NCBI GenBank assembly: GCA_902789735.1 | Contig: CADAOZ010000015.1 | Coordinates: forward strand, 1-64,000 | Source: an uncultured Lachnospiraceae bacterium | GTDB taxonomy: Bacteria > Bacillota > Clostridia > Lachnospirales > Lachnospiraceae | Reading direction: 5' to 3' | DNA length: 64,000 nucleotides | Part shown: positions 1 through 64,000 of the stretch, in pieces | Numbering within the stretch: the stretch's first letter is position 1 | Layout: each line of letters begins with the position of its first letter | Notes under the pieces: model-generated | What the model saw: only the letters and a program-made list of their open reading frames with translations | The model's database searches: none | What the model was told of the DNA's origin: nothing | Translations under genes and position numbers: made by a program

Positions 1-1
1 T

Positions 2-580
2 ATCAACGGATGGGATCTTCGCAAAGCGCTGCTGGCATTCGGAAAAGGAAATCCGAATGTGATGGAATGGGCGAATTCACCGATCATTTACCGGAAGACA
101 GCGGAATGGGACGATTTGAAAGAAGCTGCCATGCACTATTTCTCTGAAAAATCTGCTTTATGCCATTATTACGGGACCGCCAACAGTACACTGCAGGGAT
201 ATCTCACCGGGGGTATGATCCGCTATAAAAAATACTTCTATGCGCTCCGGCCTCTTCTGTGCTGCCGGTGGATCGAACGGTATCATACCGTTCCGCCGAT
301 GGAATTTGAAAAGCTGCTGACCATGTTCAGCGAGCCGGATGAGGTGCTGACACAGGACCTGTATGCAGCGATCCGAGAATTGCTGGCAAGGAAGGCGGAG
401 ACGGAAGAAAAAGATCTGAACATTCAGATGCCGGTTATCATATCGTTCATACGTGAGGAATGCGCACGGCAGAAGCAGATCTCAGATGCAGCATCGGATG
501 ATCATTGCCATGATTATACAGAGTTGAATGTGGCTTTCCGGTCGTTGCTTTGCAAGCTGTCAGCGGGGATCGCGTCATGA
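2..580 (+). CDS. RlaP/YcgL-type nucleotidyltransferase, 5' end outside window
   Basis: The reading frame is already open at base 2 and begins with I-N-G-W-D-L-R-K-A-L-L, followed by a G-K-G-N-P-N-V-M-E-W block. That signature belongs to the RlaP/YcgL branch of the DNA polymerase beta-like nucleotidyltransferases (PF10127), so the catalytic N-terminal half must lie upstream of the window. A GTG at 59 and an ATG at 62 are internal codons, not starts. The visible part is the helical C-terminal half, including the typical Y-x-x-R-P-L-L segment around bases 235-260. In this family the substrate is poorly defined; members are often found beside RNA ligase or repair genes. The DUF523 gene starts 10 bases after its stop, so the two may be co-transcribed. 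Family call is good; function is not established. Confidence 0.8.
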   Translation: MNGWDLRKALLAFGKGNPNVMEWANSPIIYRKTAEWDDLKEAAMHYFSEKSALCHYYGTANSTLQGYLTGGMIRYKKYFYALRPLLCCRWIERYHTVPPMEFEKLLTMFSEPDEVLTQDLYAAIRELLARKAETEEKDLNIQMPVIISFIREECARQKQISDAASDDHCHDYTELNVAFRSLLCKLSAGIAS

Positions 581-590
581 GGATCATCAT

Positions 591-1007
591 ATGAAGATCA
601 TGGTCAGTGCCTGCCTGGCAGGTGAGAACTGTAAATATAATGGTGGAAACAATCGGAACGAGAAGGTCCTTCAGCTGATAGAGGAAAATGAAGTGATTAC
701 CGTCTGTCCGGAGCAGATGGGAGGACTGCCGACACCGCGCGTGCCATCCGAGATCAGGGATGGTGTCGTCACGGCAAAGGATGGCCGGAACGTGGACGCA
801 GAATTTCGTGCCGGTGCAGCGAAGTGTCTGGAAATCGCCATGCGTGAGAAGCCGGATCTCATCGTTCTTCAATCCCGAAGTCCCAGCTGCGGGGTGAAAC
901 AGCGGTATGACGGAACTTTTTCCGGAACACTGGTGGACGGAGCCGGAGTGACAGCCCAGCTCCTGATGGAGAACGGATTCCGGTGTACGGATGTGGAGGA
1001 TCTGTAA
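591..1007 (+). CDS. DUF523 family protein (YbbK-like)
   Basis: A 138-residue protein beginning M-K-I-M-V-S-A-C-L-A-G-E-N-C-K-Y, the conserved Cys-containing start of DUF523 proteins. Further motifs are C-P-E-Q-M-G-G-L-P-T-P-R near residue 40 and Q-S-R-S-P-S-C-G-V near residue 100, both family hallmarks with conserved cysteines that suggest a metal or redox site. The frame stays open upstream to 528, but the ATG at 591 has a GAGG motif at 579-582 and starts exactly at the conserved N-terminus. The family has no firmly established biochemical function. The stop codon is immediately followed by the ATG of the rhodanese gene, so these genes are probably one transcript. Confidence 0.9.
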   Translation: MKIMVSACLAGENCKYNGGNNRNEKVLQLIEENEVITVCPEQMGGLPTPRVPSEIRDGVVTAKDGRNVDAEFRAGAAKCLEIAMREKPDLIVLQSRSPSCGVKQRYDGTFSGTLVDGAGVTAQLLMENGFRCTDVEDL

Positions 1008-2280
1008 ATGAGCAATAGAAGATGGGTTTTTATCATTATGGCAGCTCTTCTCCTTCTGCTTACAGCATGCTCCTCCGGTCCTCAGGCCATGGATGGCGAG
1101 GACATGGTCCGCAGTTATACGCAGATCTCGCAGGATGAAGCAAAGCAGATGATGGAGCAGGACGGCACGCAGATCATCGTAGATGTGCGTACTCAGGAGG
1201 AATATGACTCCGGCCATATACCCGGGGCCATCTGTATTCCGAATGAGAGCATTGGGACAGAGCAGCCGAAAGAACTCCCGGACCTCGACCAGGTCATCCT
1301 TATTTACTGCCGCAGCGGCAATCGCAGCAAGCAGGCTGCACAGAAGCTTTTTGATATGGGTTATACCAATGTCTATGAGTTCGGCGGGATCAATGACTGG
1401 ACTGGTGAAGTCGTTACGGAGATGCCGGATGCAGATACGTCACAGGAAAGTGAGCCGGAAAACCCTCAAGGGACCGTGCCGGCGCCTGCCGATACGCTTG
1501 TAGGCGAATTTGATTTTTCCGCAGAAAAAGTCCTTCTTGCGGCTGGGAGATGCCCATTATCGGCACCGGCACCTGGGCGCTTTCTGATGAAGAGGCAGAG
1601 AATTCCACATACTATGCACTGAAAGCCGGCATGCGCCTCATTGATACGGCCCGGTACTATCAGAACGAGACCGGCGTGGGGAAGGGACTTGCCCACGCGA
1701 TCGACGAAGGAATCGTCACAAGGGAGGAAGTCTTTATTACCAGCAAGATCTATGGCGGCGATCATGACCGGGCAGTGAAAGTGATCGACGAGGCCCTGTC
1801 GGAGATGATGCCGGTGTTTATAAAGCTATGGTAGAGGCCGTGGAGAGCGGAAAACTTCATTCCATCGGCATTTCCAACTATTATACAAAAGAGCAGGTTG
1901 AGGAAGTGCTTTCATTTGCGGAAATCACACCGGCAGTGATCCAGAACGAGAATCATATCTACTATCAGAACGCGGAACTTCGGGATTACGTGAAGCAGTA
2001 TGGGATCGTAATGGAATCCTGGTATCCGTTCGGCGGCCGGGGACATACACAGGAAAGCTTTGAAAATGATGTGATCCTGGATCTGGCCAAGGCTCATGGA
2101 AAGACTGCAGCCCAGATCATCCTCCGCTGGCATCTGCAGGACGGGTATATTGCCATACCAGGCTCATCGAATCCGGATCATATCGCGGAGAACTATGATA
2201 TCTTTGACTTCGAACTTTCGGAAGACGAGATGAACCGGATCCGCGGCATTGATGAACAGAGAAGGTATGAGCATTGGTGA
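1008..2280 (+). pseudogene. Broken rhodanese-aldo/keto reductase lipoprotein
   Basis: Starts with a lipoprotein signal peptide (L-L-L-L-T-A-C-S-S lipobox, Cys near residue 21). A rhodanese domain follows with active-site loop Y-C-R-S-G-N-R-S, so the sulfurtransferase half looks intact. At about 1540 the frame shifts: the protein continues in another frame as C-G-W-E-M-P-I-I-G-T-G-T-W, the start of an aldo/keto reductase (D-T-A-R-Y-Y and the T-S-K catalytic lysine region are visible). At about 1808 the frame changes again, from I-D-E-A-L-S-E-M to D-A-G-V-Y-K-A-M; the segment between, which normally carries the catalytic His, is missing. The last part (from about 1810) ends with I-P-G-S-S-N-P-D-H, normal for this family. 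The original was one rhodanese-AKR fusion; what can be translated now is a 204-residue lipoprotein ending at 1622 with an out-of-frame tail. The reductase is inactive if the sequence is correct. Confidence 0.85.
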
Positions 2281-2304
2281 CAGGAAAGGCCTACGATAAA
2301 GAGT

Positions 2305-2962
2305 ATGATTATTCAGCAGATCAGAAATGCAGGGGATCAAATGCCCTATGAACGCTTTGCCGGACACACCGGACCGTATTCTGAAAGATGTTGATTACTG
2401 CCTCGTTACACATCTGCATTTTGACCATTTCTGCCCAGACTATCTGCCAAAGGATCTGAGGATCATTGCGCAGAATCATGAGGACGCGGAAAAGATCCGT
2501 CAAATGGGCTTTGAAAATGCAGCTGCCTTTGATTCGGAGCGTCTGATTATTGATGATGTTGTGATCCATAAGACAAAGGCAATTCACGGGGACAGCGAAG
2601 AAGTTGTTAAAAAGATGGGCGAAGTCTGCGGATACGTATTCGAGGCTTCCGGAGAAAAGCGCCTGTACCTTGCCGCTGATACGATCTACTGCCGGGAAGT
2701 AGAGCAAACCATTAAACGGTATCAGCCGGAGGTCATAATTCTAAACTGCTGTGAGGCGACAACGCCGCTCGGCAGATTGATCATGAATCTGTCTGATGTA
2801 GAAAACGTATATCAGGCGGCTCCGAAAGCCATAGTGGTTGCCTCCCATCTTAACAGTGTCAACCATGCCTTGCTGACGCGAAAAGACATCATAGAGTTTG
2901 CGAACGAAAAAAGCCTTACCACAATCAAGGTTCCTGAAGACGGGGAGTGTATAGACTTATAA
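2305..2962 (+). pseudogene. UlaG-like metallo-beta-lactamase fold hydrolase, N-terminal deletion
   Basis: An ATG at 2305 encodes M-I-I-Q-Q-I-R-N-A, the usual first strand of UlaG-like MBL proteins. The frame then changes near 2330 to G-I-K-C-P-M-N-A-L-P, a position normally some 35 residues further on. The downstream frame (open to 2962) keeps the zinc motif T-H-L-H-F-D-H, a later A-D-T-I-Y aspartate region and an A-S-H-L-N histidine region. The lost piece covers the strand that usually ends in L-I-D-P-W. If the sequence is right this is a truncated, probably non-functional gene; an ATG at 2327 could still start a 211-residue product but has no convincing ribosome site. It lies directly after the broken rhodanese-AKR gene and shares its pattern of small deletions. 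Confidence 0.75.
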
Positions 2963-2989
2963 TGTCCAGTTGATCGAGGTGGTACCACC

Positions 2990-3517
2990 ATGACAGTATG
3001 CCCAAGAAAGATAGCAAGAATCCGGACCGGCGGCCAGAGCGGTGTTGACAGAGCAGCCCTTGATTTTGCCATAGAACATAACATCCCCTATTGCGGGTGG
3101 TGTCCGAAGGGCGGCTGGGCGGAGGATTATCCTGATCCTCCGGGGCTCCTTCGGGACTATCCGGAGTTACAGGAGACTCCTTCATCCGGGACGGAGCAGC
3201 GGACCAGATGGAATATGCGTGATGCGGATGCGATCCTCACAATTATTCCAGAGAGCTCGTCAGAATCAAAAGGAACAGAAGTCGGTCTTGAGGAGGGTGA
3301 GTATCTTGGAAAGCAGATGTTTACAGCTGCCGGGCTGAAAGATGTGTCGGAAATCGTCCGATGGATCAGCACGCTGCCGGATGAGACAGAGCTGTGTGTG
3401 GGCGGCCCCAGGGCGAGTGAATGTCCGGAAGCGTATGAGACAGCGAAGGCAGTTCTTACATCTGTCCTGTCGGTTTTTGATATCCAGGAAATAAGATGGA
3501 TGAATCAAAAATTCTGA
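2990..3517 (+). CDS. YpsA-type SLOG-fold protein (putative molybdenum carrier family)
   Basis: 175 residues. The motif R-T-G-G-Q-S-G-V-D-R-A-A-L (about residues 12-24), then G-W-C-P-K-G-G-W-A-E-D and R-W-N-M-R-D-A-D-A, matches the cpYpsA / putative molybdenum carrier family (PF12694), a member of the SLOG Rossmann-like nucleotide-sensor superfamily. Family knowledge suggests binding of a nucleotide-derived ligand; the molybdenum link rests on a structural analogy and is uncertain. The ATG at 2990 follows a GAGGTGG ribosome site at about 2976. It is intact, unlike the two genes before it. The next gene starts 179 bases downstream. Confidence 0.8.
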   Translation: MTVCPRKIARIRTGGQSGVDRAALDFAIEHNIPYCGWCPKGGWAEDYPDPPGLLRDYPELQETPSSGTEQRTRWNMRDADAILTIIPESSSESKGTEVGLEEGEYLGKQMFTAAGLKDVSEIVRWISTLPDETELCVGGPRASECPEAYETAKAVLTSVLSVFDIQEIRWMNQKF

Positions 3518-3696
3518 AAATCTGGAATTTAAGGCAGTGTATAGGCGATATTAATTGAAAATTTGTTCGGAATTCCCCGTAACGTTAAATTGACCGGATT
3601 TCCAATATGCGCTATGGTATTTTTGAATGGATGAAGGTATGACTATACCTGATTCTGCAAAAGTTGATGGCAAAGCAGTTGTCCCGTCTGAGGTGA

Positions 3697-6684
3697 ATGA
3701 CTCCGTGTCACCGGAAATGGAGCATGATGAACAAGGATGCTATTTCACTCACTAATACGATCAGTAAGGCTGAAGGAAACGAGGCACTGAGCCTCACTTA
3801 CGCGTCTCTGAAAGATGCGGCGGGCAGGGAAGCGGACACGATCAGCACAGAGCGTCTGCAGGCTGGCAATACGATTCTTGATATATATACGATTGCGTCC
3901 GACGCGATTTCAGGAGGCATGGGCAGTGTGTGGCGTGTCCATCATGAAGGCTGGAACATAGATCTGGCCATGAAGCGCCCTCAACCCAGATTTTTTGCGG
4001 AAGGAAGCAGGGAGCGCAAGGAGAACTTCATCCGGGAATGTGAGAACTGGATCTACCTGGGCCTGCATCCCTGCATCGTCTCCTGCTATTATGTCAGGGA
4101 TATCGGCGGTGTTCCGTCGATATTCTCGGAATGGATGGACGGTGGAAGTCTTCGGGACAGGATTATGGATGGGACGCTGTATGAAGGTACAGCAGATGCG
4201 GTGCAGGAGAGGATTCTGGACATTGCGATCCAGTCCGCGAACGGCCTCATGTATTCTCACCGAAACGGCCTGCTGCATCTTGATATGAAACCTGGCAACC
4301 TGCTTCTTACAAAGGACTGGGACGCCAAAATATCGGATTTTGGACTCTCGAACGCCAAATCGGAGCTTGGAGACCGGACTGCAGGATTTACGAGGGAATA
4401 CTGTTCCCGGGAGCAGGCAGAAGGCACGGCGCCTGCCCGCTGGATGGATGTGTACGCATGGGCTCTGACGGTGCTTGAGATGTACGCAGGCGGACGTCTG
4501 TGGGAGAGCGGAGAGGAAGCCGCATGGAACTGCGCGTCTTATTTTGAACGGTGTCAATGGTTTATTCCGGGAAAGATGCAGCAGACGCTTCAGCGCTGTC
4601 TTACAGATAAAACGTGTGATTTTGAGGAGCTCCTGCCTCAGCTGGAACATATTTATTCGGAAGTCACAGGAAACACTTATCCCAGGGAAAATCCGGGAAA
4701 AGCCGCAGCCGATTCCGCGGACAGTCTGAATAACCGGGCACTGAGCTTTCTCGACCTGGGAATGCCGGACAGAGCGAGAGAGATATGGCAGAATGCTTTA
4801 AAGATTGTTCCGGGTCATCCTGCCTCTGTCTATAATCTGGGACTTATGGAATGGCGTGACGCGAAGATCGATGATATGGAACTGCTGCGCCGCTGTGAAC
4901 AATCCGGCAGCGATTACAGCAGTTCCGTTACAGATCGTCTGGTGGAACAGATCAGGATGGAACGCGCGGATATAACGGACCATCCCCTGTCAGACGGCAG
5001 GATTCCACCCGGACAGTTGGAAGAAAAGAAGAGGGAAGATCTGGTTCCCCCTGCTGAGAATAACGCGGATCCGAACCTTGGAACCATATATAAAAGCCCG
5101 GATGGAAACAGATATTTCTGTTTTAATATAATGTCAGAAGAAATCGTACTGACAGACGCAGCCTATCAACCGCTGATCACAATACGGAATCCTCATCATA
5201 AAAATTTATATAAAGCCTGTTTTTCCGAAGATGGAAATACAATCTATGTGGGCGGCATCGGATATCTGGCGTTTCTGGATACAGAGACGCTGCGCTGGGA
5301 TGAGATTACTTTGCATGGTACTGTGTCTTTCATTTATAGAAGCAGTGAAGGGCGCTATATGATCGCCGGGGACTCCGATGCTGACAGGATTGTGGATGTC
5401 AGGAATCACAGGATTTTGCTGACGCTGGAAAACAGGGATGAGCGTCTTGTAGATCTGATCGAGCGGGATGATCTCGTACAGGCTGTATTCTCAGTCCGGC
5501 ATGAGAAAGACTTCCGCATTATAGAAAACAGATTTCCCGGCCCTGCCGCGCCCTGGGAGCTGTGCAGGATCCGGAATATCATGGAGGCGGAATCTGACAA
5601 AGCCAGGGCTGATATCCTGGAAGGACAGCTGAGGGAAGCCATAGACCGGAATGATATGGGGCAGGCCATTGCGTTATTGGAAGAAGCTGAAAAACTGGGA
5701 GGAACCTTCCGCTTTCTGAAATACCGCCGCCGTATCTATGCGCGATGCAGCCCCAAAGAACTGATCGGTATTTATGAGATCAATCATGTTCCTTTGCCGG
5801 AAGAAGTTACTCCTCACAGCATGGCTTTTCATCCTGTAAACGGAAAACTGGCTGTAAGCCATCGGGGAAGTATGGGTTCGGCAATCACTTTTTTGGACAG
5901 TGGGCTTCTTCCCTGCGGGTCATTTTTTACTGACACTGCCGATCCGCCCTCTGTTTTCTTTTCCGATTCGGGAGAACTGCTTATATGTGCGTATAGCGGC
6001 AACTATACACAGATCCGGGACGCGGAGAGTGGAAAAATACGGATGAGGGTGGGAGAAACAGGCGCGCAGGTAACCGGTATCAGAGCCATTGATCCGGAGG
6101 ACCGGCTTCTCCTGACACATACTGACGGTACGACCACCTTTTGGACTATCCCGGAAGGTAAGGTCCGCAAGAGAATGAAACACCCTCTGACGCACGTTCA
6201 TGACGTCTGTTTCCTGAAGGACGGGAGAACGGTCTGGGGCAGGGAAGACGGGAAGATTCAGATTACGAATACTTATCATCTGTTCGGGAGGACCTCCTGT
6301 CAGCTGTTTGAAGATGATGAACCTGTTTACTCCGTACTTCGCTCCCAAAACGGGAAAACACTGTTCGCCAATTATGATGACTATATTGCTGTCGTAGATG
6401 TGCGTACTATGGAAAAGCGAGCTGAACTGACACTTCCGTTTGACAGGGATTTTATCATAACATTCTGCCGGATGGCAGTCAGCGCAGACGGGCTGCTTCT
6501 TGCGGCAGCAAGAGGCTACTATATCCATCTGTGGTCGCTGCCGGATCGTGAACTGATCCAGTCTTTCCGCATCCCGGGTCGGGATATTGTTCAGGAAGTT
6601 CATTTTTCCCCGGAAGGGAGCCTTCTGTGTGCGCGTTGTAAAAATTCCTTCCGAATCTGGGTTCTGAGACGAAGACTGGAGTGA
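3697..6684 (+). CDS. Serine/threonine protein kinase with TPR-like and beta-propeller-like regions
   Basis: 995 residues. The kinase domain is at about 60-330: glycine loop S-G-G-M-G-S-V-W near 72, catalytic lysine in A-M-K-R-P near 93, H-L-D-M-K-P-G-N near 194 (Leu where HRD has Arg, Asp kept), and D-F-G near 214. A short TPR-like helical stretch (about 342-385) follows. From about 460 to the end come WD40/propeller-like repeats (for example N-T-I-Y-V-G-G-I, K-T-L-F-A-N-Y-D-D), interrupted by a helical segment near 640-670. No transmembrane segment is evident, so it is probably cytosolic. The start is uncertain: ATG 3697 has GAGG at 3690, ATG 3724/3727 has GGAG, and an ATG at 3639 in another frame reads 38 residues with an AAGG site before stopping inside this gene. 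Substrate unknown. Confidence 0.85.
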   Translation: MTPCHRKWSMMNKDAISLTNTISKAEGNEALSLTYASLKDAAGREADTISTERLQAGNTILDIYTIASDAISGGMGSVWRVHHEGWNIDLAMKRPQPRFFAEGSRERKENFIRECENWIYLGLHPCIVSCYYVRDIGGVPSIFSEWMDGGSLRDRIMDGTLYEGTADAVQERILDIAIQSANGLMYSHRNGLLHLDMKPGNLLLTKDWDAKISDFGLSNAKSELGDRTAGFTREYCSREQAEGTAPARWMDVYAWALTVLEMYAGGRLWESGEEAAWNCASYFERCQWFIPGKMQQTLQRCLTDKTCDFEELLPQLEHIYSEVTGNTYPRENPGKAAADSADSLNNRALSFLDLGMPDRAREIWQNALKIVPGHPASVYNLGLMEWRDAKIDDMELLRRCEQSGSDYSSSVTDRLVEQIRMERADITDHPLSDGRIPPGQLEEKKREDLVPPAENNADPNLGTIYKSPDGNRYFCFNIMSEEIVLTDAAYQPLITIRNPHHKNLYKACFSEDGNTIYVGGIGYLAFLDTETLRWDEITLHGTVSFIYRSSEGRYMIAGDSDADRIVDVRNHRILLTLENRDERLVDLIERDDLVQAVFSVRHEKDFRIIENRFPGPAAPWELCRIRNIMEAESDKARADILEGQLREAIDRNDMGQAIALLEEAEKLGGTFRFLKYRRRIYARCSPKELIGIYEINHVPLPEEVTPHSMAFHPVNGKLAVSHRGSMGSAITFLDSGLLPCGSFFTDTADPPSVFFSDSGELLICAYSGNYTQIRDAESGKIRMRVGETGAQVTGIRAIDPEDRLLLTHTDGTTTFWTIPEGKVRKRMKHPLTHVHDVCFLKDGRTVWGREDGKIQITNTYHLFGRTSCQLFEDDEPVYSVLRSQNGKTLFANYDDYIAVVDVRTMEKRAELTLPFDRDFIITFCRMAVSADGLLLAAARGYYIHLWSLPDRELIQSFRIPGRDIVQEVHFSPEGSLLCARCKNSFRIWVLRRRLE

Positions 6685-6732
6685 CCCGGATGTCCGGGCT
6701 TCAAAAATCAAATAAATAACAACAGAGGAAAA

Positions 6733-6773
6733 AAGCAGCGGTACCAGGGAATAAATCCCCGGTACCGCTGCTT
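6733..6773. terminator. Strong bidirectional hairpin between kinase and glgA
   Basis: A perfect 13-bp stem (AAGCAGCGGTACC at 6733-6745 with its complement at 6761-6773) has an inner GGGA/TCCC stem in the loop, an A-rich 5' flank and a T-rich 3' flank. It lies between convergent genes and can end both transcripts. Confidence 0.8.
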
Positions 6774-6842
6774 CCTTTATCAAAAATGAAACTTTAATGA
6801 ATGAATAGGAGTTGTCCCCTTACCATATAGCAGTATCGTTTC

Positions 6843-8813
6843 TTACTGTGTCATCTCGACATAGAGGGCACGGTACTGTTTTGCGGAATTCTCCCAGGAG
6901 ACGTCTTTTGCCATGTCGCGCTTGACCATATCATCCCAGCGGCTGCGGTCGGTGAAATACAGTGTCTTGGCCCTGTTGATGGCATCCAGAAGGAGTCCGG
7001 CTTCATATCTGTCAAATGTGAATCCGTTGCCTTCGCTGGTGAACTCGTTGAAAGGCTCGACCGTATCCTTGAGGCCGCCTGTCTCGCGGACGATCGGCAC
7101 GGTGCCGTAGTGCATGCAGATCAGCTGTGTCAGGCCGCAGGGCTCGAACAGGGACGGAACCAGAAGAGCGTCCGAACCGGCATAGATCTTATGTGCCCTT
7201 CCTTCATCATACATGATGTTGGCGCAGAAGCTTCCCTTGTACATATTCTCGTAGCCGCGGAAGGAATTCTCATATTCGGCATCGCCGGTGCCAAGCACAA
7301 CGACCTGGGTGTTTCCGTCCATAATTTCGGGAACGATCGCGTTGATGAGATCCAGGCCCTTCTGATTGGTCAGACGGGAGATCAGGCCGATGACGAACTT
7401 GCCCTCGTCCTTTTCAAGTCCGAGCTCCTCCTGCAGAGCGAGCTTATTGGCTTTCTTGTTTTCGAGAACCGTATTGATGTCGTACGGTGCCGCCAGCAGG
7501 GAATCTGTAGCGGAATCCCACATGCCATAGTCGATACCGTTGATGATGCCGCGAAGCTTGCCCGAATGATAACGAAGATGCGCGTCCAGGTTTTCACCAA
7601 AGAAGCCTGTCTGGATCTCACCGGCATACGTGCTGCTGACAGTGGTGATCATATTTGAATAGGTCAGGCCGCCCTTGAACATGTTGGCATCGTTGTAACC
7701 CTGCTTGAGAGCGTCCTTGTTGAAGACATAATCCGGAAGACCGGACCAGTATTGGATGGTGGGGATATCATAGATACCCTGGAAGCGCAGGTTGTGGATT
7801 GTGATCATGACCTTGGATCGGCCAAGAGGAGTATTCTGGAACATGGTGCGAAGATAGACCGGTACCAGGCCCGCCTGCCAGTCATGGCAGTGAATCACAT
7901 CCGGGATCCAATCCATGTAATTGAGTGCCGCGAGAGCAGCCTTTCCGAAATAGCAGAACTTCGGAATATCATCGATCAGGTTTGTATAGGGCTTGCCGAA
8001 ACTGAAGAATTCCTCGTTGTCGATGAAATCATAAACAACGCCGTCCCATACATATTCCATGATGCCTACATAGTATCTCTTGCCGTCAGAACAGAGATCC
8101 ATATCGAAGGCTCCGCGATAGACCATCTTTTCCTGGTATTTATCAGGGATGCATTTATATCTGGGAATAATGACCCTGACATCACAGTTCTGCGCGATCA
8201 GTGCCTTGGGAAGGGCATACATGACATCGCCCAGGCCGCCGGTCTTGACAAACGGATAGCACTCGGAACCGATGAAGGCAATGCTGCGTCTGGGCTGCGG
8301 AAGTTCGGGCTCTGCAGGCGTTTCCACGGGCGCTTCAACAGGCGCTGCCGCCTCTACGGGTGCTTCAACAGGCGCTGCCGCCTCTACGGGTGCTTCAACA
8401 GGCGCTGCCGCCTCTACGGGTGCTTCAACAGGTGCTTCAACAGGCGCTGCCGCCTCTACGGGTGCTTCAACAGGCGCTGCCGCTTCTACGGGTGCTTCAA
8501 CAGGCGCTGCCGCCTCTGCAGGTGCCTCTACCGCTTTTTTCCTGCGGGTCGCGGTCTTCTTAGGAGCAGCAGTCTTCTTAGGAGCAGCAGTCTTCTTAGG
8601 AGCAGCAGTCTTCTTAGGAGCAGCGGTTTTCTTTGCCGCTGTGGTTTTTTTGGCGGCAGAAGTCTTTCTTACAGCCTTCTTCTTCGGCGCTGCCGCTTCT
8701 TTTTCTTCTACGGGCTTCTCTGCTTCTGCTGCCGCTTTTACTTCTTCACCTGCTGCCGTTGTTTCAGCAGCCTTTACTGCTTCGGTTTCTGTTGTTTTTT
8801 TCTTTCCTGCCAT
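6843..8813 (-). CDS. glgA: Glycogen synthase (GT5) with repeat-rich N-terminal tail
   Basis: ADP-glucose:alpha-1,4-glucan glucosyltransferase that elongates glycogen in the cytosol. From about residue 176 (R-R-S-I-A-F-I-G-S-E-C-Y-P-F) the protein is a normal 480-residue GT5 enzyme, with K-T-G-G-L-G-D-V for ADP-glucose binding, H-C-H-D-W-Q-A-G, and P-S-L-F-E-P-C-G-L-T near the C-terminus. Residues 1-175 are unusual: a Lys/Ala-rich part with A-A-P-K-K-T units resembling histone H1-like tails, then Glu/Pro/Ala units (V-E-A-P-V-E-A-A-A-P) encoded by 30-bp tandem repeats. The ATG at 8813 has a GGAGGG site five bases upstream, so the tail is probably translated. No other glg gene is adjacent. The catalytic assignment is secure; the tail's role is unknown. 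Confidence 0.93.
   Translation of the reverse strand: MAGKKKTTETEAVKAAETTAAGEEVKAAAEAEKPVEEKEAAAPKKKAVRKTSAAKKTTAAKKTAAPKKTAAPKKTAAPKKTAAPKKTATRRKKAVEAPAEAAAPVEAPVEAAAPVEAPVEAAAPVEAPVEAPVEAAAPVEAPVEAAAPVEAPVEAAAPVEAPVETPAEPELPQPRRSIAFIGSECYPFVKTGGLGDVMYALPKALIAQNCDVRVIIPRYKCIPDKYQEKMVYRGAFDMDLCSDGKRYYVGIMEYVWDGVVYDFIDNEEFFSFGKPYTNLIDDIPKFCYFGKAALAALNYMDWIPDVIHCHDWQAGLVPVYLRTMFQNTPLGRSKVMITIHNLRFQGIYDIPTIQYWSGLPDYVFNKDALKQGYNDANMFKGGLTYSNMITTVSSTYAGEIQTGFFGENLDAHLRYHSGKLRGIINGIDYGMWDSATDSLLAAPYDINTVLENKKANKLALQEELGLEKDEGKFVIGLISRLTNQKGLDLINAIVPEIMDGNTQVVVLGTGDAEYENSFRGYENMYKGSFCANIMYDEGRAHKIYAGSDALLVPSLFEPCGLTQLICMHYGTVPIVRETGGLKDTVEPFNEFTSEGNGFTFDRYEAGLLLDAINRAKTLYFTDRSRWDDMVKRDMAKDVSWENSAKQYRALYVEMTQ
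8326..8523. repeat. 30-bp tandem repeats in the glgA 5' region
   Basis: About six copies of a 30-base unit, some partial, one with an extra 12-base GGTGCTTCAACA. On the minus strand they encode the V-E-A-P-V-E-A-A-A-P units. The copies are nearly identical at the DNA level, so copy number probably varies between strains by slippage or recombination. Confidence 0.9.
8553..8626. repeat. 18-bp tandem repeats in the glgA 5' region
   Basis: Four successive near-perfect copies of GTCTTCTTAGGAGCAGCA. On the minus strand they encode A-A-P-K-K-T units of the basic tail of glycogen synthase. Confidence 0.9.
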
Positions 8814-8903
8814 TTTAACCCTCCATTAATGAAATACTAAACATTAGCACAAAAATAGTTTTTCATAACCGTTTGTTGCTGAAAATTTACCCTGTCACAA
8901 ATC

Positions 8904-8909
8904 ATTATA
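8904..8909 (-). promoter_or_regulatory. Candidate -10 box for glgA
   Basis: Reads TATAAT on the minus strand, about 90 bases before the glgA ATG, in an A/T-rich stretch. No good -35 is visible at 16-18 bases, so this is a weak call. Confidence 0.4.
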
Positions 8910-9034
8910 ACGTACATTGCCGACTTTTTCATAATCATCTGCGTTTTTAGTGATTTTCTGAAATCATAGCATATATTATTGGCAAAATCATTATAGCGCG
9001 GCACATGCAGGCACATCCGGAGAGCGCAAAATAC

Positions 9035-9065
9035 GCTGCACCTGCTGTTCATCAGCAAGTGCAGC
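9035..9065 (-). terminator. Hairpin after the DUF4353 gene
   Basis: GCTGCAC-CTGCTG pairs with CAGCAA-GTGCAGC around a five-base loop. It lies 13 bases past the stop of the minus-strand DUF4353 gene and is followed on that strand by GTATTTTGC. The T tract is short, so it is a moderate candidate. Confidence 0.5.
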
Positions 9066-9077
9066 GTTCTCATGCAA

Positions 9078-10379
9078 TTATTTTCGTTTTTTTCCGAATT
9101 GGCCCATTTGTCCGCCCATCTGTCCGCCATGCTGTCCGCCCATCATCTGATTGGTGATGTCGTCAGTCTGTGTCCCGTTGACAATAATGGTGCCTCCGGT
9201 ATGCTGGCAGCTGCCGTCACAGTCGAAAGGAGACTGACCGGTGATGTCGATGGTGCCTCCGGTGATGAGCAGGTCTCCGTTGGAATCAATGGCATCTGTA
9301 TCGCCGGAACCCATGGCGACGGTAACAGTACCGCCGTTGATCTCGACCTTTACGTCCAGGGCGGTGGATTTCCTGCCGGCGTTGATGCCGTCATCCGAGG
9401 CGTTGATATTTACAGAGCCGTCGTTAATGATGACCTGGGTAGCTTCGATGCCCTCCCCGGCAGTGATGGTGAGCGTCCCGCCATTGACCGTGGCAGCGGT
9501 GGTGGCATGGACGCCGTCGTCACCGACTTTGACGGTGAAGGTACCGCCCTCGATCACGATATCACCGGCGGTATCATCATCGTTGTCCTCTGCATGAAGT
9601 CCGTCATTACCTGCAGTCAGTTCGTACACACCGTCGCAGGCATAAATGCCGTTATGGGCCTTCAGCGCGGTATCGGCTGCGTCCACGATCCAGGTTCCGC
9701 CGGTGAGCTTCAGATCATCATTCGTACGGATGCCATCGCCCTGGGACGTGACGGTCACGGTGCCCAGGCCGTTCAGTACCAGGTCATCCCGTGAGAAGAT
9801 TACTGCATCCTCATCTCCGCTGAAGTCTTCGCTGACAGTCAGGACATTTTCACTGCCTTCCGCAGAGGTCACAAAAACCTTGTCCGCGCTCTCGATCAGG
9901 ATACAGGGCTGATCGGTATTGATGATGCTCACACCATCCAGAACCAGCTGGACCTTTGCATCCTCCGCAGTTTCGATCACGACAGACGCGTTCTTTGCGC
10001 TGCCGCTTACTACATAAACGCCCTCTTCCGTGATATTTACAGTTTCTCCGTCAGATACCGTGATATAAGATGCTTCACTGAGGTCTGCTGTCTGTGCCAG
10101 ATCCCGTGCAGTGAACTGTTCGTTTTCATCAGCAGAATCTGTGTCTGCTGTGTTTTCAGCAGCTTCAGCGGAATCTGTATCTGCCGTAGTTTCAGCAGTC
10201 TGCGTTGTGACCGCCGCAGCCGCGGTATTGTCTTCCGATACAGCTGTACGTGTTTCTGTGTTTTCCGTCATCTCCGTTCCGGTGCTTCCGGCGCTGACGA
10301 TGTTTCCGCAGCCGTTTAAAAATACCGCCGATGTCATGATTACTGCTGCAGCTAAGGATGCCAGTGTTTTATTTTTCAT
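9078..10379 (-). CDS. Surface lipoprotein with DUF4353 / Cthe_2159-type parallel beta-helix
   Basis: 433 residues. The signal peptide ends in a lipobox-like L-N-G-C-G, so it is probably anchored outside the membrane. Residues 30-95 are low-complexity Ala/Thr/Glu/Asp (T-A-D-T-D-S-A-E-A-A-E-N). The rest is built of glycine-, asparagine- and aspartate-rich turns such as D-G-I-R-T-N-D-D-L, N-D-D-D-T-A-G-D-I-V-I and S-D-D-G-I-N-A, typical of the DUF4353 (PF14262) beta-helix family, whose studied member Cthe_2159 binds polysaccharide and calcium. The C-terminus is Gly/Met/Gln-rich. It is the last gene of an operon after VTC-domain and DUF4956 genes, a common partnership. Ligand and role here are inferred. 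Confidence 0.85.
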   Translation of the reverse strand: MKNKTLASLAAAVIMTSAVFLNGCGNIVSAGSTGTEMTENTETRTAVSEDNTAAAAVTTQTAETTADTDSAEAAENTADTDSADENEQFTARDLAQTADLSEASYITVSDGETVNITEEGVYVVSGSAKNASVVIETAEDAKVQLVLDGVSIINTDQPCILIESADKVFVTSAEGSENVLTVSEDFSGDEDAVIFSRDDLVLNGLGTVTVTSQGDGIRTNDDLKLTGGTWIVDAADTALKAHNGIYACDGVYELTAGNDGLHAEDNDDDTAGDIVIEGGTFTVKVGDDGVHATTAATVNGGTLTITAGEGIEATQVIINDGSVNINASDDGINAGRKSTALDVKVEINGGTVTVAMGSGDTDAIDSNGDLLITGGTIDITGQSPFDCDGSCQHTGGTIIVNGTQTDDITNQMMGGQHGGQMGGQMGQFGKKRK

Positions 10380-10400
10380 AGTTCATACCTCGATTTCTTT

Positions 10401-11072
10401 TTATAAAGTGTTTGTTTCTTCTGTGTAAGGAAGAATGGATATTTCCAGGTTTCCGTTTCTTGTACGCAGTTCATCAATAAAGGCTTTTTCTTCCGCCGGA
10501 TCTTTCATCTGAATCCTGTAGGACAGGCGGAACATGCTGCCCATGGCGGTGGTCTTCACGCCGGTGCAGTCCGCTTTTTTCAGGTACCGGGCGAAAGCTT
10601 CTTCAAAGGCCCCGCTGTATTCCAGTGTTTCCGGGATGGTGACGCGCAAAAGCCTGTCTACGGTCATGTTTTTGTGTTCAAAAATGTTCAGCTCGTTCAG
10701 GAGCAGGAATAAAAGGGCCATACCCAGCAAAATGATACTGCCGTAAGCCAGGTAGCCCATACCAAAGGCGATGCCGGAACCCATGGACACCAGAAGCGCG
10801 GCGATTTCATCCGCGCTGCCCTGGGCAGAGCGGAAACGGATCAGGCTGAAGGCGCCGCCAATCGCGACGCCGGCCCCTATATTGCCGTTCACAAAGGTGA
10901 TCACCGCGGCGACCATGAAGGGTATCAGCGCGTTCACGATGAAGAACCGTTTCGTGGACCGGACCCGGAAGCTCATGATCCAGGAATACACAACACCGGC
11001 AGCAAGGGCCGCAGCCGCCATCAGGAAAAACTGGGCCGGCGTGACCATGGAAGTATAGATAGAATCAAACAT
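10401..11072 (-). CDS. DUF4956 family membrane protein
   Basis: 223 residues with about four transmembrane segments in the first 135 residues (F-F-L-M-A-A-A-A-L-A-A-G-V-V-Y; F-M-V-A-A-V-I-T-F-V; L-A-Y-G-S-I-I-L-L-G-M-A-L-L-F) and a cytosolic C-terminal domain. The block A-I-G-G-A-F-S-L-I-R-F-R-S is the conserved core of DUF4956. Its gene lies between the VTC-domain gene (24 bases upstream) and the DUF4353 gene (21 bases downstream), the standard arrangement in Firmicutes. Biochemical role unknown; the context suggests it works with the VTC-type polymerase at the membrane. Confidence 0.88.
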   Translation of the reverse strand: MFDSIYTSMVTPAQFFLMAAAALAAGVVYSWIMSFRVRSTKRFFIVNALIPFMVAAVITFVNGNIGAGVAIGGAFSLIRFRSAQGSADEIAALLVSMGSGIAFGMGYLAYGSIILLGMALLFLLLNELNIFEHKNMTVDRLLRVTIPETLEYSGAFEEAFARYLKKADCTGVKTTAMGSMFRLSYRIQMKDPAEEKAFIDELRTRNGNLEISILPYTEETNTL

Positions 11073-11096
11073 ATCAGTAACGTCCTTTCTTTATAT

Positions 11097-11834
11097 TCAG
11101 GCGGCACGCAGGATCGCGGGAGCGGTGATCAATGTGCCTTTTTCGTTCTCTTTCAAAAGCTCCAGCCGGTAGGCTTCTCCGTACTTTGAGAAGCTGTTTT
11201 TGAAGATTCCGCCCGCGCTCAGAGCTGATGACAGCCAGAGGGGCATGGCTCCCTGTACCTTGATTTTCAGGATGCTCCAGCCCTTCTGCAGAAGCGGGCG
11301 CCCTTCCATGGACTTTGTCAATGTCAGGTCCTCTGTCCGATATCTCGGTCTGTAATCAATGGTCAGACGCAGGTCGTCGTCAGGCTCATAGTAGGCCGTC
11401 CGGTCATAAATGATCAGGCAGGCGGGAACCAGTGTCTTATAAAAGTCCCGGAAATAGGTCAGTTCCCTCCGGATCTGTTCATCTCCGCCTGTAAGATCCG
11501 CTCCCGCAAAGAAGTTCCCGATTTCAGGAATCGTGGATGGTACACGGCGCTTATAAACAATGTCCTCGCACTTACGCTTCAGTTCCAGGTATACCGGCGA
11601 TGTATCTGCCGCCAGGCCATAAGAGCGCAGGCGGATCTTTTCCTTAAAAGCCGGCTTATCGATACTGTTTCGGATCAGCCGGGCATCCGGTGTGTCATAA
11701 TATAGGGAAGCGATGGAGGTCAGACCGTATTCGTCGGCCTGCATATGTCTTTCCAGTTTCTGCAGGATGTAGTCCGTCTGGGACCTGTCCAACAGGTATT
11801 TCATTTCGTATCGCTGCATGACGTTGATTGCCAT
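11097..11834 (-). CDS. VTC-domain polyphosphate polymerase-like protein
   Basis: 245 residues with CYTH/VTC tunnel-fold signatures: Y-E-M-K-Y-L-L at residues 9-15, Y-Y-D-T-P-D near 47, K-E-K-I-R-L-R-S-Y-G near 63 and E-L-K-R-K-C-E-D-I-V-Y-K-R-R near 80-95. These basic and acidic residues line the tunnel that in yeast Vtc4 binds ATP, metal and the growing polyphosphate chain. Bacterial members (PF09359) are usually annotated polyphosphate polymerase domain proteins, with little direct biochemistry. First gene of the minus-strand operon, preceded by a GGAGG site and divergent from the two-component system. Confidence 0.87.
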   Translation of the reverse strand: MAINVMQRYEMKYLLDRSQTDYILQKLERHMQADEYGLTSIASLYYDTPDARLIRNSIDKPAFKEKIRLRSYGLAADTSPVYLELKRKCEDIVYKRRVPSTIPEIGNFFAGADLTGGDEQIRRELTYFRDFYKTLVPACLIIYDRTAYYEPDDDLRLTIDYRPRYRTEDLTLTKSMEGRPLLQKGWSILKIKVQGAMPLWLSSALSAGGIFKNSFSKYGEAYRLELLKENEKGTLITAPAILRAA

Positions 11835-11940
11835 AGCTGCTGCCTCCTTTCCTGAGAGTGGCTTCAGTTTACGGCAGAAAGATTGATGTTTTATTGAAGT
11901 TCCATAAATTCTTTTTCAATACGATTTCCATGTTTCACGC

Positions 11941-11946
11941 TATAAT
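11941..11946 (+). promoter_or_regulatory. Candidate -10 box for the two-component operon
   Basis: TATAAT lies about 58 bases before the response-regulator ATG. A small hairpin (ACCGGC/GCCGGT, about 11965-11985) follows in the leader. The -35 match is weak. The divergent VTC operon must have its promoter in the same 160-base gap. Confidence 0.4.
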
Positions 11947-12003
11947 TGGAGACAGGAAAAAGAAAACCGGCCTTTTGAGAGCCGGTAAAAAGCAGGTGTG
12001 TAT

Positions 12004-12690
12004 ATGAAGATTTTAGTTGTAGAAGATGAAAAGGGACTCCGGGAGGCGCTGATCCGCACTCTGTCAGGAGAAGGATATCTGGCTGACGGCGCGGCCGATG
12101 GCGATGAGGGTTACAGTATGATCTGCAGCGGTCTGTATGACCTGGTGCTTCTGGATATCATGCTGCCGGTCTACGATGGCCTGGAAGTCCTGCGACGGAT
12201 CCGGAAACAGAAGATGGATGTTCCTGTGATCATGCTGACAGCACGCAGCACCATTGAAGATAAGGTGGGCGGCATGGACCTGGGCGCGGATGATTATCTT
12301 ACGAAGCCTTTTGCCATGCCGGAACTGCTGGCCCGTATCCGTATGGTATCCCGCCGTAAAGCGGGAAACAGCATTGACAACCGTCTGAAGGCCGGTGATC
12401 TGATCCTGGATACACAAACCTATACATTGTCCTGTACAAATAATAACCGTTCGGTCCGCCTGGGCGCCAAGGAATATCAGCTGATGGAATACCTGATCCG
12501 CAACGCCGGCCAGATCATTTCCCGGGAACAGATCACCCAGCGGGTCTGGGGTTATGACACGGATGCTGAATATAATAATGTGGACGTTTATGTGTCCTTT
12601 TTACGTAAGAAAATGAAGTTTGTCCAGTCGGCAGCTAAGATCAGCTCCGTACGGGGCGTCGGTTATGAATTGGAAGCAGGCCCTGTATGA
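12004..12690 (+). CDS. OmpR/PhoB-type response regulator
   Basis: About 228 residues. The receiver domain has the acidic pair E-D-E near the start, phospho-acceptor Asp in V-L-L-D-I-M-L-P (about residue 51), and the switch lysine in L-T-K-P-F-A. The C-terminal winged helix ends with the recognition-helix region N-N-V-D-V-Y-V-S-F-L-R-K-K and V-R-G-V-G-Y, as in the OmpR class. A GTG at 11998 is in frame, but the ATG at 12004 sits better behind CAGG. Its stop overlaps the kinase start (ATGA). It is divergent from the VTC/DUF4956/DUF4353 operon, a likely target. Confidence 0.93.
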   Translation: MKILVVEDEKGLREALIRTLSGEGYLADGAADGDEGYSMICSGLYDLVLLDIMLPVYDGLEVLRRIRKQKMDVPVIMLTARSTIEDKVGGMDLGADDYLTKPFAMPELLARIRMVSRRKAGNSIDNRLKAGDLILDTQTYTLSCTNNNRSVRLGAKEYQLMEYLIRNAGQIISREQITQRVWGYDTDAEYNNVDVYVSFLRKKMKFVQSAAKISSVRGVGYELEAGPV

Positions 12691-13979
12691 TTACAAGTCT
12701 TAAGAAAAAAGTATTCTGGAGCATCCTGCTCAGCGCGGGCGGCGTCCTGCTGGCCATTCTTGTCGCCATCAATGTCCTGCAGGTAATGCGGACGGCTTCG
12801 AAGCAGGAGGCCATCCTGGATTCCGCGATGATGATACTTAACCCGGAAGACGAAAAACCGGAAGGTGAAAGACCACCGGATGACAAAGCACCAGGTGACA
12901 GGCGCGGCGGCGGAAAAGATAAAGCAGAGCTTCTGCGCGCCGTTTCGGAAGATGAATTAGGCGTTCTGTTACTGGATTCCAATGGCGAAGTCATCTCTCA
13001 GGCAGGCTGTGCCGGTCAGTTAGAGGAAGCAGTGGTTTCCGCCATTGTCAATGCTGCCCTGACGGATGAAGACGGCCGCGGAAGCACGGAGGGCTGGCAG
13101 TACAAGACCATCCGAAATCCGGAGGGCATCATCGTTTCTTTTCTTGACGAGGCTTCTTTACGGTATGAGATCGTGCAGACCCTGCTGCTTTCTCTCGCGG
13201 CCTTTGCCATGGCCTTGAGTCTGTTCGCCATGCTGGCCTGGTTCCTCGCCCGGATCATTGTCAGACCTGTGGAAGAGAATACAGAGATGCAGAAACGATT
13301 TGTCGCGGACGCCAGCCACGAGCTGAAAACGCCCCTGACGGTCATCGACGCAAATGTTTCCGTGCTGGAACAGTCCATCGGTCAGAACAAATGGCTGGAC
13401 TATATCAAGGAACAGACCGGGCGCATGTCCGGACTCGTGAATGAGATGCTGCAGCTTTCGAATCTGGAGGAGACCAAACATACAGAAACATCTCCGCCGC
13501 ATGAAGCATACGACGCGGCGGAGGCAGTACTGACGGCAGCATTGCCCTTTGAAAGCGTGGCATTTGAGCGGGGCGTGATATTGGATACCCAGGTACCTGA
13601 TACCCTGGACGCTTACGGCTGCAGGAAGGATCTGGAGCAGCTGGCGGCCATCCTCATAGATAACGCGGTGAAACATTCCGAAGCTGGCGGGACAGTCAGG
13701 GTCATCCTGGACCAGTCCACACAGCGGCATGGTCTGAAGCAGACGCAGATGCTGGAGCTTTGTGTGTCCAACTCCGGGGAGGAAATTCCGGCGGAAGCGC
13801 TGCCCCACTTATTTGACCGGTTTTACCGGGTCGATGAATCCCGCGCCCATAAGGACAACAGCTACGGTTTAGGTCTGGCCATTGCCAGGGGCCTCGCTGA
13901 GAAGAATCAGGGCACTATTACCGTGACATCGCAGGACGGGATTACCGAGTTTACTTTACGCCTTCCGATCTCTTCGTGA
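12687..13979 (+). CDS. Sensor histidine kinase, EnvZ/PhoR class
   Basis: 430 residues. One N-terminal transmembrane helix (about 10-30), an extracellular sensor region of about 120 residues with a charged Pro-rich stretch (P-E-G-E-R-P-P-D-D-K), a second helix near 155-190, then the dimerisation domain with S-H-E-L-K-T-P-L-T (phospho-acceptor His) and an ATPase domain (L-I-D-N-A-V-K-H-S, G-L-G-L-A-I-A-R-G). Overlaps the response regulator by four bases, so the pair is translationally coupled. The signal is unknown; the proline- and acid-rich external part would suit sensing of cations or the cell surface, which is only inference. Confidence 0.92.
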   Translation: MITSLKKKVFWSILLSAGGVLLAILVAINVLQVMRTASKQEAILDSAMMILNPEDEKPEGERPPDDKAPGDRRGGGKDKAELLRAVSEDELGVLLLDSNGEVISQAGCAGQLEEAVVSAIVNAALTDEDGRGSTEGWQYKTIRNPEGIIVSFLDEASLRYEIVQTLLLSLAAFAMALSLFAMLAWFLARIIVRPVEENTEMQKRFVADASHELKTPLTVIDANVSVLEQSIGQNKWLDYIKEQTGRMSGLVNEMLQLSNLEETKHTETSPPHEAYDAAEAVLTAALPFESVAFERGVILDTQVPDTLDAYGCRKDLEQLAAILIDNAVKHSEAGGTVRVILDQSTQRHGLKQTQMLELCVSNSGEEIPAEALPHLFDRFYRVDESRAHKDNSYGLGLAIARGLAEKNQGTITVTSQDGITEFTLRLPISS

Positions 13980-14083
13980 AAAAGCAAAAAATCTTTAGAA
14001 AGAGAGGCTGGGAATATGCCCAAAAGAACTGTTCAGACTGTGGTTGAGGAAAAAATATAAGATATAAGAGGATATTGGCGGCT
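13980..14083. other. Gap after the histidine kinase
   Basis: Contains ATG at 14016 behind AGAGAGGCTGGG opening a 14-codon frame (M-P-K-R-T-V-Q-T-V-V-E-E-K-I) that stops at once. It looks like a leader peptide or the remnant of a gene; I cannot tell which. Confidence 0.3.
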
Positions 14084-14245
14084 ATGACTATCAAAGAAGC
14101 CAGGGATTTCCTGGCACAGAGGATCCGTTATAATCCTTTCTTCGGCGACCTCAATATGATGAAGTGGCTGATTGACGACCTCTATGAAATCATTGAGTTT
14201 GACCCGGAAGCTGCCGGAGAAATGAAGAACCGGCTGCCATTATAA
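14084..14245 (+). CDS. Small hypothetical protein, 53 residues
   Basis: ATG at 14084 to TAA at 14243-14245, encoding an amphipathic, mostly helical protein (M-T-I-K-E-A-R-D-F-L-A-Q start; M-K-W-L-I-D-D-L-Y-E-I-I-E-F in the middle). An AGAGGA motif lies about 12 bases upstream, with GGCGG nearer the start. Codon use resembles that of the neighbours and a terminator-like hairpin follows 10 bases after the stop, so it is probably a real gene. I do not recognise a family. Confidence 0.55.
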   Translation: MTIKEARDFLAQRIRYNPFFGDLNMMKWLIDDLYEIIEFDPEAAGEMKNRLPL

Positions 14246-14255
14246 TACAGATACA

Positions 14256-14300
14256 AATCCCCTCTGTCAGCGATGGCTTTCATAGGGGATTCTGTCTGTT
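14256..14300 (+). terminator. Rho-independent terminator after the small ORF
   Basis: AATCCCCT (14256-14263) pairs with AGGGGATT (14284-14291), followed by TCTGTCTGTTT. Confidence 0.6.
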
Positions 14301-14328
14301 TCCGAAAATCTGAGAAAGGATGATTGGA

Positions 14329-14356
14329 TTGTCGGATTTTTGTACCTGTTTATTAT
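14329..14356 (+). promoter_or_regulatory. Candidate promoter for the YgjV-GNAT gene
   Basis: TTGTCG (14329-14334), 16-base spacer, TATTAT (14351-14356), in an AT-rich stretch after a terminator. It would give a leader of about 105 bases. Confidence 0.45.
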
Positions 14357-14469
14357 ATAATTAAAACAGCAAGGGTTCTGCTTTCACAGCTGATCTGTTT
14401 GTTTGGATTGATGAAGCAGTACAAAAGGGTCAAATGGCGTACCGATAGCACGGAAGAAAGGAAGGAAAA

Positions 14470-15075
14470 ATGAACACATCGTTTATTATTGAGGGTATCG
14501 GTTATCTGGGTTCGGCTCTTGTACTGGTCTCGTTCCTTATGGCTTCAGTCAAAAAGCTCCGGATCGTGAATACGATCGGCAGCTTCATTTTCATGGTCTA
14601 CGCCCTGATCATCCATTCCTATCCTACAGCCATAATGAACGCCGCTCTGGTCATCATCAACCTGCGTTTCCTCTGGAGAATGAGAAGCGACGGCAAAGAG
14701 TATGAACTGGTCCCGGTGGACCGCAGCGAGTCATTCCTGCGTTATTTTCTGCAGCGTTACGCGGCAGACATTCAGGAATGCTTCCCCCAGCTGGCGCTGG
14801 AGACGGACCGGGCCGACTGCAGCTATATCATTACCTGTCAGGGAAAACCGGCAGGCGTTTTCCTCGGAGAAAAGAACGGAAGTGAGGTCGATATCCTGCT
14901 GGATTACTCTACGCCGGAATTCAGAGACTTTTCATTGGGAACGTTCCTGATGGACAAACTGAAAGAGACCGGGATCCGAAAACTCAGCTATAAGGGACCT
15001 GACAAGAACCATCAGGAGTACCTGGAAAAAATGGGCTTTACAAAAATCCCGGATGGATATGAAAAGGAACTGTAA
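14470..15075 (+). CDS. YgjV-like membrane domain fused to a GNAT-like domain
   Basis: 201 residues. Residues 1-77 hold three hydrophobic segments with the pattern of YgjV-type inner membrane proteins (G-Y-L-G-S-A-L-V-L-V-S-F; I-G-S-F-I-F-M-V-Y-A-L-I; N-A-A-L-V-I-I-N-L-R-F-L). From about residue 85 the protein is soluble and has an acetyltransferase-like C-terminal arrangement (Y-S-T-P-E-F-R-D-F-S-L-G-T-F-L near 155, then Y-L-E-K-M-G-F), as in GNAT folds. The usual acetyl-CoA pyrophosphate loop is not clearly conserved. ATG 14470 follows AAGGAAGG. Role unknown; possibly a membrane-tethered acyltransferase or its degenerate relative. Confidence 0.7.
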   Translation: MNTSFIIEGIGYLGSALVLVSFLMASVKKLRIVNTIGSFIFMVYALIIHSYPTAIMNAALVIINLRFLWRMRSDGKEYELVPVDRSESFLRYFLQRYAADIQECFPQLALETDRADCSYIITCQGKPAGVFLGEKNGSEVDILLDYSTPEFRDFSLGTFLMDKLKETGIRKLSYKGPDKNHQEYLEKMGFTKIPDGYEKEL

Positions 15076-15127
15076 ACGAAAAAAAATCTGGTCAGGAATA
15101 TGACCGGGATTCCAGTAAGAGGGGAAG

Positions 15128-15823
15128 ATGAATATACCAAGTCATTTACAGAAAATCGGAACTCATACATGGGTCTATACCTTTGATACGGAGAAGGACA
15201 GGCCCAACCTGGGATATATCAGGGGAACGGATATGGCGCTGGCGGTGGACGCGGGACATTCTTCTTCTCATGTAGAGGACTTCTACCGGGCACTGGAAAG
15301 GGAACAGCTGCCGCTTCCGGCTCTGACGGTAATCACCCACTGGCACTGGGACCATACTTTTGGAATGCATGCGGTCCATGGAAAAACGATGGCCCGTCCG
15401 GAAACAAACAGGCGCCTCCGGGAAATCCGCAGGGAAATGCAGGAAGACCCTGATTACGCCCGGCGGTTCCTGCAAAGTGATTCCTGTATCCGGAAGGAAT
15501 ACGCGGGCGGCGTTCCCCTTATTGTGGTTCCTGCGGATGAGGAGGTGCCGGATGGATTTGAAATCAATCTGGGCGGTGTAACAGCGCGCCTCCTGTATGC
15601 CGAATCCCCGCATACGGAAGACGGTCTTCTGGTCTATGTGCCGGAAGATCAGGTTCTCTATATCGGAGACGCGCAGCTTGGGGAATTTCCTTCCTGGCGT
15701 ATGGATTACAGGAAGCTGGCTGCCCTGGCAGACCGGATCCGGAGGCTGGATGTAAAGACCGTGGTCGACGGACATTGGGGAACATACAGAAAAGCAGCTT
15801 TTCTGGAGGAACTGGGGTACTGA
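15128..15823 (+). CDS. Metallo-beta-lactamase fold hydrolase
   Basis: 231 residues. Zinc motif T-H-W-H-W-D-H near residues 62-68, a downstream H-T-E-D-G-L-L histidine, I-G-D-A-Q-L-G aspartate and V-V-D-G-H-W-G near the C-terminus complete the binuclear site. An ordinary MBL-fold hydrolase; the substrate cannot be read from sequence. The ATG at 15128 has AGAGGGGA before it. msrA follows after 58 bases in the same direction. Confidence 0.85.
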   Translation: MNIPSHLQKIGTHTWVYTFDTEKDRPNLGYIRGTDMALAVDAGHSSSHVEDFYRALEREQLPLPALTVITHWHWDHTFGMHAVHGKTMARPETNRRLREIRREMQEDPDYARRFLQSDSCIRKEYAGGVPLIVVPADEEVPDGFEINLGGVTARLLYAESPHTEDGLLVYVPEDQVLYIGDAQLGEFPSWRMDYRKLAALADRIRRLDVKTVVDGHWGTYRKAAFLEELGY

Positions 15824-15881
15824 AACAGGATTGCGGAAGTGGACAGTGTCATAGGGCAGTGTCATTTGAAAGGACAGGCTG

Positions 15882-16376
15882 ATGAAGGAAATGTATCTGG
15901 CAGGCGGCTGTTTCTGGGGCCTGCAGAAATTTTTTGACCAGTTCGACGGGGTGGTATCTACAGAGGTGGGCTATGCCAACGGGCCGGAAGGCGCGGCAGA
16001 GTCCGCGCCTTCCTATGAAGATGTATGCCGCAGCAGCGGACACGCGGAAACGGTCAGGGTGGTCTACGACGAAACGAGACTGTCTCTTCCGGAGCTGATC
16101 GGGTACTATTTTATGGTCATCGATCCTGTTGCGGTGAACAGACAGGGAAATGACCGGGGAATCCAGTACCGCACCGGCATCTATTTCACCGATCCGGGAC
16201 AATACCCGGAGCTCCGGCGTCTGTATGACCGGGAGGAGAGAAAAGCCGGCAGACCTTTGGCTGTCCAGCTCGAACCGCTGCGGAATTTCTTTTCTGCCGA
16301 AGCCTATCACCAGAAATATCTGGAAAAGAATCCGGGAGGATACTGCCACATCCCGGAAAAATATTACCATCTGTAA
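15882..16376 (+). CDS. msrA: Peptide-methionine (S)-S-oxide reductase MsrA
   Basis: 164 residues starting M-K-E-M-Y-L-A-G-G-C-F-W-G, where Cys10 is the catalytic nucleophile. V-G-Y-A-N-G and Y-E-D-V-C-R-S-S-G-H-A-E are the usual substrate-pocket blocks. A cysteine in G-G-Y-C-H-I-P near the C-terminus fits a resolving residue. It reduces Met-S-sulfoxide in oxidised proteins using thioredoxin. Length is normal for a stand-alone MsrA; there is no MsrB domain. AAAGGA lies eight bases upstream of ATG. Confidence 0.95.
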   Translation: MKEMYLAGGCFWGLQKFFDQFDGVVSTEVGYANGPEGAAESAPSYEDVCRSSGHAETVRVVYDETRLSLPELIGYYFMVIDPVAVNRQGNDRGIQYRTGIYFTDPGQYPELRRLYDREERKAGRPLAVQLEPLRNFFSAEAYHQKYLEKNPGGYCHIPEKYYHL

Positions 16377-16388
16377 CAAAGCATGCAA

Positions 16389-16440
16389 AGAGGCCGTGCT
16401 TCCGGTGTAAATAATTACAGTCATCGGAGGCACGGTCTCT
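16389..16440 (+). terminator. Terminator-like hairpin after msrA
   Basis: AGAGGCCGTGCTTCCG (16389-16404) pairs with CGGAGGCACGGTCTCT (16425-16440), one mismatch and a 20-base loop. The T tract that follows is poor. Confidence 0.5.
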
Positions 16441-16503
16441 ATGTCTGTTATATGATATAATGCTGACGGAAGAACATGCTGCTGCAATGATTGGGGAGCA
16501 GGA

Positions 16504-17193
16504 ATGAAAAATAGTGATATTCAGCAATATTTCATAGAAAAAGGGCAGGGGGAAGCGCTTATTCTGCTTCATGGAAACGGTGAGAACTGCGGTTATTTTC
16601 AGGGACAGATGGATGCCTTCTCAAAACGGTATCATGTGTACGCAATTGATACCCGGGGCCACGGCAGGACCCCCAGGGGCAGCCGGCCCTTTACCATACG
16701 GCAGTTCGCGGAAGACCTTCTGAATTTTATGGACAGGCAGCGGATTGAAAAGGCGCATCTGCTGGGGTTCTCGGACGGCGGGAATATCGCAATGGTTTTT
16801 GCCATTCAATATCCGGACCGGGTAGACCGTCTGATCCTGAACGGAGCGAATCTAAACGCGGGCGGCGTAAAGCCGGCCACCCAGATTCCGATCGAGATCG
16901 GATACAGGATCGCAGATATGTTCGCTGGGAAAAAGGAGTCCGCCAGGCGGAAAGCAGAATTGCTGGGGCTGATGGTGAACGATCCGAACCTGGATCCGGC
17001 TGATCTTGCCGGCATACGGGCAAAGACACTGGTCATCGCGGGGACCCGCGACATGATCAAGGAGGAACATACGAAACTGATTGCGGACAGTATTCCCGAA
17101 GCGGAACTTGTTTTCCTCAAAGGGGATCATTTTGTCGCCGCCAGGCATCCGGATGCCTTCAACCGGGCCGTTTTGAAATTCCTGGGCAGCTGA
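16504..17193 (+). CDS. Alpha/beta-fold hydrolase
   Basis: 229 residues. Oxyanion-hole motif L-L-H-G-N-G-E-N near residue 20, D-T-R-G-H-G-R-T near 50, nucleophile elbow G-F-S-D-G-G near 87-92 (Ser), an Asp in A-G-T-R-D-M-I and His in K-G-D-H-F-V-A-A near the C-terminus give a complete Ser-Asp-His triad. The cap is short. Related to small esterases of the 3-oxoadipate enol-lactonase type, but the substrate is unknown. ATG 16504 is preceded by GGGGAG. Confidence 0.88.
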   Translation: MKNSDIQQYFIEKGQGEALILLHGNGENCGYFQGQMDAFSKRYHVYAIDTRGHGRTPRGSRPFTIRQFAEDLLNFMDRQRIEKAHLLGFSDGGNIAMVFAIQYPDRVDRLILNGANLNAGGVKPATQIPIEIGYRIADMFAGKKESARRKAELLGLMVNDPNLDPADLAGIRAKTLVIAGTRDMIKEEHTKLIADSIPEAELVFLKGDHFVAARHPDAFNRAVLKFLGS

Positions 17194-17257
17194 TGCAGAA
17201 AACCGATGGAGTATAATTCCACGTTAGTAGAGAAGAATATGGAGGCAGAGATCATAG

Positions 17258-17827
17258 ATGCGGAAAGAGAGATCCGGTAAGCAAAAGGAAAAAACGAGCA
17301 GGTTCATTTCCATGATCCTCCGCCACAGACCTGAGGCCGTCGGAATCTCACTGGACGCGCACGGATGGGCGGATGTACAGGCGCTGATCAGCGGGATCAA
17401 CAGAAGCGGCGGACATACGATCGACATGGAAATCCTGGAGGAGATTGTCAGGACTGATGAGAAACAGCGATATTCCTTCAATAATGATCATACAAAGATC
17501 CGTGCCAATCAGGGACATTCCATTCCGGTAGATGTGGAGCTGGAGGAAAAGAACCCGCCGGATCTGCTCTGGCATGGGACCGGAGAGAAGTATGTCCCAT
17601 CCATCGACGCCCGGGGACTGATTCCAAAAGGCCGGCTGTATGTACATCTTTCTTCTGACCGGGAGACGGCCCGCAAGGTCGGAAGCCGGCACGGCAAGCC
17701 GGTCATTTATGAAATTGACTGCCGGAAGATGAAGGAAGACGGATACCGCTTTTTCCTTTCCGCCAATCATATCTGGCTGACAAAAGAAGTACCGGCCCAA
17801 TACCTGAAAAAGCTGCAGCGCCCATGA
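17258..17827 (+). CDS. kptA: RNA 2'-phosphotransferase, Tpt1/KptA family
   Basis: 189 residues. Typical KptA order: S-R-F-I-S-M-I-L-R-H-R-P-E near the start, D-A-H-G-W-A-D-V, L-L-W-H-G-T-G near residue 105, and Y-V-H-L-S-S-D-R-E-T-A near 128. In yeast Tpt1 these basic residues transfer the 2'-phosphate of a splice junction from RNA to NAD+. Bacterial KptA has the activity, but most hosts lack tRNA splicing of that kind, so its natural substrate is uncertain (RNA repair products are one proposal). ATG at 17258 has GGAGG about 13 bases upstream. Converges with the TMEM175 gene 20 bases on. Confidence 0.93.
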   Translation: MRKERSGKQKEKTSRFISMILRHRPEAVGISLDAHGWADVQALISGINRSGGHTIDMEILEEIVRTDEKQRYSFNNDHTKIRANQGHSIPVDVELEEKNPPDLLWHGTGEKYVPSIDARGLIPKGRLYVHLSSDRETARKVGSRHGKPVIYEIDCRKMKEDGYRFFLSANHIWLTKEVPAQYLKKLQRP

Positions 17828-17847
17828 TGCAGAAGGAAACGGACCCT

Positions 17848-18459
17848 TCAACCTGAATGTGGCTGTGGCCCTGTGTCCCGGGTCTCTTCAAATACACGTT
17901 TCATCCGCAGATCCGGGATGATCCAGGGGGCTACCGCCACAACTAATAGAGGGCACGAAACGTAATGCACGCCGGGAATGAAGGTAAGGACCAGGGCAAG
18001 GAACTCGACACAGACCGTCCACATCTCTTTCCGGCTTTCGCTTACAGCAAGCTTCAGGATCGCGCAGTCGTGGGCGTGAATGATGAAATGCTGCAGCAGG
18101 ATATAGCTCAGCGCGCTGAGCAGATGCAGCAGGACATAGACCCGGACCGGCAGCATGGCGAAAACAGATTTGCCGACCCATCCGGTTGACAGCGGCTGGA
18201 AGGACAAAAGAAACAGATAGAGAAGATTTGCCCAGAGAATTTTTCCGTCGACAGACCCTGCCACCTGCAGCAGGTGGTGATGGTTAGCCCAGTTTGTGCC
18301 CACCATGATGAAGCTGATCAGATAGCTTACCACCAGGGGGAGGATTGCGGCCAGTGCCTGCATGTCATTTCCATTCGGCAGATTAATTTCAAGAATTGTG
18401 ATTGTAATGATGATGGCGATTACGCCGTCACTAAATGCTTCCAGCCGTCCTTTTGTCAT
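17848..18459 (-). CDS. TMEM175-like (DUF1211) potassium channel protein
   Basis: 203 residues. The first helix carries R-L-E-A-F-S-D-G-V-I-A-I, the R-x-x-x-F-S-D signature of the TMEM175/DUF1211 family, in which that helix lines the potassium pore. Five to six transmembrane segments follow (for example L-P-L-V-V-S-Y-L-I-S-F; L-L-Y-L-F-L-L-S-F; F-L-A-L-V-L-T-F-I-P-G). Bacterial members form tetrameric, weakly selective cation channels. The start ATG at 18459 gives the conserved N-terminus. Confidence 0.9.
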   Translation of the reverse strand: MTKGRLEAFSDGVIAIIITITILEINLPNGNDMQALAAILPLVVSYLISFIMVGTNWANHHHLLQVAGSVDGKILWANLLYLFLLSFQPLSTGWVGKSVFAMLPVRVYVLLHLLSALSYILLQHFIIHAHDCAILKLAVSESRKEMWTVCVEFLALVLTFIPGVHYVSCPLLVVAVAPWIIPDLRMKRVFEETRDTGPQPHSG

Positions 18460-18638
18460 CTCAGCCTCCCAATGCGGGCAGGGCCGCGCCCTGTTCCCAT
18501 ATCAATCGGGTTCATCTTCCTCAACAGCAGTGAATCTTATACCTACTATAGAACCGGTGCCGCAGATGGTCAAGAATATACCCGGATGCTGCCCGGGGAC
18601 GGTTCTTTTGTACAGGCAGGGAAATAGTAAAAAAGACC

Positions 18639-18669
18639 TTGACTATTACGTTGCGTAATAGTTTAGAGT
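18639..18669 (+). promoter_or_regulatory. MerR-type promoter and operator of the TipAS-like regulator
   Basis: TTGACT (18639-18644) and TAGAGT (18664-18669) are separated by 19 bases, the long spacer typical of MerR-activated promoters. Within it lies the dyad CTATTACG-TTG-CGTAATAG (18643-18661). The gene 30 bases downstream encodes a MerR regulator, so autoregulation by DNA distortion is the natural reading. Confidence 0.82.
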
Positions 18670-18698
18670 AATGGTACCAGGAGTAAGGAGGAACCGCA

Positions 18699-19427
18699 GT
18701 GATGATGACTGTAAAGGAAGTGAGCAGGCTTACAGGCGTAAGTATCCGCGCCCTGCAGTATTACGACCGGATTGGACTGCTTCATCCGTCCGGGCATTCG
18801 CAGGCCGGGTACCGCCTGTATGACGAAGCGGATCTGGAGATCCTGCAGCAGATCCTTCTGTTCCGGGAGCTGGAATTTCCCCTGAAGGATATCAGGAAGA
18901 TCATCCGCAGCCCCGGGTTTGACAGGAGCAAAGCACTTGATCAGCAGATCGGGCTCCTGAAACTGAAAAAAGAGCACATAGAGAACCTGATTGATCTTGC
19001 TGTACGAACAAAAGAGAAGGAGGTGGGAACATTGTCATTTGACGCGTTTGATACAGGAAAATTAGAGAAATACGCTGCGCAGGCAAAAGCTTCCTGGGGC
19101 ACAACGCCGGCCTATCAGGAATATGAGAAAAAATCCAAAAACCGCACAGAAGAAGAGACCAGAGATATCAGCCGCGGGCTGATGGATATCTTTGCGGAGT
19201 TTGGCGCCATCCGGAACACGGATCCGGCGTCGGAAGCGGCACAGGCGCTGGTAACAAAGCTGCAGGAATATATCACAAAGCACTACTATACCTGCACAAA
19301 AGAGATCCTGTCCGGGCTTGGAAAGATGTACGCTGCCGGCGGTGAATTCACCCGGAACATCGACATCTGTGGCGGAGAAGGCACAGCCGCCTTCGCCCAT
19401 CAGGCAATCGAGGTTTTCTGCCGGTAA
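18699..19427 (+). CDS. MerR-family regulator with TipAS-like ligand domain
   Basis: 242 residues. N-terminal MerR winged helix (V-S-I-R-A-L-Q-Y-Y-D-R-I-G-L-L, then A-G-Y-R-L-Y near 48), a dimerisation coiled coil around 75-110, and a C-terminal alpha-helical domain with the TipAS pattern (W-G-T-T-P-A-Y-Q-E-Y; E-F-G-A-I-R; Y-T-C-T-K-E-I-L-S-G-L-G-K-M-Y; A-I-E-V-F-C near the end). Such proteins (Mta, TipA, SkgA) activate stress or multidrug genes when the C-terminal domain binds a hydrophobic compound. GTG 18699 or ATG 18702 both sit well behind AAGGAGG. No efflux gene follows, so targets may be elsewhere. Confidence 0.9.
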   Translation: MMMTVKEVSRLTGVSIRALQYYDRIGLLHPSGHSQAGYRLYDEADLEILQQILLFRELEFPLKDIRKIIRSPGFDRSKALDQQIGLLKLKKEHIENLIDLAVRTKEKEVGTLSFDAFDTGKLEKYAAQAKASWGTTPAYQEYEKKSKNRTEEETRDISRGLMDIFAEFGAIRNTDPASEAAQALVTKLQEYITKHYYTCTKEILSGLGKMYAAGGEFTRNIDICGGEGTAAFAHQAIEVFCR

Positions 19428-19516
19428 AGGACCGCGTAGACCTGTCCCGTGAGCGTAAGGAATCCTTCTACTGGTATAAGAAAGTCATTGAGAGCAACGG
19501 AGAGGAACTGGGCTGA
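19425..19516 (+). pseudogene. 3' remnant of a GH1 beta-glucosidase gene
   Basis: Directly after the regulator's stop a 29-codon frame reads V-D-L-S-R-E-R-K-E-S-F-Y-W-Y-K-K-V-I then S-N-G-E-E-L and a stop. R-x-x-K-x-S-F-x-W-Y-K-K-V-I near the end is the standard C-terminus of family GH1 (6-phospho-)beta-glucosidases. Nothing of the catalytic domain is present, so only the last few percent of the gene survive, fused to the end of the regulator gene by an old deletion. Confidence 0.75.
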
Positions 19517-19550
19517 ACAATGAGGTCCTGTTCCGGGAAATAAATAAGAG

Positions 19551-19593
19551 AAAGCCTTCTTTGCGAACTGCTCATCGCAAAGAAGGCTTTTTT
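19551..19593 (+). terminator. Strong Rho-independent terminator
   Basis: AAAGCCTTCTTTGCGA (19551-19566) pairs perfectly with TCGCAAAGAAGGCTTT (19575-19590), loop of eight, followed by T residues. Probably the original terminator of the lost GH1 gene, now ending the regulator transcript. Confidence 0.88.
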
Positions 19594-19667
19594 CTGATAA
19601 AAGGGAGCTGTATGCGTTATTTCTCTACGGAGTGAAATACGCAAAGGTTTTTCTGTCTCCTAAAGAC

Positions 19668-21365
19668 TTACATTAACGGGGCGGCCAGACGCAGAAGGAG
19701 CTGCTCTATACGCAGTAAGGCACCGCGTCCGGTCTCGTACTGTTCCGTTACATCTCTGCACTGGGCAAAGGTTTCCTCAAAGTCTTTTTTCGTTTCCATG
19801 ACCGCGCCGCAGTCCGCGTACAGACACCCGTTCTCAAAGTGATGGTAGAGACTGCGGTAATCCATGTTGATCGTACCGCAGGTAGCCATGAGATCATCTA
19901 CGATGGACATCTTGGCATGGCAGAAGCCGGGCGTAAACTCATAGATCCGTACGCCGTTTCTGGCCAGGCCGTTATAATAGGACCGGGTCACACTGTATAC
20001 AAGCTTTTTGTCCGGGATTCCCGGCGTAATGATGCGCACATCCACGCCGCGCCGCGCGGCCAGGGCGAAGGCGTGGCGCATTTCATCTGTAATGATCAGA
20101 TAAGGGGTGATGAACCAGGCATACTTCTGGGCGCACTCCACCATGCTGATATAGACATCTTCACCGACATGGATCTCGTCCATCGGCGAGTCCGCGTAGG
20201 GCTGTACAAATCCGAGATTTCCGCCGCCGGCGGCTTCCGTATCCGCGAGATATCTTTCTTCCGGCCGGAGCGTGTCCTGCATGTTTGAAAAATATTTTTC
20301 CCTGTTTTTGGCAGCGCGTTTCGCGCTTTTTTCACCGGCCTTTGTCTGGTCCAGAGCCAGCACGCGCTCTGTTTTGCTGGCGATCACATACTTTCTGAAA
20401 TCTCTGTCATCCTTATCACGGTCGGAGATCGCGTTCCACATTTCAAGGAAAGTGACCGTCAGGCTCTGTACGGCGTCGCCTTCCAGACGGACGCCGGTAT
20501 CCTTCCAGAAACCGAAAGGTTCCGTTCTGTGAAAATACTCATTTGCCAGATTGTAACCGCCGGTGTAGCCTACTTTTCCATCGACTACGGTGATCTTACG
20601 GTGGTCCCGGTTGTTCAGGAACAGATTCAGGCCGGGCATGAAAGGGTTAAATACGCGGCACTGGATTCCGTACGCTTCGGTCCGCTTTATAAAATCCGTG
20701 TTGATAAAGCCAAGGCTGCCCATGTCATCATAGAAGACCCTGACTTCCACGCCGGCCCTGACCCGCTCGGCCAGGATATCCCGCATTTCATGCCAGCATT
20801 CCGCGTCCTCAATGGCGTGGTATTCCATGAAAATAAATTTTTCCGCTTTTGCCAGATCTCTTTTCTGTGCTTCAAATCCCTTTTCCGCGTCGTCAAAGTA
20901 TTCTATTTTTGTGTTCCGGTAGACCGGATATCCGGCCTGTCGGCGGATGTATTCCACAAGGCTTCCCAGGCGGCCGTCCCTGGCAGCGGCGCTCCGGGCC
21001 ACATCTTCATTCGCGGGCAGTAAGGGAAGGAGGATCTTGTCTATGTCTTCATACCGCTGCCGCATCTTGAGAGAGTGTCCGTTCAGACCGATCAGTAAAT
21101 ATAAGACAGTTCCGCAGACAGGGAGCAGCAGGATCACAAGCATCCATGTCATGCGGATCGAGGCAGTTTTGTTGCTGCCGTAGATAAACAGCACCAGGAT
21201 GGCGCCCAGAATTCGCAGTACCGAGTAGATCCAGTTGGCTTTCTGCCCTGCGTTGAAGAGCAGCAGCAGGATTACGGCCACCTCCAGAAGAATGGAAATG
21301 ACGGCAAAGATCATCCGGCTTACGCCGTTCTTGACAGATGCCTGTGTTTCAACCGTAGTTTTCAT
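19668..21365 (-). CDS. cls: Cardiolipin synthase (phospholipase D family)
   Basis: 565 residues. Two N-terminal membrane helices (M-I-F-A-V-I-S-I-L-L-E-V-A-V-I; W-M-L-V-I-L-L-L-P-V-C-G-T-V) and a short PLDc_N segment precede two HKD domains: H-R-K-I-T-V-V-D-G near residue 245 and H-A-K-M-S-I-V-D-D near 480. These condense phosphatidylglycerol to cardiolipin at the inner membrane. The frame stays open far upstream, but the ATG at 21365 has an AAAGGAAG site and begins the normal N-terminus; the extension overlaps the divergent TerD-like gene and is not protein-like. Confidence 0.94.
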   Translation of the reverse strand: MKTTVETQASVKNGVSRMIFAVISILLEVAVILLLLFNAGQKANWIYSVLRILGAILVLFIYGSNKTASIRMTWMLVILLLPVCGTVLYLLIGLNGHSLKMRQRYEDIDKILLPLLPANEDVARSAAARDGRLGSLVEYIRRQAGYPVYRNTKIEYFDDAEKGFEAQKRDLAKAEKFIFMEYHAIEDAECWHEMRDILAERVRAGVEVRVFYDDMGSLGFINTDFIKRTEAYGIQCRVFNPFMPGLNLFLNNRDHRKITVVDGKVGYTGGYNLANEYFHRTEPFGFWKDTGVRLEGDAVQSLTVTFLEMWNAISDRDKDDRDFRKYVIASKTERVLALDQTKAGEKSAKRAAKNREKYFSNMQDTLRPEERYLADTEAAGGGNLGFVQPYADSPMDEIHVGEDVYISMVECAQKYAWFITPYLIITDEMRHAFALAARRGVDVRIITPGIPDKKLVYSVTRSYYNGLARNGVRIYEFTPGFCHAKMSIVDDLMATCGTINMDYRSLYHHFENGCLYADCGAVMETKKDFEETFAQCRDVTEQYETGRGALLRIEQLLLRLAAPLM

Positions 21366-21755
21366 TCGAGGCTTCCTTTCGATATATAGTAGTTTAATTT
21401 GAGCTTTTGAAAGCGGCGGGTCCATGAGAGGCTGCCCTGTGCGCAGGCAGGCAGCCGCGGCATGCCGCAGTTTTCCGCAATAACGAAATAACAGATAAAT
21501 CCCAGTATCATTGTAATTCCGCAGATGTTCCTGTTCAAGTATATTTGCGGGCCATCTGGTGTCCGCCTCCGTTTTAGGACCCGGGGAAAAGGTGCTGCAG
21601 GACATGCCGGCAGACAGGGGACAGCTGCCATGCAGACATATTGATTTCAAATGGAAGGTTTTGTAATATAGAAACAGCAGATTGGATGTCCGCGTTTTCA
21701 CTGCCGGAAGGCATATATCCGCGGTTTGAAAATAAAAATGAGAAGAGGGACTAAG
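21366..21755. other. Intergenic region between cls and the TerD-like gene
   Basis: 390 bases between divergent genes. It holds the cls ribosome site at the left, a promoter for the TerD-like gene at 21641-21669, and GC-rich inverted stretches near 21430-21475 (GGCTGCC and GGCAGCC). No coding frame is convincing. Confidence 0.5.
21641..21669 (+). promoter_or_regulatory. Promoter for the TerD-like gene
   Basis: TTGATT (21641-21646), spacer of 17 ending in TG, TAATAT (21664-21669). It is about 87 bases before the chosen ATG. Confidence 0.5.
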
Positions 21756-22349
21756 ATGCGCAGGGATAAAAAGGACGCCACTATAAATGGGAAAATAGAA
21801 GTTCGATTCAACTGGGATGCTTTTCCCAGACAGTATTCCGGCGGTCTGTTCGGCGGCCTGTTCGGAGATTCCACCAGCGTGGACTGTGACGCGCGGGCTG
21901 TTTTCTGTGACGCGGAAGGCGTGCCCGTATCTTTGCATAACAGAGAAGCATGTCTGAGCTATCTGGACCCGGACATGTATGACGGGGCGGCCCTCCATCA
22001 CGGTGACAATCAGACGGGGCATGGGAAGGATGATGAGACCATCAGCCTGGATCTGACAGCAATCCCGCCGGAAGTCGGCAGAATCCTTCTGACCATGGAT
22101 CTGTTCAAGGAGAAACGAAGTATTGGTTTCGGCAGGATACAGAATCCCTCCATCCGGATTCTGCGGGCCGGGAGCCAGGAAGAGCTCGCGAGAAGCGATT
22201 TCAGAAACCTGGGAGTCGATGCGAACCTGGTGGCCGGCGGCGTTCTGTATCGTGAGAAGAAGGGCTGGAGCTTTATACAGAAAAAGGATTCCTATAAGGT
22301 GGCGGATATGGACGCCTTTCTGGCACAGCTGGCTGAGAAATACGGATGA
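21756..22349 (+). CDS. TerD-like stress protein
   Basis: 197 residues from ATG 21756 (GAGGGA site); TTG 21726 and ATG 21738 are in frame but lack ribosome sites. The middle part follows TerD/CABP proteins: S-V-D-C-D-A-R-A-V-F-C-D near residue 45, H-H-G-D-N-Q-T-G-H-G near 80 and D-D-E-T-I-S-L-D-L near 93, the acidic loops that bind calcium in TerD. TerD-family proteins belong to the Ter stress-response systems linked to tellurite and phage resistance and membrane stress. The next gene encodes an ATP-grasp enzyme, a pairing seen in Ter-associated loci. Exact role unknown. Confidence 0.78.
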   Translation: MRRDKKDATINGKIEVRFNWDAFPRQYSGGLFGGLFGDSTSVDCDARAVFCDAEGVPVSLHNREACLSYLDPDMYDGAALHHGDNQTGHGKDDETISLDLTAIPPEVGRILLTMDLFKEKRSIGFGRIQNPSIRILRAGSQEELARSDFRNLGVDANLVAGGVLYREKKGWSFIQKKDSYKVADMDAFLAQLAEKYG

Positions 22350-22430
22350 TGGAACAGAGATAAGTCCGGCGCGTCTGCCGGTGCGGGACACAGGGAAAGA
22401 CAGGTATCAGAAAAGTGGACGGGAGGTAAT

Positions 22431-23810
22431 TTGTTGAGACTGCAGGATCAGGTATATGAAGTTTATAAAGAGCACATCAATACCCATATGAAGGAAAACC
22501 GGCGGGAAGCCTTTTTGATGAAGGATATGGTGGAGCGGTCCCCGCTGAACCATAAGGGCGTACTGGACAAGACCCTGCAGATTCCCAAGGTCTATGATGC
22601 CGGAACGGTGGCACGGTTCCGGGAGATCACGGAGATTTCCATCCGGATTTTCGAGAAAGTCATTGCGGCTTACAGAAGGGACCCGGAATACAGGAAACTC
22701 TTTCCCTTTTCCAGGGAGCTGGAGGAGCTGATTCTTCTGCCTGCTCCGTATGAAGGGGAGCTTGCCATTGCCCGTCTGGATCTGTTCTATGATCAGGACA
22801 GCGGCGAATTCCGTTTCTGTGAGATCAATACGGACGGTACGGCGGCCATGCTCAGAGATCTGGAAATGCGGAAAGCCCTGATCCATAATCCTGCCCATCA
22901 GGCCGTGGAGCAGGCTTTTGAGCTGGAGCCCTTTGAACTGTTCGACTCCTGGGTACGGACCTTCCTGTCTCTTTACGACGGATATGATAAGAAAAAAGAA
23001 GATCCTCATGTCGCCATGGTGGATTTCCTGGAGAACGCCACGATCCGGGAATTTGACGAATTTGCCGCATGTTTCCGCAGGGCCGGCGTACAGTGCGAAA
23101 TCTGTGATATCAGGGATCTCCTCTATAAAGACGGCGTCCTGTTTTCAAAAGACGGATACCGGATCGACGCTGTTTATCGTCGGGCTGTTACCGCGGATAT
23201 TATGGCCCATTATGAAGAGGCGGCGGACTTTATCCGGGCGGTCCGGGAGAATGCCGTATTTGTGGCCGGCGCCTTCGCGACCCAGATCATCCACAATAAG
23301 TGGATCTTCTATGTCCTGCATCATGAACAGACAAGGGCTTTCCTGACGGAGGAAGAGGCGGCTTTCGTGCAGAAGCATGTGCCGCTTACCCTGGAGTTCT
23401 CTTCTGACTATATTTCCCTCCGGGAGGTCTGTGATAACAAGGACGCCTGGATGATCAAGCCCATGGACGCCTACGCTTCCAAGGGGAAGTACGCGGCCGG
23501 CCGGGAATATACACAGGAGGAATGGGAACGGACCGTATCGGAGCTCTACGGGAAAGGTTATCTCTGTCAGGAATACTGCAGGCAGTATATGACGGACAAC
23601 ATTGACTTTGCCTGGGGCGACGGGAAATGGCATCCTTATCTGAATATGCCGGGGCTTTATGTCTACCATGGCCGCTTCGCCGGTGTGCTGATGCGCATGG
23701 CCTGTGAAGAGAACATCATCGTGGCCCATGAGAACGAAAGGACCGTTCCCGTATTTGTGGTCAAAAGCAGGAAACAGGGATGTGAAGGCGCGGAGCAATC
23801 CCTCTCATGA
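22431..23810 (+). CDS. ATP-grasp ligase, glutathionylspermidine synthase-like
   Basis: 459 residues. The centre carries the conserved block F-R-F-C-E-I-N-T-D-G-T-A-A near residue 130 and, towards the C-terminus, W-M-I-K-P-M-D-A-Y-A-S-K-G-K-Y (nucleotide-binding lysines), L-C-Q-E-Y-C, and G-L-Y-V-Y-H-G-R-F-A-G. This order fits the circularly permuted ATP-grasp enzymes of the glutathionylspermidine synthase family, which join a carboxylate to an amine using ATP. The TTG at 22431 follows a perfect GGGAGGTAAT; ATG 22488 is the next choice. It sits 81 bases after the TerD-like gene in the same direction, so a joint stress function is likely. Substrates cannot be read. Confidence 0.8.
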   Translation: MLRLQDQVYEVYKEHINTHMKENRREAFLMKDMVERSPLNHKGVLDKTLQIPKVYDAGTVARFREITEISIRIFEKVIAAYRRDPEYRKLFPFSRELEELILLPAPYEGELAIARLDLFYDQDSGEFRFCEINTDGTAAMLRDLEMRKALIHNPAHQAVEQAFELEPFELFDSWVRTFLSLYDGYDKKKEDPHVAMVDFLENATIREFDEFAACFRRAGVQCEICDIRDLLYKDGVLFSKDGYRIDAVYRRAVTADIMAHYEEAADFIRAVRENAVFVAGAFATQIIHNKWIFYVLHHEQTRAFLTEEEAAFVQKHVPLTLEFSSDYISLREVCDNKDAWMIKPMDAYASKGKYAAGREYTQEEWERTVSELYGKGYLCQEYCRQYMTDNIDFAWGDGKWHPYLNMPGLYVYHGRFAGVLMRMACEENIIVAHENERTVPVFVVKSRKQGCEGAEQSLS

Positions 23811-23848
23811 CGGGCTCCGAAAGCCGTACATGAGAAGGTTAATATAAG

Positions 23849-23898
23849 AAAGAGGACTTCCGGAACCCATAAGGGCCGGGGGTCCTCTTTGTTTTTGG
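23849..23898 (+). terminator. Terminator after the ATP-grasp gene
   Basis: AAAGAGGAC pairs with GTCCTCTTT across a GC-rich inner stem (TTCCGG...CCGGGG), followed by GTTTTTG. Confidence 0.75.
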
Positions 23899-24014
23899 GT
23901 GCCTGTGTCCGGACCAGGGGCATGACGCGGAAAAAAGGCAGGTGATAAAAGTCCGGCCGGCAGGTATAATGAAGAAAGCCGCGGCAGACAAAGAAAACGG
24001 CGGGGAGGTGAAAG

Positions 24015-24407
24015 ATGAAAGAAATATGCTGGCAGGGCGTTGCCATCGATATGCCTTTTGACGTGGAAGTGAGTGAAGCGCATGTGGAAGAGGACTTCCG
24101 GGTGCTGGAGCAGACCGGGATTGAGCGGATCATCAGAGAACGGTTCATTCCCTGGCTGAAGGGAGAGGAATTCACAGACCGGGATGATGAAAAAATCTTT
24201 GAGGGCCTGCAGCTGTATGAAATCACTTATACTTACGGCAGGATCATAGCCCGGTATTCACCGACAGGAGAGGAAAATTATTTCGGCCAGTTCGAGTTTT
24301 CCTTTGAAAGCGGCAGTGCGTATACCGCTGATATGCTGGAAGCTGTGGCCATGCAGGTCTATGTACTGGATGGAAAAATCGTTAAAGTCGACGGATATGA
24401 TGTCTGA
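24015..24407 (+). CDS. Hypothetical protein, 130 residues
   Basis: Soluble, acidic protein with no signal peptide or membrane segment, beginning M-K-E-I-C-W-Q-G-V-A-I-D. The C-terminal part alternates strands (F-G-Q-F-E-F-S-F-E; M-Q-V-Y-V-L-D-G-K-I-V-K-V-D-G), giving a small beta-rich fold. ATG 24015 has a strong GGGGAGGTGAAAG site. It lies 19 bases before egsA. I do not recognise the family; proteins of this type are often annotated DUF6985-like or DUF2004-like, but I cannot support that. Confidence 0.75.
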   Translation: MKEICWQGVAIDMPFDVEVSEAHVEEDFRVLEQTGIERIIRERFIPWLKGEEFTDRDDEKIFEGLQLYEITYTYGRIIARYSPTGEENYFGQFEFSFESGSAYTADMLEAVAMQVYVLDGKIVKVDGYDV

Positions 24408-24426
24408 ACGTGCGGGGGAGGAGAAA

Positions 24427-25806
24427 ATGACAGATATACAGAAAATGCTGGCGCCTTTCCGGGAGATCTGTCCGGCCTGCGGGAAGCGTCACGATATTGC
24501 CATTGACCGGATCGAAATCGGGAGCGGGGCGCTCCGAAAACTGCCTGTCATGGCAGGGGAACTGGGAAGCAGGCCTTTCGTGCTGGCGGACGCCAATACC
24601 TGGGAAGCGGCCGGGCGCCAGGCAGTCTCCCTGCTGGAGGAGGCGGGGATCCCCTGTTCCGTATACAACTGCGGGCAGGGCCGGCTCAGGGCGGATGAGC
24701 AGTCCCTGGGCAGGATCATGATGCATTTTGACCGCAGCTGTGACTGTATTCTTGCGGTGGGCTCCGGCACCATCAATGACCTTGCCAAGCTGTGTTCCGG
24801 CATCTCCGGACGGCCCTATATGATCATCGGTACGGCCCCTTCCATGGACGGCTTTGCCTCCGGCAGTTCCTCCGTGATCCGGGACGGCCTGAAGATCTCA
24901 CTGGACAGCGCTTTTCCTGCCGCAATCTTAAATGACATCGACATTCTCCGCATGGCGCCGGCCCCTATGCTGCGGGCCGGTATGGGGGATATGCTGGCCA
25001 AGTATACCAGTATCTGTGAATGGCGGCTTTCCGCCCTGATCAACGGGGAATATTACTGTCCGGCGGTGGCCGGGTTCGTCCGGAACTGCGTCCGCCGCTG
25101 CGTGGATCACGCGGACGGCCTGATGGAGCGGGATCCGGAGGCTGTGCAGGCAGTGACCGAAGGCCTGGTCCTGTGCGGCATGGCCATGACCATGGCGGGA
25201 TGCTCCCGGCCGGCGTCCGGCATGGAGCACTATTTCTCTCATTTATGGGATATGCGGGCACAGGAATTCGGTACGCTCTCGGACCTGCACGGTATCCAGT
25301 GCGGTACGGCGGAATATTGCTGCGCCCGGATCTATGAGTATATCCTGCAGCTGCAGCCGGACCGGGAGAAGGCCATGGCCGCAGCGGACCGCTTTGACTG
25401 GAATCTGTGGAAAGTGGATCTGCGGGCCTTTCTGGGACGCGGCGCGGACGCCATCATTGCCCTGGAGGAAAAGGAACGCAAATATGACCCGGCTGCCCAC
25501 CGGGAGAGAGTGGACAGGATCCTGGCCCGCTGGGGGGAAATCTGTCAGATCATCCGGGAGGAGGTACCTTCCGCCGACCGAATCCGGGAGCTGCTGGAAA
25601 AGACCGGCGCCCCTGTGACCTGGCAGGAGCAGGGCCGTACGCCGGAGGAAGTCCGGACCGCCTTTTACATGACCAAGGATATACGGGACAAGTATATAGG
25701 TTCCCGTCTGCTCTGGGATCTGGGCCTTCTGGAGGAGGCCGGGAACCGGCTCTTTCCGGATGAAAGACCGGTGGCTTATTTTACAGAGCCGGGGACAGAG
25801 GACTGA
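24427..25806 (+). CDS. egsA: sn-glycerol-1-phosphate dehydrogenase (AraM/EgsA family)
   Basis: 459 residues from ATG 24427 behind GGGGGAGGAG. Reduces dihydroxyacetone phosphate to sn-glycerol-1-phosphate with NAD(P)H, a metal-dependent enzyme of the iron-type ADH/glycerol dehydrogenase fold. Visible landmarks: V-G-S-G-T-I-N-D-L-A-K near residue 117 (nucleotide loop), A-P-S-M-D-G-F-A-S near 138, G-M-G-D-M-L-A-K near 183, S-G-M-E-H-Y-F-S-H-L near 265 and H-G-I-Q-C-G near 290, whose Asp and His residues hold the metal. Slightly longer than AraM of Bacillus. No heptaprenylglyceryl-phosphate synthase gene (pcrB) lies nearby. Symbol by family only. Confidence 0.88.
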   Translation: MTDIQKMLAPFREICPACGKRHDIAIDRIEIGSGALRKLPVMAGELGSRPFVLADANTWEAAGRQAVSLLEEAGIPCSVYNCGQGRLRADEQSLGRIMMHFDRSCDCILAVGSGTINDLAKLCSGISGRPYMIIGTAPSMDGFASGSSSVIRDGLKISLDSAFPAAILNDIDILRMAPAPMLRAGMGDMLAKYTSICEWRLSALINGEYYCPAVAGFVRNCVRRCVDHADGLMERDPEAVQAVTEGLVLCGMAMTMAGCSRPASGMEHYFSHLWDMRAQEFGTLSDLHGIQCGTAEYCCARIYEYILQLQPDREKAMAAADRFDWNLWKVDLRAFLGRGADAIIALEEKERKYDPAAHRERVDRILARWGEICQIIREEVPSADRIRELLEKTGAPVTWQEQGRTPEEVRTAFYMTKDIRDKYIGSRLLWDLGLLEEAGNRLFPDERPVAYFTEPGTED

Positions 25807-25827
25807 CCATAAGGAAGCAGAGAGTAT

Positions 25828-27657
25828 ATGAATATTTTAAATCTGGAACATGTCAGCAAGCGCTATGTCTCCAGGCCCATCCTGACGGATGTTACGATCG
25901 GGATCGAGGACCGGGACCGGATCGGGGTCGTCGGAATCAACGGGACCGGCAAATCCACCTTTCTTTCCATCGTCGCCGGAACTGAGGAGCCTGATGAGGG
26001 GCAGGTCATCATGCGGTCGGGGCTGCGGATCTCCTGTCTGCCCCAGGAACCTGTCTTTGATGAGGGGAAGAGCCTGCTGGATAATATAGCGGACCGGACC
26101 GGGGACCGGGAGGAATACTGGGATACAGAAGGACGGGTGCGGAATATGCTGCTGCGTCTGGGAATCGACGATCCCGCCTGTAGTCCCCGCCATCTGTCGG
26201 GCGGCCAGAAAAAGCGGGCGGCCCTGGCGGCCGCCCTGCTTACGCCCTGCGATCTGCTGATCCTGGATGAGCCCACCAACCATCTGGATCTGGCCATGGT
26301 GACCTGGCTGGAGGAGTATCTGAAGAACTGGAAGAAAGCCCTGCTGCTGGTTACCCATGACCGCTATTTTCTGGACGCGGTCACCAATGAGACCATTGAA
26401 CTGGACCGGGGCGGCGCTTTCCGCTATGACGGCGGTTATTCCGAATATCTGGACATGAAGCAGCAGAGACTGGATTATGCCCTGGCGGCGGAACGCAGGA
26501 TGGCCCAGCTTTATAAACAGGATCTGGCCTGGATGATGCGGGGGGCGCGGGCCCGGTCGACCAAGCAGAAGGCCCATATCCGCCGCTTTGAGGCCCTCCG
26601 GGACCGGGAAAAGATTGCGGAAGACCGGCAGGTGGAGCTGGCCTCTCTCCCTTCCCGGCTGGGCAATACGGTCATTGAAATCGAAGGAATCGGAAAAAGC
26701 TATGAGAACAGGAGGCTTTTCGGAGACTTTTCCTATCTGTTCGGTAAAACGGACCGGATCGGCATTATCGGGCCCAACGGCTGCGGCAAAACGACCCTGC
26801 TCCGCTGTATTACAGGGGAGACCGTGCCGGATGAGGGCCGGGTGACCATCGGACAGACGGTGCAGATCGGTTATTTTTCCCAGGAGAACGACATGCCGGA
26901 TGACAGCCTGCGGGTCATTGATTTCATTCGGGAGACGGCCGAATATATACGCACACAGGACGGGCTGACCAGCGCTTCGGCCATGTGCGAGAAGTTCCTG
27001 TTCGATCCGGAAATGCAGTACGCGCCGGTCGGCAAGCTGTCCGGCGGCGAAAAGAGGCGGCTGTGCCTGCTCCGTGTCCTGATGGAGAATCCCAATGTCC
27101 TGGTCCTGGATGAACCCACCAATGACCTGGATATCCAGACTTTGCAGATTCTGGAGGATTATCTGGACCATTTCGCGGGCGTCGTCATCGCGGTCTCCCA
27201 CGACCGTTATTTTCTGGACCGGGTCGCGACCCGGATCTTTGCCTTTGACGGCAGCAGTCCCCTGCTGCAACAGAGCGAAGGCGGATTCAGTGATTATGTC
27301 AGACATTCCGGCGGTGTGCCGGGCGCCGGGGAGGCGGTCCTTTCTGCCCGGGAAGTCAGGAACGAAGCGCCTGACGGCGGGACGGCCGGGAAAGGATCCT
27401 CCCGGGATACCTGGAAAAAGGACCGGCCCAAAAAGCGCCTGTCCTATATGGAACAGCGGGAATATGACACCATTGAATCCGAGATCGGACAGCTGGAAGA
27501 GCGGATCGCAGATCTGGACCGGAAGATTCTGGAGGCGGCTTCGGATTTTGTAAAGCTGCAGGCGCTCACCGTGGAAAGAGAGGAGGCGGACGCCCTGCTG
27601 GAAGCGAAAATGGAGCGCTTTCTGGAACTGCAGGATATGGTGGATTCTTTTTCCTGA
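25828..27657 (+). CDS. ABC-F family ATPase, Uup-like
   Basis: 609 residues with two ABC domains and no membrane part. Walker A motifs G-I-N-G-T-G-K-S-T (about 37) and G-P-N-G-C-G-K-T-T (about 315); signatures L-S-G-G-Q-K-K-R and L-S-G-G-E-K-R-R; Walker B L-I-L-D-E-P-T-N-H and V-L-D-E-P-T-N. The domains are joined by a positively charged linker, and the last 80 residues form a coiled coil (M-E-Q-R-E-Y-D-T-I-E-S-E-I), as in Uup. ABC-F proteins act on ribosomes; Uup is linked to branched DNA and ribosome function. Starts 21 bases after egsA. No antibiotic-resistance-type extension is visible. Confidence 0.9.
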   Translation: MNILNLEHVSKRYVSRPILTDVTIGIEDRDRIGVVGINGTGKSTFLSIVAGTEEPDEGQVIMRSGLRISCLPQEPVFDEGKSLLDNIADRTGDREEYWDTEGRVRNMLLRLGIDDPACSPRHLSGGQKKRAALAAALLTPCDLLILDEPTNHLDLAMVTWLEEYLKNWKKALLLVTHDRYFLDAVTNETIELDRGGAFRYDGGYSEYLDMKQQRLDYALAAERRMAQLYKQDLAWMMRGARARSTKQKAHIRRFEALRDREKIAEDRQVELASLPSRLGNTVIEIEGIGKSYENRRLFGDFSYLFGKTDRIGIIGPNGCGKTTLLRCITGETVPDEGRVTIGQTVQIGYFSQENDMPDDSLRVIDFIRETAEYIRTQDGLTSASAMCEKFLFDPEMQYAPVGKLSGGEKRRLCLLRVLMENPNVLVLDEPTNDLDIQTLQILEDYLDHFAGVVIAVSHDRYFLDRVATRIFAFDGSSPLLQQSEGGFSDYVRHSGGVPGAGEAVLSAREVRNEAPDGGTAGKGSSRDTWKKDRPKKRLSYMEQREYDTIESEIGQLEERIADLDRKILEAASDFVKLQALTVEREEADALLEAKMERFLELQDMVDSFS

Positions 27658-27821
27658 TACTCCGGGATACCGGCGCGGACATGTTTCCGGGGGACGGTCC
27701 CGGAAAGAAAGGCTTTTTCTTTCATCAGAGCCGGAATATGATAGAATGGTGCGTGAAGAAAACTGAAAAATCGTTCCGGAGGAGGGAGACCGGAGATCCG
27801 GAAGGAAGCAAGGAGAGACGT

Positions 27822-29054
27822 ATGAATTATCGGGAAACAGCAAAGAAAGTCAAGGAAGCCAGCATTATTCTGGGCGCGCTGCCGGAAGCGGACCGCAACC
27901 GGGCCCTGCAGGCCATCGGCCGGGCGCTGATGGAACATAAGGAAGAGATTTTCGCCGCCAACCGGCAGGATCTGGAAAAAGGAGCGGATCTGCCGGCGCC
28001 GATCCTGGGCAGGCTGAAATTTGATGACCATAAACTGCAGGATGTCGTAGCGGGCATCGAGGGACTGGTCGGACTGGAGGATCCGGTCGCCAGGGTCCTG
28101 TTTGAAAGAGAACTGGATGAGGGACTGGTCCTGTCCAAGGTCACCTGTCCCATCGGCGTGATCGGGGTCATTTTTGAGTCCCGCCCGGACGCTCTGGTGC
28201 AGATCTCTTCGCTTTGTATCAAGAGCGGCAACGGTTCGATCCTGAAGGGCGGCAGCGAAGCCCTGCGGACCAACAAGGCCCTCTTTGATGTCATTTATCA
28301 GGCCGGGACCGCGGCAGGACTGCCGGAATATTTCACAGCCCTGATCGAAGACCGGGCCGGCATCAGCGAGATCATCAAATGCAGCGAGTCCATTGACCTG
28401 CTGATCCCCAGAGGATCCAACGCCTTTGTGAAATTCATCATGGACAATTCCGATATCCCTGTCATGGGCCATGCGGACGGCATCTGTCATGTTTATGTGG
28501 ACAAAGACGCGGATCTGGACAAGGCGATTCCCCTGATCATAGACGCCAAGACCCAGTATGTGGCGGCCTGCAATGCGGCGGAGACCCTGCTGCTGCATAA
28601 GGATATCGCGGAGGAGGTCATGAAGCGGCTCCCCGGCGCTTCGGAGACAGCTGTGGAGTATATTCCGGCCGCTTCCGAGGAGGATTTCCGGGAGTATCTG
28701 GATTATAAGATGACAGTTAAAGTCGTGGAGGATGTCCGGGAAGCCATTGCCCATATCAATCATTACGGATCCCACCATACGGATTCCATTGTTACGGAAA
28801 ACGCGGCGGCGGCGGACCTGTTCCAGAATCTGGTGGACAGTGCCGGCGTATACTGGAATGCCTCTACCCGCTTCGCGGACGGTTTCCGGTACGGATTCGG
28901 GGCGGAGGTAGGCATCAGCACCGGCAAGATGCCGCCCAGGGGCCCGGTCGGCCTGGATGGTCTGGTGACCTATAAATACAAGCTGAAAGGAAACGGCCAT
29001 ATTGTCGGGGATTATGCCTCCGGGAAGCGGTCTTTCCATTTCAGGGAGCTGTAA
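27822..29054 (+). CDS. proA: Glutamate-5-semialdehyde dehydrogenase (gamma-glutamyl phosphate reductase)
   Basis: 410 residues. Reduces gamma-glutamyl phosphate with NADPH, the second step of proline synthesis. Characteristic blocks: L-S-K-V-T-C-P-I-G-V-I-G-V-I-F-E-S-R-P near residue 103, L-K-G-G-S-E-A near 143, and the catalytic cysteine in Y-V-A-A-C-N-A-A-E-T near 250. The ATG at 27822 is behind AAGGAGAG; the frame is open further upstream without another good start. ProB is not adjacent, which is unusual, since proB-proA operons are common. Confidence 0.96.
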   Translation: MNYRETAKKVKEASIILGALPEADRNRALQAIGRALMEHKEEIFAANRQDLEKGADLPAPILGRLKFDDHKLQDVVAGIEGLVGLEDPVARVLFERELDEGLVLSKVTCPIGVIGVIFESRPDALVQISSLCIKSGNGSILKGGSEALRTNKALFDVIYQAGTAAGLPEYFTALIEDRAGISEIIKCSESIDLLIPRGSNAFVKFIMDNSDIPVMGHADGICHVYVDKDADLDKAIPLIIDAKTQYVAACNAAETLLLHKDIAEEVMKRLPGASETAVEYIPAASEEDFREYLDYKMTVKVVEDVREAIAHINHYGSHHTDSIVTENAAAADLFQNLVDSAGVYWNASTRFADGFRYGFGAEVGISTGKMPPRGPVGLDGLVTYKYKLKGNGHIVGDYASGKRSFHFREL

Positions 29055-29174
29055 AAAAGCGGGATGGCCGGTCCTGCCGCCTGTAAAGTACACAAAGCGG
29101 AAAAGAAAGCAAGATTTGGCTATTTATAGATGTTATTTTGGCATGCACAGGGGAGCGGCATCCGATATAATCAC

Positions 29175-29292
29175 AATTGTTCAAGGGAAACGCAACAGCC
29201 CTTTAACATACATGATAACCCCCCTTTTATTATCATAACCCTCCCCCTATGAGACTCCGCAGCGATCCCCCGTCGCAGGCGGAGTCTTTCAT
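29175..29292 (+). ncRNA. Candidate C-rich small RNA
   Basis: Downstream of a TATAAT box (29166-29171) and ending in a good terminator (29253-29290), so an RNA of about 115 nt is possible. It has a hairpin ATGATAA/TTATCAT (29212-29236) whose 11-base loop starts with six C residues, then an unpaired CCCTCCCCC. C-rich loops that pair with Shine-Dalgarno sequences are known from small RNAs of Firmicutes. The -35 is poor, so this is tentative. Confidence 0.3.
29253..29290 (+). terminator. Terminator upstream of xpaC
   Basis: GACTCCGC (29253-29260) pairs with GCGGAGTC (29279-29286), with an inner GCGA/TCGC stem, followed by TTTC and an AT-rich run. Confidence 0.7.
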
Positions 29293-29359
29293 ATTATATT
29301 TTCATTTTTTTGCCGCATTCCCAGTATCTGTCGTACTCTGTTTATTCCCAAACAGTTCG

Positions 29360-29388
29360 TTGTTTTTTCCAATGATTTACGATACAAT
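29360..29388 (+). promoter_or_regulatory. Promoter of the xpaC-telA operon
   Basis: TTGTTT (29360-29365), 17-base spacer, TACAAT (29383-29388). The leader to the TTG start at 29453 is about 58 bases. Confidence 0.6.
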
Positions 29389-29452
29389 TACTTCGTATAC
29401 CCGCAGGACCCCTGCGGAATTTCCGAATGCCCGAAGGCAAGGAGGTGTTCAG

Positions 29453-30658
29453 TTGGATACGAAAAAAGTCGTGGACGATCTGACAGATGTCGGGGCGGAT
29501 ATTCTGGGAGCAGTCACTGAAGCGATCAACAGTAATGATTACAGTAACCTCAGCAGGACCATCAATGAATCCCTCGGATCCGTCGTCAGGAATTATACAA
29601 ACGGAAGCGTAAATGAAAAAGGATATGGTGATGTCAGAAGAGGAACCGGCGCGTATACCCCTTACAGACAGGCGGCCAGGGCGAAAAGACAGCAGGAGAC
29701 TGTCGCCCCCTTCATGTCGAAAAGGGTCAGCAGGATGACCGGTTCGGGCGGACAGGTCGCGGGTATTCTGGGAATGACCGCAGGCGTGACACTGGCGGCG
29801 ATCTTCGGAATCATCGGCCTGAGCTTTGAGCTGGGAGGCATGGCCGTCGGCGCGGCGCTGGGCGCGCTTATCTTCGGCGGATCTCTGGCCGGCTATATCA
29901 TGTCCGGTAAAAAACGCAAACTGGTCAAACAGTATTATGAATACGCCAGGATCATCGGCGAGGATGAGTATATCACCATTGAAGAACTGTCCGACAAGAC
30001 GGGCAGATCCAGAGACCAGATCCTGGATGATCTGGAACAGATGTCCAAACAGGGCATGCTGCCCCAGGTCTGGTATGACAGCGACAAGACTACGCTGATT
30101 CTGACCAGAAATGTATATGATCAGTATAAGCAGACAGAAAGCTACAGGCAGGATCTCGTAAAACAGGCACAGGAAGAGGCTGCCACATGGGGCAATATTT
30201 CCGGTGATGTCAAATCGATCATAGAAGAAGGCAATAACTACAAAGACAAGATCCATCAGTACAATAAGGAAATCGATGACGAGGTCATGTCGGATAAGCT
30301 GAGCCGGCTGGAAGAGATCATGAACCGGATCTTTGAGCAGGTCAGGAAACAGCCGGATACGGCGCCCAAGCTGCGCAAGCTGATGCAGTATTATCTGCCT
30401 ACGACGACAAAACTGCTGGAGGCATATATAGAGCTTGACAGACAGCCGGAGGCAGGGACCAATATCACTCAGACCAAAAAAGAGATCGAGGATGTCCTGG
30501 ATACGATCAATGACGCCTTCGAACAGCTGCTCGACAGCATGTTTGAAGATATGGCGTGGGATATTTCCTCGGATATTTCGGTCATGAAGTCCATGATGAA
30601 CCAGGATGGACTGGTCCAGGAACAGGGGCTGGGACAAGTGCAGGAACAGGGTCAGTAA
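29453..30658 (+). CDS. XpaC-like 5-bromo-4-chloroindolyl phosphate hydrolysis family protein
   Basis: 401 residues from TTG 29453, eight bases after GGAGG at 29441; upstream frame is open but has no such site. Two adjacent hydrophobic segments near 100-150 (V-A-G-I-L-G-M-T-A-G-V-T-L-A-A; A-A-L-G-A-L-I-F-G-G-S-L-A-G-Y) form a membrane hairpin, then a long helical cytosolic part with a winged-helix-like start (I-T-I-E-E-L-S-D-K-T-G-R-S). This fits XpaC (PF10112), named after a chromogenic phenotype in Bacillus, whose function is unknown but which nearly always accompanies TelA, as here. The C-terminus is Gln-rich. Confidence 0.85.
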   Translation: MDTKKVVDDLTDVGADILGAVTEAINSNDYSNLSRTINESLGSVVRNYTNGSVNEKGYGDVRRGTGAYTPYRQAARAKRQQETVAPFMSKRVSRMTGSGGQVAGILGMTAGVTLAAIFGIIGLSFELGGMAVGAALGALIFGGSLAGYIMSGKKRKLVKQYYEYARIIGEDEYITIEELSDKTGRSRDQILDDLEQMSKQGMLPQVWYDSDKTTLILTRNVYDQYKQTESYRQDLVKQAQEEAATWGNISGDVKSIIEEGNNYKDKIHQYNKEIDDEVMSDKLSRLEEIMNRIFEQVRKQPDTAPKLRKLMQYYLPTTTKLLEAYIELDRQPEAGTNITQTKKEIEDVLDTINDAFEQLLDSMFEDMAWDISSDISVMKSMMNQDGLVQEQGLGQVQEQGQ

Positions 30659-30760
30659 CAGTACCGGTTTACAGACACTTACAGGCGGCAGATATACAGA
30701 ACAATATTTATTTAACCGTATATTTATAAAATTTATAAATTTTAGAAGGGACAGATTATT

Positions 30761-31906
30761 ATGGAAGACAATTTTGCACAGTTCACATCCGCAGGCCCTA
30801 CGCTTTCCTTTGACGAAGAACCCGCCCCTGCTCCCGCGCCTGTATTGGAGCAGGCTGCCGAGCAGCCGGAACCGGAAGCCAACGGTCTTTCCGAAGCCGA
30901 GCTGAAGCAGGTCGATGACTTTGTCAAAAGGATCGATATCAGCAACTCTCAGGCAGTCATGAATTATGGCGCCGGCACCCAGAAGAAGATGGCTGATTTT
31001 ACAGAGAAGGCGCTGGACAATGCCAGGTCCAAGGATCTGGGAGAAGTGGGCGAAATGATTACCAGCCTGCTGGGCCAGTTAAAGGGCCTGAACCAGGAGG
31101 AGGAAGAAAAAGGTTTTCTGGGATTCTTTAAGAAGGGCACCAACAAGCTCAACAACATGAAGGCCAAATACGCGGAGGTCGAGACCAACGTTACGGCTAT
31201 TTCCAATGAGCTTGAGAAGCATCAGATCCAGCTGATGAAGGATGTGGCGGTTCTGGATCAGATGTATGAACTCAATCTCAATTATTTCAAGGAACTGTCC
31301 ATGTATATTCTGGCCGGCAAGAGAAAGCTCAAACAGGCCAGGGAGACTGAGCTCAAAGCCCTGCAGGAAAAGGCCCAGAGGACCGGCCTGCAGGAGGATG
31401 CCCAGGCGGCCAGGGATTATTCTGAAATGTGCGACCGCTTCGAGAAGAAGCTGTATGATCTGGATCTGACCCGTATGGTCGCCATGCAGACCGGTCCCCA
31501 GATCCGGATGATCCAGAACTCCAATACCGTCATGGCGGAAAAGATCCAGTCCACGATCGTCAATACCATCCCGCTCTGGAAGAACCAGATGGTCATCGCC
31601 ATCGGCCTGAAGCACTCCACGGACGCGGCCAAGGCCCAGAGAGAGGTTTCTGATATGACCAATGAGCTGCTCAAGAAGAACGCGGAATCTCTGAAGATCG
31701 CTACGATCGAGAGCGCCAAGGAGGCAGAGCGCGGTATTGTAGACATGGAGACCCTCAAGCATACGAACGAGATGCTGATCTCCACCATGGATGAAGTACT
31801 GACCATTCAGAGCGAAGGTAAACAGAAACGCCGTGAAGCGGAAGCGGAACTGGCGCAGATCGAAGATCAGCTCAGGGCCAAGCTCCTGGAGGCTTCCAAA
31901 CGCTGA
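30761..31906 (+). CDS. telA: TelA-like toxic anion resistance protein
   Basis: 381 residues, nearly all helical, without membrane segments. After a Pro/Glu-rich start (A-P-A-P-A-P-V) comes the TelA core: F-L-G-F-F-K-K-G-T-N-K-L near 115, then long coiled coils, L-A-G-K-R-K-L near 185, M-Q-T-G-P-Q-I-R-M-I-Q near 242 and W-K-N-Q-M-V-I-A-I-G near 272, all typical of PF05816. TelA proteins are linked to tellurite and antibiotic tolerance and envelope stress; mechanism unclear. The gene is 102 bases after xpaC and has GAAGGGA upstream. Confidence 0.9.
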   Translation: MEDNFAQFTSAGPTLSFDEEPAPAPAPVLEQAAEQPEPEANGLSEAELKQVDDFVKRIDISNSQAVMNYGAGTQKKMADFTEKALDNARSKDLGEVGEMITSLLGQLKGLNQEEEEKGFLGFFKKGTNKLNNMKAKYAEVETNVTAISNELEKHQIQLMKDVAVLDQMYELNLNYFKELSMYILAGKRKLKQARETELKALQEKAQRTGLQEDAQAARDYSEMCDRFEKKLYDLDLTRMVAMQTGPQIRMIQNSNTVMAEKIQSTIVNTIPLWKNQMVIAIGLKHSTDAAKAQREVSDMTNELLKKNAESLKIATIESAKEAERGIVDMETLKHTNEMLISTMDEVLTIQSEGKQKRREAEAELAQIEDQLRAKLLEASKR

Positions 31907-31946
31907 CGCGGCAGCAGGAAGATTTAGAAGGGCAGGATTATAGAAA

Positions 31947-33944
31947 ATGAAACGCAGATTAGCAAAGCTTCTGACGATTCTTCTTACAGTGTCTGCCATA
32001 TCAGGGGCGGAAGTGGTTTCCGCCGCCGCTGCCGCCCCGGCTCCCGAGCGGGTTATGGCAGCAGAGACAGACATGCCGGATGCCGCCGCTGTCGCAGAGA
32101 CCGTGGAGGAACCTGCGGAAGATCCGGTGCCGGAAACGCCGATGATCGGTGATACGGACGTAGCGGCCGATCCCATGGCGGATCTGGAACAGCAGGAAGA
32201 GAAAAAGGAAGAGCAGGCGGGTGAAACCGCTGCCGAAGGCATGACCGAAGAAGCCGCCGCGGAAGCGGCCACGGCGGAAGAGGCAGCAGTTCCGGCGGAA
32301 GAGCTCACGGAAGCGGAAGAGGCCGTGGAAGCAGTGACGGAAGAAGCGGCCGCCGCGGAGACCGAAGCGGCTGCCGAGGAGCTTACCGAAGAAGAGCTGG
32401 AAGAACTGGAGGCCTCCAAAATCAAGAAAGAAGGCTGGTATAAGGTCAACGGGATGAGCAGGTATTATTATCTGACCTCTGCCGGCACCTATACCTATGC
32501 CAGAAACAGATGGTTCGAGACCGAAAAGAACATGTGGCATTATTTTGACAGTAAGGGCCAGTCCTATCATAAGAAGGCTGCTTACATCAATAATAAGACC
32601 AGGTTCACTTCCGCCAGCCGGTTCGGCGGCAAAAAAGTTACATTCGGTGTAGGCAGGGTCTATTTCTCCAAAAACGGGGCGGCTCTGGTCAATGGCGTAA
32701 ATACCGATAAAAACGGATATGTTTACCGTAACGGCAGCTGGATGTTCATTTACCCCTCCAGCAATACGGCGGCCAGCGGCTGGTGCCTGATGAATAACGG
32801 CTGGCACTATTTTGATCCCTCGACCAATCTGACCGTGCTGGGCAACAGCCAGGGCTGGAAAAAGGTGACCGCCTCTTATAAGGGAAAACAGACATCTCCC
32901 AACGGCCGGATCACCCAGTCTGTCAATATCAAGGCAGGGACCCATCATTTTACCAAATACGGTGTTGTAGCCATTAAGTGCTGGAGAAAGATCGGCAATA
33001 TGTCCTTCTATTTCGGCGCGGACGGCATCCAGTATACCGGCTGGCACAGAATGAGCGCGGGCTGGTATTACTTCTCAAAGAACGGTACCTATAAGGGCTG
33101 GCACAAGATCGGAAAGACCGTAAAAGTCACGGATAAAAATCCTTCGACCGGCAAAAAGGAAACCATTACCGTCGCGGCCGGCAGCCACTATTTCACGTCC
33201 AAAGGCGTTTATGTCTACAACAAGTGGTATACCGTGAACGGCTGCAAGTTCTTCTTCAAGGCCAACGGCCTGCAGGCGCTGGGCTGGTGGAAGCTGGGGA
33301 GCCGCACTTACTACATCACCAAAAAGAAGGGCGCCCTGAAGGGACGGCAGAAGATCAGCGGCAAAGAATATTATTTCAACCCGGACGGCGTCATGCAGAC
33401 CGGCTGGCAGAGCATTAACGGTTCCTGGTATTATTTTAATTCCAAGGGAGTCATGCGGAAAAATACCAGTGTGAACGGCGTATGGCTGGGCAGCAGCGGC
33501 AGGGCCCAGTCCTCGGGGTCGGAGTTTTCCATGATGATGAAGGCCCAGGGACTGTCCAGTCCGACCAACTACCTGATTCTGGTCAACCGGTCCACCCATC
33601 GTGTCGGAATCTATAAAGGCAGCAAGGGCCACTGGTCAGAAGTTAAATATTTTGCCTGCGGGGATGGCAAGTACAGTACCCCTACTGTAGAAGGCACTTT
33701 CTACCGGGGCATCCGTATGCTCTACTTTGATTCCGGTTCGGCCAGATGCTGGTACGCGACCCAGATCTGGGGCAATTATCTGTTCCACTCGGTGCTTTAC
33801 AGCCAGGAAAGTTATCCCAGAACGGTCATAGACGGGACACTGGGAGCAGGCGTCTCCCATGGATGCGTCCGTCTACAGGTAGACAACGCCAGATGGATCT
33901 ATAATAATATCCCGTCAAATACCAAAATCGTGATCTATCACTGA
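31947..33944 (+). CDS. Secreted L,D-transpeptidase with choline-binding-type repeats (first copy)
   Basis: 665 residues. Signal peptide of about 26 residues, an Ala/Glu-rich acidic stretch to about 150, then a run of cell-wall-binding repeats (G-W-Y-K-V-N-G, G-W-H-Y-F-D, T-G-W-H-R-M-S-A-G-W-Y-Y-F) to about 520, and a YkuD domain with V-S-H-G-C-V-R-L, nucleophile Cys640. Such enzymes make 3-3 peptidoglycan cross-links or attach proteins; the aromatic repeats bind choline or related polymer decorations. Starts 40 bases after telA with an AGAAGGG site and is followed by a terminator. A paralogue lies next to it. Confidence 0.92.
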   Translation: MKRRLAKLLTILLTVSAISGAEVVSAAAAAPAPERVMAAETDMPDAAAVAETVEEPAEDPVPETPMIGDTDVAADPMADLEQQEEKKEEQAGETAAEGMTEEAAAEAATAEEAAVPAEELTEAEEAVEAVTEEAAAAETEAAAEELTEEELEELEASKIKKEGWYKVNGMSRYYYLTSAGTYTYARNRWFETEKNMWHYFDSKGQSYHKKAAYINNKTRFTSASRFGGKKVTFGVGRVYFSKNGAALVNGVNTDKNGYVYRNGSWMFIYPSSNTAASGWCLMNNGWHYFDPSTNLTVLGNSQGWKKVTASYKGKQTSPNGRITQSVNIKAGTHHFTKYGVVAIKCWRKIGNMSFYFGADGIQYTGWHRMSAGWYYFSKNGTYKGWHKIGKTVKVTDKNPSTGKKETITVAAGSHYFTSKGVYVYNKWYTVNGCKFFFKANGLQALGWWKLGSRTYYITKKKGALKGRQKISGKEYYFNPDGVMQTGWQSINGSWYYFNSKGVMRKNTSVNGVWLGSSGRAQSSGSEFSMMMKAQGLSSPTNYLILVNRSTHRVGIYKGSKGHWSEVKYFACGDGKYSTPTVEGTFYRGIRMLYFDSGSARCWYATQIWGNYLFHSVLYSQESYPRTVIDGTLGAGVSHGCVRLQVDNARWIYNNIPSNTKIVIYH

Positions 33945-34267
33945 CCATCGTTATCAAATCCGGCGGAAGCTGCGGCCTGCCTGAGATGCAGGATGCGGCT
34001 TCCGTTTTTTCTGTGCCGCTGAACAAAGGAGGGAATCTGCATAAAATATCTCTTATATGTTGTGAAAATCGGTACTTTTCAGTGGCATAAAAGCAAAATG
34101 AGTTGTATTATAGATTATGTTGGTGATGTATACATTTGTCGTTTGCCAGATATACATCCCCACCGTCGGAAGACTGTGTCCGGGGCAGGCTCAGATGTGC
34201 CGGTCAATATGTTTTCCGGCCGTATTGACACAGAAGTATCCCTCAGATTGAAAAGGAGGAGTATTGA
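33945..34267. other. Intergenic region between the two L,D-transpeptidase genes
   Basis: Terminator of the first gene at its left end, then AT-rich sequence to about 34150 (possible promoter elements, none convincing) and a 100-base GC-richer leader. The GGAGG site for the second gene is at 34256-34260. No recognised riboswitch or coding frame. Confidence 0.4.
33964..34010 (+). terminator. Terminator after the first L,D-transpeptidase gene
   Basis: CGGAAGC (33964-33970) pairs with GCTTCCG (33998-34004), with a further inner stem (CCTGC/GCAGG), followed by six T. Confidence 0.8.
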
Positions 34268-36253
34268 ATGAAACGCAGAATTTCACTGTTACTTGCAGTC
34301 ATTATGACCGCGGCGACAGTCGCGGCTGCCAGCGTGGACATCAATGCCGCTGAGACAGGCAATGACGCATCGGCAGGCCAGACCGTTGTTGAAGAGACAA
34401 AGGAAGAAGAGGAAGCAGAACCGGTTCCGGCAGCAGAGGAAGAAGAACCCAATGAACCTGAGGCGGCAGAGGAGACCGGAGAAAAGGTCGAGGAAGCGGA
34501 AGCGGCAGATACCGGCATCGAAGAGACTGTAACAGAACCCGAAGAAGAGATTGCCGGAACGGAAGAGACAGCCGGGGAAGCAGTCGAAGAAATCACGGAA
34601 AATACAGAGGAATCCGCGATCGCTGCTACAGAAGCTGCTGTAGAAGATGAGACCCAGACAGAGGAAGAGATCAATCTTGACGAACTCGATGCCCTTATGG
34701 CATCCATCGTAACTGCGGAAGGCTGGTATGGTACGGGCAAAGGCTTCTCCAGATATTATTACAAGAACAGCAGCGGAGATTTTGTTTACGCGAAAAATCA
34801 GTTCTTTGAGACTGGCAAAAACGCGTGGCATTATTTTGATAAATACGGCAGATCCTACCATAAAGTGGCCACCTATTATAACAACAGCAAGTCAGTTACC
34901 GTGACAGGCCATGTTTCCGGCAAAAAGGTCACCTTTGGCAAAGGCCGCATCTATTTTAAGGACAACGGCCTTATTTATCTGAACGGCGTCAACACAGATA
35001 AGAACGGTTATGTTTACAAGAACGGCAGCTGGATGTTCATTTATCCCAAGACCAACGTTGCGGCCAGCGGCTGGTGCCTGATGAACAACGGCTGGCATTA
35101 TTTCGATCCTACGACCAACCTGACCGTACTCGGCAACAGCCAGGGCTGGAAGAGCATCAACGCAGCATATAAGGGAACACAGACATCTCCCAACGGTAAA
35201 GTGAAGGAGACCGTCAATATCAAGGCCGGCACCCATCATTTCTCAAAGACAGGTGTCCTTGCCCGTAATTGCTGGCGCAAGATCGACAATATGTCCTTCT
35301 ATTTTGACGCTTACGGCATCCAGTACAGCGGCTGGCACCGGATGGAAGGCGGCTGGTACTACTTCACAAAGACCGGCACCTATAAAGGCTGGCATAAGAC
35401 GACCAAGACTGTAACCAAGACAGATACCGATCCCAAGACAGGTAAGGAAGAGACCATTACCGTAGCGGCCGGTTCTCACTATTTCACCGACAAGGGCGTT
35501 TATGTCTACAACAAATGGTATACAGTAAACGGCTGCAAATTCTTCTTCAAGAACAACGGCCTGCAGGCTCTGGGCTGGTGGAAACTCGGCAAGAGCACAT
35601 GGTATATTACCAAGACCAAAGGCGCCCTGAAGGGTATGCAGACGATCGACAAGAAGAAATATCTCTTTGATACCAGCACCGGCGTTATGAAGACCGGCTG
35701 GCAGCAGTACAAGGGCAGCTGGTACTATTTCAACGCCAGCGGCGTTATGCAGGTAAACAAGACAGTTGACGGCGTCCGCCTGGGCAAGGACGGCAAGGCT
35801 GATGTAACAGGTACCAAGATGAGCATGATCATCAAAGCCCAGAAGTACTCCTCAGGTACCGGTTATCTGGCTCTGGTCAACAAGGACGCTCATAAGTGTG
35901 CGATCTTCAGAGGCAGCAAGGGTAACTGGAAGCTGGTCAGATACATGACCTGTTCGGTAGGCGCATGGGAAGGCGGACATTCCAGAACTCCTTCCGGTGA
36001 ATTTACGACCAGATTCAGAAGCTACAGAGTCACCTTTACGCAGTCTACCTGCTTCTACTGCACATTTGTAAGCGGCGGATTCTATTTCCACTCCATCCTG
36101 TATGAAAAATATTCATCAGGCCCTTACAGCGTGCTGGACGGCTCCCTGGGTATCCACATTTCCCACAGCTGTGTAAGACTGTCCCTGGACAACGTAAGAT
36201 GGATCTATAACAACATGCCTCTTTACACCAAAGTCGTTAGCTACGGCAGATAA
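34268..36253 (+). CDS. Secreted L,D-transpeptidase with choline-binding-type repeats (second copy)
   Basis: 661 residues with the same plan as its upstream neighbour: signal peptide of about 27, Glu-rich linker to about 150, aromatic cell-wall-binding repeats (for example G-W-H-Y-F-D-P-T-T-N-L-T-V-L) to about 515, and a YkuD domain ending in I-S-H-S-C-V-R-L, nucleophile Cys635. Here Ser replaces the Gly of H-G-C, which occurs in other active members. The catalytic domain has diverged more from the first copy than the repeat region. The ATG at 34268 has AAGGAGG before it. Probably a separate transcript, since a terminator precedes it. Confidence 0.92.
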   Translation: MKRRISLLLAVIMTAATVAAASVDINAAETGNDASAGQTVVEETKEEEEAEPVPAAEEEEPNEPEAAEETGEKVEEAEAADTGIEETVTEPEEEIAGTEETAGEAVEEITENTEESAIAATEAAVEDETQTEEEINLDELDALMASIVTAEGWYGTGKGFSRYYYKNSSGDFVYAKNQFFETGKNAWHYFDKYGRSYHKVATYYNNSKSVTVTGHVSGKKVTFGKGRIYFKDNGLIYLNGVNTDKNGYVYKNGSWMFIYPKTNVAASGWCLMNNGWHYFDPTTNLTVLGNSQGWKSINAAYKGTQTSPNGKVKETVNIKAGTHHFSKTGVLARNCWRKIDNMSFYFDAYGIQYSGWHRMEGGWYYFTKTGTYKGWHKTTKTVTKTDTDPKTGKEETITVAAGSHYFTDKGVYVYNKWYTVNGCKFFFKNNGLQALGWWKLGKSTWYITKTKGALKGMQTIDKKKYLFDTSTGVMKTGWQQYKGSWYYFNASGVMQVNKTVDGVRLGKDGKADVTGTKMSMIIKAQKYSSGTGYLALVNKDAHKCAIFRGSKGNWKLVRYMTCSVGAWEGGHSRTPSGEFTTRFRSYRVTFTQSTCFYCTFVSGGFYFHSILYEKYSSGPYSVLDGSLGIHISHSCVRLSLDNVRWIYNNMPLYTKVVSYGR

Positions 36254-36290
36254 ACGGCATACGGAGTGATTCAGATCTCAGAAAAACAAA

Positions 36291-36322
36291 ACACCCGCGG
36301 CAGCGCCGCGGGTGTTTTTTTT
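36291..36322. terminator. Bidirectional terminator
   Basis: ACACCCGCGGC (36291-36301) and GCCGCGGGTGT (36305-36315) form an 11-bp perfect stem with a 3-base loop, followed on the plus strand by eight T and on the minus strand by TTTGTTTTT. It ends the transpeptidase transcript and, from the other side, the glycan operon. Confidence 0.9.
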
Positions 36323-36324
36323 GG

Positions 36325-36348
36325 GCGTGCCGGCCGGCACGCTCTTTT
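36325..36348 (+). terminator. Second, perfectly palindromic hairpin
   Basis: GCGTGCCGG-CCGGCACGC is an 18-base perfect palindrome followed by TCTTTTT. Backup terminator for the plus strand, or a protein-binding palindrome. Confidence 0.5.
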
Positions 36349-36377
36349 TGATTATTCATTTCGATGTTATAGCAGGC

Positions 36378-36743
36378 TCAGAAATGATATCTGGAAATAA
36401 TGATCCCGATAATGATAATCGCCACGCCGATGACCTTTCGGCGGGAGATTTTTTCTTTCAGAATAAAATATCCCATGAGAAAGACCCAGATAAATATGGT
36501 AGCTGTAATACAGGGCATGACAGACATGGGTACGTGGATCAGAGCAATCTGATTGATGGCCAGTGTCAGAAAAAGGAGCCCGTAAGACAGGATCACTCTC
36601 CAGTTGAGAAACTTCCAGATAAAGCTCTTATTTGTGGTCTGATTGGCCTGCATCTTCAGCAGGATCTGGCTGAAGGCAGAAAGGAAAGTACCCAGGATGG
36701 CCAGACCATAGCAAAGCTGGGGAGAAAAAAGCTCAGAACTCAT
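36378..36743 (-). CDS. Small EmrE/ArnF-like membrane protein
   Basis: 121 residues with four predicted transmembrane helices (L-G-T-F-L-S-A-F-S-Q-I-L-L-K in the first; L-S-Y-G-L-L-F-L-T-L-A; A-T-I-F-I-W-V-F-L-M-G; I-G-V-A-I-I-I-I-G-I-I). G-T-F-L-S-A-F-S-Q-I-L-L-K and L-K-E-K-I-S-R-R-K-V-I-G match the SMR/EamA pattern of ArnF-like subunits. It overlaps the previous gene by 11 bases; the two probably form a heterodimer. Inferred role: flipping an undecaprenyl-phosphate-linked sugar across the membrane. Confidence 0.8.
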   Translation of the reverse strand: MSSELFSPQLCYGLAILGTFLSAFSQILLKMQANQTTNKSFIWKFLNWRVILSYGLLFLTLAINQIALIHVPMSVMPCITATIFIWVFLMGYFILKEKISRRKVIGVAIIIIGIIISRYHF

Positions 36744-37089
36744 CAGACATACTCACCACCATTCCAATTGTAATAACCACGATTCCGATGATCTGCTGCA
36801 GAGTGATTGTCTCACCGAATATCAGGATGGCCCAGACAAAAATCAGGATATAACTGATACCTCTGCGCAGATAAGCTGTTGTCAGAGGAAGACGTTCCAG
36901 AATCAGCTGCCATATGACTGCGTAGACGCCAAGCAGGACGACCGCGATGATGAACCAGACGAAATAGCCGGTGGAAAGAAATCCGTATCTGCCGCCGATC
37001 TTCAGGCAGGCGCTGGTCAGACTTTCCAGAAATATAGCAATAAAGGCCAGGATAAAGACATTCCGCTTGTTATCCAGAAAATGATTCAT
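36733..37089 (-). CDS. Small EmrE/ArnE-like membrane protein
   Basis: 118 residues and four predicted helices (F-I-L-A-F-I-A-I-F-L-E-S; F-V-W-F-I-I-A-V-V-L-L; I-L-I-F-V-W-A-I-L-I-F; I-I-G-I-V-V-I-T-I-G-M-V-V). The first helix has the Glu found in many SMR transporters (A-I-F-L-E-S-L-T-S-A-C-L-K) and F-G-E-T-I-T-L-Q-Q-I-I-G is typical of the last loop. Start overlaps the GT2 stop by four bases (ATGA). It forms a pair with the next gene, like ArnE-ArnF, so a lipid-linked sugar flippase is the most likely function; a drug exporter is less likely in this operon. Confidence 0.8.
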   Translation of the reverse strand: MNHFLDNKRNVFILAFIAIFLESLTSACLKIGGRYGFLSTGYFVWFIIAVVLLGVYAVIWQLILERLPLTTAYLRRGISYILIFVWAILIFGETITLQQIIGIVVITIGMVVSMSDEF

Positions 37090-38063
37090 GCGCCGGCCTC
37101 CTTGTCCCGCCGGCTGCGGCCGGGCGCGTTATAGGTCTGGCGGATCACGAACTGGGGCGAATTATTGAGAGATATATAGATCCTGCCGATGTATTCGCCG
37201 ATCAGTCCCAGCATGAACATGATCATACCGCCGATAAACAGGAGCATGGCCATCAGGGAGCTGTAGCCGATGGCTGTGGTCGGGACCAGCAGCTTATGAA
37301 CGACCGTATAGATGACCATCAGGGCGCCCAGAAAGGCAAAGAGCATGCCGCAGGTAGTCGCGATCCGCAGAGGTTTTACGGAAAAAGCGGTAAAGCTGTT
37401 GAGCCAGAGTGCGAATGACCTGCGGAAATTGTAATGGCCGACGCCAATTGTACGTTCCCGTTCTTCCATTTCCACGTTGCAGACCCGTTTGGTGGACCGC
37501 AGCATCAGGCCGGACATATAAGGGTAGGGATTGGTATATTTAATAATCTCGTCACGGACAAATTTCCGCATGACAGAGAAATTGGAGAATTTCAGATCCC
37601 TGGATTTACCCAGCAGCCAGGTGGCCACGCTGTCATTGACATAGGAACCGAAGTTCTTGAAGCCGGACTGTTTCTTTTTGGGATATTTGGCAATGGCAAC
37701 ATCGTAATTGCCTTCTGTCAGCGGCGCCATCAGGTCCCAGAGCCGGTCGGCCGGACACTGCTGGTCATCATCTATAAAGACGACATAATCCCCTTCCGCG
37801 AAATGACAGCCGCACATCAGCGCGTTATGACGGCCGCCGTTCTTGGCCAGGTCGACTGCGATGACCTTCGGGTCAGCAGCCGCATATTTGCGGAGTACGT
37901 CCATGACACCGTCCGGGGAGCAGTCGTTTACAGCTATGATCTGATAATCGAATGCCGGCTTCTGACGGACAATATCCCGGAGCTCATCAATGACCAGGCC
38001 TACAGAACCTTCGCTGGCGTAGCAGGGAATAATAAAACTAATCAGTTCTTGTTGTTTGTTCAA
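37086..38063 (-). CDS. Polyprenyl-phosphate glycosyltransferase, GT2 (ArnC/GtrB-like)
   Basis: 325 residues. GT-A fold with F-I-I-P-C-Y at the start, N-D-C-S-P-D-G near 47 and the metal motif F-I-D-D-D-Q-Q-C near 97, then two C-terminal membrane helices (F-A-F-L-G-A-L-M-V-I-Y; L-F-I-G-G-M-I-M-F-M-L-G), as in DPM1, GtrB and ArnC. These enzymes load a nucleotide sugar onto undecaprenyl phosphate. Its gene is four bases after the aminotransferase and overlaps the SMR gene, so it should pass a sugar to the flippase pair. Donor sugar is inferred from the aminotransferase (see findings). Confidence 0.9.
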   Translation of the reverse strand: MNKQQELISFIIPCYASEGSVGLVIDELRDIVRQKPAFDYQIIAVNDCSPDGVMDVLRKYAAADPKVIAVDLAKNGGRHNALMCGCHFAEGDYVVFIDDDQQCPADRLWDLMAPLTEGNYDVAIAKYPKKKQSGFKNFGSYVNDSVATWLLGKSRDLKFSNFSVMRKFVRDEIIKYTNPYPYMSGLMLRSTKRVCNVEMEERERTIGVGHYNFRRSFALWLNSFTAFSVKPLRIATTCGMLFAFLGALMVIYTVVHKLLVPTTAIGYSSLMAMLLFIGGMIMFMLGLIGEYIGRIYISLNNSPQFVIRQTYNAPGRSRRDKEAGA

Positions 38064-38067
38064 TGGT

Positions 38068-39201
38068 TCAGTCCTTCTTAAAATATTCTTTGACCAGGCG
38101 GATGACCGTCTGCAGGTCCTCTTCTGTCATTCCGTAGTACAGGGGGAGACGGACCAGCCGGTCGCTTTCGCTGGTGGTATATCTGTCCTTACCGTGGAAG
38201 CGGCCGAAACGATAGCCGGCCGGGGAGGAATGAAGGGGTACATAGTGGAAAACGCAGGAGACCCCGTTCGCTTTCATATATCGGATGAAATCTGTGCGCT
38301 CGGCCAGATCCCGCAGTTTGATATAGTACATATGGGCGTTATGGACACAGTCCGCCGGAACGGTGGGCTGTTCGATCCTGCCTGCTTCCGCCAGAGGGCG
38401 GAGAGCCTCATGGTAGGTATTCCAGACGTGCAGGCGGGCCTCATTGATCATGTCAGCCTGCTGCAGCTGGGCCCAGAGATAAGCGGCGTTCATGTCGCTG
38501 GGCAGATAGCTGCTGCCGTAATCGACCCAAGTATATTTGTCGACCTGGCCGCGGAAGAAGCGGGCACGGTTGGTACCCTTTTCGCGGAGAATTTCGGCTG
38601 CTTCCAAAGCCCATGCATGGTTAATGACCAGAGCGCCGCCCTCTCCCATGGAATAATTCTTGGTCTCGTGGAAAGAATAGCAGCCAAAGTCGGCGATGGT
38701 ACCCAGCGCTCTTCCTTTATAGGTGGACATCACACCCTGGGCAGCATCTTCAATGACTTTAAGTTTGTAACGGGCTGCAATATCCATAATGGTATCCATT
38801 TCGCACGCGACGCCCGCGTAATGGACGGCGATGATGGCTTTGGTGCGGCCGGTGATGGCATCCTCGATTTTGGTCTCATCAATGTTCATGGTATCCGGAC
38901 GGACATCCACAAATACAGGCACGGCGCCGGTCAGGACAACGGCGGTCGCGGTGCTGGAAAAGGTATAGCTGGGGAGAATGACTTCATCCCCGGTTTTCAG
39001 ACCGCACAGGAGCGCTGCCATTTCAAGGGCAGAGGTTCCGCTGGTCGTCAGGAGGACCTTGCTGGCCTTGAAACGGTCTTCGATCCAGGCGTGGCATTTC
39101 TTTGTAAAAGCGCCGTCACCGCAGATCTTATGGGCGTCGACTGCTTCCTGGACATATTTCATTTCTGTTCCGATATAAGGAGGGACATTAAAAGGTATCA
39201 T
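38068..39201 (-). CDS. DegT/DnrJ/EryC1-family sugar aminotransferase, WecE/RffA-like
   Basis: 377 residues. Fold-type I PLP enzyme: S-G-T-S-A-L-E-M near 55-62, I-E-D-A-A-Q-G near 155, and the Schiff-base lysine in F-H-E-T-K-N-Y-S near 178. The N-terminus N-V-P-P-Y-I-G and the block V-F-H-Y-V-P-L-H-S-S-P-A-G fit WecE/RffA, which makes dTDP-4-amino-4,6-dideoxygalactose from the keto sugar using glutamate. The dTDP-sugar dehydratase is not in this window. Second gene of the operon, 87 bases after the GtrII-like gene. Confidence 0.9.
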   Translation of the reverse strand: MIPFNVPPYIGTEMKYVQEAVDAHKICGDGAFTKKCHAWIEDRFKASKVLLTTSGTSALEMAALLCGLKTGDEVILPSYTFSSTATAVVLTGAVPVFVDVRPDTMNIDETKIEDAITGRTKAIIAVHYAGVACEMDTIMDIAARYKLKVIEDAAQGVMSTYKGRALGTIADFGCYSFHETKNYSMGEGGALVINHAWALEAAEILREKGTNRARFFRGQVDKYTWVDYGSSYLPSDMNAAYLWAQLQQADMINEARLHVWNTYHEALRPLAEAGRIEQPTVPADCVHNAHMYYIKLRDLAERTDFIRYMKANGVSCVFHYVPLHSSPAGYRFGRFHGKDRYTTSESDRLVRLPLYYGMTEEDLQTVIRLVKEYFKKD

Positions 39202-39288
39202 AAACTCTCTCTTTTCTTTAAACTGGTGCAGGGAGCAGAAGGCAGGAATGGACTTCCGTTCCGAAAGCCGCGTCAGGAAAGGTCCGGA

Positions 39289-40893
39289 TCAATTATCAAA
39301 ATCTCCGACACAGACAACGACCATGTCTCCCACATCCCATATTTCATAGGCGTGCATTCCCCGGGCCTGACAGCCGTTCCAGTATTTGCTGTAGGTCTCG
39401 GATTCAACATCTTCAAAAACATCTATATCATATCCAAAATAGGACAGATATTCATCCATCAGCTGTCCTTCGAACTGCCTTCTGTAGAACTCTATGGCAG
39501 AGGACAGGTTGGTGTCAACATATTTGACATGGGTCTCGGTATAACCGGGATCGATGATCTCCCTTGCCTGAAAATACAGGCGGCCGTTCCAGCTGTCCGG
39601 ATCCACTGTGATCTGGCGGTCTGTCCAGCGGCTGTAATGGGTGGGGCCGACAAAGGTCACTTTGCGGCCATAGTACTGGGAGACCAGGGTCTGTCCCAGC
39701 ATGCGGATCTGCGCCGCTTCATTCTCAGACCGCAGGTTATCCAGGGACAGGATCATGTTCAGGTAGGCGCTCTGCCGCCAGCACAGGAAGAGCAGTATCA
39801 GTACGGCCCCCCTGTAGACGCACTGGGGAGCTGACTGGAATTTCGCCAGCAGCAGATACAGGGTGAAGCCTGTAAAGACCGTCAGGGTCAGGGCTGTCCG
39901 GTAAGGCATGGGCGTGCCCTGGATCAGGGTCTGGAAGAACAGGGACAGTCCGATAAAGAATCCCAGCAGCAGGGGCAGCAGGCTCTTTCTGCGGACACAG
40001 AGTACAATAACCATGATTATAAAGAGAATCACGCAGATGTCAAATATTGTGATCGGAAAATAAACAAGACCGTTCACGCCGTACCATCTGGCGGATTTCC
40101 GGACCAGGGTAACAAGCTCTTTACGGGTCAGAGGCCAGGCAATCTGGGTGTCTCCCCGGAAGGAACGCTCCAGGTGCAGCAGGAGCATGATCGCCTTGCC
40201 GACCGCGAACTTGATAACAACGCCCAGGATCAGAGGCAGGGCAAACACCAGTCCCTCCGGGAACCAGCCATAAGCTTTATAAAGACCCTTTTCCTGTACG
40301 CAGTATTTATAGAAAAGGATGCAGAGGACGGCCGTCACGTATACGAACATGAGCGACTCGCCGCTGGCAGCCACAAAAGCAAGAATAAGAGAGTGCCAGA
40401 GCAGGCTCTGCCAGGTAAATTTGGGGCGGCATACCTGACTGAGCAGTACCAGGGCGACCAGCATGAAGCAGCCGGGCACGATAATTGTGGCACCGCAGGT
40501 GTATTCCCAGATTTCATTGATCAGGGGATAGGTAATCAGAAGGCCTGCCGTAACGGTATAGGTCCAGACATTTTTCCGGTCTCCGGTTAGGTGGTACAGG
40601 ACGCAGCAGGCCAGGGCGGCTGCCAGCATCATGAAATGAATGGACAGGAATTTGTCCAGATAAGGGGTGCATATGGCATAGGTAGTCATCTTTTTCCAGA
40701 TTACGCCGCCCCAGCGGTATTCGCTGAGCCAGATATTGCCGTCAACATAGAGTTCCGTGGCCAGGTCATCTATGCTGACAGTCCGGTTCATGATGGAGAA
40801 GCCAAAAGAAGCCCAGGTCAGGAAAAAGACCGGCATCCAGAAGCGTTTCTTTCTGCCAATATCGTTATAAAAATTTTTCAGGACCTGTTTCAT
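39289..40893 (-). CDS. Polytopic glucosyltransferase-like membrane protein (GtrII-like)
   Basis: 534 residues with about ten membrane helices and a C-terminal extracytoplasmic part. R-T-V-S-I-D-D-L-A-T-E-L near residue 37 has the Asp pair common in GT-C enzymes and GtrII (PF14264) proteins; the later W-E-Y-T-C-G-A-T and E-S-L-M-F-V-Y fit the same family. GtrII-type enzymes move a sugar from a polyprenyl carrier to a surface polysaccharide on the outer face of the membrane. First gene of the operon, so it probably acts last. Acceptor polymer unknown. Confidence 0.75.
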   Translation of the reverse strand: MKQVLKNFYNDIGRKKRFWMPVFFLTWASFGFSIMNRTVSIDDLATELYVDGNIWLSEYRWGGVIWKKMTTYAICTPYLDKFLSIHFMMLAAALACCVLYHLTGDRKNVWTYTVTAGLLITYPLINEIWEYTCGATIIVPGCFMLVALVLLSQVCRPKFTWQSLLWHSLILAFVAASGESLMFVYVTAVLCILFYKYCVQEKGLYKAYGWFPEGLVFALPLILGVVIKFAVGKAIMLLLHLERSFRGDTQIAWPLTRKELVTLVRKSARWYGVNGLVYFPITIFDICVILFIIMVIVLCVRRKSLLPLLLGFFIGLSLFFQTLIQGTPMPYRTALTLTVFTGFTLYLLLAKFQSAPQCVYRGAVLILLFLCWRQSAYLNMILSLDNLRSENEAAQIRMLGQTLVSQYYGRKVTFVGPTHYSRWTDRQITVDPDSWNGRLYFQAREIIDPGYTETHVKYVDTNLSSAIEFYRRQFEGQLMDEYLSYFGYDIDVFEDVESETYSKYWNGCQARGMHAYEIWDVGDMVVVCVGDFDN

Positions 40894-41142
40894 ATAAATA
40901 AGAGTTTCCTTTCTGTTCTAATATATGCCAGTCACTGCATAAAATACATACAGTTAATAACATTATACTATCAGACGGACCGGATTTTAATCCGTTTTTT
41001 CAAAGCCGGCCCAGGATTTCATAAAATGTTAAGGATATTTCACAGTATATACATGTTTTTTTTCGTAATCTGCGTTACAATAGGAGAGGTTGATATAGTA
41101 GTTATATAACAGGTAACAATATTATATATGTGGAGGAATCCT
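40894..41142. other. Divergent promoter region between the glycan operon and ftsH
   Basis: 249 AT-rich bases. The minus strand has TATAAT (plus 40963-40968) with a weak TTAAAA 17 bases away. The plus strand has several AT-rich elements (TTGATA near 41090, then TATTAT) but no clear choice. A small hairpin CGGAT-TTTA-ATCCG with six T lies near 40982-41000. Confidence 0.4.
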
Positions 41143-43071
41143 ATGAAAGAAATAAAACCACCCCGGAAATCGTTAATGATTTACTGGATTACCGTCATTG
41201 CCGTTATCCTGCTCTTTAATGTGTTTGTGGAGCCCATGCTCAGTTCTGTCAGTATTAAGGAGGTGGATTACAATACCTTCATTACCATGACAGAAGAGAA
41301 GAAGATCGCGGAAGTCGAGATTGCCGGCAATCAGATCCTGTTCAAAGACCAGGAGGGCAATTATTATAAGACCGGCCCCATAGAGGACCCCGGTCTGGTA
41401 GACCGCCTGCATGAGAACGGCGTTGCCTTTAAGAGCCAGATCATACAGCAGGCATCTCCGATTATGACCTTTGTGCTGAACTGGGTCCTTCCCATGGTCA
41501 TCTTTTTTGCTGTCTACCGGATGCTGTCCAAACGGATGATGGACAAGATGGGCGGTGCCAATTCCATGATGTTCGGCATGGGCAAAAGCAACGCCAAAGT
41601 GTATGTCAAATCCACGGAGGGAATCCGTTTCTCGGACGTGGCCGGAGAAGAGGAAGCCAAGGAAAACCTGCAGGAGATCGTGGAATATCTGCATGATCCC
41701 GGCAAATATAAGGAGATCGGTGCCTCCATGCCCAAGGGCATTCTGCTGGTGGGCCCTCCCGGAACCGGTAAGACCATGCTGGCCAAGGCCGTGGCCGGAG
41801 AAGCCAGTGTGCCCTTCTTTTCCATGTCCGGTTCGGAATTCGTCGAGATGTTCGTCGGTATGGGCGCCTCCAAGGTAAGGGATCTCTTCCGGCAGGCCAA
41901 GGAAAAAGCGCCATGCATCGTATTTATTGATGAGATCGACGCCATCGGCAAAAAGCGTGATTCCGGAAATTTCGGCGGCAATGACGAAAGAGAGCAGACC
42001 CTGAACCAGCTGCTGACGGAAATGGACGGCTTTGAAGAGAATCTGGGCGTCGTTATTCTGGCGGCTACCAACCGTCCGGAATCCCTGGATCCGGCCCTGA
42101 CCCGTCCGGGACGTTTTGACAGGCGCGTGCCGGTTGAGCTGCCCGACCTGAAAGGCCGTGAGGATATCCTCCGGGTCCATGCCCGCAAGATCAAAGTAGC
42201 TGAGGATGTGGATTTCAACAAGGTGGCCAGAATGGCAGCCGGCGCTTCCGGCGCGGAACTGGCCAACGTCGTCAATGAAGCGGCCCTGCGGGCCGTCCGG
42301 GACGGCAGGAAATATGCCACCCAGGCCGATCTGGAGGAGAGCATCGAGGTCGTTATTGCCGGCTATCAGAAGAAGAACGCCATTCTGTCCGATAAGGAAA
42401 AGCTGATCGTGTCCTATCATGAAATCGGCCATGCGCTGGTGGCAGCCATGCAGACCCATTCAGCTCCCGTACAGAAGATCACGATCATACCCCGTACTTC
42501 CGGCGCTCTGGGCTATACCATGCAGGTCGAGGAAGAGGGCAATCATTACCTGATGAGCAAGACAGAAATGGAAAATCAGATCGCCACCCTCTGCGGCGGC
42601 CGCGCGGCGGAGGAGGTAGAGTTCGGCTCCATCACCACCGGCGCTTCCAATGATATTGAAAGAGCCACCCGGATGGCCAGATCCATGATCACCCGTTACG
42701 GGATGAGCGATGATTTCGGTATGGTCGCCCTGGAAACGGTCAACAACCAGTATCTGGGCGGAGATACCTCTCTGGCATGTTCCGCAGAGACCGCGGCCCT
42801 GATTGACAGGAAGGTCATTGAACTGGTCCGGACCCAGCATGAGAAGGCCCGGCAGATCCTGACCGACAATAAATACATTATGGATGCTCTGGCAGAGTAT
42901 TTATATAAGAAGGAAACCATCACCGGCGATGAATTTATGCTGATCATCCGGGAACAGACCCGTCAGAGACAGCTGGATGTCCGACAGGCTATTGCGATTC
43001 CGCCTGCCGGGGAGGCCGGGCCTGCGGAAGAGTCCGGACAGGCAGAGGCTGGCGCGCCGGAGGAGACCTGA
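41143..43071 (+). CDS. ftsH: ATP-dependent zinc metalloprotease FtsH
   Basis: 642 residues. Membrane-anchored AAA+ protease that degrades membrane and regulatory proteins. Two N-terminal helices (about 11-30 and 105-125), Walker A G-P-P-G-T-G-K-T near 204, Walker [29 protein letters not shown], and the zinc site H-E-I-G-H near 426 with a downstream Asp region. ATG 41143 follows GGAGGA. The C-terminal tail is Pro/Glu/Ala-rich. Of normal length; no hflK/C partner nearby. Confidence 0.97.
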
Positions 43072-43224
43072 ACCGGGACAGGACAGGTACAGAAGCCGGG
43101 TACTGCTGCCGGGATTTCCCTCAATGGTCTGAAAAGAATTGTCTTAAAGAAGCCGATATGATATCATACTTGTCGAAAAACAAGTAACAGATCATTGTTA
43201 GATCACTGCAAAAGGAGTGAAAAA

Positions 43225-43488
43225 ATGACAGAGCAGACAATTGAATTCAGATATGATACACAGCTGCTGATCGAAGGCGAGAACCTGGACGAGGATGAGA
43301 TTTTTGATTATATCTCCGAGCATTTCGAAGGCGACAGCCTGCTGGCAGTAGGCGATGAGGATCTGATCAAGATCCATTTCCATACCAACGAGCCCTGGAA
43401 GATCCTGGAATACGGCAGGAGCCTGGGCGAGATTTATGATATCGTTGTGGAGGATATGGACCGCCAGAGCAGAGGCCTGAAAGGCTGA
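43225..43488 (+). CDS. Stand-alone YloV/DegV-like C-terminal domain protein
   Basis: 87 residues from ATG 43225 (AAAGGAGTG site). It begins I-E-F-R-Y-D-T-Q-L-L-I-E-G and contains G-D-S-L-L-A-V-G-D-E-D-L-I-K-I-H, then H-T-N-E-P-W-K-I-L-E-Y-G. This is the pattern of the C-terminal domain of YloV/FakA-type kinases (DAK1/DegV-like), which in FakA interacts with the fatty-acid-binding partner. Here the domain is alone, without the kinase. A terminator follows. Role unknown, possibly regulatory or a fatty-acid binding partner. Confidence 0.78.
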   Translation: MTEQTIEFRYDTQLLIEGENLDEDEIFDYISEHFEGDSLLAVGDEDLIKIHFHTNEPWKILEYGRSLGEIYDIVVEDMDRQSRGLKG

Positions 43489-43502
43489 CATACAGACACA
43501 CG

Positions 43503-43531
43503 AAAACGGAGCCTGCGGGCTCCGTTTTTTT
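43503..43531. terminator. Bidirectional terminator
   Basis: AAAACGGAGCC pairs with GGCTCCGTTTT over a 4-base loop, with T runs on both strands. It separates two convergent genes. Confidence 0.85.
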
Positions 43532-44156
43532 ACTGCGTTTTTCTTTTCTCCATACGCTGACGGTCGCATTCGATCCATTCATCCAGCGTCAGAGGCGTAT
43601 AGTCAGAATACATGCAGAAGCAGTTGATCAGGTTACAGGGAATATGGAAGGGATGGCCGCTGCGGTCATAGCGGACCGTGGACCGGATCTTTTCCTGGAA
43701 GTCTTCGATCAGGCGCTGATCGACGGTATCATGGACATGACCGTAGAGCATGTAAGTCTGGGGACGGCCGTCTTCCATCAGCTTGTACTGACCGTTATAG
43801 CAGAGGATCGGATAATGGCAGAGGATGACTTTACGGCGGTTGTCACGCAGCTCTGTATAGGGCCGGATCCATTTGAAGCGGGAAGCGCTGTAGCCTTTTT
43901 TGGTCCCGTACCGGTCATGGTTGCCCTGGATCAGGCAGAGATGACCGTTGAGCTGCTCCAGAAGCGCCGTACTCTCCTCTGCGGTTCCGAAGGACAGATC
44001 CCCAAGAATAATGACTTCATCATTCCATCGGACTTTTTGATTCCATTTCTCAATCATATAGGCGTTCATTTCCGTCACATCGGCAAACCCTCTGCAGTCC
44101 ATCTGGTGATTGATGTTGGCGTGATAGAAATGACAGTCGGCGATATAGTATCTCAT
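43530..44156 (-). CDS. Calcineurin-like metallophosphoesterase
   Basis: 208 residues from ATG at 44156. Metal-binding motifs in order: D-C-H-F-Y-H near residue 8, G-D-L-S-F-G near 52, G-N-H-D near 79, H near 112 (L-C-H-Y-P) and G-H-V-H-D near 138. This is the small bacterial group of YfcE-like or phage-type phosphoesterases; the substrate is unknown. The frame is open far upstream, but only from 44156 does the sequence look like protein. The last codons overlap the terminator hairpin. Confidence 0.85.
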   Translation of the reverse strand: MRYYIADCHFYHANINHQMDCRGFADVTEMNAYMIEKWNQKVRWNDEVIILGDLSFGTAEESTALLEQLNGHLCLIQGNHDRYGTKKGYSASRFKWIRPYTELRDNRRKVILCHYPILCYNGQYKLMEDGRPQTYMLYGHVHDTVDQRLIEDFQEKIRSTVRYDRSGHPFHIPCNLINCFCMYSDYTPLTLDEWIECDRQRMEKRKTQ

Positions 44157-44495
44157 AATGTACCGGTCCTTTTTGACAGGTCTGCGCCTGCCGCCGGAAG
44201 TTTCCATACAGCGGATGCGCGCATATATGTTTAGAATAGCAGACAGATTTCTGAATGGCAAGGTAAATGGCGGATCTGTCAAGACATATGTACGGATAGG
44301 AATACAGGAGCGTAAAAGAGTCCGGGAAAAGAGGTGTTGGCAGTTGACAATACCCCTCTGGGGTATATAATAAGGAAGGATACCCCGGAGGGGTATAATT
44401 GGCTTACAGAAGAAAGAAACGTCCGGCCGGCAGGGAATACCCGCGCCGTCTGGCGCAGCACCATATAGCTGTCGATCAAGAAAGGAAGGAAAAAG
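44157..44495. other. Promoter region before csoR
   Basis: Apart from the csoR promoter and operators at 44344-44396 and a 90-base leader, the left 180 bases show nothing recognisable. Confidence 0.4.
44344..44396 (+). promoter_or_regulatory. csoR-copA promoter with two CsoR operators
   Basis: TTGACA (44344-44349), 16-base spacer, TATAAT (44366-44371). Operator 1 ATACCCCTCTGGGGTAT (44350-44366) fills the spacer; operator 2 ATACCCCGGAGGGGTAT (44380-44396) lies just downstream, centres 30 bp apart. Both match the CsoR consensus TACCCC-n-GGGGTA, so apo-CsoR should block RNA polymerase and copper release it. Confidence 0.92.
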
Positions 44496-44864
44496 ATGTC
44501 CGGTGAGCATGTGAATGACCATACAGAGATTCCGGCCGGAAGCGACGTCCCGGGAACGGAACAGGAAAACGGCTGCTGCGGCAGTGACCGTCATAAAGTC
44601 AGGTCTGAAAAGGAATACAGGGATCTGATGAACCGGCTGAGCCGGATTGAGGGACAGGTAAGGGGCATCCGCAGAATGCTGGAGGATGACGCGTACTGTA
44701 TTGATATCCTGACCCAGGTATCCGCTGCCAACGCAGCGCTGAACAGTTTCAGTAAAACACTGCTGGCCAATCATATCCGGACCTGCGTCGCGGAAGATGT
44801 ACGGGAAGGCCATGAGGAGAAGCTGGATGAGCTGCTGAAGACTCTTCCCAAACTGATGAAATAA
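44496..44864 (+). CDS. csoR: Copper-sensing repressor CsoR
   Basis: 122 residues, all-helical DUF156 protein. The three copper ligands are visible: Cys in D-D-A-Y-C-I-D-I-L (helix 2), His and Cys in L-A-N-H-I-R-T-C (helix 3). The core begins at residue 45 (L-M-N-R-L-S-R-I-E-G-Q-V-R-G); the first 40 residues are an extra polar tail with a C-C pair (E-N-G-C-C-G-S-D). Binds the palindromes upstream and dissociates on Cu(I). ATG 44496 has AAGGAAGG; copA follows 31 bases later. Confidence 0.93.
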   Translation: MSGEHVNDHTEIPAGSDVPGTEQENGCCGSDRHKVRSEKEYRDLMNRLSRIEGQVRGIRRMLEDDAYCIDILTQVSAANAALNSFSKTLLANHIRTCVAEDVREGHEEKLDELLKTLPKLMK

Positions 44865-44895
44865 GGTTTTTCCGGGCAGAAAGTAAGGAGGAAAG

Positions 44896-47493
44896 ATGGA
44901 ACAGTATACAGTAACGGGCATGAGCTGCGCTGCCTGCCAGGCCCGTGTTGAAAAAGCGGTGCGGAAGGTACCGGGCGTGACGGACTGCAGTGTCAGTCTG
45001 CTGACCAATTCCATGGGCGTAGAAGGGACTGCTTCCCCGGAACAGATTATTGCGGCTGTGGAAAATGCCGGCTATGGCGCCGGGATCCGGGGCGCCGGCG
45101 ATACCCGGAAAAGGGGCAGTCTGTCTGCACGGATTGCGGAAGAAGAGGAAGCCCTGCGGGACAGGACAACGCCGGTCCTGAAGAAACGGCTGCTGGCTTC
45201 GGTGGGATTTCTGCTGGTCCTGATGTATTTTTCCATGGGACATATGATGTGGAACTGGCCCCTGCCGCCCTTTTTTGAAAACAACCATGTGGCTATGGGC
45301 CTGGTGCAGCTGCTGCTGGCGGGCATTATCATGGTCATCAACCAGAAATTTTTTATCAGCGGTTTTAAGAGCCTCTTTCATGGGGCGCCCAATATGGATT
45401 CTACCATCGCTCTGGGATCCGGTGCGGCTTTTATTTACAGTACGGTCATGCTGCTGGCAATGACCCGGGCGCAGGCGGACGGAGACAGCGCCAAAGTCAT
45501 GGAATATATGATGGAGTTCTATTTTGAATCCGCAGCCATGATTCTGACCCTGATCACCGTCGGGAAGATGCTGGAATCCTATTCCAAAGGCAAGACGACC
45601 AATGCGCTCCGGAGTCTGATGAAGCTGGCTCCGGAGACAGCCACTGTGATCCGGGACGGCGCGGAGATGACAGTCCCGATTGACGACGTCCGGGAGGGAG
45701 ATATTTTTACCGTCAGGCCCGGTGAAAATATACCGGTCGACGGTATTATTCTGGAAGGCAGCAGTGCTGTTAATGAGGCGGCCCTGACCGGAGAGAGCAT
45801 TCCTGTGGACAAGGAGGAGGGAGACAGTGTTTCGTCGGCTACGCTGAACCAGTCAGGCTTCCTCAAATGCCGGGCCACCCGGGTCGGAGAGGATACTTCT
45901 CTGGCCAGGATCATTTCCATGGTCTCGGATGCCGCCGCGACCAAGGCGCCTGTCGCCAGGCTGGCGGATACGATCTCCGGCTATTTTGTACCGGCCGTCA
46001 TCGGAATCGCGCTGGTGACCCTGGCCGCCTGGCTGCTGGCCGGACAGACGCCCGGCTTTGCCCTGGCAAGGGCCATCAGTGTGCTGGTGGTCAGTTGTCC
46101 CTGCGCACTGGGGCTGGCCACGCCGGTCGCCATCATGGTCGGCAGCGGCCTGGGCGCCCGTAACGGCATCCTGTTCAAGAACGCGGAAGCCCTGCAGGAG
46201 ACCGGAAATATCCAGATCGCGGCCCTGGATAAAACGGGGACCATTACCAACGGACAGCCCCGGGTCACGGACCTGCTGCCGGCTGCAGGTGTGACAGCGG
46301 AAGAACTGCTGGAGAAGGCGTACGCCCTGGAACTGAAAAGCGAGCATCCGCTGGCCAACGCGGTCACTGTATATGGCAGAGAACAGGGGCTGACGGCGGA
46401 CGCGGCCGATGATTTCCGGGCGCTGCCCGGGAACGGACTGACCGGAACATATCGGGGAAAGAAACTGACGGGAGGCAGCCTCAAATACATCAGCGGCCTG
46501 GGACCTGTGAGCGCGGCCGTCCGGCAGGAATGCCGGGATCTCTCGGAAGCGGGCAAGACCCCGCTGCTGTTCATGGAGAATGGAAAGCTGCTGGGCATCA
46601 TCGCGGTGGCGGATACCATCAAGGAAGATTCTGCCCAGGCGATTCGTGAACTGCGCAATATGGGCATCCATGTCGTTATGCTGACCGGTGACAACCGGCG
46701 GACTGCGGAAGCCATCGGACGGGAGGCCGGCGTCAACGAGGTCATCGCGGATGTGCTCCCGGACGGGAAGGAAGCCATTATCCGCCGCCTGCAGGAGAAG
46801 GGCAAAGTGGCTATGATCGGCGACGGAATCAACGACGCGCCCGCTCTGACCAGGGCGGATATCGGCATCGCCATAGGAGCGGGCACGGACGTAGCCATGG
46901 ACGCGGCCGATGTTGTTCTTATGAAGAGCAGGCTGACGGATGCTTCCGCGGCAGTCCGCCTGAGCCGGCAGACCTACCGCAATATTCTGGAGAATCTCTT
47001 CTGGGCGCTCTTTTATAACGTCCTGCTGATTCCGGTGGCGGCCGGCGCCTATGTTCATCTGCTTGGAATCACCATGGATCCCATGCTGGGTGCCGCGGCC
47101 ATGAGCCTGTCCAGCTTCTGTGTTGTCAGCAATGCCCTGCGCCTGAACCTGTTCAGGGTCCATGACGACAGCCGCGACCGTAAACGGAAACATCCCGTGG
47201 AGACAGATGCGGAAGGATACCTCCTCCCGCACTTGTCCCAGGCGGAAGAAGATAACAGTCAAAAAGAAAGTGAGGAATCCGAAATGAAGAAAACCATCAG
47301 AATCGAAGGCATGATGTGTCCCCATTGTGAGGCGACTGTAAAGAAAGCCCTGGAAAAACTGCCTCAGGTCGACAGCGCCGAGGTCAGTCATACAGCGGGT
47401 ACCGCCGTTGTCAGCCTGAATGCGGAGATTGAGGATGCAGTCTTGAAAGAGACCGTCGAAGCCAAAGATTACGATGTGACCGGCATCGAGTAA
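44896..47493 (+). CDS. copA: Copper-exporting P1B-type ATPase with C-terminal CopZ-like domain
   Basis: 865 residues. Pumps Cu(I) out of the cytosol. N-terminal HMA domain with M-S-C-A-A-C (8-13), eight membrane helices, transmembrane copper motif S-C-P-C-A-L near 400, phosphorylation site D-K-T-G-T-I-T near 445, S-E-H-P-L-A near 480 and G-D-G-I-N-D-A-P-A near 640. After an acidic linker (Q-A-E-E-D-N-S-Q-K-E-S-E-E) a second HMA domain, residues 797-865, has M-M-C-P-H-C, like the chaperone CopZ. An ATG at 47284 with GAGGAA seven bases before it could start CopZ on its own. Repressed by CsoR. Confidence 0.95.
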   Translation: MEQYTVTGMSCAACQARVEKAVRKVPGVTDCSVSLLTNSMGVEGTASPEQIIAAVENAGYGAGIRGAGDTRKRGSLSARIAEEEEALRDRTTPVLKKRLLASVGFLLVLMYFSMGHMMWNWPLPPFFENNHVAMGLVQLLLAGIIMVINQKFFISGFKSLFHGAPNMDSTIALGSGAAFIYSTVMLLAMTRAQADGDSAKVMEYMMEFYFESAAMILTLITVGKMLESYSKGKTTNALRSLMKLAPETATVIRDGAEMTVPIDDVREGDIFTVRPGENIPVDGIILEGSSAVNEAALTGESIPVDKEEGDSVSSATLNQSGFLKCRATRVGEDTSLARIISMVSDAAATKAPVARLADTISGYFVPAVIGIALVTLAAWLLAGQTPGFALARAISVLVVSCPCALGLATPVAIMVGSGLGARNGILFKNAEALQETGNIQIAALDKTGTITNGQPRVTDLLPAAGVTAEELLEKAYALELKSEHPLANAVTVYGREQGLTADAADDFRALPGNGLTGTYRGKKLTGGSLKYISGLGPVSAAVRQECRDLSEAGKTPLLFMENGKLLGIIAVADTIKEDSAQAIRELRNMGIHVVMLTGDNRRTAEAIGREAGVNEVIADVLPDGKEAIIRRLQEKGKVAMIGDGINDAPALTRADIGIAIGAGTDVAMDAADVVLMKSRLTDASAAVRLSRQTYRNILENLFWALFYNVLLIPVAAGAYVHLLGITMDPMLGAAAMSLSSFCVVSNALRLNLFRVHDDSRDRKRKHPVETDAEGYLLPHLSQAEEDNSQKESEESEMKKTIRIEGMMCPHCEATVKKALEKLPQVDSAEVSHTAGTAVVSLNAEIEDAVLKETVEAKDYDVTGIE

Positions 47494-47534
47494 TACGCAG
47501 GACCCGCGGTTTCCGCGGGAAAGACGATAAAGAG

Positions 47535-47586
47535 AATCCTCTGCAGAAAACCTTCCTGTCCGAAGGAAATCTGCAGGGGATTTTTT
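47535..47586 (+). terminator. Terminator after copA
   Basis: AATCCTCTGCAG pairs with CTGCAGGGGATT, with an inner CCTTC/GAAGG stem, followed by six T. Confidence 0.85.
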
Positions 47587-47628
47587 GATGCTTCGGATCC
47601 CAGGCCATGCGGATGGCGCAAAAAAGCC

Positions 47629-47679
47629 TTGACACACAGGAAAGACATTATTAAAATATGAAATCGAAATTCGTTTTCA
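47629..47679 (+). promoter_or_regulatory. Promoter and Fur/Zur-type operator of the zinc operon
   Basis: TTGACA (47629-47634), 17-base spacer, TAAAAT (47652-47657). Immediately downstream (47659-47679) is a 21-bp dyad of form TGAAA-n-CGAA-n-TTCG-n-TTTCA, all arm positions matched. It covers the transcription start, right before a Fur-family gene and znuACB, so it is the likely repressor site. Confidence 0.82.
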
Positions 47680-47703
47680 AATTGAAAGAACAGGAGGCTG
47701 CCC

Positions 47704-48147
47704 GTGGCGGCAGAGAAAAAGATGGCAGAGAGGACCCGTTATAAAACAAAGCAGAAGGATCAGCTGACCGCCTATCTCCGGGACCGGTCCGGTGTACATG
47801 TGACAGCGGCGGAGATCCATAATGATTTCCAGAACAGAGGTGTGACCATGGGGATGGCCACCATTTACCGCCATCTGGATCAGCTGGTGGCGGACGGACT
47901 GGTCCGGAAATATATCATCGGCGCGACCGGCAGCGCCTGTTTTGAATATGTAGGCGAACGGGCGGATGATATGATCGACTGTTTCCATTGTAAATGTGAA
48001 AAATGCGGGAAACTGATCCATCTGCACTGTGATGAACTGAAGGAGCTGCAGAAGCATATCGATAAGAACCATGGTTTTGTCATTGATCCCATGATGACGG
48101 TCTTCTATGGAATATGCGGAGACTGCAGGATAAAAATACATGCGTAA
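47704..48147 (+). CDS. Fur-family metal regulator, probably Zur
   Basis: 147 residues from GTG 47704 (AGGAGG site at 47691); ATG 47722 is an alternative. N-terminal winged helix with V-T-A-A-E-I-H-N-D-F, M-G-M-A-T-I-Y-R-H-L-D-Q-L near 58-70, a hinge, and a C-terminal half with C-F-H-C-K-C-E-K-C-G-K, L-I-H-L-H-C and two Cys near the end (C-G-D-C). The four Cys build the structural zinc site. Next genes form a zinc ABC transporter overlapping by eight bases, so Zur is more likely than Fur, but sequence alone does not settle the metal. Confidence 0.85.
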   Translation: MAAEKKMAERTRYKTKQKDQLTAYLRDRSGVHVTAAEIHNDFQNRGVTMGMATIYRHLDQLVADGLVRKYIIGATGSACFEYVGERADDMIDCFHCKCEKCGKLIHLHCDELKELQKHIDKNHGFVIDPMMTVFYGICGDCRIKIHA

Positions 48148-49168
48148 TACCGGGAATCAGAAAACAGACAAAAAACGCCAATTCAAAAAGCTGCCATATA
48201 AAATACTGCTGGGAACGGTCATCCTGGCCCTTTTCCTGCTGACAGGCTGCGGGGCGTCCGCTGCCGGGAAGGAAAAGACCGGCCGCCTGCAGGTGATCAC
48301 CACCATTTTTCCCCCCTTCGATTTTGCCAGGCAGATTGCGGGCGGGCAGGCGGATGTCCGTATGCTGCTCAAACCCGGTGAGGAGATTCATTCCTACGAG
48401 CCGACGCCCCAGGATATCCGGGATATCCAGAACTGTGATCTGTTCATTTACGTGGGCGGTGAGAATGATGTCTGGGTGGAAGAGATCCTGGAATCCATGG
48501 GCGAACAGGCCCCGGAGTCCCTGCGTCTGATGGATATGGTCGAGGTCTTCCGTGAGGAAACTGTAGAAGGCATGCAGGAAGAGAAGGGGGCGCACGATCA
48601 CGGAGATGCCCATGGGGAGGAAGAGCACGATCATGAAGAGGAAGCAGATGAACATGTCTGGACTTCCCCTGTGAACGCGGCGGAGATCACCGCGCATATA
48701 GCGGAAGCCATGGCTGAAAAGGATCCGCAGAACGCGGCTTTTTACAGGGAAAACGCGGAGGCTTATATCGGAGAACTGAAGCGGCTGGATGAGAGCTTCC
48801 GCTGCCTGACCGAAGGCGCGGCCAGAAAGACCCTGGTCTTTGGAGACCGTTTCCCTTTGCGCTATTTTGCCGAGGAATACGGACTGGATTATTACGCGGC
48901 CTTTCCGGGCTGTTCGGCCGACTGCGAACCGTCCGCGGCGACCATGGCTTTCCTGATCGACAAGGTCAGGCAGGAGGGGATTCCGGTGGTCTTCAGCATC
49001 GAATTTTCCAATGGGAATATAGCTAAGGCTATATGCGAGTGTACAGACGCCGTACCCATGACCTTTTACAGCTGCCATAACGTGACGGCCGACCAGATGC
49101 AGGCAGGCGTTACCTATATAGATATGATGGAAGACAATCTGGCCGTATTGGAAAAGGCCCTGGATTAA
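48140..49168 (+). CDS. znuA: Zinc ABC transporter substrate-binding lipoprotein
   Basis: 342 residues. Signal peptide with lipobox L-L-T-G-C near residue 36. Cluster A-I fold of the ZnuA/AdcA type: I-F-P-P-F-D-F-A near 57 and P-G-E-E-I-H-S-Y-E-P-T-P (first zinc His) near 79. A charged His-rich loop follows near 154-175 (H-D-H-G-D-A-H-G, then H-D-H-E), as in zinc-specific members. Start overlaps the Fur-family gene by eight bases. Delivers zinc to the ZnuB channel. Confidence 0.93.
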   Translation: MRNTGNQKTDKKRQFKKLPYKILLGTVILALFLLTGCGASAAGKEKTGRLQVITTIFPPFDFARQIAGGQADVRMLLKPGEEIHSYEPTPQDIRDIQNCDLFIYVGGENDVWVEEILESMGEQAPESLRLMDMVEVFREETVEGMQEEKGAHDHGDAHGEEEHDHEEEADEHVWTSPVNAAEITAHIAEAMAEKDPQNAAFYRENAEAYIGELKRLDESFRCLTEGAARKTLVFGDRFPLRYFAEEYGLDYYAAFPGCSADCEPSAATMAFLIDKVRQEGIPVVFSIEFSNGNIAKAICECTDAVPMTFYSCHNVTADQMQAGVTYIDMMEDNLAVLEKALD

Positions 49169-49194
49169 CGGCGGATATTTGAGGAGAATCCTGC

Positions 49195-49965
49195 ATGAGC
49201 TTACTTGTATGCAAAAACCTTTCTTTCGCTTATGACGGCATGACGGTCGTACATAATCTGAACTTCAAAGTGGAACAGGGAGATTACCTCTGTATCGTCG
49301 GCGAAAACGGCGCCGGCAAGAGTACCCTGATCAAAGGCCTGCTGCAGCTGAAAAAGCCGTCCGCAGGATCCATAACCATGGGGGAAGGACTGAAAGCCTC
49401 GGAAATCGGCTATCTGCCCCAGCAGACCCAGATCCAGAAGGATTTTCCGGCCAGTGTCCGGGAAGTGGTCATGTCCGGCTTTCTGGGCGCCCACGGCCTG
49501 TCGCCCTTTTATTCCGCCTCTGAGAAGGAAGAGGCCATGCGGCATATGGAGGCGCTGGAGATCACCGACCTGTCCCGCCGCTGTTACCGGGACCTGTCCG
49601 GCGGCCAGCAGCAGAGAGTCCTTCTGGCCAGGGCTCTGTGCGCGACCCGGAAGCTGATCCTGCTGGATGAGCCCGCTTCAGGCCTGGATCCCGTGGTGAC
49701 CCGGAGCCTGTATGATGTGGTGGAAAGGATCAATAAAAAGACCGGTATAACGGTCATCATGGTCTCCCATGATATACCGGCCGCCATGGAGTACGCTTCC
49801 AAAATCCTGCATCTGGGGAGCGACCGTCAGCTGTACTTCGGCAGCATGGACAATTACCGCCACAGCGCCGCCTATCACAGCTTCCTGGGCGGATCCGCGG
49901 TCCATATCTGGAAGCATGACGGGAAGCTTCGCAGTCCCCAGAAGAAAGAGCAGGCAGGAGATTAA
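49195..49965 (+). CDS. znuC: Zinc ABC transporter ATP-binding protein
   Basis: 256 residues. Walker A G-E-N-G-A-G-K-S near 37, Q-loop L-P-Q-Q-T-Q near 80, signature L-S-G-G-Q-Q-Q-R near 138, Walker B L-I-L-L-D-E-P-A near 158 and the switch His in V-S-H-D. Of normal length for this subfamily. Powers zinc import with ZnuB, whose gene starts two bases after this stop. GAGGAG is before the ATG. Confidence 0.94.
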   Translation: MSLLVCKNLSFAYDGMTVVHNLNFKVEQGDYLCIVGENGAGKSTLIKGLLQLKKPSAGSITMGEGLKASEIGYLPQQTQIQKDFPASVREVVMSGFLGAHGLSPFYSASEKEEAMRHMEALEITDLSRRCYRDLSGGQQQRVLLARALCATRKLILLDEPASGLDPVVTRSLYDVVERINKKTGITVIMVSHDIPAAMEYASKILHLGSDRQLYFGSMDNYRHSAAYHSFLGGSAVHIWKHDGKLRSPQKKEQAGD

Positions 49966-49967
49966 AA

Positions 49968-50789
49968 ATGTTCAGTCTAATCATAGAGATGTTTTCTTAT
50001 CCATTTATGGTCAGGGCCCTGCTGGCAGGTTCCCTGATCGCCCTTTGCGCGTCTTTGCTGGGCGTGAGCCTGGTCCTGAAGCGCTATTCCATGATTGGCG
50101 ACGGCCTGTCCCATGTGGGATTCGGCGCCCTGGCTGTGGCGACCGCCATGAACGCGGCCCCGCTGGCCGTAGCCATTCCGGTCGTAGTCCTGGCAGCTTT
50201 CGGCCTGCTGCGTCTCAATGAAAACAGTAAGATCAAGGGAGACGCGGCCATCGCCCTGATTTCCAGCGGATCGCTGGCCATCGGCGTGACGGTCATCTCC
50301 ATGACGACCGGTATGAACACCGATGTCTACAATTATCTGTTCGGCAGCATTCTGAGCATGTCCCAGCAGGATGTAACGCTGACAGCCATCCTGTCCCTTG
50401 TGGTCCTGGCCCTGTTCATTTTCTTTTATCACAGGATCTTTGCCGTTACTTTTGACGAGACCTTTGCCAGGGCCACCGGTATGAACGCCGGCCTCTACAA
50501 TATCCTGATCGCCCTGTTGACGGCGCTGGTCATTGTGGTGGGCATGCGGATGATGGGATCTTTGCTGATCTCCAGCCTGATCGTTTTCCCGGCCATGACG
50601 GCCATGCGCCTTTGCAGGACCTTTTTGTCCGTGATCCTGCACGCGGCCTGTATTTCGGTGGGCTGCCTGCTGGTGGGCATCACCATTTCCTATCTGTACG
50701 CGACGCCTACCGGGGCCAGTATCGTGCTCTGCAACATCGCTGTATTCCTGGTCTACAGCCTGATCGGCCTGGTCCGGGACAGAAACTGA
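49968..50789 (+). CDS. znuB: Zinc ABC transporter permease
   Basis: 273 residues, about eight membrane helices (L-L-A-G-S-L-I-A-L-C-A-S-L-L-G; L-A-V-A-T-A-M; I-S-S-G-S-L-A-I-G; M-M-G-S-L-L-I-S-S-L-I-V-F-P-A near 195). The block G-D-G-L-S-H-V-G-F-G-A near 44 is diagnostic of the ABC-3 metal permease family. Last gene of the zur-znuA-znuC-znuB operon, followed by a terminator. Confidence 0.94.
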   Translation: MFSLIIEMFSYPFMVRALLAGSLIALCASLLGVSLVLKRYSMIGDGLSHVGFGALAVATAMNAAPLAVAIPVVVLAAFGLLRLNENSKIKGDAAIALISSGSLAIGVTVISMTTGMNTDVYNYLFGSILSMSQQDVTLTAILSLVVLALFIFFYHRIFAVTFDETFARATGMNAGLYNILIALLTALVIVVGMRMMGSLLISSLIVFPAMTAMRLCRTFLSVILHAACISVGCLLVGITISYLYATPTGASIVLCNIAVFLVYSLIGLVRDRN

Positions 50790-50803
50790 TCTCAAAAAAT
50801 AAT

Positions 50804-50846
50804 AAAGACCTTTGCCATTCCCTGTAAGGAACAGCAAAGGTCTTTT
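50804..50846. terminator. Bidirectional terminator after znuB
   Basis: AAAGACCTTTGC (50804-50815) and GCAAAGGTCTTT (50834-50845) form a perfect 12-bp stem; T-rich flanks on both strands. It also serves the convergent membrane-protein gene. Confidence 0.85.
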
Positions 50847-50876
50847 TGATGCGGATAAACGCTGCGGTCCGGGCGG

Positions 50877-52454
50877 TCAGCGCAGCTGCAGGATTACAAG
50901 GTGGTCATCCCGGTACAGCGCCTGATAGCCTTTTTGGGTCAGTCCGTCGGAAATGGCGGTCATATCCAGCGTACCCGGCGATTCCAGATTCAGGACCGCG
51001 TAGCCGTACGCATCCGCAGGACTGCCGTCCAGATAGCAGTTGATGCCCGCGCCGGCCGGGATGCCCAGCAGATGATTGGTCATATGGCCGTACAGGGCGA
51101 TGGTATTCTCTTCCGCTGTCTTTCCCTTTTCCACCTGAATATACTGTTCAAAAATCTCAGCCTGGGATTTGATCAGGGCGGTACGTTCGCTGTCAAAGCG
51201 GTCTTCCAGGATCGAGGCCCTGAAATTGGGGATAAATCCGATCAGCCCGATCAGCAGCAGGACCGAGAGACGCTGCGAAACGATGGTGTCCTCCTCCCCC
51301 AGACAGAGCAGCAGGACCGCCGGGACAAAGGCGATATTCAGGCCCCGGATCAGGGTGGGCAGAACAGTTGTATACAGAAGGATAAAAGCCGCCAGGAAAC
51401 CGGTCAGCATGTACAGGGACGCCAGATACTGGGGCAGGCAGTCTCTGCAGCGGTAGTTCTTATCGATGCAGCGCAGGATCCTGTAACAGAGAAACAGGAT
51501 CAGCGCGTAACAGGTCAGCAGGTAGAACATATAGCTGCCGAAGTGCTCGGACCGTCCCCGGATCAGGGCTATGGGACTGATCGTTTCCCAGGCAGGCTTC
51601 AGGCGGGCCTTGAGGAAAGGGAGGATGGCGGCCGGGCCGTCACTGCCCAGGGAAGAGACCAGGCTGCCGGTCAGGCTGACATTATAGGAAGCGCTGGTCT
51701 TCATTCTGATATAGAAGCATACCGCGATCACGCCCAGGGACAGGACCAGGGACAGGAGGACATAAAGGAACCAGAAGAGTTTTCCCCTGCCGCTGCCGGC
51801 CGTCAGCCGCCTGCCCAGACATAAGAACCATACGGGCACCGCGAGGGCAAAAAGAATATAGCAGGAAACACAGAACAGGATATAGAGGGGCGCCAGCAGG
51901 TACAGGATACTGTTATAAATGACACTGCCTTCCTTTGCCTGTGTCCACAGATACCACAGCATGGCGGCCAGAACAATGCCCAGGGAGAACCGGGTCGTTT
52001 CCGACATGGCGGTCAGGATATAGTTAAAGCTGGTATAAAAGAAACAGGAAGCCAGCAGCATCTTCAGCGTGCTGCGGAAGGAAGGCCTGGTGAACAGGAG
52101 AAAGAAGAAATTGGCCAGGCAGGAAAAGAGCAGGTTGGTATAGACCGGCGTCAGCAGGTCCATACCGGTGACAGCCGCGACGGGGGACATGGCCCAGACC
52201 ATAAAAGGGCCCCAGGCGCCGAAGGTGCCGATGGCCGCATGACCGCCATTGTAACCGTAATAGCCCAGGGGGCTGCCGAAGGCAGCCGCGCTGCGGACCT
52301 GACAGAACCAGGAGATTTCATCGTTCCAGACCGGAATCGCGGCCCGGGGGTCCACCCTGTAGCACAGGCAGAGAAAGAGGGCCGTCAGCAGGGGCATCAG
52401 GATAAAGAGAATATATACGGGGATCCGCTTGAGATCCATTTTCGCGTCTTTCAT
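50877..52454 (-). CDS. Polytopic membrane protein of unknown function (GT-C-like)
   Basis: 525 residues, about 11 predicted membrane helices, and a soluble C-terminal domain of about 110 residues. The first loop has W-N-D-E-I-S-W-F (residues 39-46), an acidic pair in the position of the catalytic Asp of GT-C transferases; G-Y-Y-G-Y-N-G-G-H follows. The tail has alternating strands (N-T-I-A-L-Y-G-H). I do not recognise a named family; a lipid-linked sugar or lipid transferase is plausible. Its gene is 61 bases after a similar membrane-protein gene. Confidence 0.6.
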   Translation of the reverse strand: MKDAKMDLKRIPVYILFILMPLLTALFLCLCYRVDPRAAIPVWNDEISWFCQVRSAAAFGSPLGYYGYNGGHAAIGTFGAWGPFMVWAMSPVAAVTGMDLLTPVYTNLLFSCLANFFFLLFTRPSFRSTLKMLLASCFFYTSFNYILTAMSETTRFSLGIVLAAMLWYLWTQAKEGSVIYNSILYLLAPLYILFCVSCYILFALAVPVWFLCLGRRLTAGSGRGKLFWFLYVLLSLVLSLGVIAVCFYIRMKTSASYNVSLTGSLVSSLGSDGPAAILPFLKARLKPAWETISPIALIRGRSEHFGSYMFYLLTCYALILFLCYRILRCIDKNYRCRDCLPQYLASLYMLTGFLAAFILLYTTVLPTLIRGLNIAFVPAVLLLCLGEEDTIVSQRLSVLLLIGLIGFIPNFRASILEDRFDSERTALIKSQAEIFEQYIQVEKGKTAEENTIALYGHMTNHLLGIPAGAGINCYLDGSPADAYGYAVLNLESPGTLDMTAISDGLTQKGYQALYRDDHLVILQLR

Positions 52455-52515
52455 GAAAAATACCGCCTTTCTGATGGACCGGCCGGAGCCGGCGCGTTTT
52501 CCGCAGCGGGGCCGG

Positions 52516-53751
52516 TCAGACCCCGTTATGCAGGATCAGAATGTAATAAAGGTAATAGATACCGGACAGTACATGCAGGGCCAGCAGGACGGAGGCCAGG
52601 ACCTGGAGGAAAATATCCGGGCCGGATTTCTTCCTGCCGCAGGCCCACAGGGCCAGATACTGGCGTATGGCGCAGAACCAGAGATAGTACAGGGCCAGCA
52701 TATAGCCCCAGCTGAAATTGCCGTGATATTCCCGGCTGCCTTCCTCCACCAGCAGCATGCGTTCCGCCAGGCCGGAAAGGAAGATCAGGAAAGCAAAGCC
52801 GTCACAGACCCGGAACTCCCGTTTCAGCAGGCTGACCAGCAGCATGAATAAAGGAAAAGCCGTGACCAGCAGCAGGGAAATACCGACATTGTCTGTATAA
52901 AAGCCCGCAGCCCGGAAGGGGGCTATGGATACGCCGCCGGCGTCTTTATTACTGCTGTAGAAAGCCCGGATATACTGCAGGATCATGACCGCCAGGGAAG
53001 GCAGGCACATCAGGAAGAACTGCAGGCAGTGTTTGAGATTGGCCCCTTTTGAATAGAAGAGCCAGATCAGCATGATCAGGAAAAGGGCCGGGTAATAGAT
53101 CTGGACAAAGCTGGGCTTGGCCAGAGTGGACAGGACCAGCAGCAGGGCGGAAGGGATGACAATGGATGCTCTCGCGTTGCTGCGGAAGCGGTCCTCCTTC
53201 AGCCGGGCCAGTTCGATGGCTGTCAGGCCGAAGACCAGCAGGCCGATGGGCCGGACCATATTGTTGGTGGGGTTGTGCCAGACATTGGGAGAGCCCTGTC
53301 CCAGATAAGGCAGTTTATTGAACCAGGGAACATAAATGGCCGCGGCTATGCCCAGCAGGATACACAGAAAAGCAGCCGCTGGCGGGGAAGGCTTCCTGGT
53401 AAGCCTGCGGACCAGATGGCAGGCGGTCAGATAAGTCAGGGCGTGGCAGGCACCGGTCACAAGTCCGGCAGCCCGGATGGTCTCCAGCCCCAGGGCCTGC
53501 CCGAGCACATGGACGCAGATATGCCAGAGCGGCTCAAAATGGCGGCTGATAAAAGCCCCGAAATGGGCAAAATCCACGGCGTCGGCAATGGCGATATGGG
53601 TCTCGAAATCGACACCCTCCCAGACGGCCTTATATCCCGCGTAAAAGAGCAGCAGGGCGCCCAGGATCTCCAGAGCCGCTGCCGCGGCAATTTCGCCGGC
53701 CCCGGTCCTGCGGCCGGTATCAGTATGCTTATTGACAGATGACATGATCAT
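52516..53751 (-). CDS. Polytopic membrane protein of unknown function
   Basis: 411 residues, about 9-10 membrane helices. The first large loop has V-D-F-E-T-H-I-A-I-A-D-A-V and R-H-F-E-P-L-W-H, acidic and His residues suited to a GT-C-like external active site. A later loop reads L-P-Y-L-G-Q-G-S-P-N-V-W-H-N-P-T. No named family recognised. First gene of a two-gene minus-strand operon with the 525-residue protein; a candidate -10 (TAAAAT, plus 53825-53830) lies 74 bases upstream. Confidence 0.6.
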   Translation of the reverse strand: MIMSSVNKHTDTGRRTGAGEIAAAAALEILGALLLFYAGYKAVWEGVDFETHIAIADAVDFAHFGAFISRHFEPLWHICVHVLGQALGLETIRAAGLVTGACHALTYLTACHLVRRLTRKPSPPAAAFLCILLGIAAAIYVPWFNKLPYLGQGSPNVWHNPTNNMVRPIGLLVFGLTAIELARLKEDRFRSNARASIVIPSALLLVLSTLAKPSFVQIYYPALFLIMLIWLFYSKGANLKHCLQFFLMCLPSLAVMILQYIRAFYSSNKDAGGVSIAPFRAAGFYTDNVGISLLLVTAFPLFMLLVSLLKREFRVCDGFAFLIFLSGLAERMLLVEEGSREYHGNFSWGYMLALYYLWFCAIRQYLALWACGRKKSGPDIFLQVLASVLLALHVLSGIYYLYYILILHNGV

Positions 53752-55407
<1,656 letters not shown>

Positions 55408-55447
55408 TACAGGGAAAGCATTGCTTTCGGATTTAAATGAAAAGTCC

Positions 55448-55488
55448 AGAAAGACCCCCGCGGGAATTGATTCCGCGTGGGTCTTTCT
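55448..55488. terminator. Bidirectional terminator after eno
   Basis: AGAAAGACCC (55448-55457) pairs with GGGTCTTTCT (55479-55488) around an inner CGCGG stem. It lies between convergent genes. Confidence 0.82.
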
Positions 55489-55551
55489 GTGTATATAGCC
55501 GTTTACATAGAATCTGTCTCCGGTTCATTCCGGATGTGCCGGTTCTTACGA

Positions 55552-56769
55552 TTACTTTTTGGTGACGCCGTCTCCGTAGATGGTGGTCCAGTCATTTTTC
55601 ATGGAAACGGGGATCCAGTCAAATTCTTCACACAGAGAGAACATCTTGTCCGCCTTTTCCACATTGCCGTTCTCGCGCTCCGTATCATCGCAGCAGAGCA
55701 TGAAGGCCAGGCTCTTATAAGGATTGCGGCTGGTCGTATATTCCGCCATGCTGGAATCGCCGGTGCTGTTGCCGAAGGACAGAACAGGCTGATCGCCGAT
55801 TTCCTGGGCGATCACACTGACCTTGTTCATTTTGAGGTTCTTGATTATAAATTCACCGCCGAGAATCAGCTCGTCATCATCGTCAAAAACATAATCCAGA
55901 CCGTTTACATCTCCCTGGTCTTTGGCGACCAGCGTCTCATCGGAACCGATGATCTGCCGGTTGGGGATATGCAGCGGGGAATCATAAACGATGCCGCGAA
56001 CGATGAAACGGTCGGTACCGCTGACAACGTATACGGTAAAGTCATTGGCCTGCAGATAGTCCACGACCTGCAGCATGGGCTGATACCAGCCGCCTCCTCT
56101 GGTCATGCCGTCATAGCTGGGCATGGGGAGTTTCTTGAACTCCTGGATGTAGCTGTTGAATTCTGCCGGTGTCATACCGGAAAAGGAAGAGGCGATACAT
56201 TTTCCATGGTCGACTTCCAGACCGGTGAAGGATTCGCCGGTTTCATTCTGGGTCACAATCTTCTGGGCAGTTTTCTTTTCGAAATCAGAAGCTTTGTCGA
56301 TATAATCGGGATCTTCCAGGACACGGTGGACCAGCAGCGTATAGTCAAAATAGTTGGGATCTGTTTCACAGAACAGGGTACCATCCAGATCAAAAACAGC
56401 GATCCGGTGCTCTACGGGAATGAAATCCGGGCTGCTTTCATCCGTGACCGCTTCCACATAGGAAATCAGTGCCTGCTTCGCGGGCGCGTCCTCTGTCCAT
56501 AAAGAGAGCATTTCCGCACCGGAGACGGCCGGCTCTTTTGTTTCCGCAGGCGCCTGCTCTGTCTGTCCCGCGGCGGCGTCTGTCGGTTCCCCGGTCTCGA
56601 CAGCTTCCTGTTTGGTTTCAGCAGCGGCAGCCGCGGTCTGCTCCGCGCCGCCGGCGGCGTTCTGTTTGCTCCTGCCTGTCGCGTACAGGAAACTGACAAT
56701 GACCAGCAGACAGATCGCTATGATGGCGATGGTACGCCAGATATTGCCGGAATTGTTTTTCTGTTCCAT
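55552..56769 (-). CDS. Membrane-anchored HAD-family phosphatase
   Basis: 405 residues from ATG 56769, eight bases after AAAGGAGG (an upstream in-frame ATG at 56793 has no site). One N-terminal membrane helix (W-R-T-I-A-I-I-A-I-C-L-L-V-I), an Ala/Glu/Pro/Thr-rich stalk, then a HAD domain outside the membrane: motif I A-V-F-D-L-D-G-T-L-F near residue 123, motif II V-V-S-G-T-D near 230, and F-G-N-S-T-G-D-S-S near 330. Resembles secreted phosphoserine-phosphatase-like or acid phosphatases; substrate unknown. Confidence 0.82.
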   Translation of the reverse strand: MEQKNNSGNIWRTIAIIAICLLVIVSFLYATGRSKQNAAGGAEQTAAAAAETKQEAVETGEPTDAAAGQTEQAPAETKEPAVSGAEMLSLWTEDAPAKQALISYVEAVTDESSPDFIPVEHRIAVFDLDGTLFCETDPNYFDYTLLVHRVLEDPDYIDKASDFEKKTAQKIVTQNETGESFTGLEVDHGKCIASSFSGMTPAEFNSYIQEFKKLPMPSYDGMTRGGGWYQPMLQVVDYLQANDFTVYVVSGTDRFIVRGIVYDSPLHIPNRQIIGSDETLVAKDQGDVNGLDYVFDDDDELILGGEFIIKNLKMNKVSVIAQEIGDQPVLSFGNSTGDSSMAEYTTSRNPYKSLAFMLCCDDTERENGNVEKADKMFSLCEEFDWIPVSMKNDWTTIYGDGVTKK

Positions 56770-57010
56770 TTCATAGTCCTCCTTTAGTAACATATTTTCC
56801 CATCCGCCGGGCGGATGGAATAATTTTTTTCAGGGCAGGCAGGGGCCTTCTTTTGGCGGAAGGCATCCGGCCGGCCCTGTCTGCCCCTATTGTAGCGCAT
56901 TTATCCGGGCTTTGCATTTATTATCTCTGTCTGTATACTGCTTCCCGCTGCCGGCGTCCTTTAGCGGAAACTGTTCTGCACCGTCGGCAGGATCCTGCAG
57001 GCGCGGAACA

Positions 57011-57068
57011 AAAATGCCGGGAGGATTCCGAAAACTTGCGGCGAAAACATCCTGTTTCCGGCATTTTT
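57011..57068 (+). terminator. Hairpin with T tract upstream of the Tad cluster
   Basis: AAAATGCCGG-GAGGAT pairs with ATCCTG-TTTCCGGCATTTT, followed by more T. No plus-strand gene lies before it, so it could end a short unseen transcript or insulate the Tad operon. Confidence 0.6.
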
Positions 57069-57112
57069 TTACGAATTCGCAGCAGGGGTTTCGCAGTATT
57101 CGCGGATCGTTC

Positions 57113-57142
57113 TTGTTGGTCCGGAAAGGGCCTTTTTATAAT
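57113..57142 (+). promoter_or_regulatory. Candidate promoter of the Tad operon
   Basis: TTGTTG (57113-57118), 18-base spacer, TATAAT (57137-57142). The ATG at 57141 overlaps this -10 and would not be in the transcript, which argues for a start at 57171 or 57207. Confidence 0.5.
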
Positions 57143-57170
57143 GAATTTGCGGGAAGGTGCTGACATTCCC

Positions 57171-57629
57171 ATGCGTAATGCGGAAAGGAGATGGCTGCGG
57201 GCTGTGATGGTCAGACAAATTTCGCTCCTGATTTATGCGGGCGGCGCGGCGGTCACCGACTGGCGCGGACACAAAATATATAATGTCTGGACCTTTTCCT
57301 TTATGGCCGTCGGATTTGTCCTGCGTTTTCTGCAAGGCGGGCCGGGCGCGCTGCTGCCGGCCGCGGGAGCTGCGGCCGGACTGATTCTGTTCCTTTTTCC
57401 TTTCTATAAAGCGGGCGGCCTGGGAGCCGGGGATCTCAAATATCTGGCAGGGATTTCCCTGCATATGGAGCTCCGGGCCTTTCTCTATTTCCTGTTTTTT
57501 ACATTTCTGTTCGCGCTTGCGGGCGCGGCCGCCGGCTCCGGCGGCCGGCTCCGCGGCAGTCACAGGACAGGGATCGGTCTGCCCGCGCTGGTCTCTGTTC
57601 TCTTCTATCTGGGAGGTCTATACCCATGA
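57171..57629 (+). CDS. Prepilin peptidase (TadV/CpaA-like)
   Basis: About 152 residues with four to five hydrophobic segments. The two catalytic aspartates of A24 peptidases are visible: A-A-V-T-D-W-R-G-H-K-I-Y-N near residue 23 and G-G-L-G-A-G-D-L-K-Y near 85. Cleaves the leader of Flp-type pilins at the membrane. The start is uncertain (57141, 57171 or 57207, all in frame); 57171 is chosen because the promoter's -10 covers 57141. The tail overlaps the next start by four bases. Confidence 0.82.
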   Translation: MRNAERRWLRAVMVRQISLLIYAGGAAVTDWRGHKIYNVWTFSFMAVGFVLRFLQGGPGALLPAAGAAAGLILFLFPFYKAGGLGAGDLKYLAGISLHMELRAFLYFLFFTFLFALAGAAAGSGGRLRGSHRTGIGLPALVSVLFYLGGLYP

Positions 57630-58690
57630 ATACATGTCTTGATGCTGCGGGGCCGTCTGCCCGGACGGCGGTCTCTGCAGCGATAACCGTCTGCGATTCT
57701 GAATACGTCTATGCCCTGCGCCTGCAGGAATATCTGCAGGGACAAAAGTTTAACGGCAATGCAGCAGTTTTCAGCAGCCGCGGCCTTCTGGACCGGAGCC
57801 TGCGGGAGGGAAAGACGGACAGTAAGGGAATCCTGGTCATCGGGGAGAGAGAATACCGGGAACGGCCTGTCGACTGGGATCCGGCCCGGATTCTGGTCCT
57901 GAACGAGTCGGGCGCTTACGAGGGGGCTTCTCCCCGTGCCATATGTAAATACCAGAATGCGGCCGCCATCGCCCTGCAGATCCGCAGGCTCTGCCTGGAG
58001 CTGGATCTTCCGGCAGCCTCTTTGCGGCATGGGCCGGAGCTCCGCGTGATCGGTTTTCATACCCCCCTGACAGGATGTCTGCAGACCGGCACAGCCCTGT
58101 GCCTGGCCCGGAAACTGGCGGAAAGGGACCCGGTCCTATATATGAACCTGGAGGCCTGGCCCTGTCTGGAGCAGCTGACGGGTCTTTCTTTTGAGGGTTC
58201 TCTGGGAGATCTGATCTATTTTAATGACTGCGCCCCGGAAAAGGTCGCGGCCAGGCTGGTCATGATGGAAAGAAAGCTGGAAAGGGCGTCCCTCCTGCCG
58301 CCGGTCCGCGGACCGGAAGAGCTGCGCGCCATCCAGACAGATCAGTGGCTGCGCCTTCTGGAAACGATTGGCAGGGTCACGGAATATAAATATCTAATCC
58401 TGGATCTGGGCCCCCTGGTGAACGGACTGCAGCAGATTCTGGCCCGCTGCGGAAGGATCTTCCGGATCATCCGGGAGGATCCCCTGTCTGCTGCCAGGGA
58501 TGCCGCCTGCGACCGGTATCTGCAGGAACACGGCGGAGAAGAAGTACAGCTGAAGACCCGGAAAATCCTGCTTCCCCCGATGGAAGAGCCGGGGCTCCGC
58601 CCGGCAGGGCTCCGCCGGGACAGTCTGTATCGGTACGCTGCCGGTCTGGCAGACCGGATCCGCGCGGCAGAGGCAGGAAATCCGCAATAA
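57626..58690 (+). CDS. TadZ/CpaE-like protein with degenerate P-loop
   Basis: 354 residues. The N-terminal part looks like a receiver/atypical domain (I-T-V-C-D-S-E-Y-V-Y-A-L-R), the C-terminal part a MinD-like ATPase fold. At the P-loop position it reads G-F-H-T-P-L-T-G-C-L-Q-T-G-T, lacking the lysine of Walker A; V-L-Y-M-N-L-E-A-W and Y-L-I-L-D-L-G near 255 follow the family order. TadZ places the pilus machine at its site. Position between prepilin peptidase and TadA supports the call. Overlaps upstream gene by four bases. Confidence 0.75.
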   Translation: MNTCLDAAGPSARTAVSAAITVCDSEYVYALRLQEYLQGQKFNGNAAVFSSRGLLDRSLREGKTDSKGILVIGEREYRERPVDWDPARILVLNESGAYEGASPRAICKYQNAAAIALQIRRLCLELDLPAASLRHGPELRVIGFHTPLTGCLQTGTALCLARKLAERDPVLYMNLEAWPCLEQLTGLSFEGSLGDLIYFNDCAPEKVAARLVMMERKLERASLLPPVRGPEELRAIQTDQWLRLLETIGRVTEYKYLILDLGPLVNGLQQILARCGRIFRIIREDPLSAARDAACDRYLQEHGGEEVQLKTRKILLPPMEEPGLRPAGLRRDSLYRYAAGLADRIRAAEAGNPQ

Positions 58691-58704
58691 GAAAGGAGAA
58701 GGAT

Positions 58705-59928
58705 GTGGCCCGGCTGGAAGAGATAAGAAACAGGGTGCACAGTGCTGTCATCAACCGCATTGACTTTACCAGGGAAATCGGGGATACCGAGGTCCTGGAC
58801 CTGATCGATGAGGAACTGATTCGGTTCAGGGGGGAAAATGATCTGGATATCGCGTCCATGAAGACGCTGCGCCAGGATCTGTTCCACTCGATCCGCCGCC
58901 TGGATGTCCTGCAGGACCTGATTGACCGCGATGAGATTACGGAAATCATGATCAACGGACCGGACCGGATCTTTATTGAAAAGGGCGGCGGACTGACGCC
59001 ATATCAGGGAACGTTCAGTTCCAAAGAAAAACTGGAGGACGTCATCCAGCAGATTGTTTCGGCCTGCAACCGGGTTGTCAATGAATCGGTCCCGATTGTG
59101 GACGCCAGGCTGCCCGGAGGCGCCCGGGTCCATGTAGTCCTGCCGCCCATAGCCCTGAACGGACCCATTATGACCATCCGCCGCTTTCCGGACCGGCCGA
59201 TCGGGATGGAGGACCTGCTGCGCTTCGGCTCTCTTTCGCCGGAAATCGCGGCATTTCTCTCCCGTCTGGTCCGGGCGGGCTATAACATCTTTGTCAGCGG
59301 CGGGACCGGGTCGGGCAAGACCACCTTTTTAAACGCCATGTCCGCGTTTATCCCCGGTGATGAAAGAATCATCACGATTGAGGACAACGCGGAACTGCAG
59401 ATCCTGCACATTGCCAACCTGGTCCGGCTGGAGGCCAGGAACGCCAACGTGGAAGGTGAAAATGAGATCAGTATCCGGGATCTGATCCGGGCCAGTCTGC
59501 GGATGCGGCCGGACCGGATCATCGTGGGAGAGGTGCGCGGCGGAGAGGCCATTGATATGATTCAGGCTATGAATACAGGGCATGACGGATCCATGTCCAC
59601 AGGACATGCCAACAGCGCGGAGGACATGCTCTCGCGCCTGGAGACCATGGTCCTGATGGGAATGGACCTGCCGGTGCCTGCCATCCGGGGGCAGATCGCG
59701 GCGGCCATCGACATTATCGTGCATCTGGGCCGTCTGCGGGACAAGTCCAGAAAACTGCTGGAAATCTGCGAGATCACCGGGATTGAGAACGGGAAGATCA
59801 TCCTGTCCAGGTTATACGCCTTCAGAGAAACGGGAGAGGAGAATGGAAAGATCATCGGCACCTGGGACAAAAAGAACCGGCTGGAAAACACCGCCAAGCT
59901 TGCAATGGCAGGGATGGAGACTGTCTGA
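58705..59928 (+). CDS. tadA: Tad secretion ATPase TadA/CpaF
   Basis: 407 residues from GTG 58705, six bases after AAGGAG. Hexameric motor of the Flp pilus. Family order: E-I-M-I-N-G-P near 78, R-R-F-P near 158, Walker A G-G-T-G-S-G-K-T-T-F near 198, I-E-D-N-A-E-L-Q near 227, Walker B R-P-D-R-I-I-V-G-E-V-R-G near 270 and H-D-G-S-M-S-T-G-H-A-N-S near 295. All catalytic features are present. Confidence 0.94.
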   Translation: MARLEEIRNRVHSAVINRIDFTREIGDTEVLDLIDEELIRFRGENDLDIASMKTLRQDLFHSIRRLDVLQDLIDRDEITEIMINGPDRIFIEKGGGLTPYQGTFSSKEKLEDVIQQIVSACNRVVNESVPIVDARLPGGARVHVVLPPIALNGPIMTIRRFPDRPIGMEDLLRFGSLSPEIAAFLSRLVRAGYNIFVSGGTGSGKTTFLNAMSAFIPGDERIITIEDNAELQILHIANLVRLEARNANVEGENEISIRDLIRASLRMRPDRIIVGEVRGGEAIDMIQAMNTGHDGSMSTGHANSAEDMLSRLETMVLMGMDLPVPAIRGQIAAAIDIIVHLGRLRDKSRKLLEICEITGIENGKIILSRLYAFRETGEENGKIIGTWDKKNRLENTAKLAMAGMETV

Positions 59929-60634
59929 CTGCAGAATCCGCTTCCTGGCCGAAGGAATGGTCATCTTTCTGGTGACGGGGAAACTGTTCTATGACTCTTT
60001 TTGGGCCTGCGTATTTATGCTTCCGGTCCTGCTCCCTTACTGCAGGAAAAGGGCGGAGCAGGAAAGGGAGCGGAAGACCCGGGAACTGACAGCGCAGTTC
60101 CGGGACGCTCTGGGAAGCCTGATCACGGCCCTCCGGGCCGGCTATTCCGCGGAAAACGCCTTCCGGGAAACAGCCCGGGATATGGACTTCCAGTTCGGCA
60201 GGGATTCTCTGATCGCGGCAGAGCTTACACGGATCGCCCATGGAATCGACAACCGTATCCCTCTGGACCGGCTGCTGCAGGATTTTGCGGACCGGAGCGG
60301 GGCGGAAGAGATCGTGGAATTCGCCCAGGTCTTCGCAATCGCCCGTAAGAGCGGCGGCAACATGGTGGAGATCCTGGAAAAGACGGCGGATCAGATCCGG
60401 GACCGGATCGATATCGAAAACGAGATCCGGATCCTTCTGGGCAGCCGGCGGATGGAGCAGCGGATCATGGACGCCGTTCCCTTTCTGATCATCGCTTATA
60501 TAGGGACCGTTTCCAAAGGATTTTTCGATGTGCTTTACCATAACGCGGCCGGCGTTGTGTTCATGACGGTCTGTCTGGCGGTCTATCTGGGGGCCTTTCT
60601 TTTATCTGAAAAGATCCTGCAGATCCGCATGTGA
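59900..60634 (+). CDS. TadB-like platform protein (type II secretion F domain)
   Basis: About 244 residues. After two N-terminal helices (A-E-G-M-V-I-F-L-V-T-G; F-W-A-C-V-F-M-L-P-V-L-L) comes a cytosolic T2SSF region with A-L-R-A-G-Y-S-A-E-N-A-F-R-E near 85, F-A-I-A-R-K-S-G-G-N-M near 145, and two C-terminal helices. The start is uncertain: TTG 59900 keeps the short N-terminus usual in this family, ATG 59843 has GGAG-type sites but lies deep in tadA, ATG 59958 is also possible. Forms the membrane platform of the Flp pilus with TadC. Confidence 0.85.
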   Translation: MQWQGWRLSDCRIRFLAEGMVIFLVTGKLFYDSFWACVFMLPVLLPYCRKRAEQERERKTRELTAQFRDALGSLITALRAGYSAENAFRETARDMDFQFGRDSLIAAELTRIAHGIDNRIPLDRLLQDFADRSGAEEIVEFAQVFAIARKSGGNMVEILEKTADQIRDRIDIENEIRILLGSRRMEQRIMDAVPFLIIAYIGTVSKGFFDVLYHNAAGVVFMTVCLAVYLGAFLLSEKILQIRM

Positions 60635-60667
60635 CAGGAAGCGTCCGGAAAGGAGGCGTGGCAGGAT

Positions 60668-62140
60668 TTGATCAAAGCGGCAATATATCTGGTTCTTTTG
60701 CTGGGGCTGGCCGTATGGGCCTTTGTATCCCGGGACTGCCGGTCGGAAGAGGAAGCGGAACTGTCCCCTTTTCTGCGGATCTTTCAGAGAATGGCGGTCC
60801 ATATCTGGCAGATGCTGAAGCCCGTCAGACAGAGGATTCCGGGGCTGGAGGAAGTACGGGCAGACCTGCGCCTGCTCCATCCCTCCCGCCGGATCATAGG
60901 CAGAGAGGAGGCTTATTATACAGGCAAGATCCGGAATCTTCTCCTGTTTCTCTGTGCGGCGGACCTGCTGGCGGCGGCTGTCTTTCTGGGCGGACAGACC
61001 GGCAGGATCCTGGAGAACGGCAGACGGATAGAACGGAACAGCTATGGAGGCAGTGACAGGACCCTGTCCCTGACGGCAACAGACCCTGACCGGACCGAGC
61101 TGGGACGTTTTGACCTGCAGGTCAGTGCCAGACGTTATGGAGAGGAGGAGGTCAGGCGGATGGCGGATGACCTGACAAAAAAACTGCCGGACCTGATTCT
61201 GGCGGACAATCCGGATCTTCTGCATGTTTCTACGGATCTGGCTCTGGCTTCCACCGCAGAAGGCTATCCGTTTATTCTGCAGTGGGATACGGGCAGTTAT
61301 TCCCTGGTCAATACAAACGGGGAAGTCCAGCCTGACAATCTGGAGAACGGGAAGTCCGCGCAGGTAAGGCTCAGAGCCACCCTGAAATATGATCCCTGGG
61401 TCTTCGAAACAGAGATTCCGGTAACGGTGGTCCCCCGGAGACTGACAGAGGAGGAAGCGGTCCGGCAGAGCATAGAGGAAAGTCTGACTGCGGCGGAAAC
61501 ATCCGGCAGGGAAACAGAAGCCTGCCTTTTACCGGATCGGGCCGGCGGCATATCCCTGACCTGGGAAGAAAACCGGACGGACCTGAGTCCTGCAGTGCTG
61601 CTGGGGATACTGGCAGCAGGAGCGGCAGGATTCTTCCTGACGGACCGGGACCTGCGTAAATCCGTGGACAGCCGCAAGCGGGAAATGGATCTGGATTATC
61701 CCCATATCCTCAGTAAATTTGTCCTGTATCTGGGCGCGGGCATGTCGGTCCGCAGCGTCTTTCAGAAGCTGGCGGCGGATTACCGGCAGGAGCGGGACCG
61801 GGGGGCCGGCAGCAGATATATACAGGAGGAGATCCTGCTGGTCTGTCACGAGCTGGACAGCGGGATTCCGGAGATCACGGTCTACGGACATTTGGGGCAG
61901 CGGTGCCGGTCCCGTCAGTATACCCGTTTCTGCTCTCTGCTGACCCAGAACCTGAAAAAGGGGAACAGCGCCCTGCTGGACGTCCTGCAGGAGGAATCTG
62001 CAGCGGCTTTTGAAGAACGCAGGAGTATAGCCCGGGAGCTCGGGGAAGAGGCCGGCACAAAGCTGCTTTTCCCCATGATTATTATGCTGGCGGTGACTAT
62101 GCTGATCATCATAGTGCCGGCTTATTACGGATTCATGTAA
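60668..62140 (+). CDS. TadC-like platform protein with a large inserted domain
   Basis: 490 residues from TTG 60668 (AAAGGAGG about 13 bases upstream). The C-terminal 150 residues are a T2SSF domain (Y-P-H-I-L-S-K-F-V-L-Y-L-G-A-G-M-S; F-C-S-L-L-T-Q-N-L-K-K-G; two final helices). N-terminal helix at 1-18 and another near 95-110, then about 190 extra residues before the next helix (L-G-I-L-A-A-G-A-A-G-F): an alpha/beta part (V-S-A-R-R-Y-G-E-E-E-V-R-R-M) and an Ig-like part (W-D-T-G-S-Y-S-L-V; V-R-L-R-A-T-L-K-Y; E-I-P-V-T-V-V-P). The insert would face outside the cell. TadC is normally about 300 residues. Confidence 0.82.
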   Translation: MIKAAIYLVLLLGLAVWAFVSRDCRSEEEAELSPFLRIFQRMAVHIWQMLKPVRQRIPGLEEVRADLRLLHPSRRIIGREEAYYTGKIRNLLLFLCAADLLAAAVFLGGQTGRILENGRRIERNSYGGSDRTLSLTATDPDRTELGRFDLQVSARRYGEEEVRRMADDLTKKLPDLILADNPDLLHVSTDLALASTAEGYPFILQWDTGSYSLVNTNGEVQPDNLENGKSAQVRLRATLKYDPWVFETEIPVTVVPRRLTEEEAVRQSIEESLTAAETSGRETEACLLPDRAGGISLTWEENRTDLSPAVLLGILAAGAAGFFLTDRDLRKSVDSRKREMDLDYPHILSKFVLYLGAGMSVRSVFQKLAADYRQERDRGAGSRYIQEEILLVCHELDSGIPEITVYGHLGQRCRSRQYTRFCSLLTQNLKKGNSALLDVLQEESAAAFEERRSIARELGEEAGTKLLFPMIIMLAVTMLIIIVPAYYGFM

Positions 62141-62173
62141 GCGGAAACTGAAAACAGAAGGGAGATAAAAAAT

Positions 62174-62359
62174 ATGGAAACTTTAAAAAATGAAATCAGG
62201 AGCTTTGTGGAGGACGAGAGCGGGATGGGGACGGTAGAAATCATCCTGATCATCGTCGTTCTGGTGGGCCTGGTCATTATATTCCGCCAGCAGCTCAATG
62301 ACCTGGTCCAGAGAATCTTCAGCAAGATCACCAGTGACAGTTCGACGATCATTGGATAA
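62174..62359 (+). CDS. Flp-type major pilin (Flp1-like)
   Basis: 61 residues. Short leader ending in E-S-G-M-G-T-V-E-I-I-L-I-I: a Gly before the processing site and a Glu at the fifth mature position, then a long hydrophobic helix (I-I-L-I-I-V-V-L-V-G-L-V-I-I-F). This is the usual class IVb Flp pilin. Probably cleaved by the prepilin peptidase at 57171. AGGGAG is before the ATG. Confidence 0.88.
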   Translation: METLKNEIRSFVEDESGMGTVEIILIIVVLVGLVIIFRQQLNDLVQRIFSKITSDSSTIIG

Positions 62360-63824
62360 GGGCAGAAGGACCGGAGGCTATCTGACCGTTTATATGGCCC
62401 TGATGACGGCCGTTCTTCTGACCCTGCTCCTGACCCTTCTGGAAGGAGCGCGGATCGGGGGCGCCAGGCTCAAAAGTGAGACAGCCCTGCGGATTTCCGC
62501 AGATTCCCTGCTGGCAGAGTATGTAAGGGAACTCTTTTCCAGATACGGCCTGCTCTTTACAGACGCTTCTTATGGCGGCAGTGCCTCTGTGGAAAATGTA
62601 AGGGGACGGCTGCTTTATTATCTGAACGAGAACCTGGATCAGCCGGCCCGGTCATCGGAAGCGGGAAGCTTTTGGCGTCTGCGTACGGTCGACGCGGAGG
62701 TTGCAGGAATCCGCTTTGCCTCCGACAGCGGAGGACGGCCGCTGCTGGAACAGATCCATGCCTACATGGCGGCAGAGCCGGCAGGCGATACGCTGGCCGG
62801 AATTTCCACCCTGGCAGACAAGTGGCAGGGCCTGTCCCTGGATCCTTTACAGTGGCAGCAGGCGGAGCGGGACAATACGGAACAGCTGCGTCAGGCTTAT
62901 GCGGAAAGCGAAAGCAGACAGAGCGCGGCGGCTGCGGAGGAACCGGCGCCGCCAGAGCAGGAAGAAGCGGCGCAGCCGGTACAGGATCCCCTGCCGGGCA
63001 TGGCTGCCTTCCGTCAGCAGCCGGTCCTGCGGCAGGTACTGGGGGAAGCCGGACAGGTATCCGGGGCTGCGGCGGATACGGGCCTTCTGTACAGCGGAAG
63101 ATCCCATAATAGCGGAAACCGGATGGAAGCGGATAACGCACATCACTTCGAACCGGCAGACCCGCTTTTGATGGACCTGTATCTGGGAGAGAAATTTGGG
63201 TCTTATACCGCGCCGCTGCCGGATACCGTATTCCGCTATGAACAGGAATACATCCTGTATGGAAGGAACAGTGACGCCGGGAATCTCGAAGCAGCGGCAG
63301 AGCGTCTGCTCCTGGTCCGGATGGCCTCCAATATGACATTCCTGTCTGGCAGTCCCGGCAGACAGGCGGAGGCTGCTGAGATGGCGGCTGCCTTGTCGGC
63401 GGCCCTTCTGATCCCGGAATGTGAGGAGGTCATCCGGTACGCCCTTCTCTTTGCCTGGGGGTATATGGAAAGCCTGCGGGATGTGCGGACCCTGCTGGCC
63501 GGCGGCGGCGTGCCCCTGGTCAAAAGCGAAACGGACTGGGCGGTCCCGATCGAGGCGATCCTGGCCCCGGAAAATCTGGCAGCGGGGGATCCGGCGGCAC
63601 CCGGACTGAAATATTCGGAATATCTGGGACTTCTTCTTTATCTGGAGGATATGCCGGTCAAGACCGGCCGGACCATGGATCTGATGGAACTCAATATCCG
63701 GCAGTCGGAAGGCTGCGGCGGCTTTTGCATGGACTGGTGCTATGATCTGGTTTCTGTGAAGGCATCTGTCAGCGGAAATGTCGGCATGGATTTCACGCTG
63801 GCCTATACCGTCTGCAATAATTGA
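62352..63824 (+). CDS. DUF5702-like Tad-associated surface protein
   Basis: About 490 residues. N-terminal Gly-rich start and one membrane helix (Y-M-A-L-M-T-A-V-L-L-T-L-L-L-T-L-L), then A-R-I-G-G-A-R-L-K-S-E-T-A and a large extracytoplasmic part with a Pro/Glu/Gln-rich linker (E-E-P-A-P-P-E-Q-E-E-A-A). The plan matches DUF5702 proteins of Firmicutes Tad loci, perhaps minor pilins or tip components. The TTG at 62352 overlaps the Flp stop; ATG 62298 and 62391 are alternatives. No ribosome site is clear. Confidence 0.7.
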   Translation: MDKGRRTGGYLTVYMALMTAVLLTLLLTLLEGARIGGARLKSETALRISADSLLAEYVRELFSRYGLLFTDASYGGSASVENVRGRLLYYLNENLDQPARSSEAGSFWRLRTVDAEVAGIRFASDSGGRPLLEQIHAYMAAEPAGDTLAGISTLADKWQGLSLDPLQWQQAERDNTEQLRQAYAESESRQSAAAAEEPAPPEQEEAAQPVQDPLPGMAAFRQQPVLRQVLGEAGQVSGAAADTGLLYSGRSHNSGNRMEADNAHHFEPADPLLMDLYLGEKFGSYTAPLPDTVFRYEQEYILYGRNSDAGNLEAAAERLLLVRMASNMTFLSGSPGRQAEAAEMAAALSAALLIPECEEVIRYALLFAWGYMESLRDVRTLLAGGGVPLVKSETDWAVPIEAILAPENLAAGDPAAPGLKYSEYLGLLLYLEDMPVKTGRTMDLMELNIRQSEGCGGFCMDWCYDLVSVKASVSGNVGMDFTLAYTVCNN

Positions 63825-63858
63825 AGCCATTTTTCGGTGGTGAAGGAAGGGGGGAGAG

Positions 63859-64000
63859 ATGATGACTTCCTGGAAGGAGGGCCGCAGGAAAATCCCGTCA
63901 AATAAAAGCAGCTGTTCTCTCCGGACGGTACCGGCCCGCAGGGAGGCATCATTCCTCCTCCTTTCCGCTTCCATGACGGTGGAGGCGGCCGCTGTACTGC
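63859..64000 (+). CDS. TadE-like pseudopilin, 3' end outside window
   Basis: ATG 63859 (or 63862) behind GGAAGGGGGGAGAG. The visible 47 codons read R-R-E-A-S-F-L-L-L-S-A-S-M-T-V-E-A-A-A-V-L at the end, a type IVb pseudopilin processing motif (Met-Thr-Val-Glu, Glu at mature position 4-5) with the start of the hydrophobic helix. The rest lies beyond the right edge. Continues the Tad operon. Confidence 0.7.
   Translation, partial: MMTSWKEGRRKIPSNKSSCSLRTVPARREASFLLLSASMTVEAAAVL

Follow-up and report, generated by a model that had tools for sequence, protein, structure and literature searches.

A predicted pathway for the lipid-linked transfer of an acylated 4-amino-6-deoxy sugar to a surface polymer in a Lachnospiraceae bacterium

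In the Arn pathway (ArnBCADTEF), ArnA formylates the amino sugar before lipid loading, and Ara4N on lipid A leaves a free amine at the surface. In enterobacterial common antigen, Fuc4NAc is part of an Und-PP-linked trisaccharide. According to the accessible part of a survey, Fuc4NAc is reported only in Gammaproteobacteria (PMC7725333), and ArnE-like SMR lipid transporters are described, in the available sections of PMC9574504, as mainly proteobacterial. The CsbB and GtlA systems use GtrA- or Wzx-type flippases with Gal and GlcNAc, as far as the accessible text of PMC8035078 describes them. Citrobacter ORF14 is reported to be similar to EmrE and ArnE, and mycobacterial Rv3789 to belong to the SMR family; ORF14 is also termed a predicted MATE transporter (PMC11127046, in the part available).

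The operon and its recurrence in relatives

The window, i.e. the whole stretch of 64,000 nt that was analysed, contains a minus-strand operon in which the genes for a GT-C transferase, WecE, a GT2 transferase, SMRa and SMRb follow one another in transcription order, all five ORFs being present:

40962..40990, minus strand: promoter-like site 5' of the operon (TTAAAA-17-TATAAT, 10/12; consensus match only)
39289..40893, minus strand: putative GT-C transferase of GtrII type, 534 aa, the operon's first gene (PF14264 in four orthologs)
38068..39201, minus strand: WecE, dTDP-4-amino-4,6-dideoxygalactose transaminase, 377 aa (NF008687, TIGR02379, solved structure 4piw)
37086..38063, minus strand: GT2 polyprenyl-phosphate sugar transferase (ArnC/GtrB/PgfS type), 325 aa, TTG start (Pfam Glycos_transf_2)
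36733..37089, minus strand: SMRa, ArnE/ArnF-like flippase subunit, 118 aa, predicted N-in (hhalign, K/R bias)
36378..36743, minus strand: SMRb, ArnE/ArnF-like flippase subunit, 121 aa, predicted N-out (hhalign, K/R bias)
36288..36318, minus strand: terminator-like hairpin 3' of SMRb (14 pairs, 9 GC, then GTTTTT)

GT-C and WecE are separated by 87 bp and WecE and GT2 by 4 bp; GT2 and SMRa overlap by 4 bp, SMRa and SMRb by 11 bp. These short gaps or overlaps, together with family assignments by profile, structure and alignment searches, bear out the five-gene operon described in an earlier note on this DNA. A further promoter-like site (12/12) lies within the GT-C gene (40043-40016); the scans yielded about twice the shuffled expectation (14 versus 6.5 promoter-like and 10 versus 4.7 terminator-like sites).

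WecE is present in 98 of 299 Lachnospiraceae genomes; it was found in 66 of the 77 genomes that have SMRa (Fisher p 4e-30) and in 77 of the 84 that have the same type of GT2. For SMRa, 88 genomes matched at E 1e-6, and 77 were kept after rows below 86 bits had been dropped. Many of the dropped rows are immediate neighbours of a strong SMRa match and have the look of its SMRb partner. A distance of 8 kb or less from WecE was found for 33 of 78 SMRa genes and 51 of 88 GT2 genes, compared with about 0.5% expected for a random position in a 3 Mb genome. Relatives show the same WecE-SMR-GT2 linkage with the genes in differing order; this recurrence and the genome-wide co-occurrence led us to reject chance neighbourhood, and they uphold the functional link that the earlier note had drawn between these genes. 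Among the named loci (the best 80 of 584 relatives), 8 of the 12 closest (L153-L164) carry WecE-GT2-ligase-SMRa-SMRb as one run, followed in 4 of these 8 by a recognisable GT-C ortholog. At the four loci with a GT-C ortholog, ftsH (77-78% identical to that of the window) lies on the same WecE side and YkuD genes on the opposite side.

In the pathway that we infer, in which every reaction, the acylation before loading and the acceptor are predictions, RmlA and RmlB, encoded elsewhere in the genome, would produce dTDP-4-keto-6-deoxyglucose, which WecE would aminate to dTDP-Fuc4N. An ATP-grasp ligase, encoded on the same contig, would acylate the 4-amine with an amino acid or some other acid, GT2 would load the acylated sugar onto undecaprenyl phosphate, an antiparallel SMRa/SMRb heterodimer would flip the lipid-linked sugar, and the GtrII-type GT-C would pass it to an acceptor that is most probably a polysaccharide of the wall or surface. 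Taken as a whole, from the making of acylated Fuc4N through lipid loading and SMR flipping to GT-C transfer to a surface polymer, the balance tips slightly in favour of this pathway. The same order of steps (4-amino sugar, undecaprenyl phosphate loading, SMR flipping, GT-C transfer) had been put forward before, and is supported as a prediction.

Putative acylating enzymes associated with WecE and GT2

In close relatives, an ATP-grasp, amino-acid-ligase-like gene sits inside the cassette; at other loci an acetyltransferase replaces it. No acylating gene was found inside the window operon. The ortholog of the relatives' cassette ligase lies on the same contig (C15:67869-69089), 27 kb from the operon and beyond the 64,000-nt window. 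It is 57-73% identical to the sister-locus ligases, the next-best match outside the sister loci being 35% (named set, best 80 of 584 relatives). Its family, deduced from a solved-structure search and from Pfam scans of the sister ligases, is that of ATP-grasp enzymes, which make up most of its solved kin and include BacD and L-amino-acid ligases. Because it is outside the operon and has a HIT-family protein and pilus genes as neighbours (by eye), this ligase may serve something else.

At loci with the SMR pair, an acylating gene was found within 10 kb of WecE in 26/30 named loci (best 80 of 584 relatives) and in 22/32 loci of the family, leaving 4/30 and 10/32, respectively, without one. In the control, loci without the SMR pair had an acylating gene in 27/50 named (best 80 of 584 relatives) and 41/67 family cases; as SMR-less loci are almost equal in this respect in the family set, though behind in the named set, acylation goes with WecE rather than with the SMR pair.

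Changes between ligase and acetyltransferase labels were counted on quick trees. GT2 rows with no acylating gene within 5 kb (30/128) were dropped, and a locus was also excluded if it had two labelled GT2s or both acylating types, so that 80 loci were kept; the final count includes ligases fused to a PLP domain. The label changed 4 times on the GT2 tree and 7 times on the WecE tree, and shuffled labels on the GT2 tree gave a mean of 24.9 changes, the lowest being 19. For the 41 SMR loci, the counts were 1 (GT2 tree), 4 (WecE tree) and 5 (SMRa tree), the last being no better than the lowest shuffles (mean 8.3, lowest 5). Without fused ligases, the counts were 4 (GT2) and 8 (WecE), and for SMR loci 1 (GT2), 5 (WecE) and 6 (SMRa). 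The acylating enzyme is tracked better by the GT2 tree than by the WecE or SMR trees, a match that is in part co-inheritance, as linked genes travel together. On the GT2 tree, the window GT2 belongs to a set of 12 rows, of which 10 are labelled ligase, one has no label and one is the window GT2 itself.

Because the ligase ortholog is kept and the GT2 tree tracks the acylating enzyme, N-acylated (perhaps N-aminoacyl) Fuc4N is the likeliest sugar on undecaprenyl phosphate. The earlier note had instead proposed that the amine stays free and changes the charge of the surface. Unsubstituted Fuc4N would then be loaded, flipped and transferred, and the distant ligase would act in another pathway, as might be expected from an operon devoid of an acylating gene and from the minority of SMR loci that have none within 10 kb. 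This is unlikely, since most SMR loci do have an N-acylating gene within that distance, the ligase ortholog has been retained on the same contig, and the window GT2 falls in the ligase-associated set of a phylogeny that follows the acylating enzyme; the proposal of a free amine is not supported.

Acceptor, donor sugar and flippase

The window GT-C matched no Pfam or NCBIfam model, and no solved relative was found in the solved-structure search. Its orthologs at L153, L154, L155 and L157 (alignment A3), which are 39-43% identical to it, match PF14264 GtrII (best E 1.8e-15), and D42-D43 is invariant in all five sequences; through these orthologs, the protein is predicted to be a GT-C transferase of GtrII type. 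Only the same four homologs were found among the named loci (best 80 of 584 relatives), and matches occur in only 6/299 Lachnospiraceae genomes, the source genome counted. An AlphaFold2 model built from the five sequences was unusable (pLDDT 45, pTM 0.39). Similarity to ArnT was rejected, the hhalign value to E. coli ArnT being 0.1%.

GtrII-type GT-C enzymes are known for sugar-on-sugar transfer, which argues against a protein as acceptor in place of a wall glycan. A protein acceptor, like that of the Streptococcus mutans Pgf system, would fit with GT2 scoring highest with PgfS among the NCBIfam models (130 bits, under the cut-off of 500) and with the two YkuD proteins with wall-binding-type repeats encoded next to the operon, but the acceptor cannot be named from neighbours alone, and we regard this reading as improbable.

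GT2 is over the cut-off of Pfam Glycos_transf_2; the PgfS and ArnC models match it full-length, ArnC at 121 bits, far under the cut-off of 529, and it is 26% identical to E. coli ArnC (79/306). The solved structures that match it full-length are GtrB sll0501 (104 bits, residues 8-309) and ArnC (98 bits, residues 8-312). GT2 is probably of the Und-P-sugar synthase type, C-terminal part included, and its sugar is not fixed by the sequence, since PgfS, ArnC and GtrB are all among the best models and structures.

WecE is assigned at equivalog level by NF008687 (626.5 bits, cut-off 375) and TIGR02379 (624.4 bits, cut-off 434.85), and it matches solved structure 4piw at 550 bits over residues 1-374; its score with the ArnB model is 185 bits (cut-off 631), with 30% identity to E. 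coli ArnB. RmlA (contig C21, 468 bits, cut-off 360.65) and RmlB (contig C17, 500.4 bits, cut-off 365.1) are encoded elsewhere in the genome; with RmlA, RmlB and WecE all above curated thresholds, the dTDP-Fuc4N route is complete by cut-off. RmlA and RmlB were over cut-off in 10/10 Lachnospiraceae genomes checked. A profile search of the genome, which is 93.6% complete, gave no match for RmlC and nothing over cut-off for RmlD. With RmlC and RmlD as the other users looked for, WecE is therefore the only recognised consumer of the RmlB product, and the sharing of its substrate with rhamnose synthesis was rejected; the same result argues against the possibility, raised in the earlier note, that the aminotransferase feeds another pathway.

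If GT2, the SMR pair and GT-C added an ordinary hexose, WecE could supply another polysaccharide whose synthesis is encoded elsewhere in the genome. The best matches of GT2, to PgfS, ArnC and GtrB, would allow this, genes judged by eye to be of sugar-polymer synthesis type lie near RmlA (C21) and RmlB (C17), and at the L163 locus WecE and GT2 are retained but the other parts are absent. L163, whose GT2 is the nearest to that of the window, has the same locus as the window (ftsH, WecE, GT2, YkuD, TelA); neither the SMR pair nor a GT-C ortholog nor a ligase was found there, the only ATP-grasp match being one of 64 bits, 7.5 kb away, which also speaks against the acylated-sugar pathway. Against an ordinary hexose stand the 4 bp that separate WecE from GT2, the fact that WecE is the sole strong DegT-family gene of the genome (290 bits; six more over cut-off at 21-63 bits), and the linkage that recurs in varied orders, and we consider this reading quite unlikely.

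Flipping of the lipid-linked amino sugar would be the task of the SMR pair. The SMRs gave 32.8 and 34.2 bits with the ArnE/ArnF models (equivalog cut-offs 92 and 99), and the best NCBIfam matches of SMRa are ArnF and ArnE, below cut-off. An alignment of 21 SMRa relatives (A1) gave an hhalign probability of 96.5% to E. coli ArnE and 61.7% to ArnF; for SMRb (A2, 21 relatives), the probability to E. coli ArnE was 96.1%. The K/R bias is N-in for SMRa in 21/21 and opposite for SMRb in 21/21, which predicts opposite topologies. The genome also encodes a protein that passes the cut-off for the GtrA type, so that there is a further candidate flippase besides the SMR pair. It is highly improbable that the pair exports drugs or polyamines and is merely located beside sugar genes: SMRa weakly matches the multidrug SMR models PF00893, EbrA and QacC, all below cut-off, and a helix 1 Glu absent from the other aligned relatives is kept in the window's SMRa group, but the ArnF/ArnE top matches, the hhalign values of about 96% to ArnE and the association with WecE (66/77 genomes, 33/78 genes within 8 kb) argue against it.

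Significance and comparison with described systems

No description of this gene set was recognised in the literature searched, in which subscription journals were thinly covered. By extension, the surface of many Lachnospiraceae, as well as of some gut Bacillota and Coriobacteriia outside this family, might bear N-aminoacyl-Fuc4N (N-acetyl-Fuc4N where the acetyltransferase takes the ligase's place), with an SMR-heterodimer flippase in part of them and an acyl group set before lipid loading and read by the matching GT2. A cap made of an amino acid would then provide the sugar with a free alpha-amine, as a carbohydrate-borne counterpart of D-alanylation; we hold this generalization to be doubtful. 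If the inferred pathway is right, about one-third of the sampled Lachnospiraceae genomes (the 98/299 with WecE) may make a surface amino sugar, and a Gram-positive family would commonly possess ArnE-like SMR lipid transporters. The swap of ligase and acetyltransferase beside otherwise similar genes provides a natural test of N-acyl reading by polyprenyl-phosphate transferases.

The likeness to Arn pointed out in the earlier note holds for the predicted steps, namely a 4-amino sugar, its loading on undecaprenyl phosphate by a GT2, paired ArnE-like SMRs and an extracytoplasmic GT-C, and possibly N-acylation before loading, as in formylation by ArnA. It does not hold for membership: the donor here would be dTDP-Fuc4N made by RmlA, RmlB and a WecE-type aminotransferase instead of UDP-Ara4N, an ATP-grasp ligase would take the place of the formyltransferase, and a GtrII-type GT-C without ArnT similarity that of ArnT, which acts on lipid A. 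No ArnA- or ArnD-like gene is present in the operon; two PF01522 deacetylase-family genes lie elsewhere in the genome. Lipid A is not expected in Lachnospiraceae. WecE and the dTDP-Fuc4N route are common to enterobacterial common antigen (RmlA/RmlB/WecE/WecD), but here the amino sugar is predicted to be alone on Und-P.

The Bacillus cereus Pat/Pyl route to UDP-yelosamine, compared by the description in the accessible part of its source, also combines, in a Gram-positive, an aminotransferase with an ATP-grasp enzyme that acylates a 4-amino sugar, but with UDP-FucNAc-4N and 2-oxoglutarate. In the accessible text of PMC11127046, Citrobacter ORF14 and mycobacterial Rv3789 similarly act as small flippases that connect the step of a polyprenyl-phosphate sugar synthase with that of a GT-C, whereas the donors are pentofuranoses and no 4-amino sugar is involved. 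The CsbB-GtcA-YfhO and GtlA-GtcA-GtlB systems share GT2 loading, a small flippase and GT-C transfer outside the membrane (PMC8035078, as far as available); the present locus differs by its SMR pair and by a predicted 4-amino-6-deoxy sugar for which it carries a synthesis gene. Judged from its genes, this set appears to be a variant of the multi-component transmembrane glycosylation of Gram-positive wall polymers, Arn-like in its working, but not Arn.

The five-gene operon and its products

The earlier note's claim of a five-gene operon was borne out: five minus-strand ORFs follow one another in tandem (36378-40893), flanked by two plus-strand genes.

41128-43071, plus strand: ftsH, one flank of the operon
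34268-36253, plus strand: YkuD-domain protein, the other flank

In transcription order, the products are a membrane protein of 534 aa (GT-C), an aminotransferase of 377 aa (WecE), a glycosyltransferase of 325 aa (GT2) and two small proteins of 118 aa (SMRa) and 121 aa (SMRb); the successive spacings are an 87 bp gap, a 4 bp gap, a 4 bp overlap and an 11 bp overlap. A promoter-like site was found upstream and a strong terminator-like hairpin downstream, such sites occurring in the region at about twice the shuffled expectation; a promoter match inside the GT-C gene is better than the upstream one. The operon adjoins a pair of neighbouring YkuD (L,D-transpeptidase) genes (31947-33944 and 34268-36253) whose products bear choline-binding-type repeats. 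Judged by eye, 44496-47493 encodes a CsoR-like regulator and, after it, a P-type ATPase of the copper type that carries metal-binding domains; a gene run from 57626-63824 onward to C15:65861 (same contig) resembles a Tad/Flp pilus operon and includes prepilin peptidases.

The aminotransferase scored 626.5 bits against the dTDP-4-amino-4,6-dideoxygalactose transaminase equivalog (cut-off 375), and its alignment with solved structure 4piw (550 bits) runs from one end to the other. GT2 aligned over its full length with the GtrB sll0501 and ArnC structures; its matches to the ArnC and PgfS models were below their cut-offs, and its sequence therefore does not reveal which sugar it uses. The best model matches of SMRa and SMRb were ArnE/ArnF, although weak; family alignments (21 relatives each) compared with E. 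coli ArnE gave 96.5% for SMRa and 96.1% for SMRb. Loop K + R counts showed an N-in bias for SMRa in 21/21 sequences and the opposite bias for SMRb in 21/21, as for an antiparallel heterodimer, which these proteins would form. The window GT-C itself had no match in Pfam, NCBIfam or solved-structure searches; four orthologs aligned with it matched PF14264 (GtrII), and D42-D43 is unchanged in all five sequences.

Donor supply and a sixth gene

The source genome (family Lachnospiraceae; 2.5 Mb, 37 contigs, 93.6% complete) encodes RmlB (C17:22338-23300, 500.4 bits) and RmlA (C21:27072-27932, 468 bits) on two other contigs, both over cut-off. It gave no RmlC match and no RmlD over cut-off (best 47.9, falling on the RmlB gene itself), and WecE is therefore the only recognised user of dTDP-4-keto-6-deoxyglucose among the enzymes searched for (WecE, RmlC and RmlD). 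Both RmlC and RmlD are present in the three relatives searched alongside. No other DegT-family gene of the genome is strong: WecE reaches 290 bits, and the six further genes over cut-off score 21-63 bits.

Among the best 80 named loci of at least 584 relatives, 8 of the 12 closest contain the run WecE-GT2-ATP-grasp ligase-SMRa-SMRb, followed in four (L153, L154, L155 and L157) by a recognisable GT-C ortholog. In each of these four, ftsH (77-78% identity to the window gene) lies to one side and YkuD genes lie to the opposite side, with telA farther out in three, matching the window arrangement; they are thus the same locus as the window operon. Related YkuD genes adjoin the cassette in these four and in a further relative, L163. 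Between ftsH and the cassette, L154 carries a gene (L154:5175-9092) for a hybrid protein of 1306 aa (CheB-CheR-PAS-histidine kinase-response regulator); L153 and L155, judged by eye, have a similar one at that position, and the window has none there.

The ligase is absent from the window operon. A search found its ortholog beyond the window end, 27 kb from the operon on the same contig (C15:67869-69089, also L243:11870-13090), with 57-73% identity to the relatives' cassette ligases versus 35% to the best other match in the named set. The solved structures related to it are mostly ATP-grasp enzymes, BacD and L-amino-acid ligases being among them. The genes before it are, by eye, pilus-type, FHA-like and HIT-family; in the sister loci the ligase lies within the cassette.

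At other loci a GNAT acetyltransferase takes the ligase's place. One or the other lies within 10 kb at 26/30 named and 22/32 family loci with the SMR pair, and at 27/50 named and 41/67 family loci without it; the acylating genes therefore go with WecE generally. Three loci (L185, L186 and L207) have both together with a pair of GT2s, which would fit one sugar being produced in two acylated forms. At L076:8949-11093 the ligase is fused to a PLP-dependent PALP domain, which possibly supplies the ligase's own amino acid.

Linkage and the order of steps

In 299 family genomes, sampled at nearly one per genus, WecE is present in 98. SMRa (at least 86 bits) occurs in 77, 66 of which also have WecE, and the window's GT2 type (E 1e-60) in 84, 77 of them with WecE; 33/78 SMRa genes and 51/88 GT2 genes lie within 8 kb of WecE. 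The association does not reflect a single inherited block, since gene order differs between loci. The SMR pair lies within 10 kb in 30 of the best 80 named loci (of at least 584 relatives), including Coriobacteriia (Olsenella, Adlercreutzia), Gemmiger, Fournierella and Solobacterium. The source genome also encodes a GtrA-type protein, and the assignment of SMRa/SMRb as the candidate flippase therefore rests on linkage.

If the sugar were acylated after loading, GT2 need not discriminate which acid is attached. On a GT2 tree of 80 loci (those left from 128 GT2 rows, each with one acylating type nearby), the ligase/acetyltransferase label changes 4 times, versus a shuffle mean of 24.9 (lowest 19); the corresponding WecE tree gives 7 changes. 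For the 41 loci with SMRa, the changes number 1 (GT2), 4 (WecE) and 5 (SMRa, equal to the lowest shuffle value). Tree comparison without counting fused ligases gave the same picture, and 10 of the 12 rows in the starred set that holds the window GT2 are ligase-associated. The GT2-tree pattern favours acylation of the sugar at the dTDP stage, before GT2 loading; we grade this order as likely rather than shown, because the trees are quick ones and linkage could account for part of the pattern.

The strongest counter-example to the proposed full pathway (RmlA, RmlB and WecE making dTDP-Fuc4N, then acylation, loading on undecaprenyl phosphate, SMR flipping and GT-C transfer) is L163:9986-14525, the same locus with WecE and GT2 as the sole cassette genes left, bounded by the ftsH side and by YkuD/telA. 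The SMR pair, the GT-C ortholog and the ligase are all missing at this place, apart from a 64-bit ATP-grasp match 7.5 kb away; the absent parts may be located elsewhere in its genome, like the window's ligase. L163 and the acylating genes at loci without the SMR pair slightly lower our confidence, and we lean modestly towards the full pathway for the window cassette.

Comparison with known systems

The ligase reportedly has a precedent in Pyl of Bacillus cereus. The earlier note had drawn a parallel with the Arn route. The cassette's logic is Arn-like, but it does not belong to the Arn pathway: its aminotransferase differs from ArnB, GT-C showed no similarity to E. coli ArnT, and neither ArnA nor ArnD lies within the five-gene operon. 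Lipid-transporting SMRs are described in a review of SMR proteins as mainly proteobacterial (PMC9574504), and one survey reports Fuc4NAc solely in Gammaproteobacteria (PMC7725333). Multi-component transmembrane glycosylation is a better home for the cassette than Arn; for Gram-positive systems, a review names GtrA- and Wzx-type flippases (PMC8035078).
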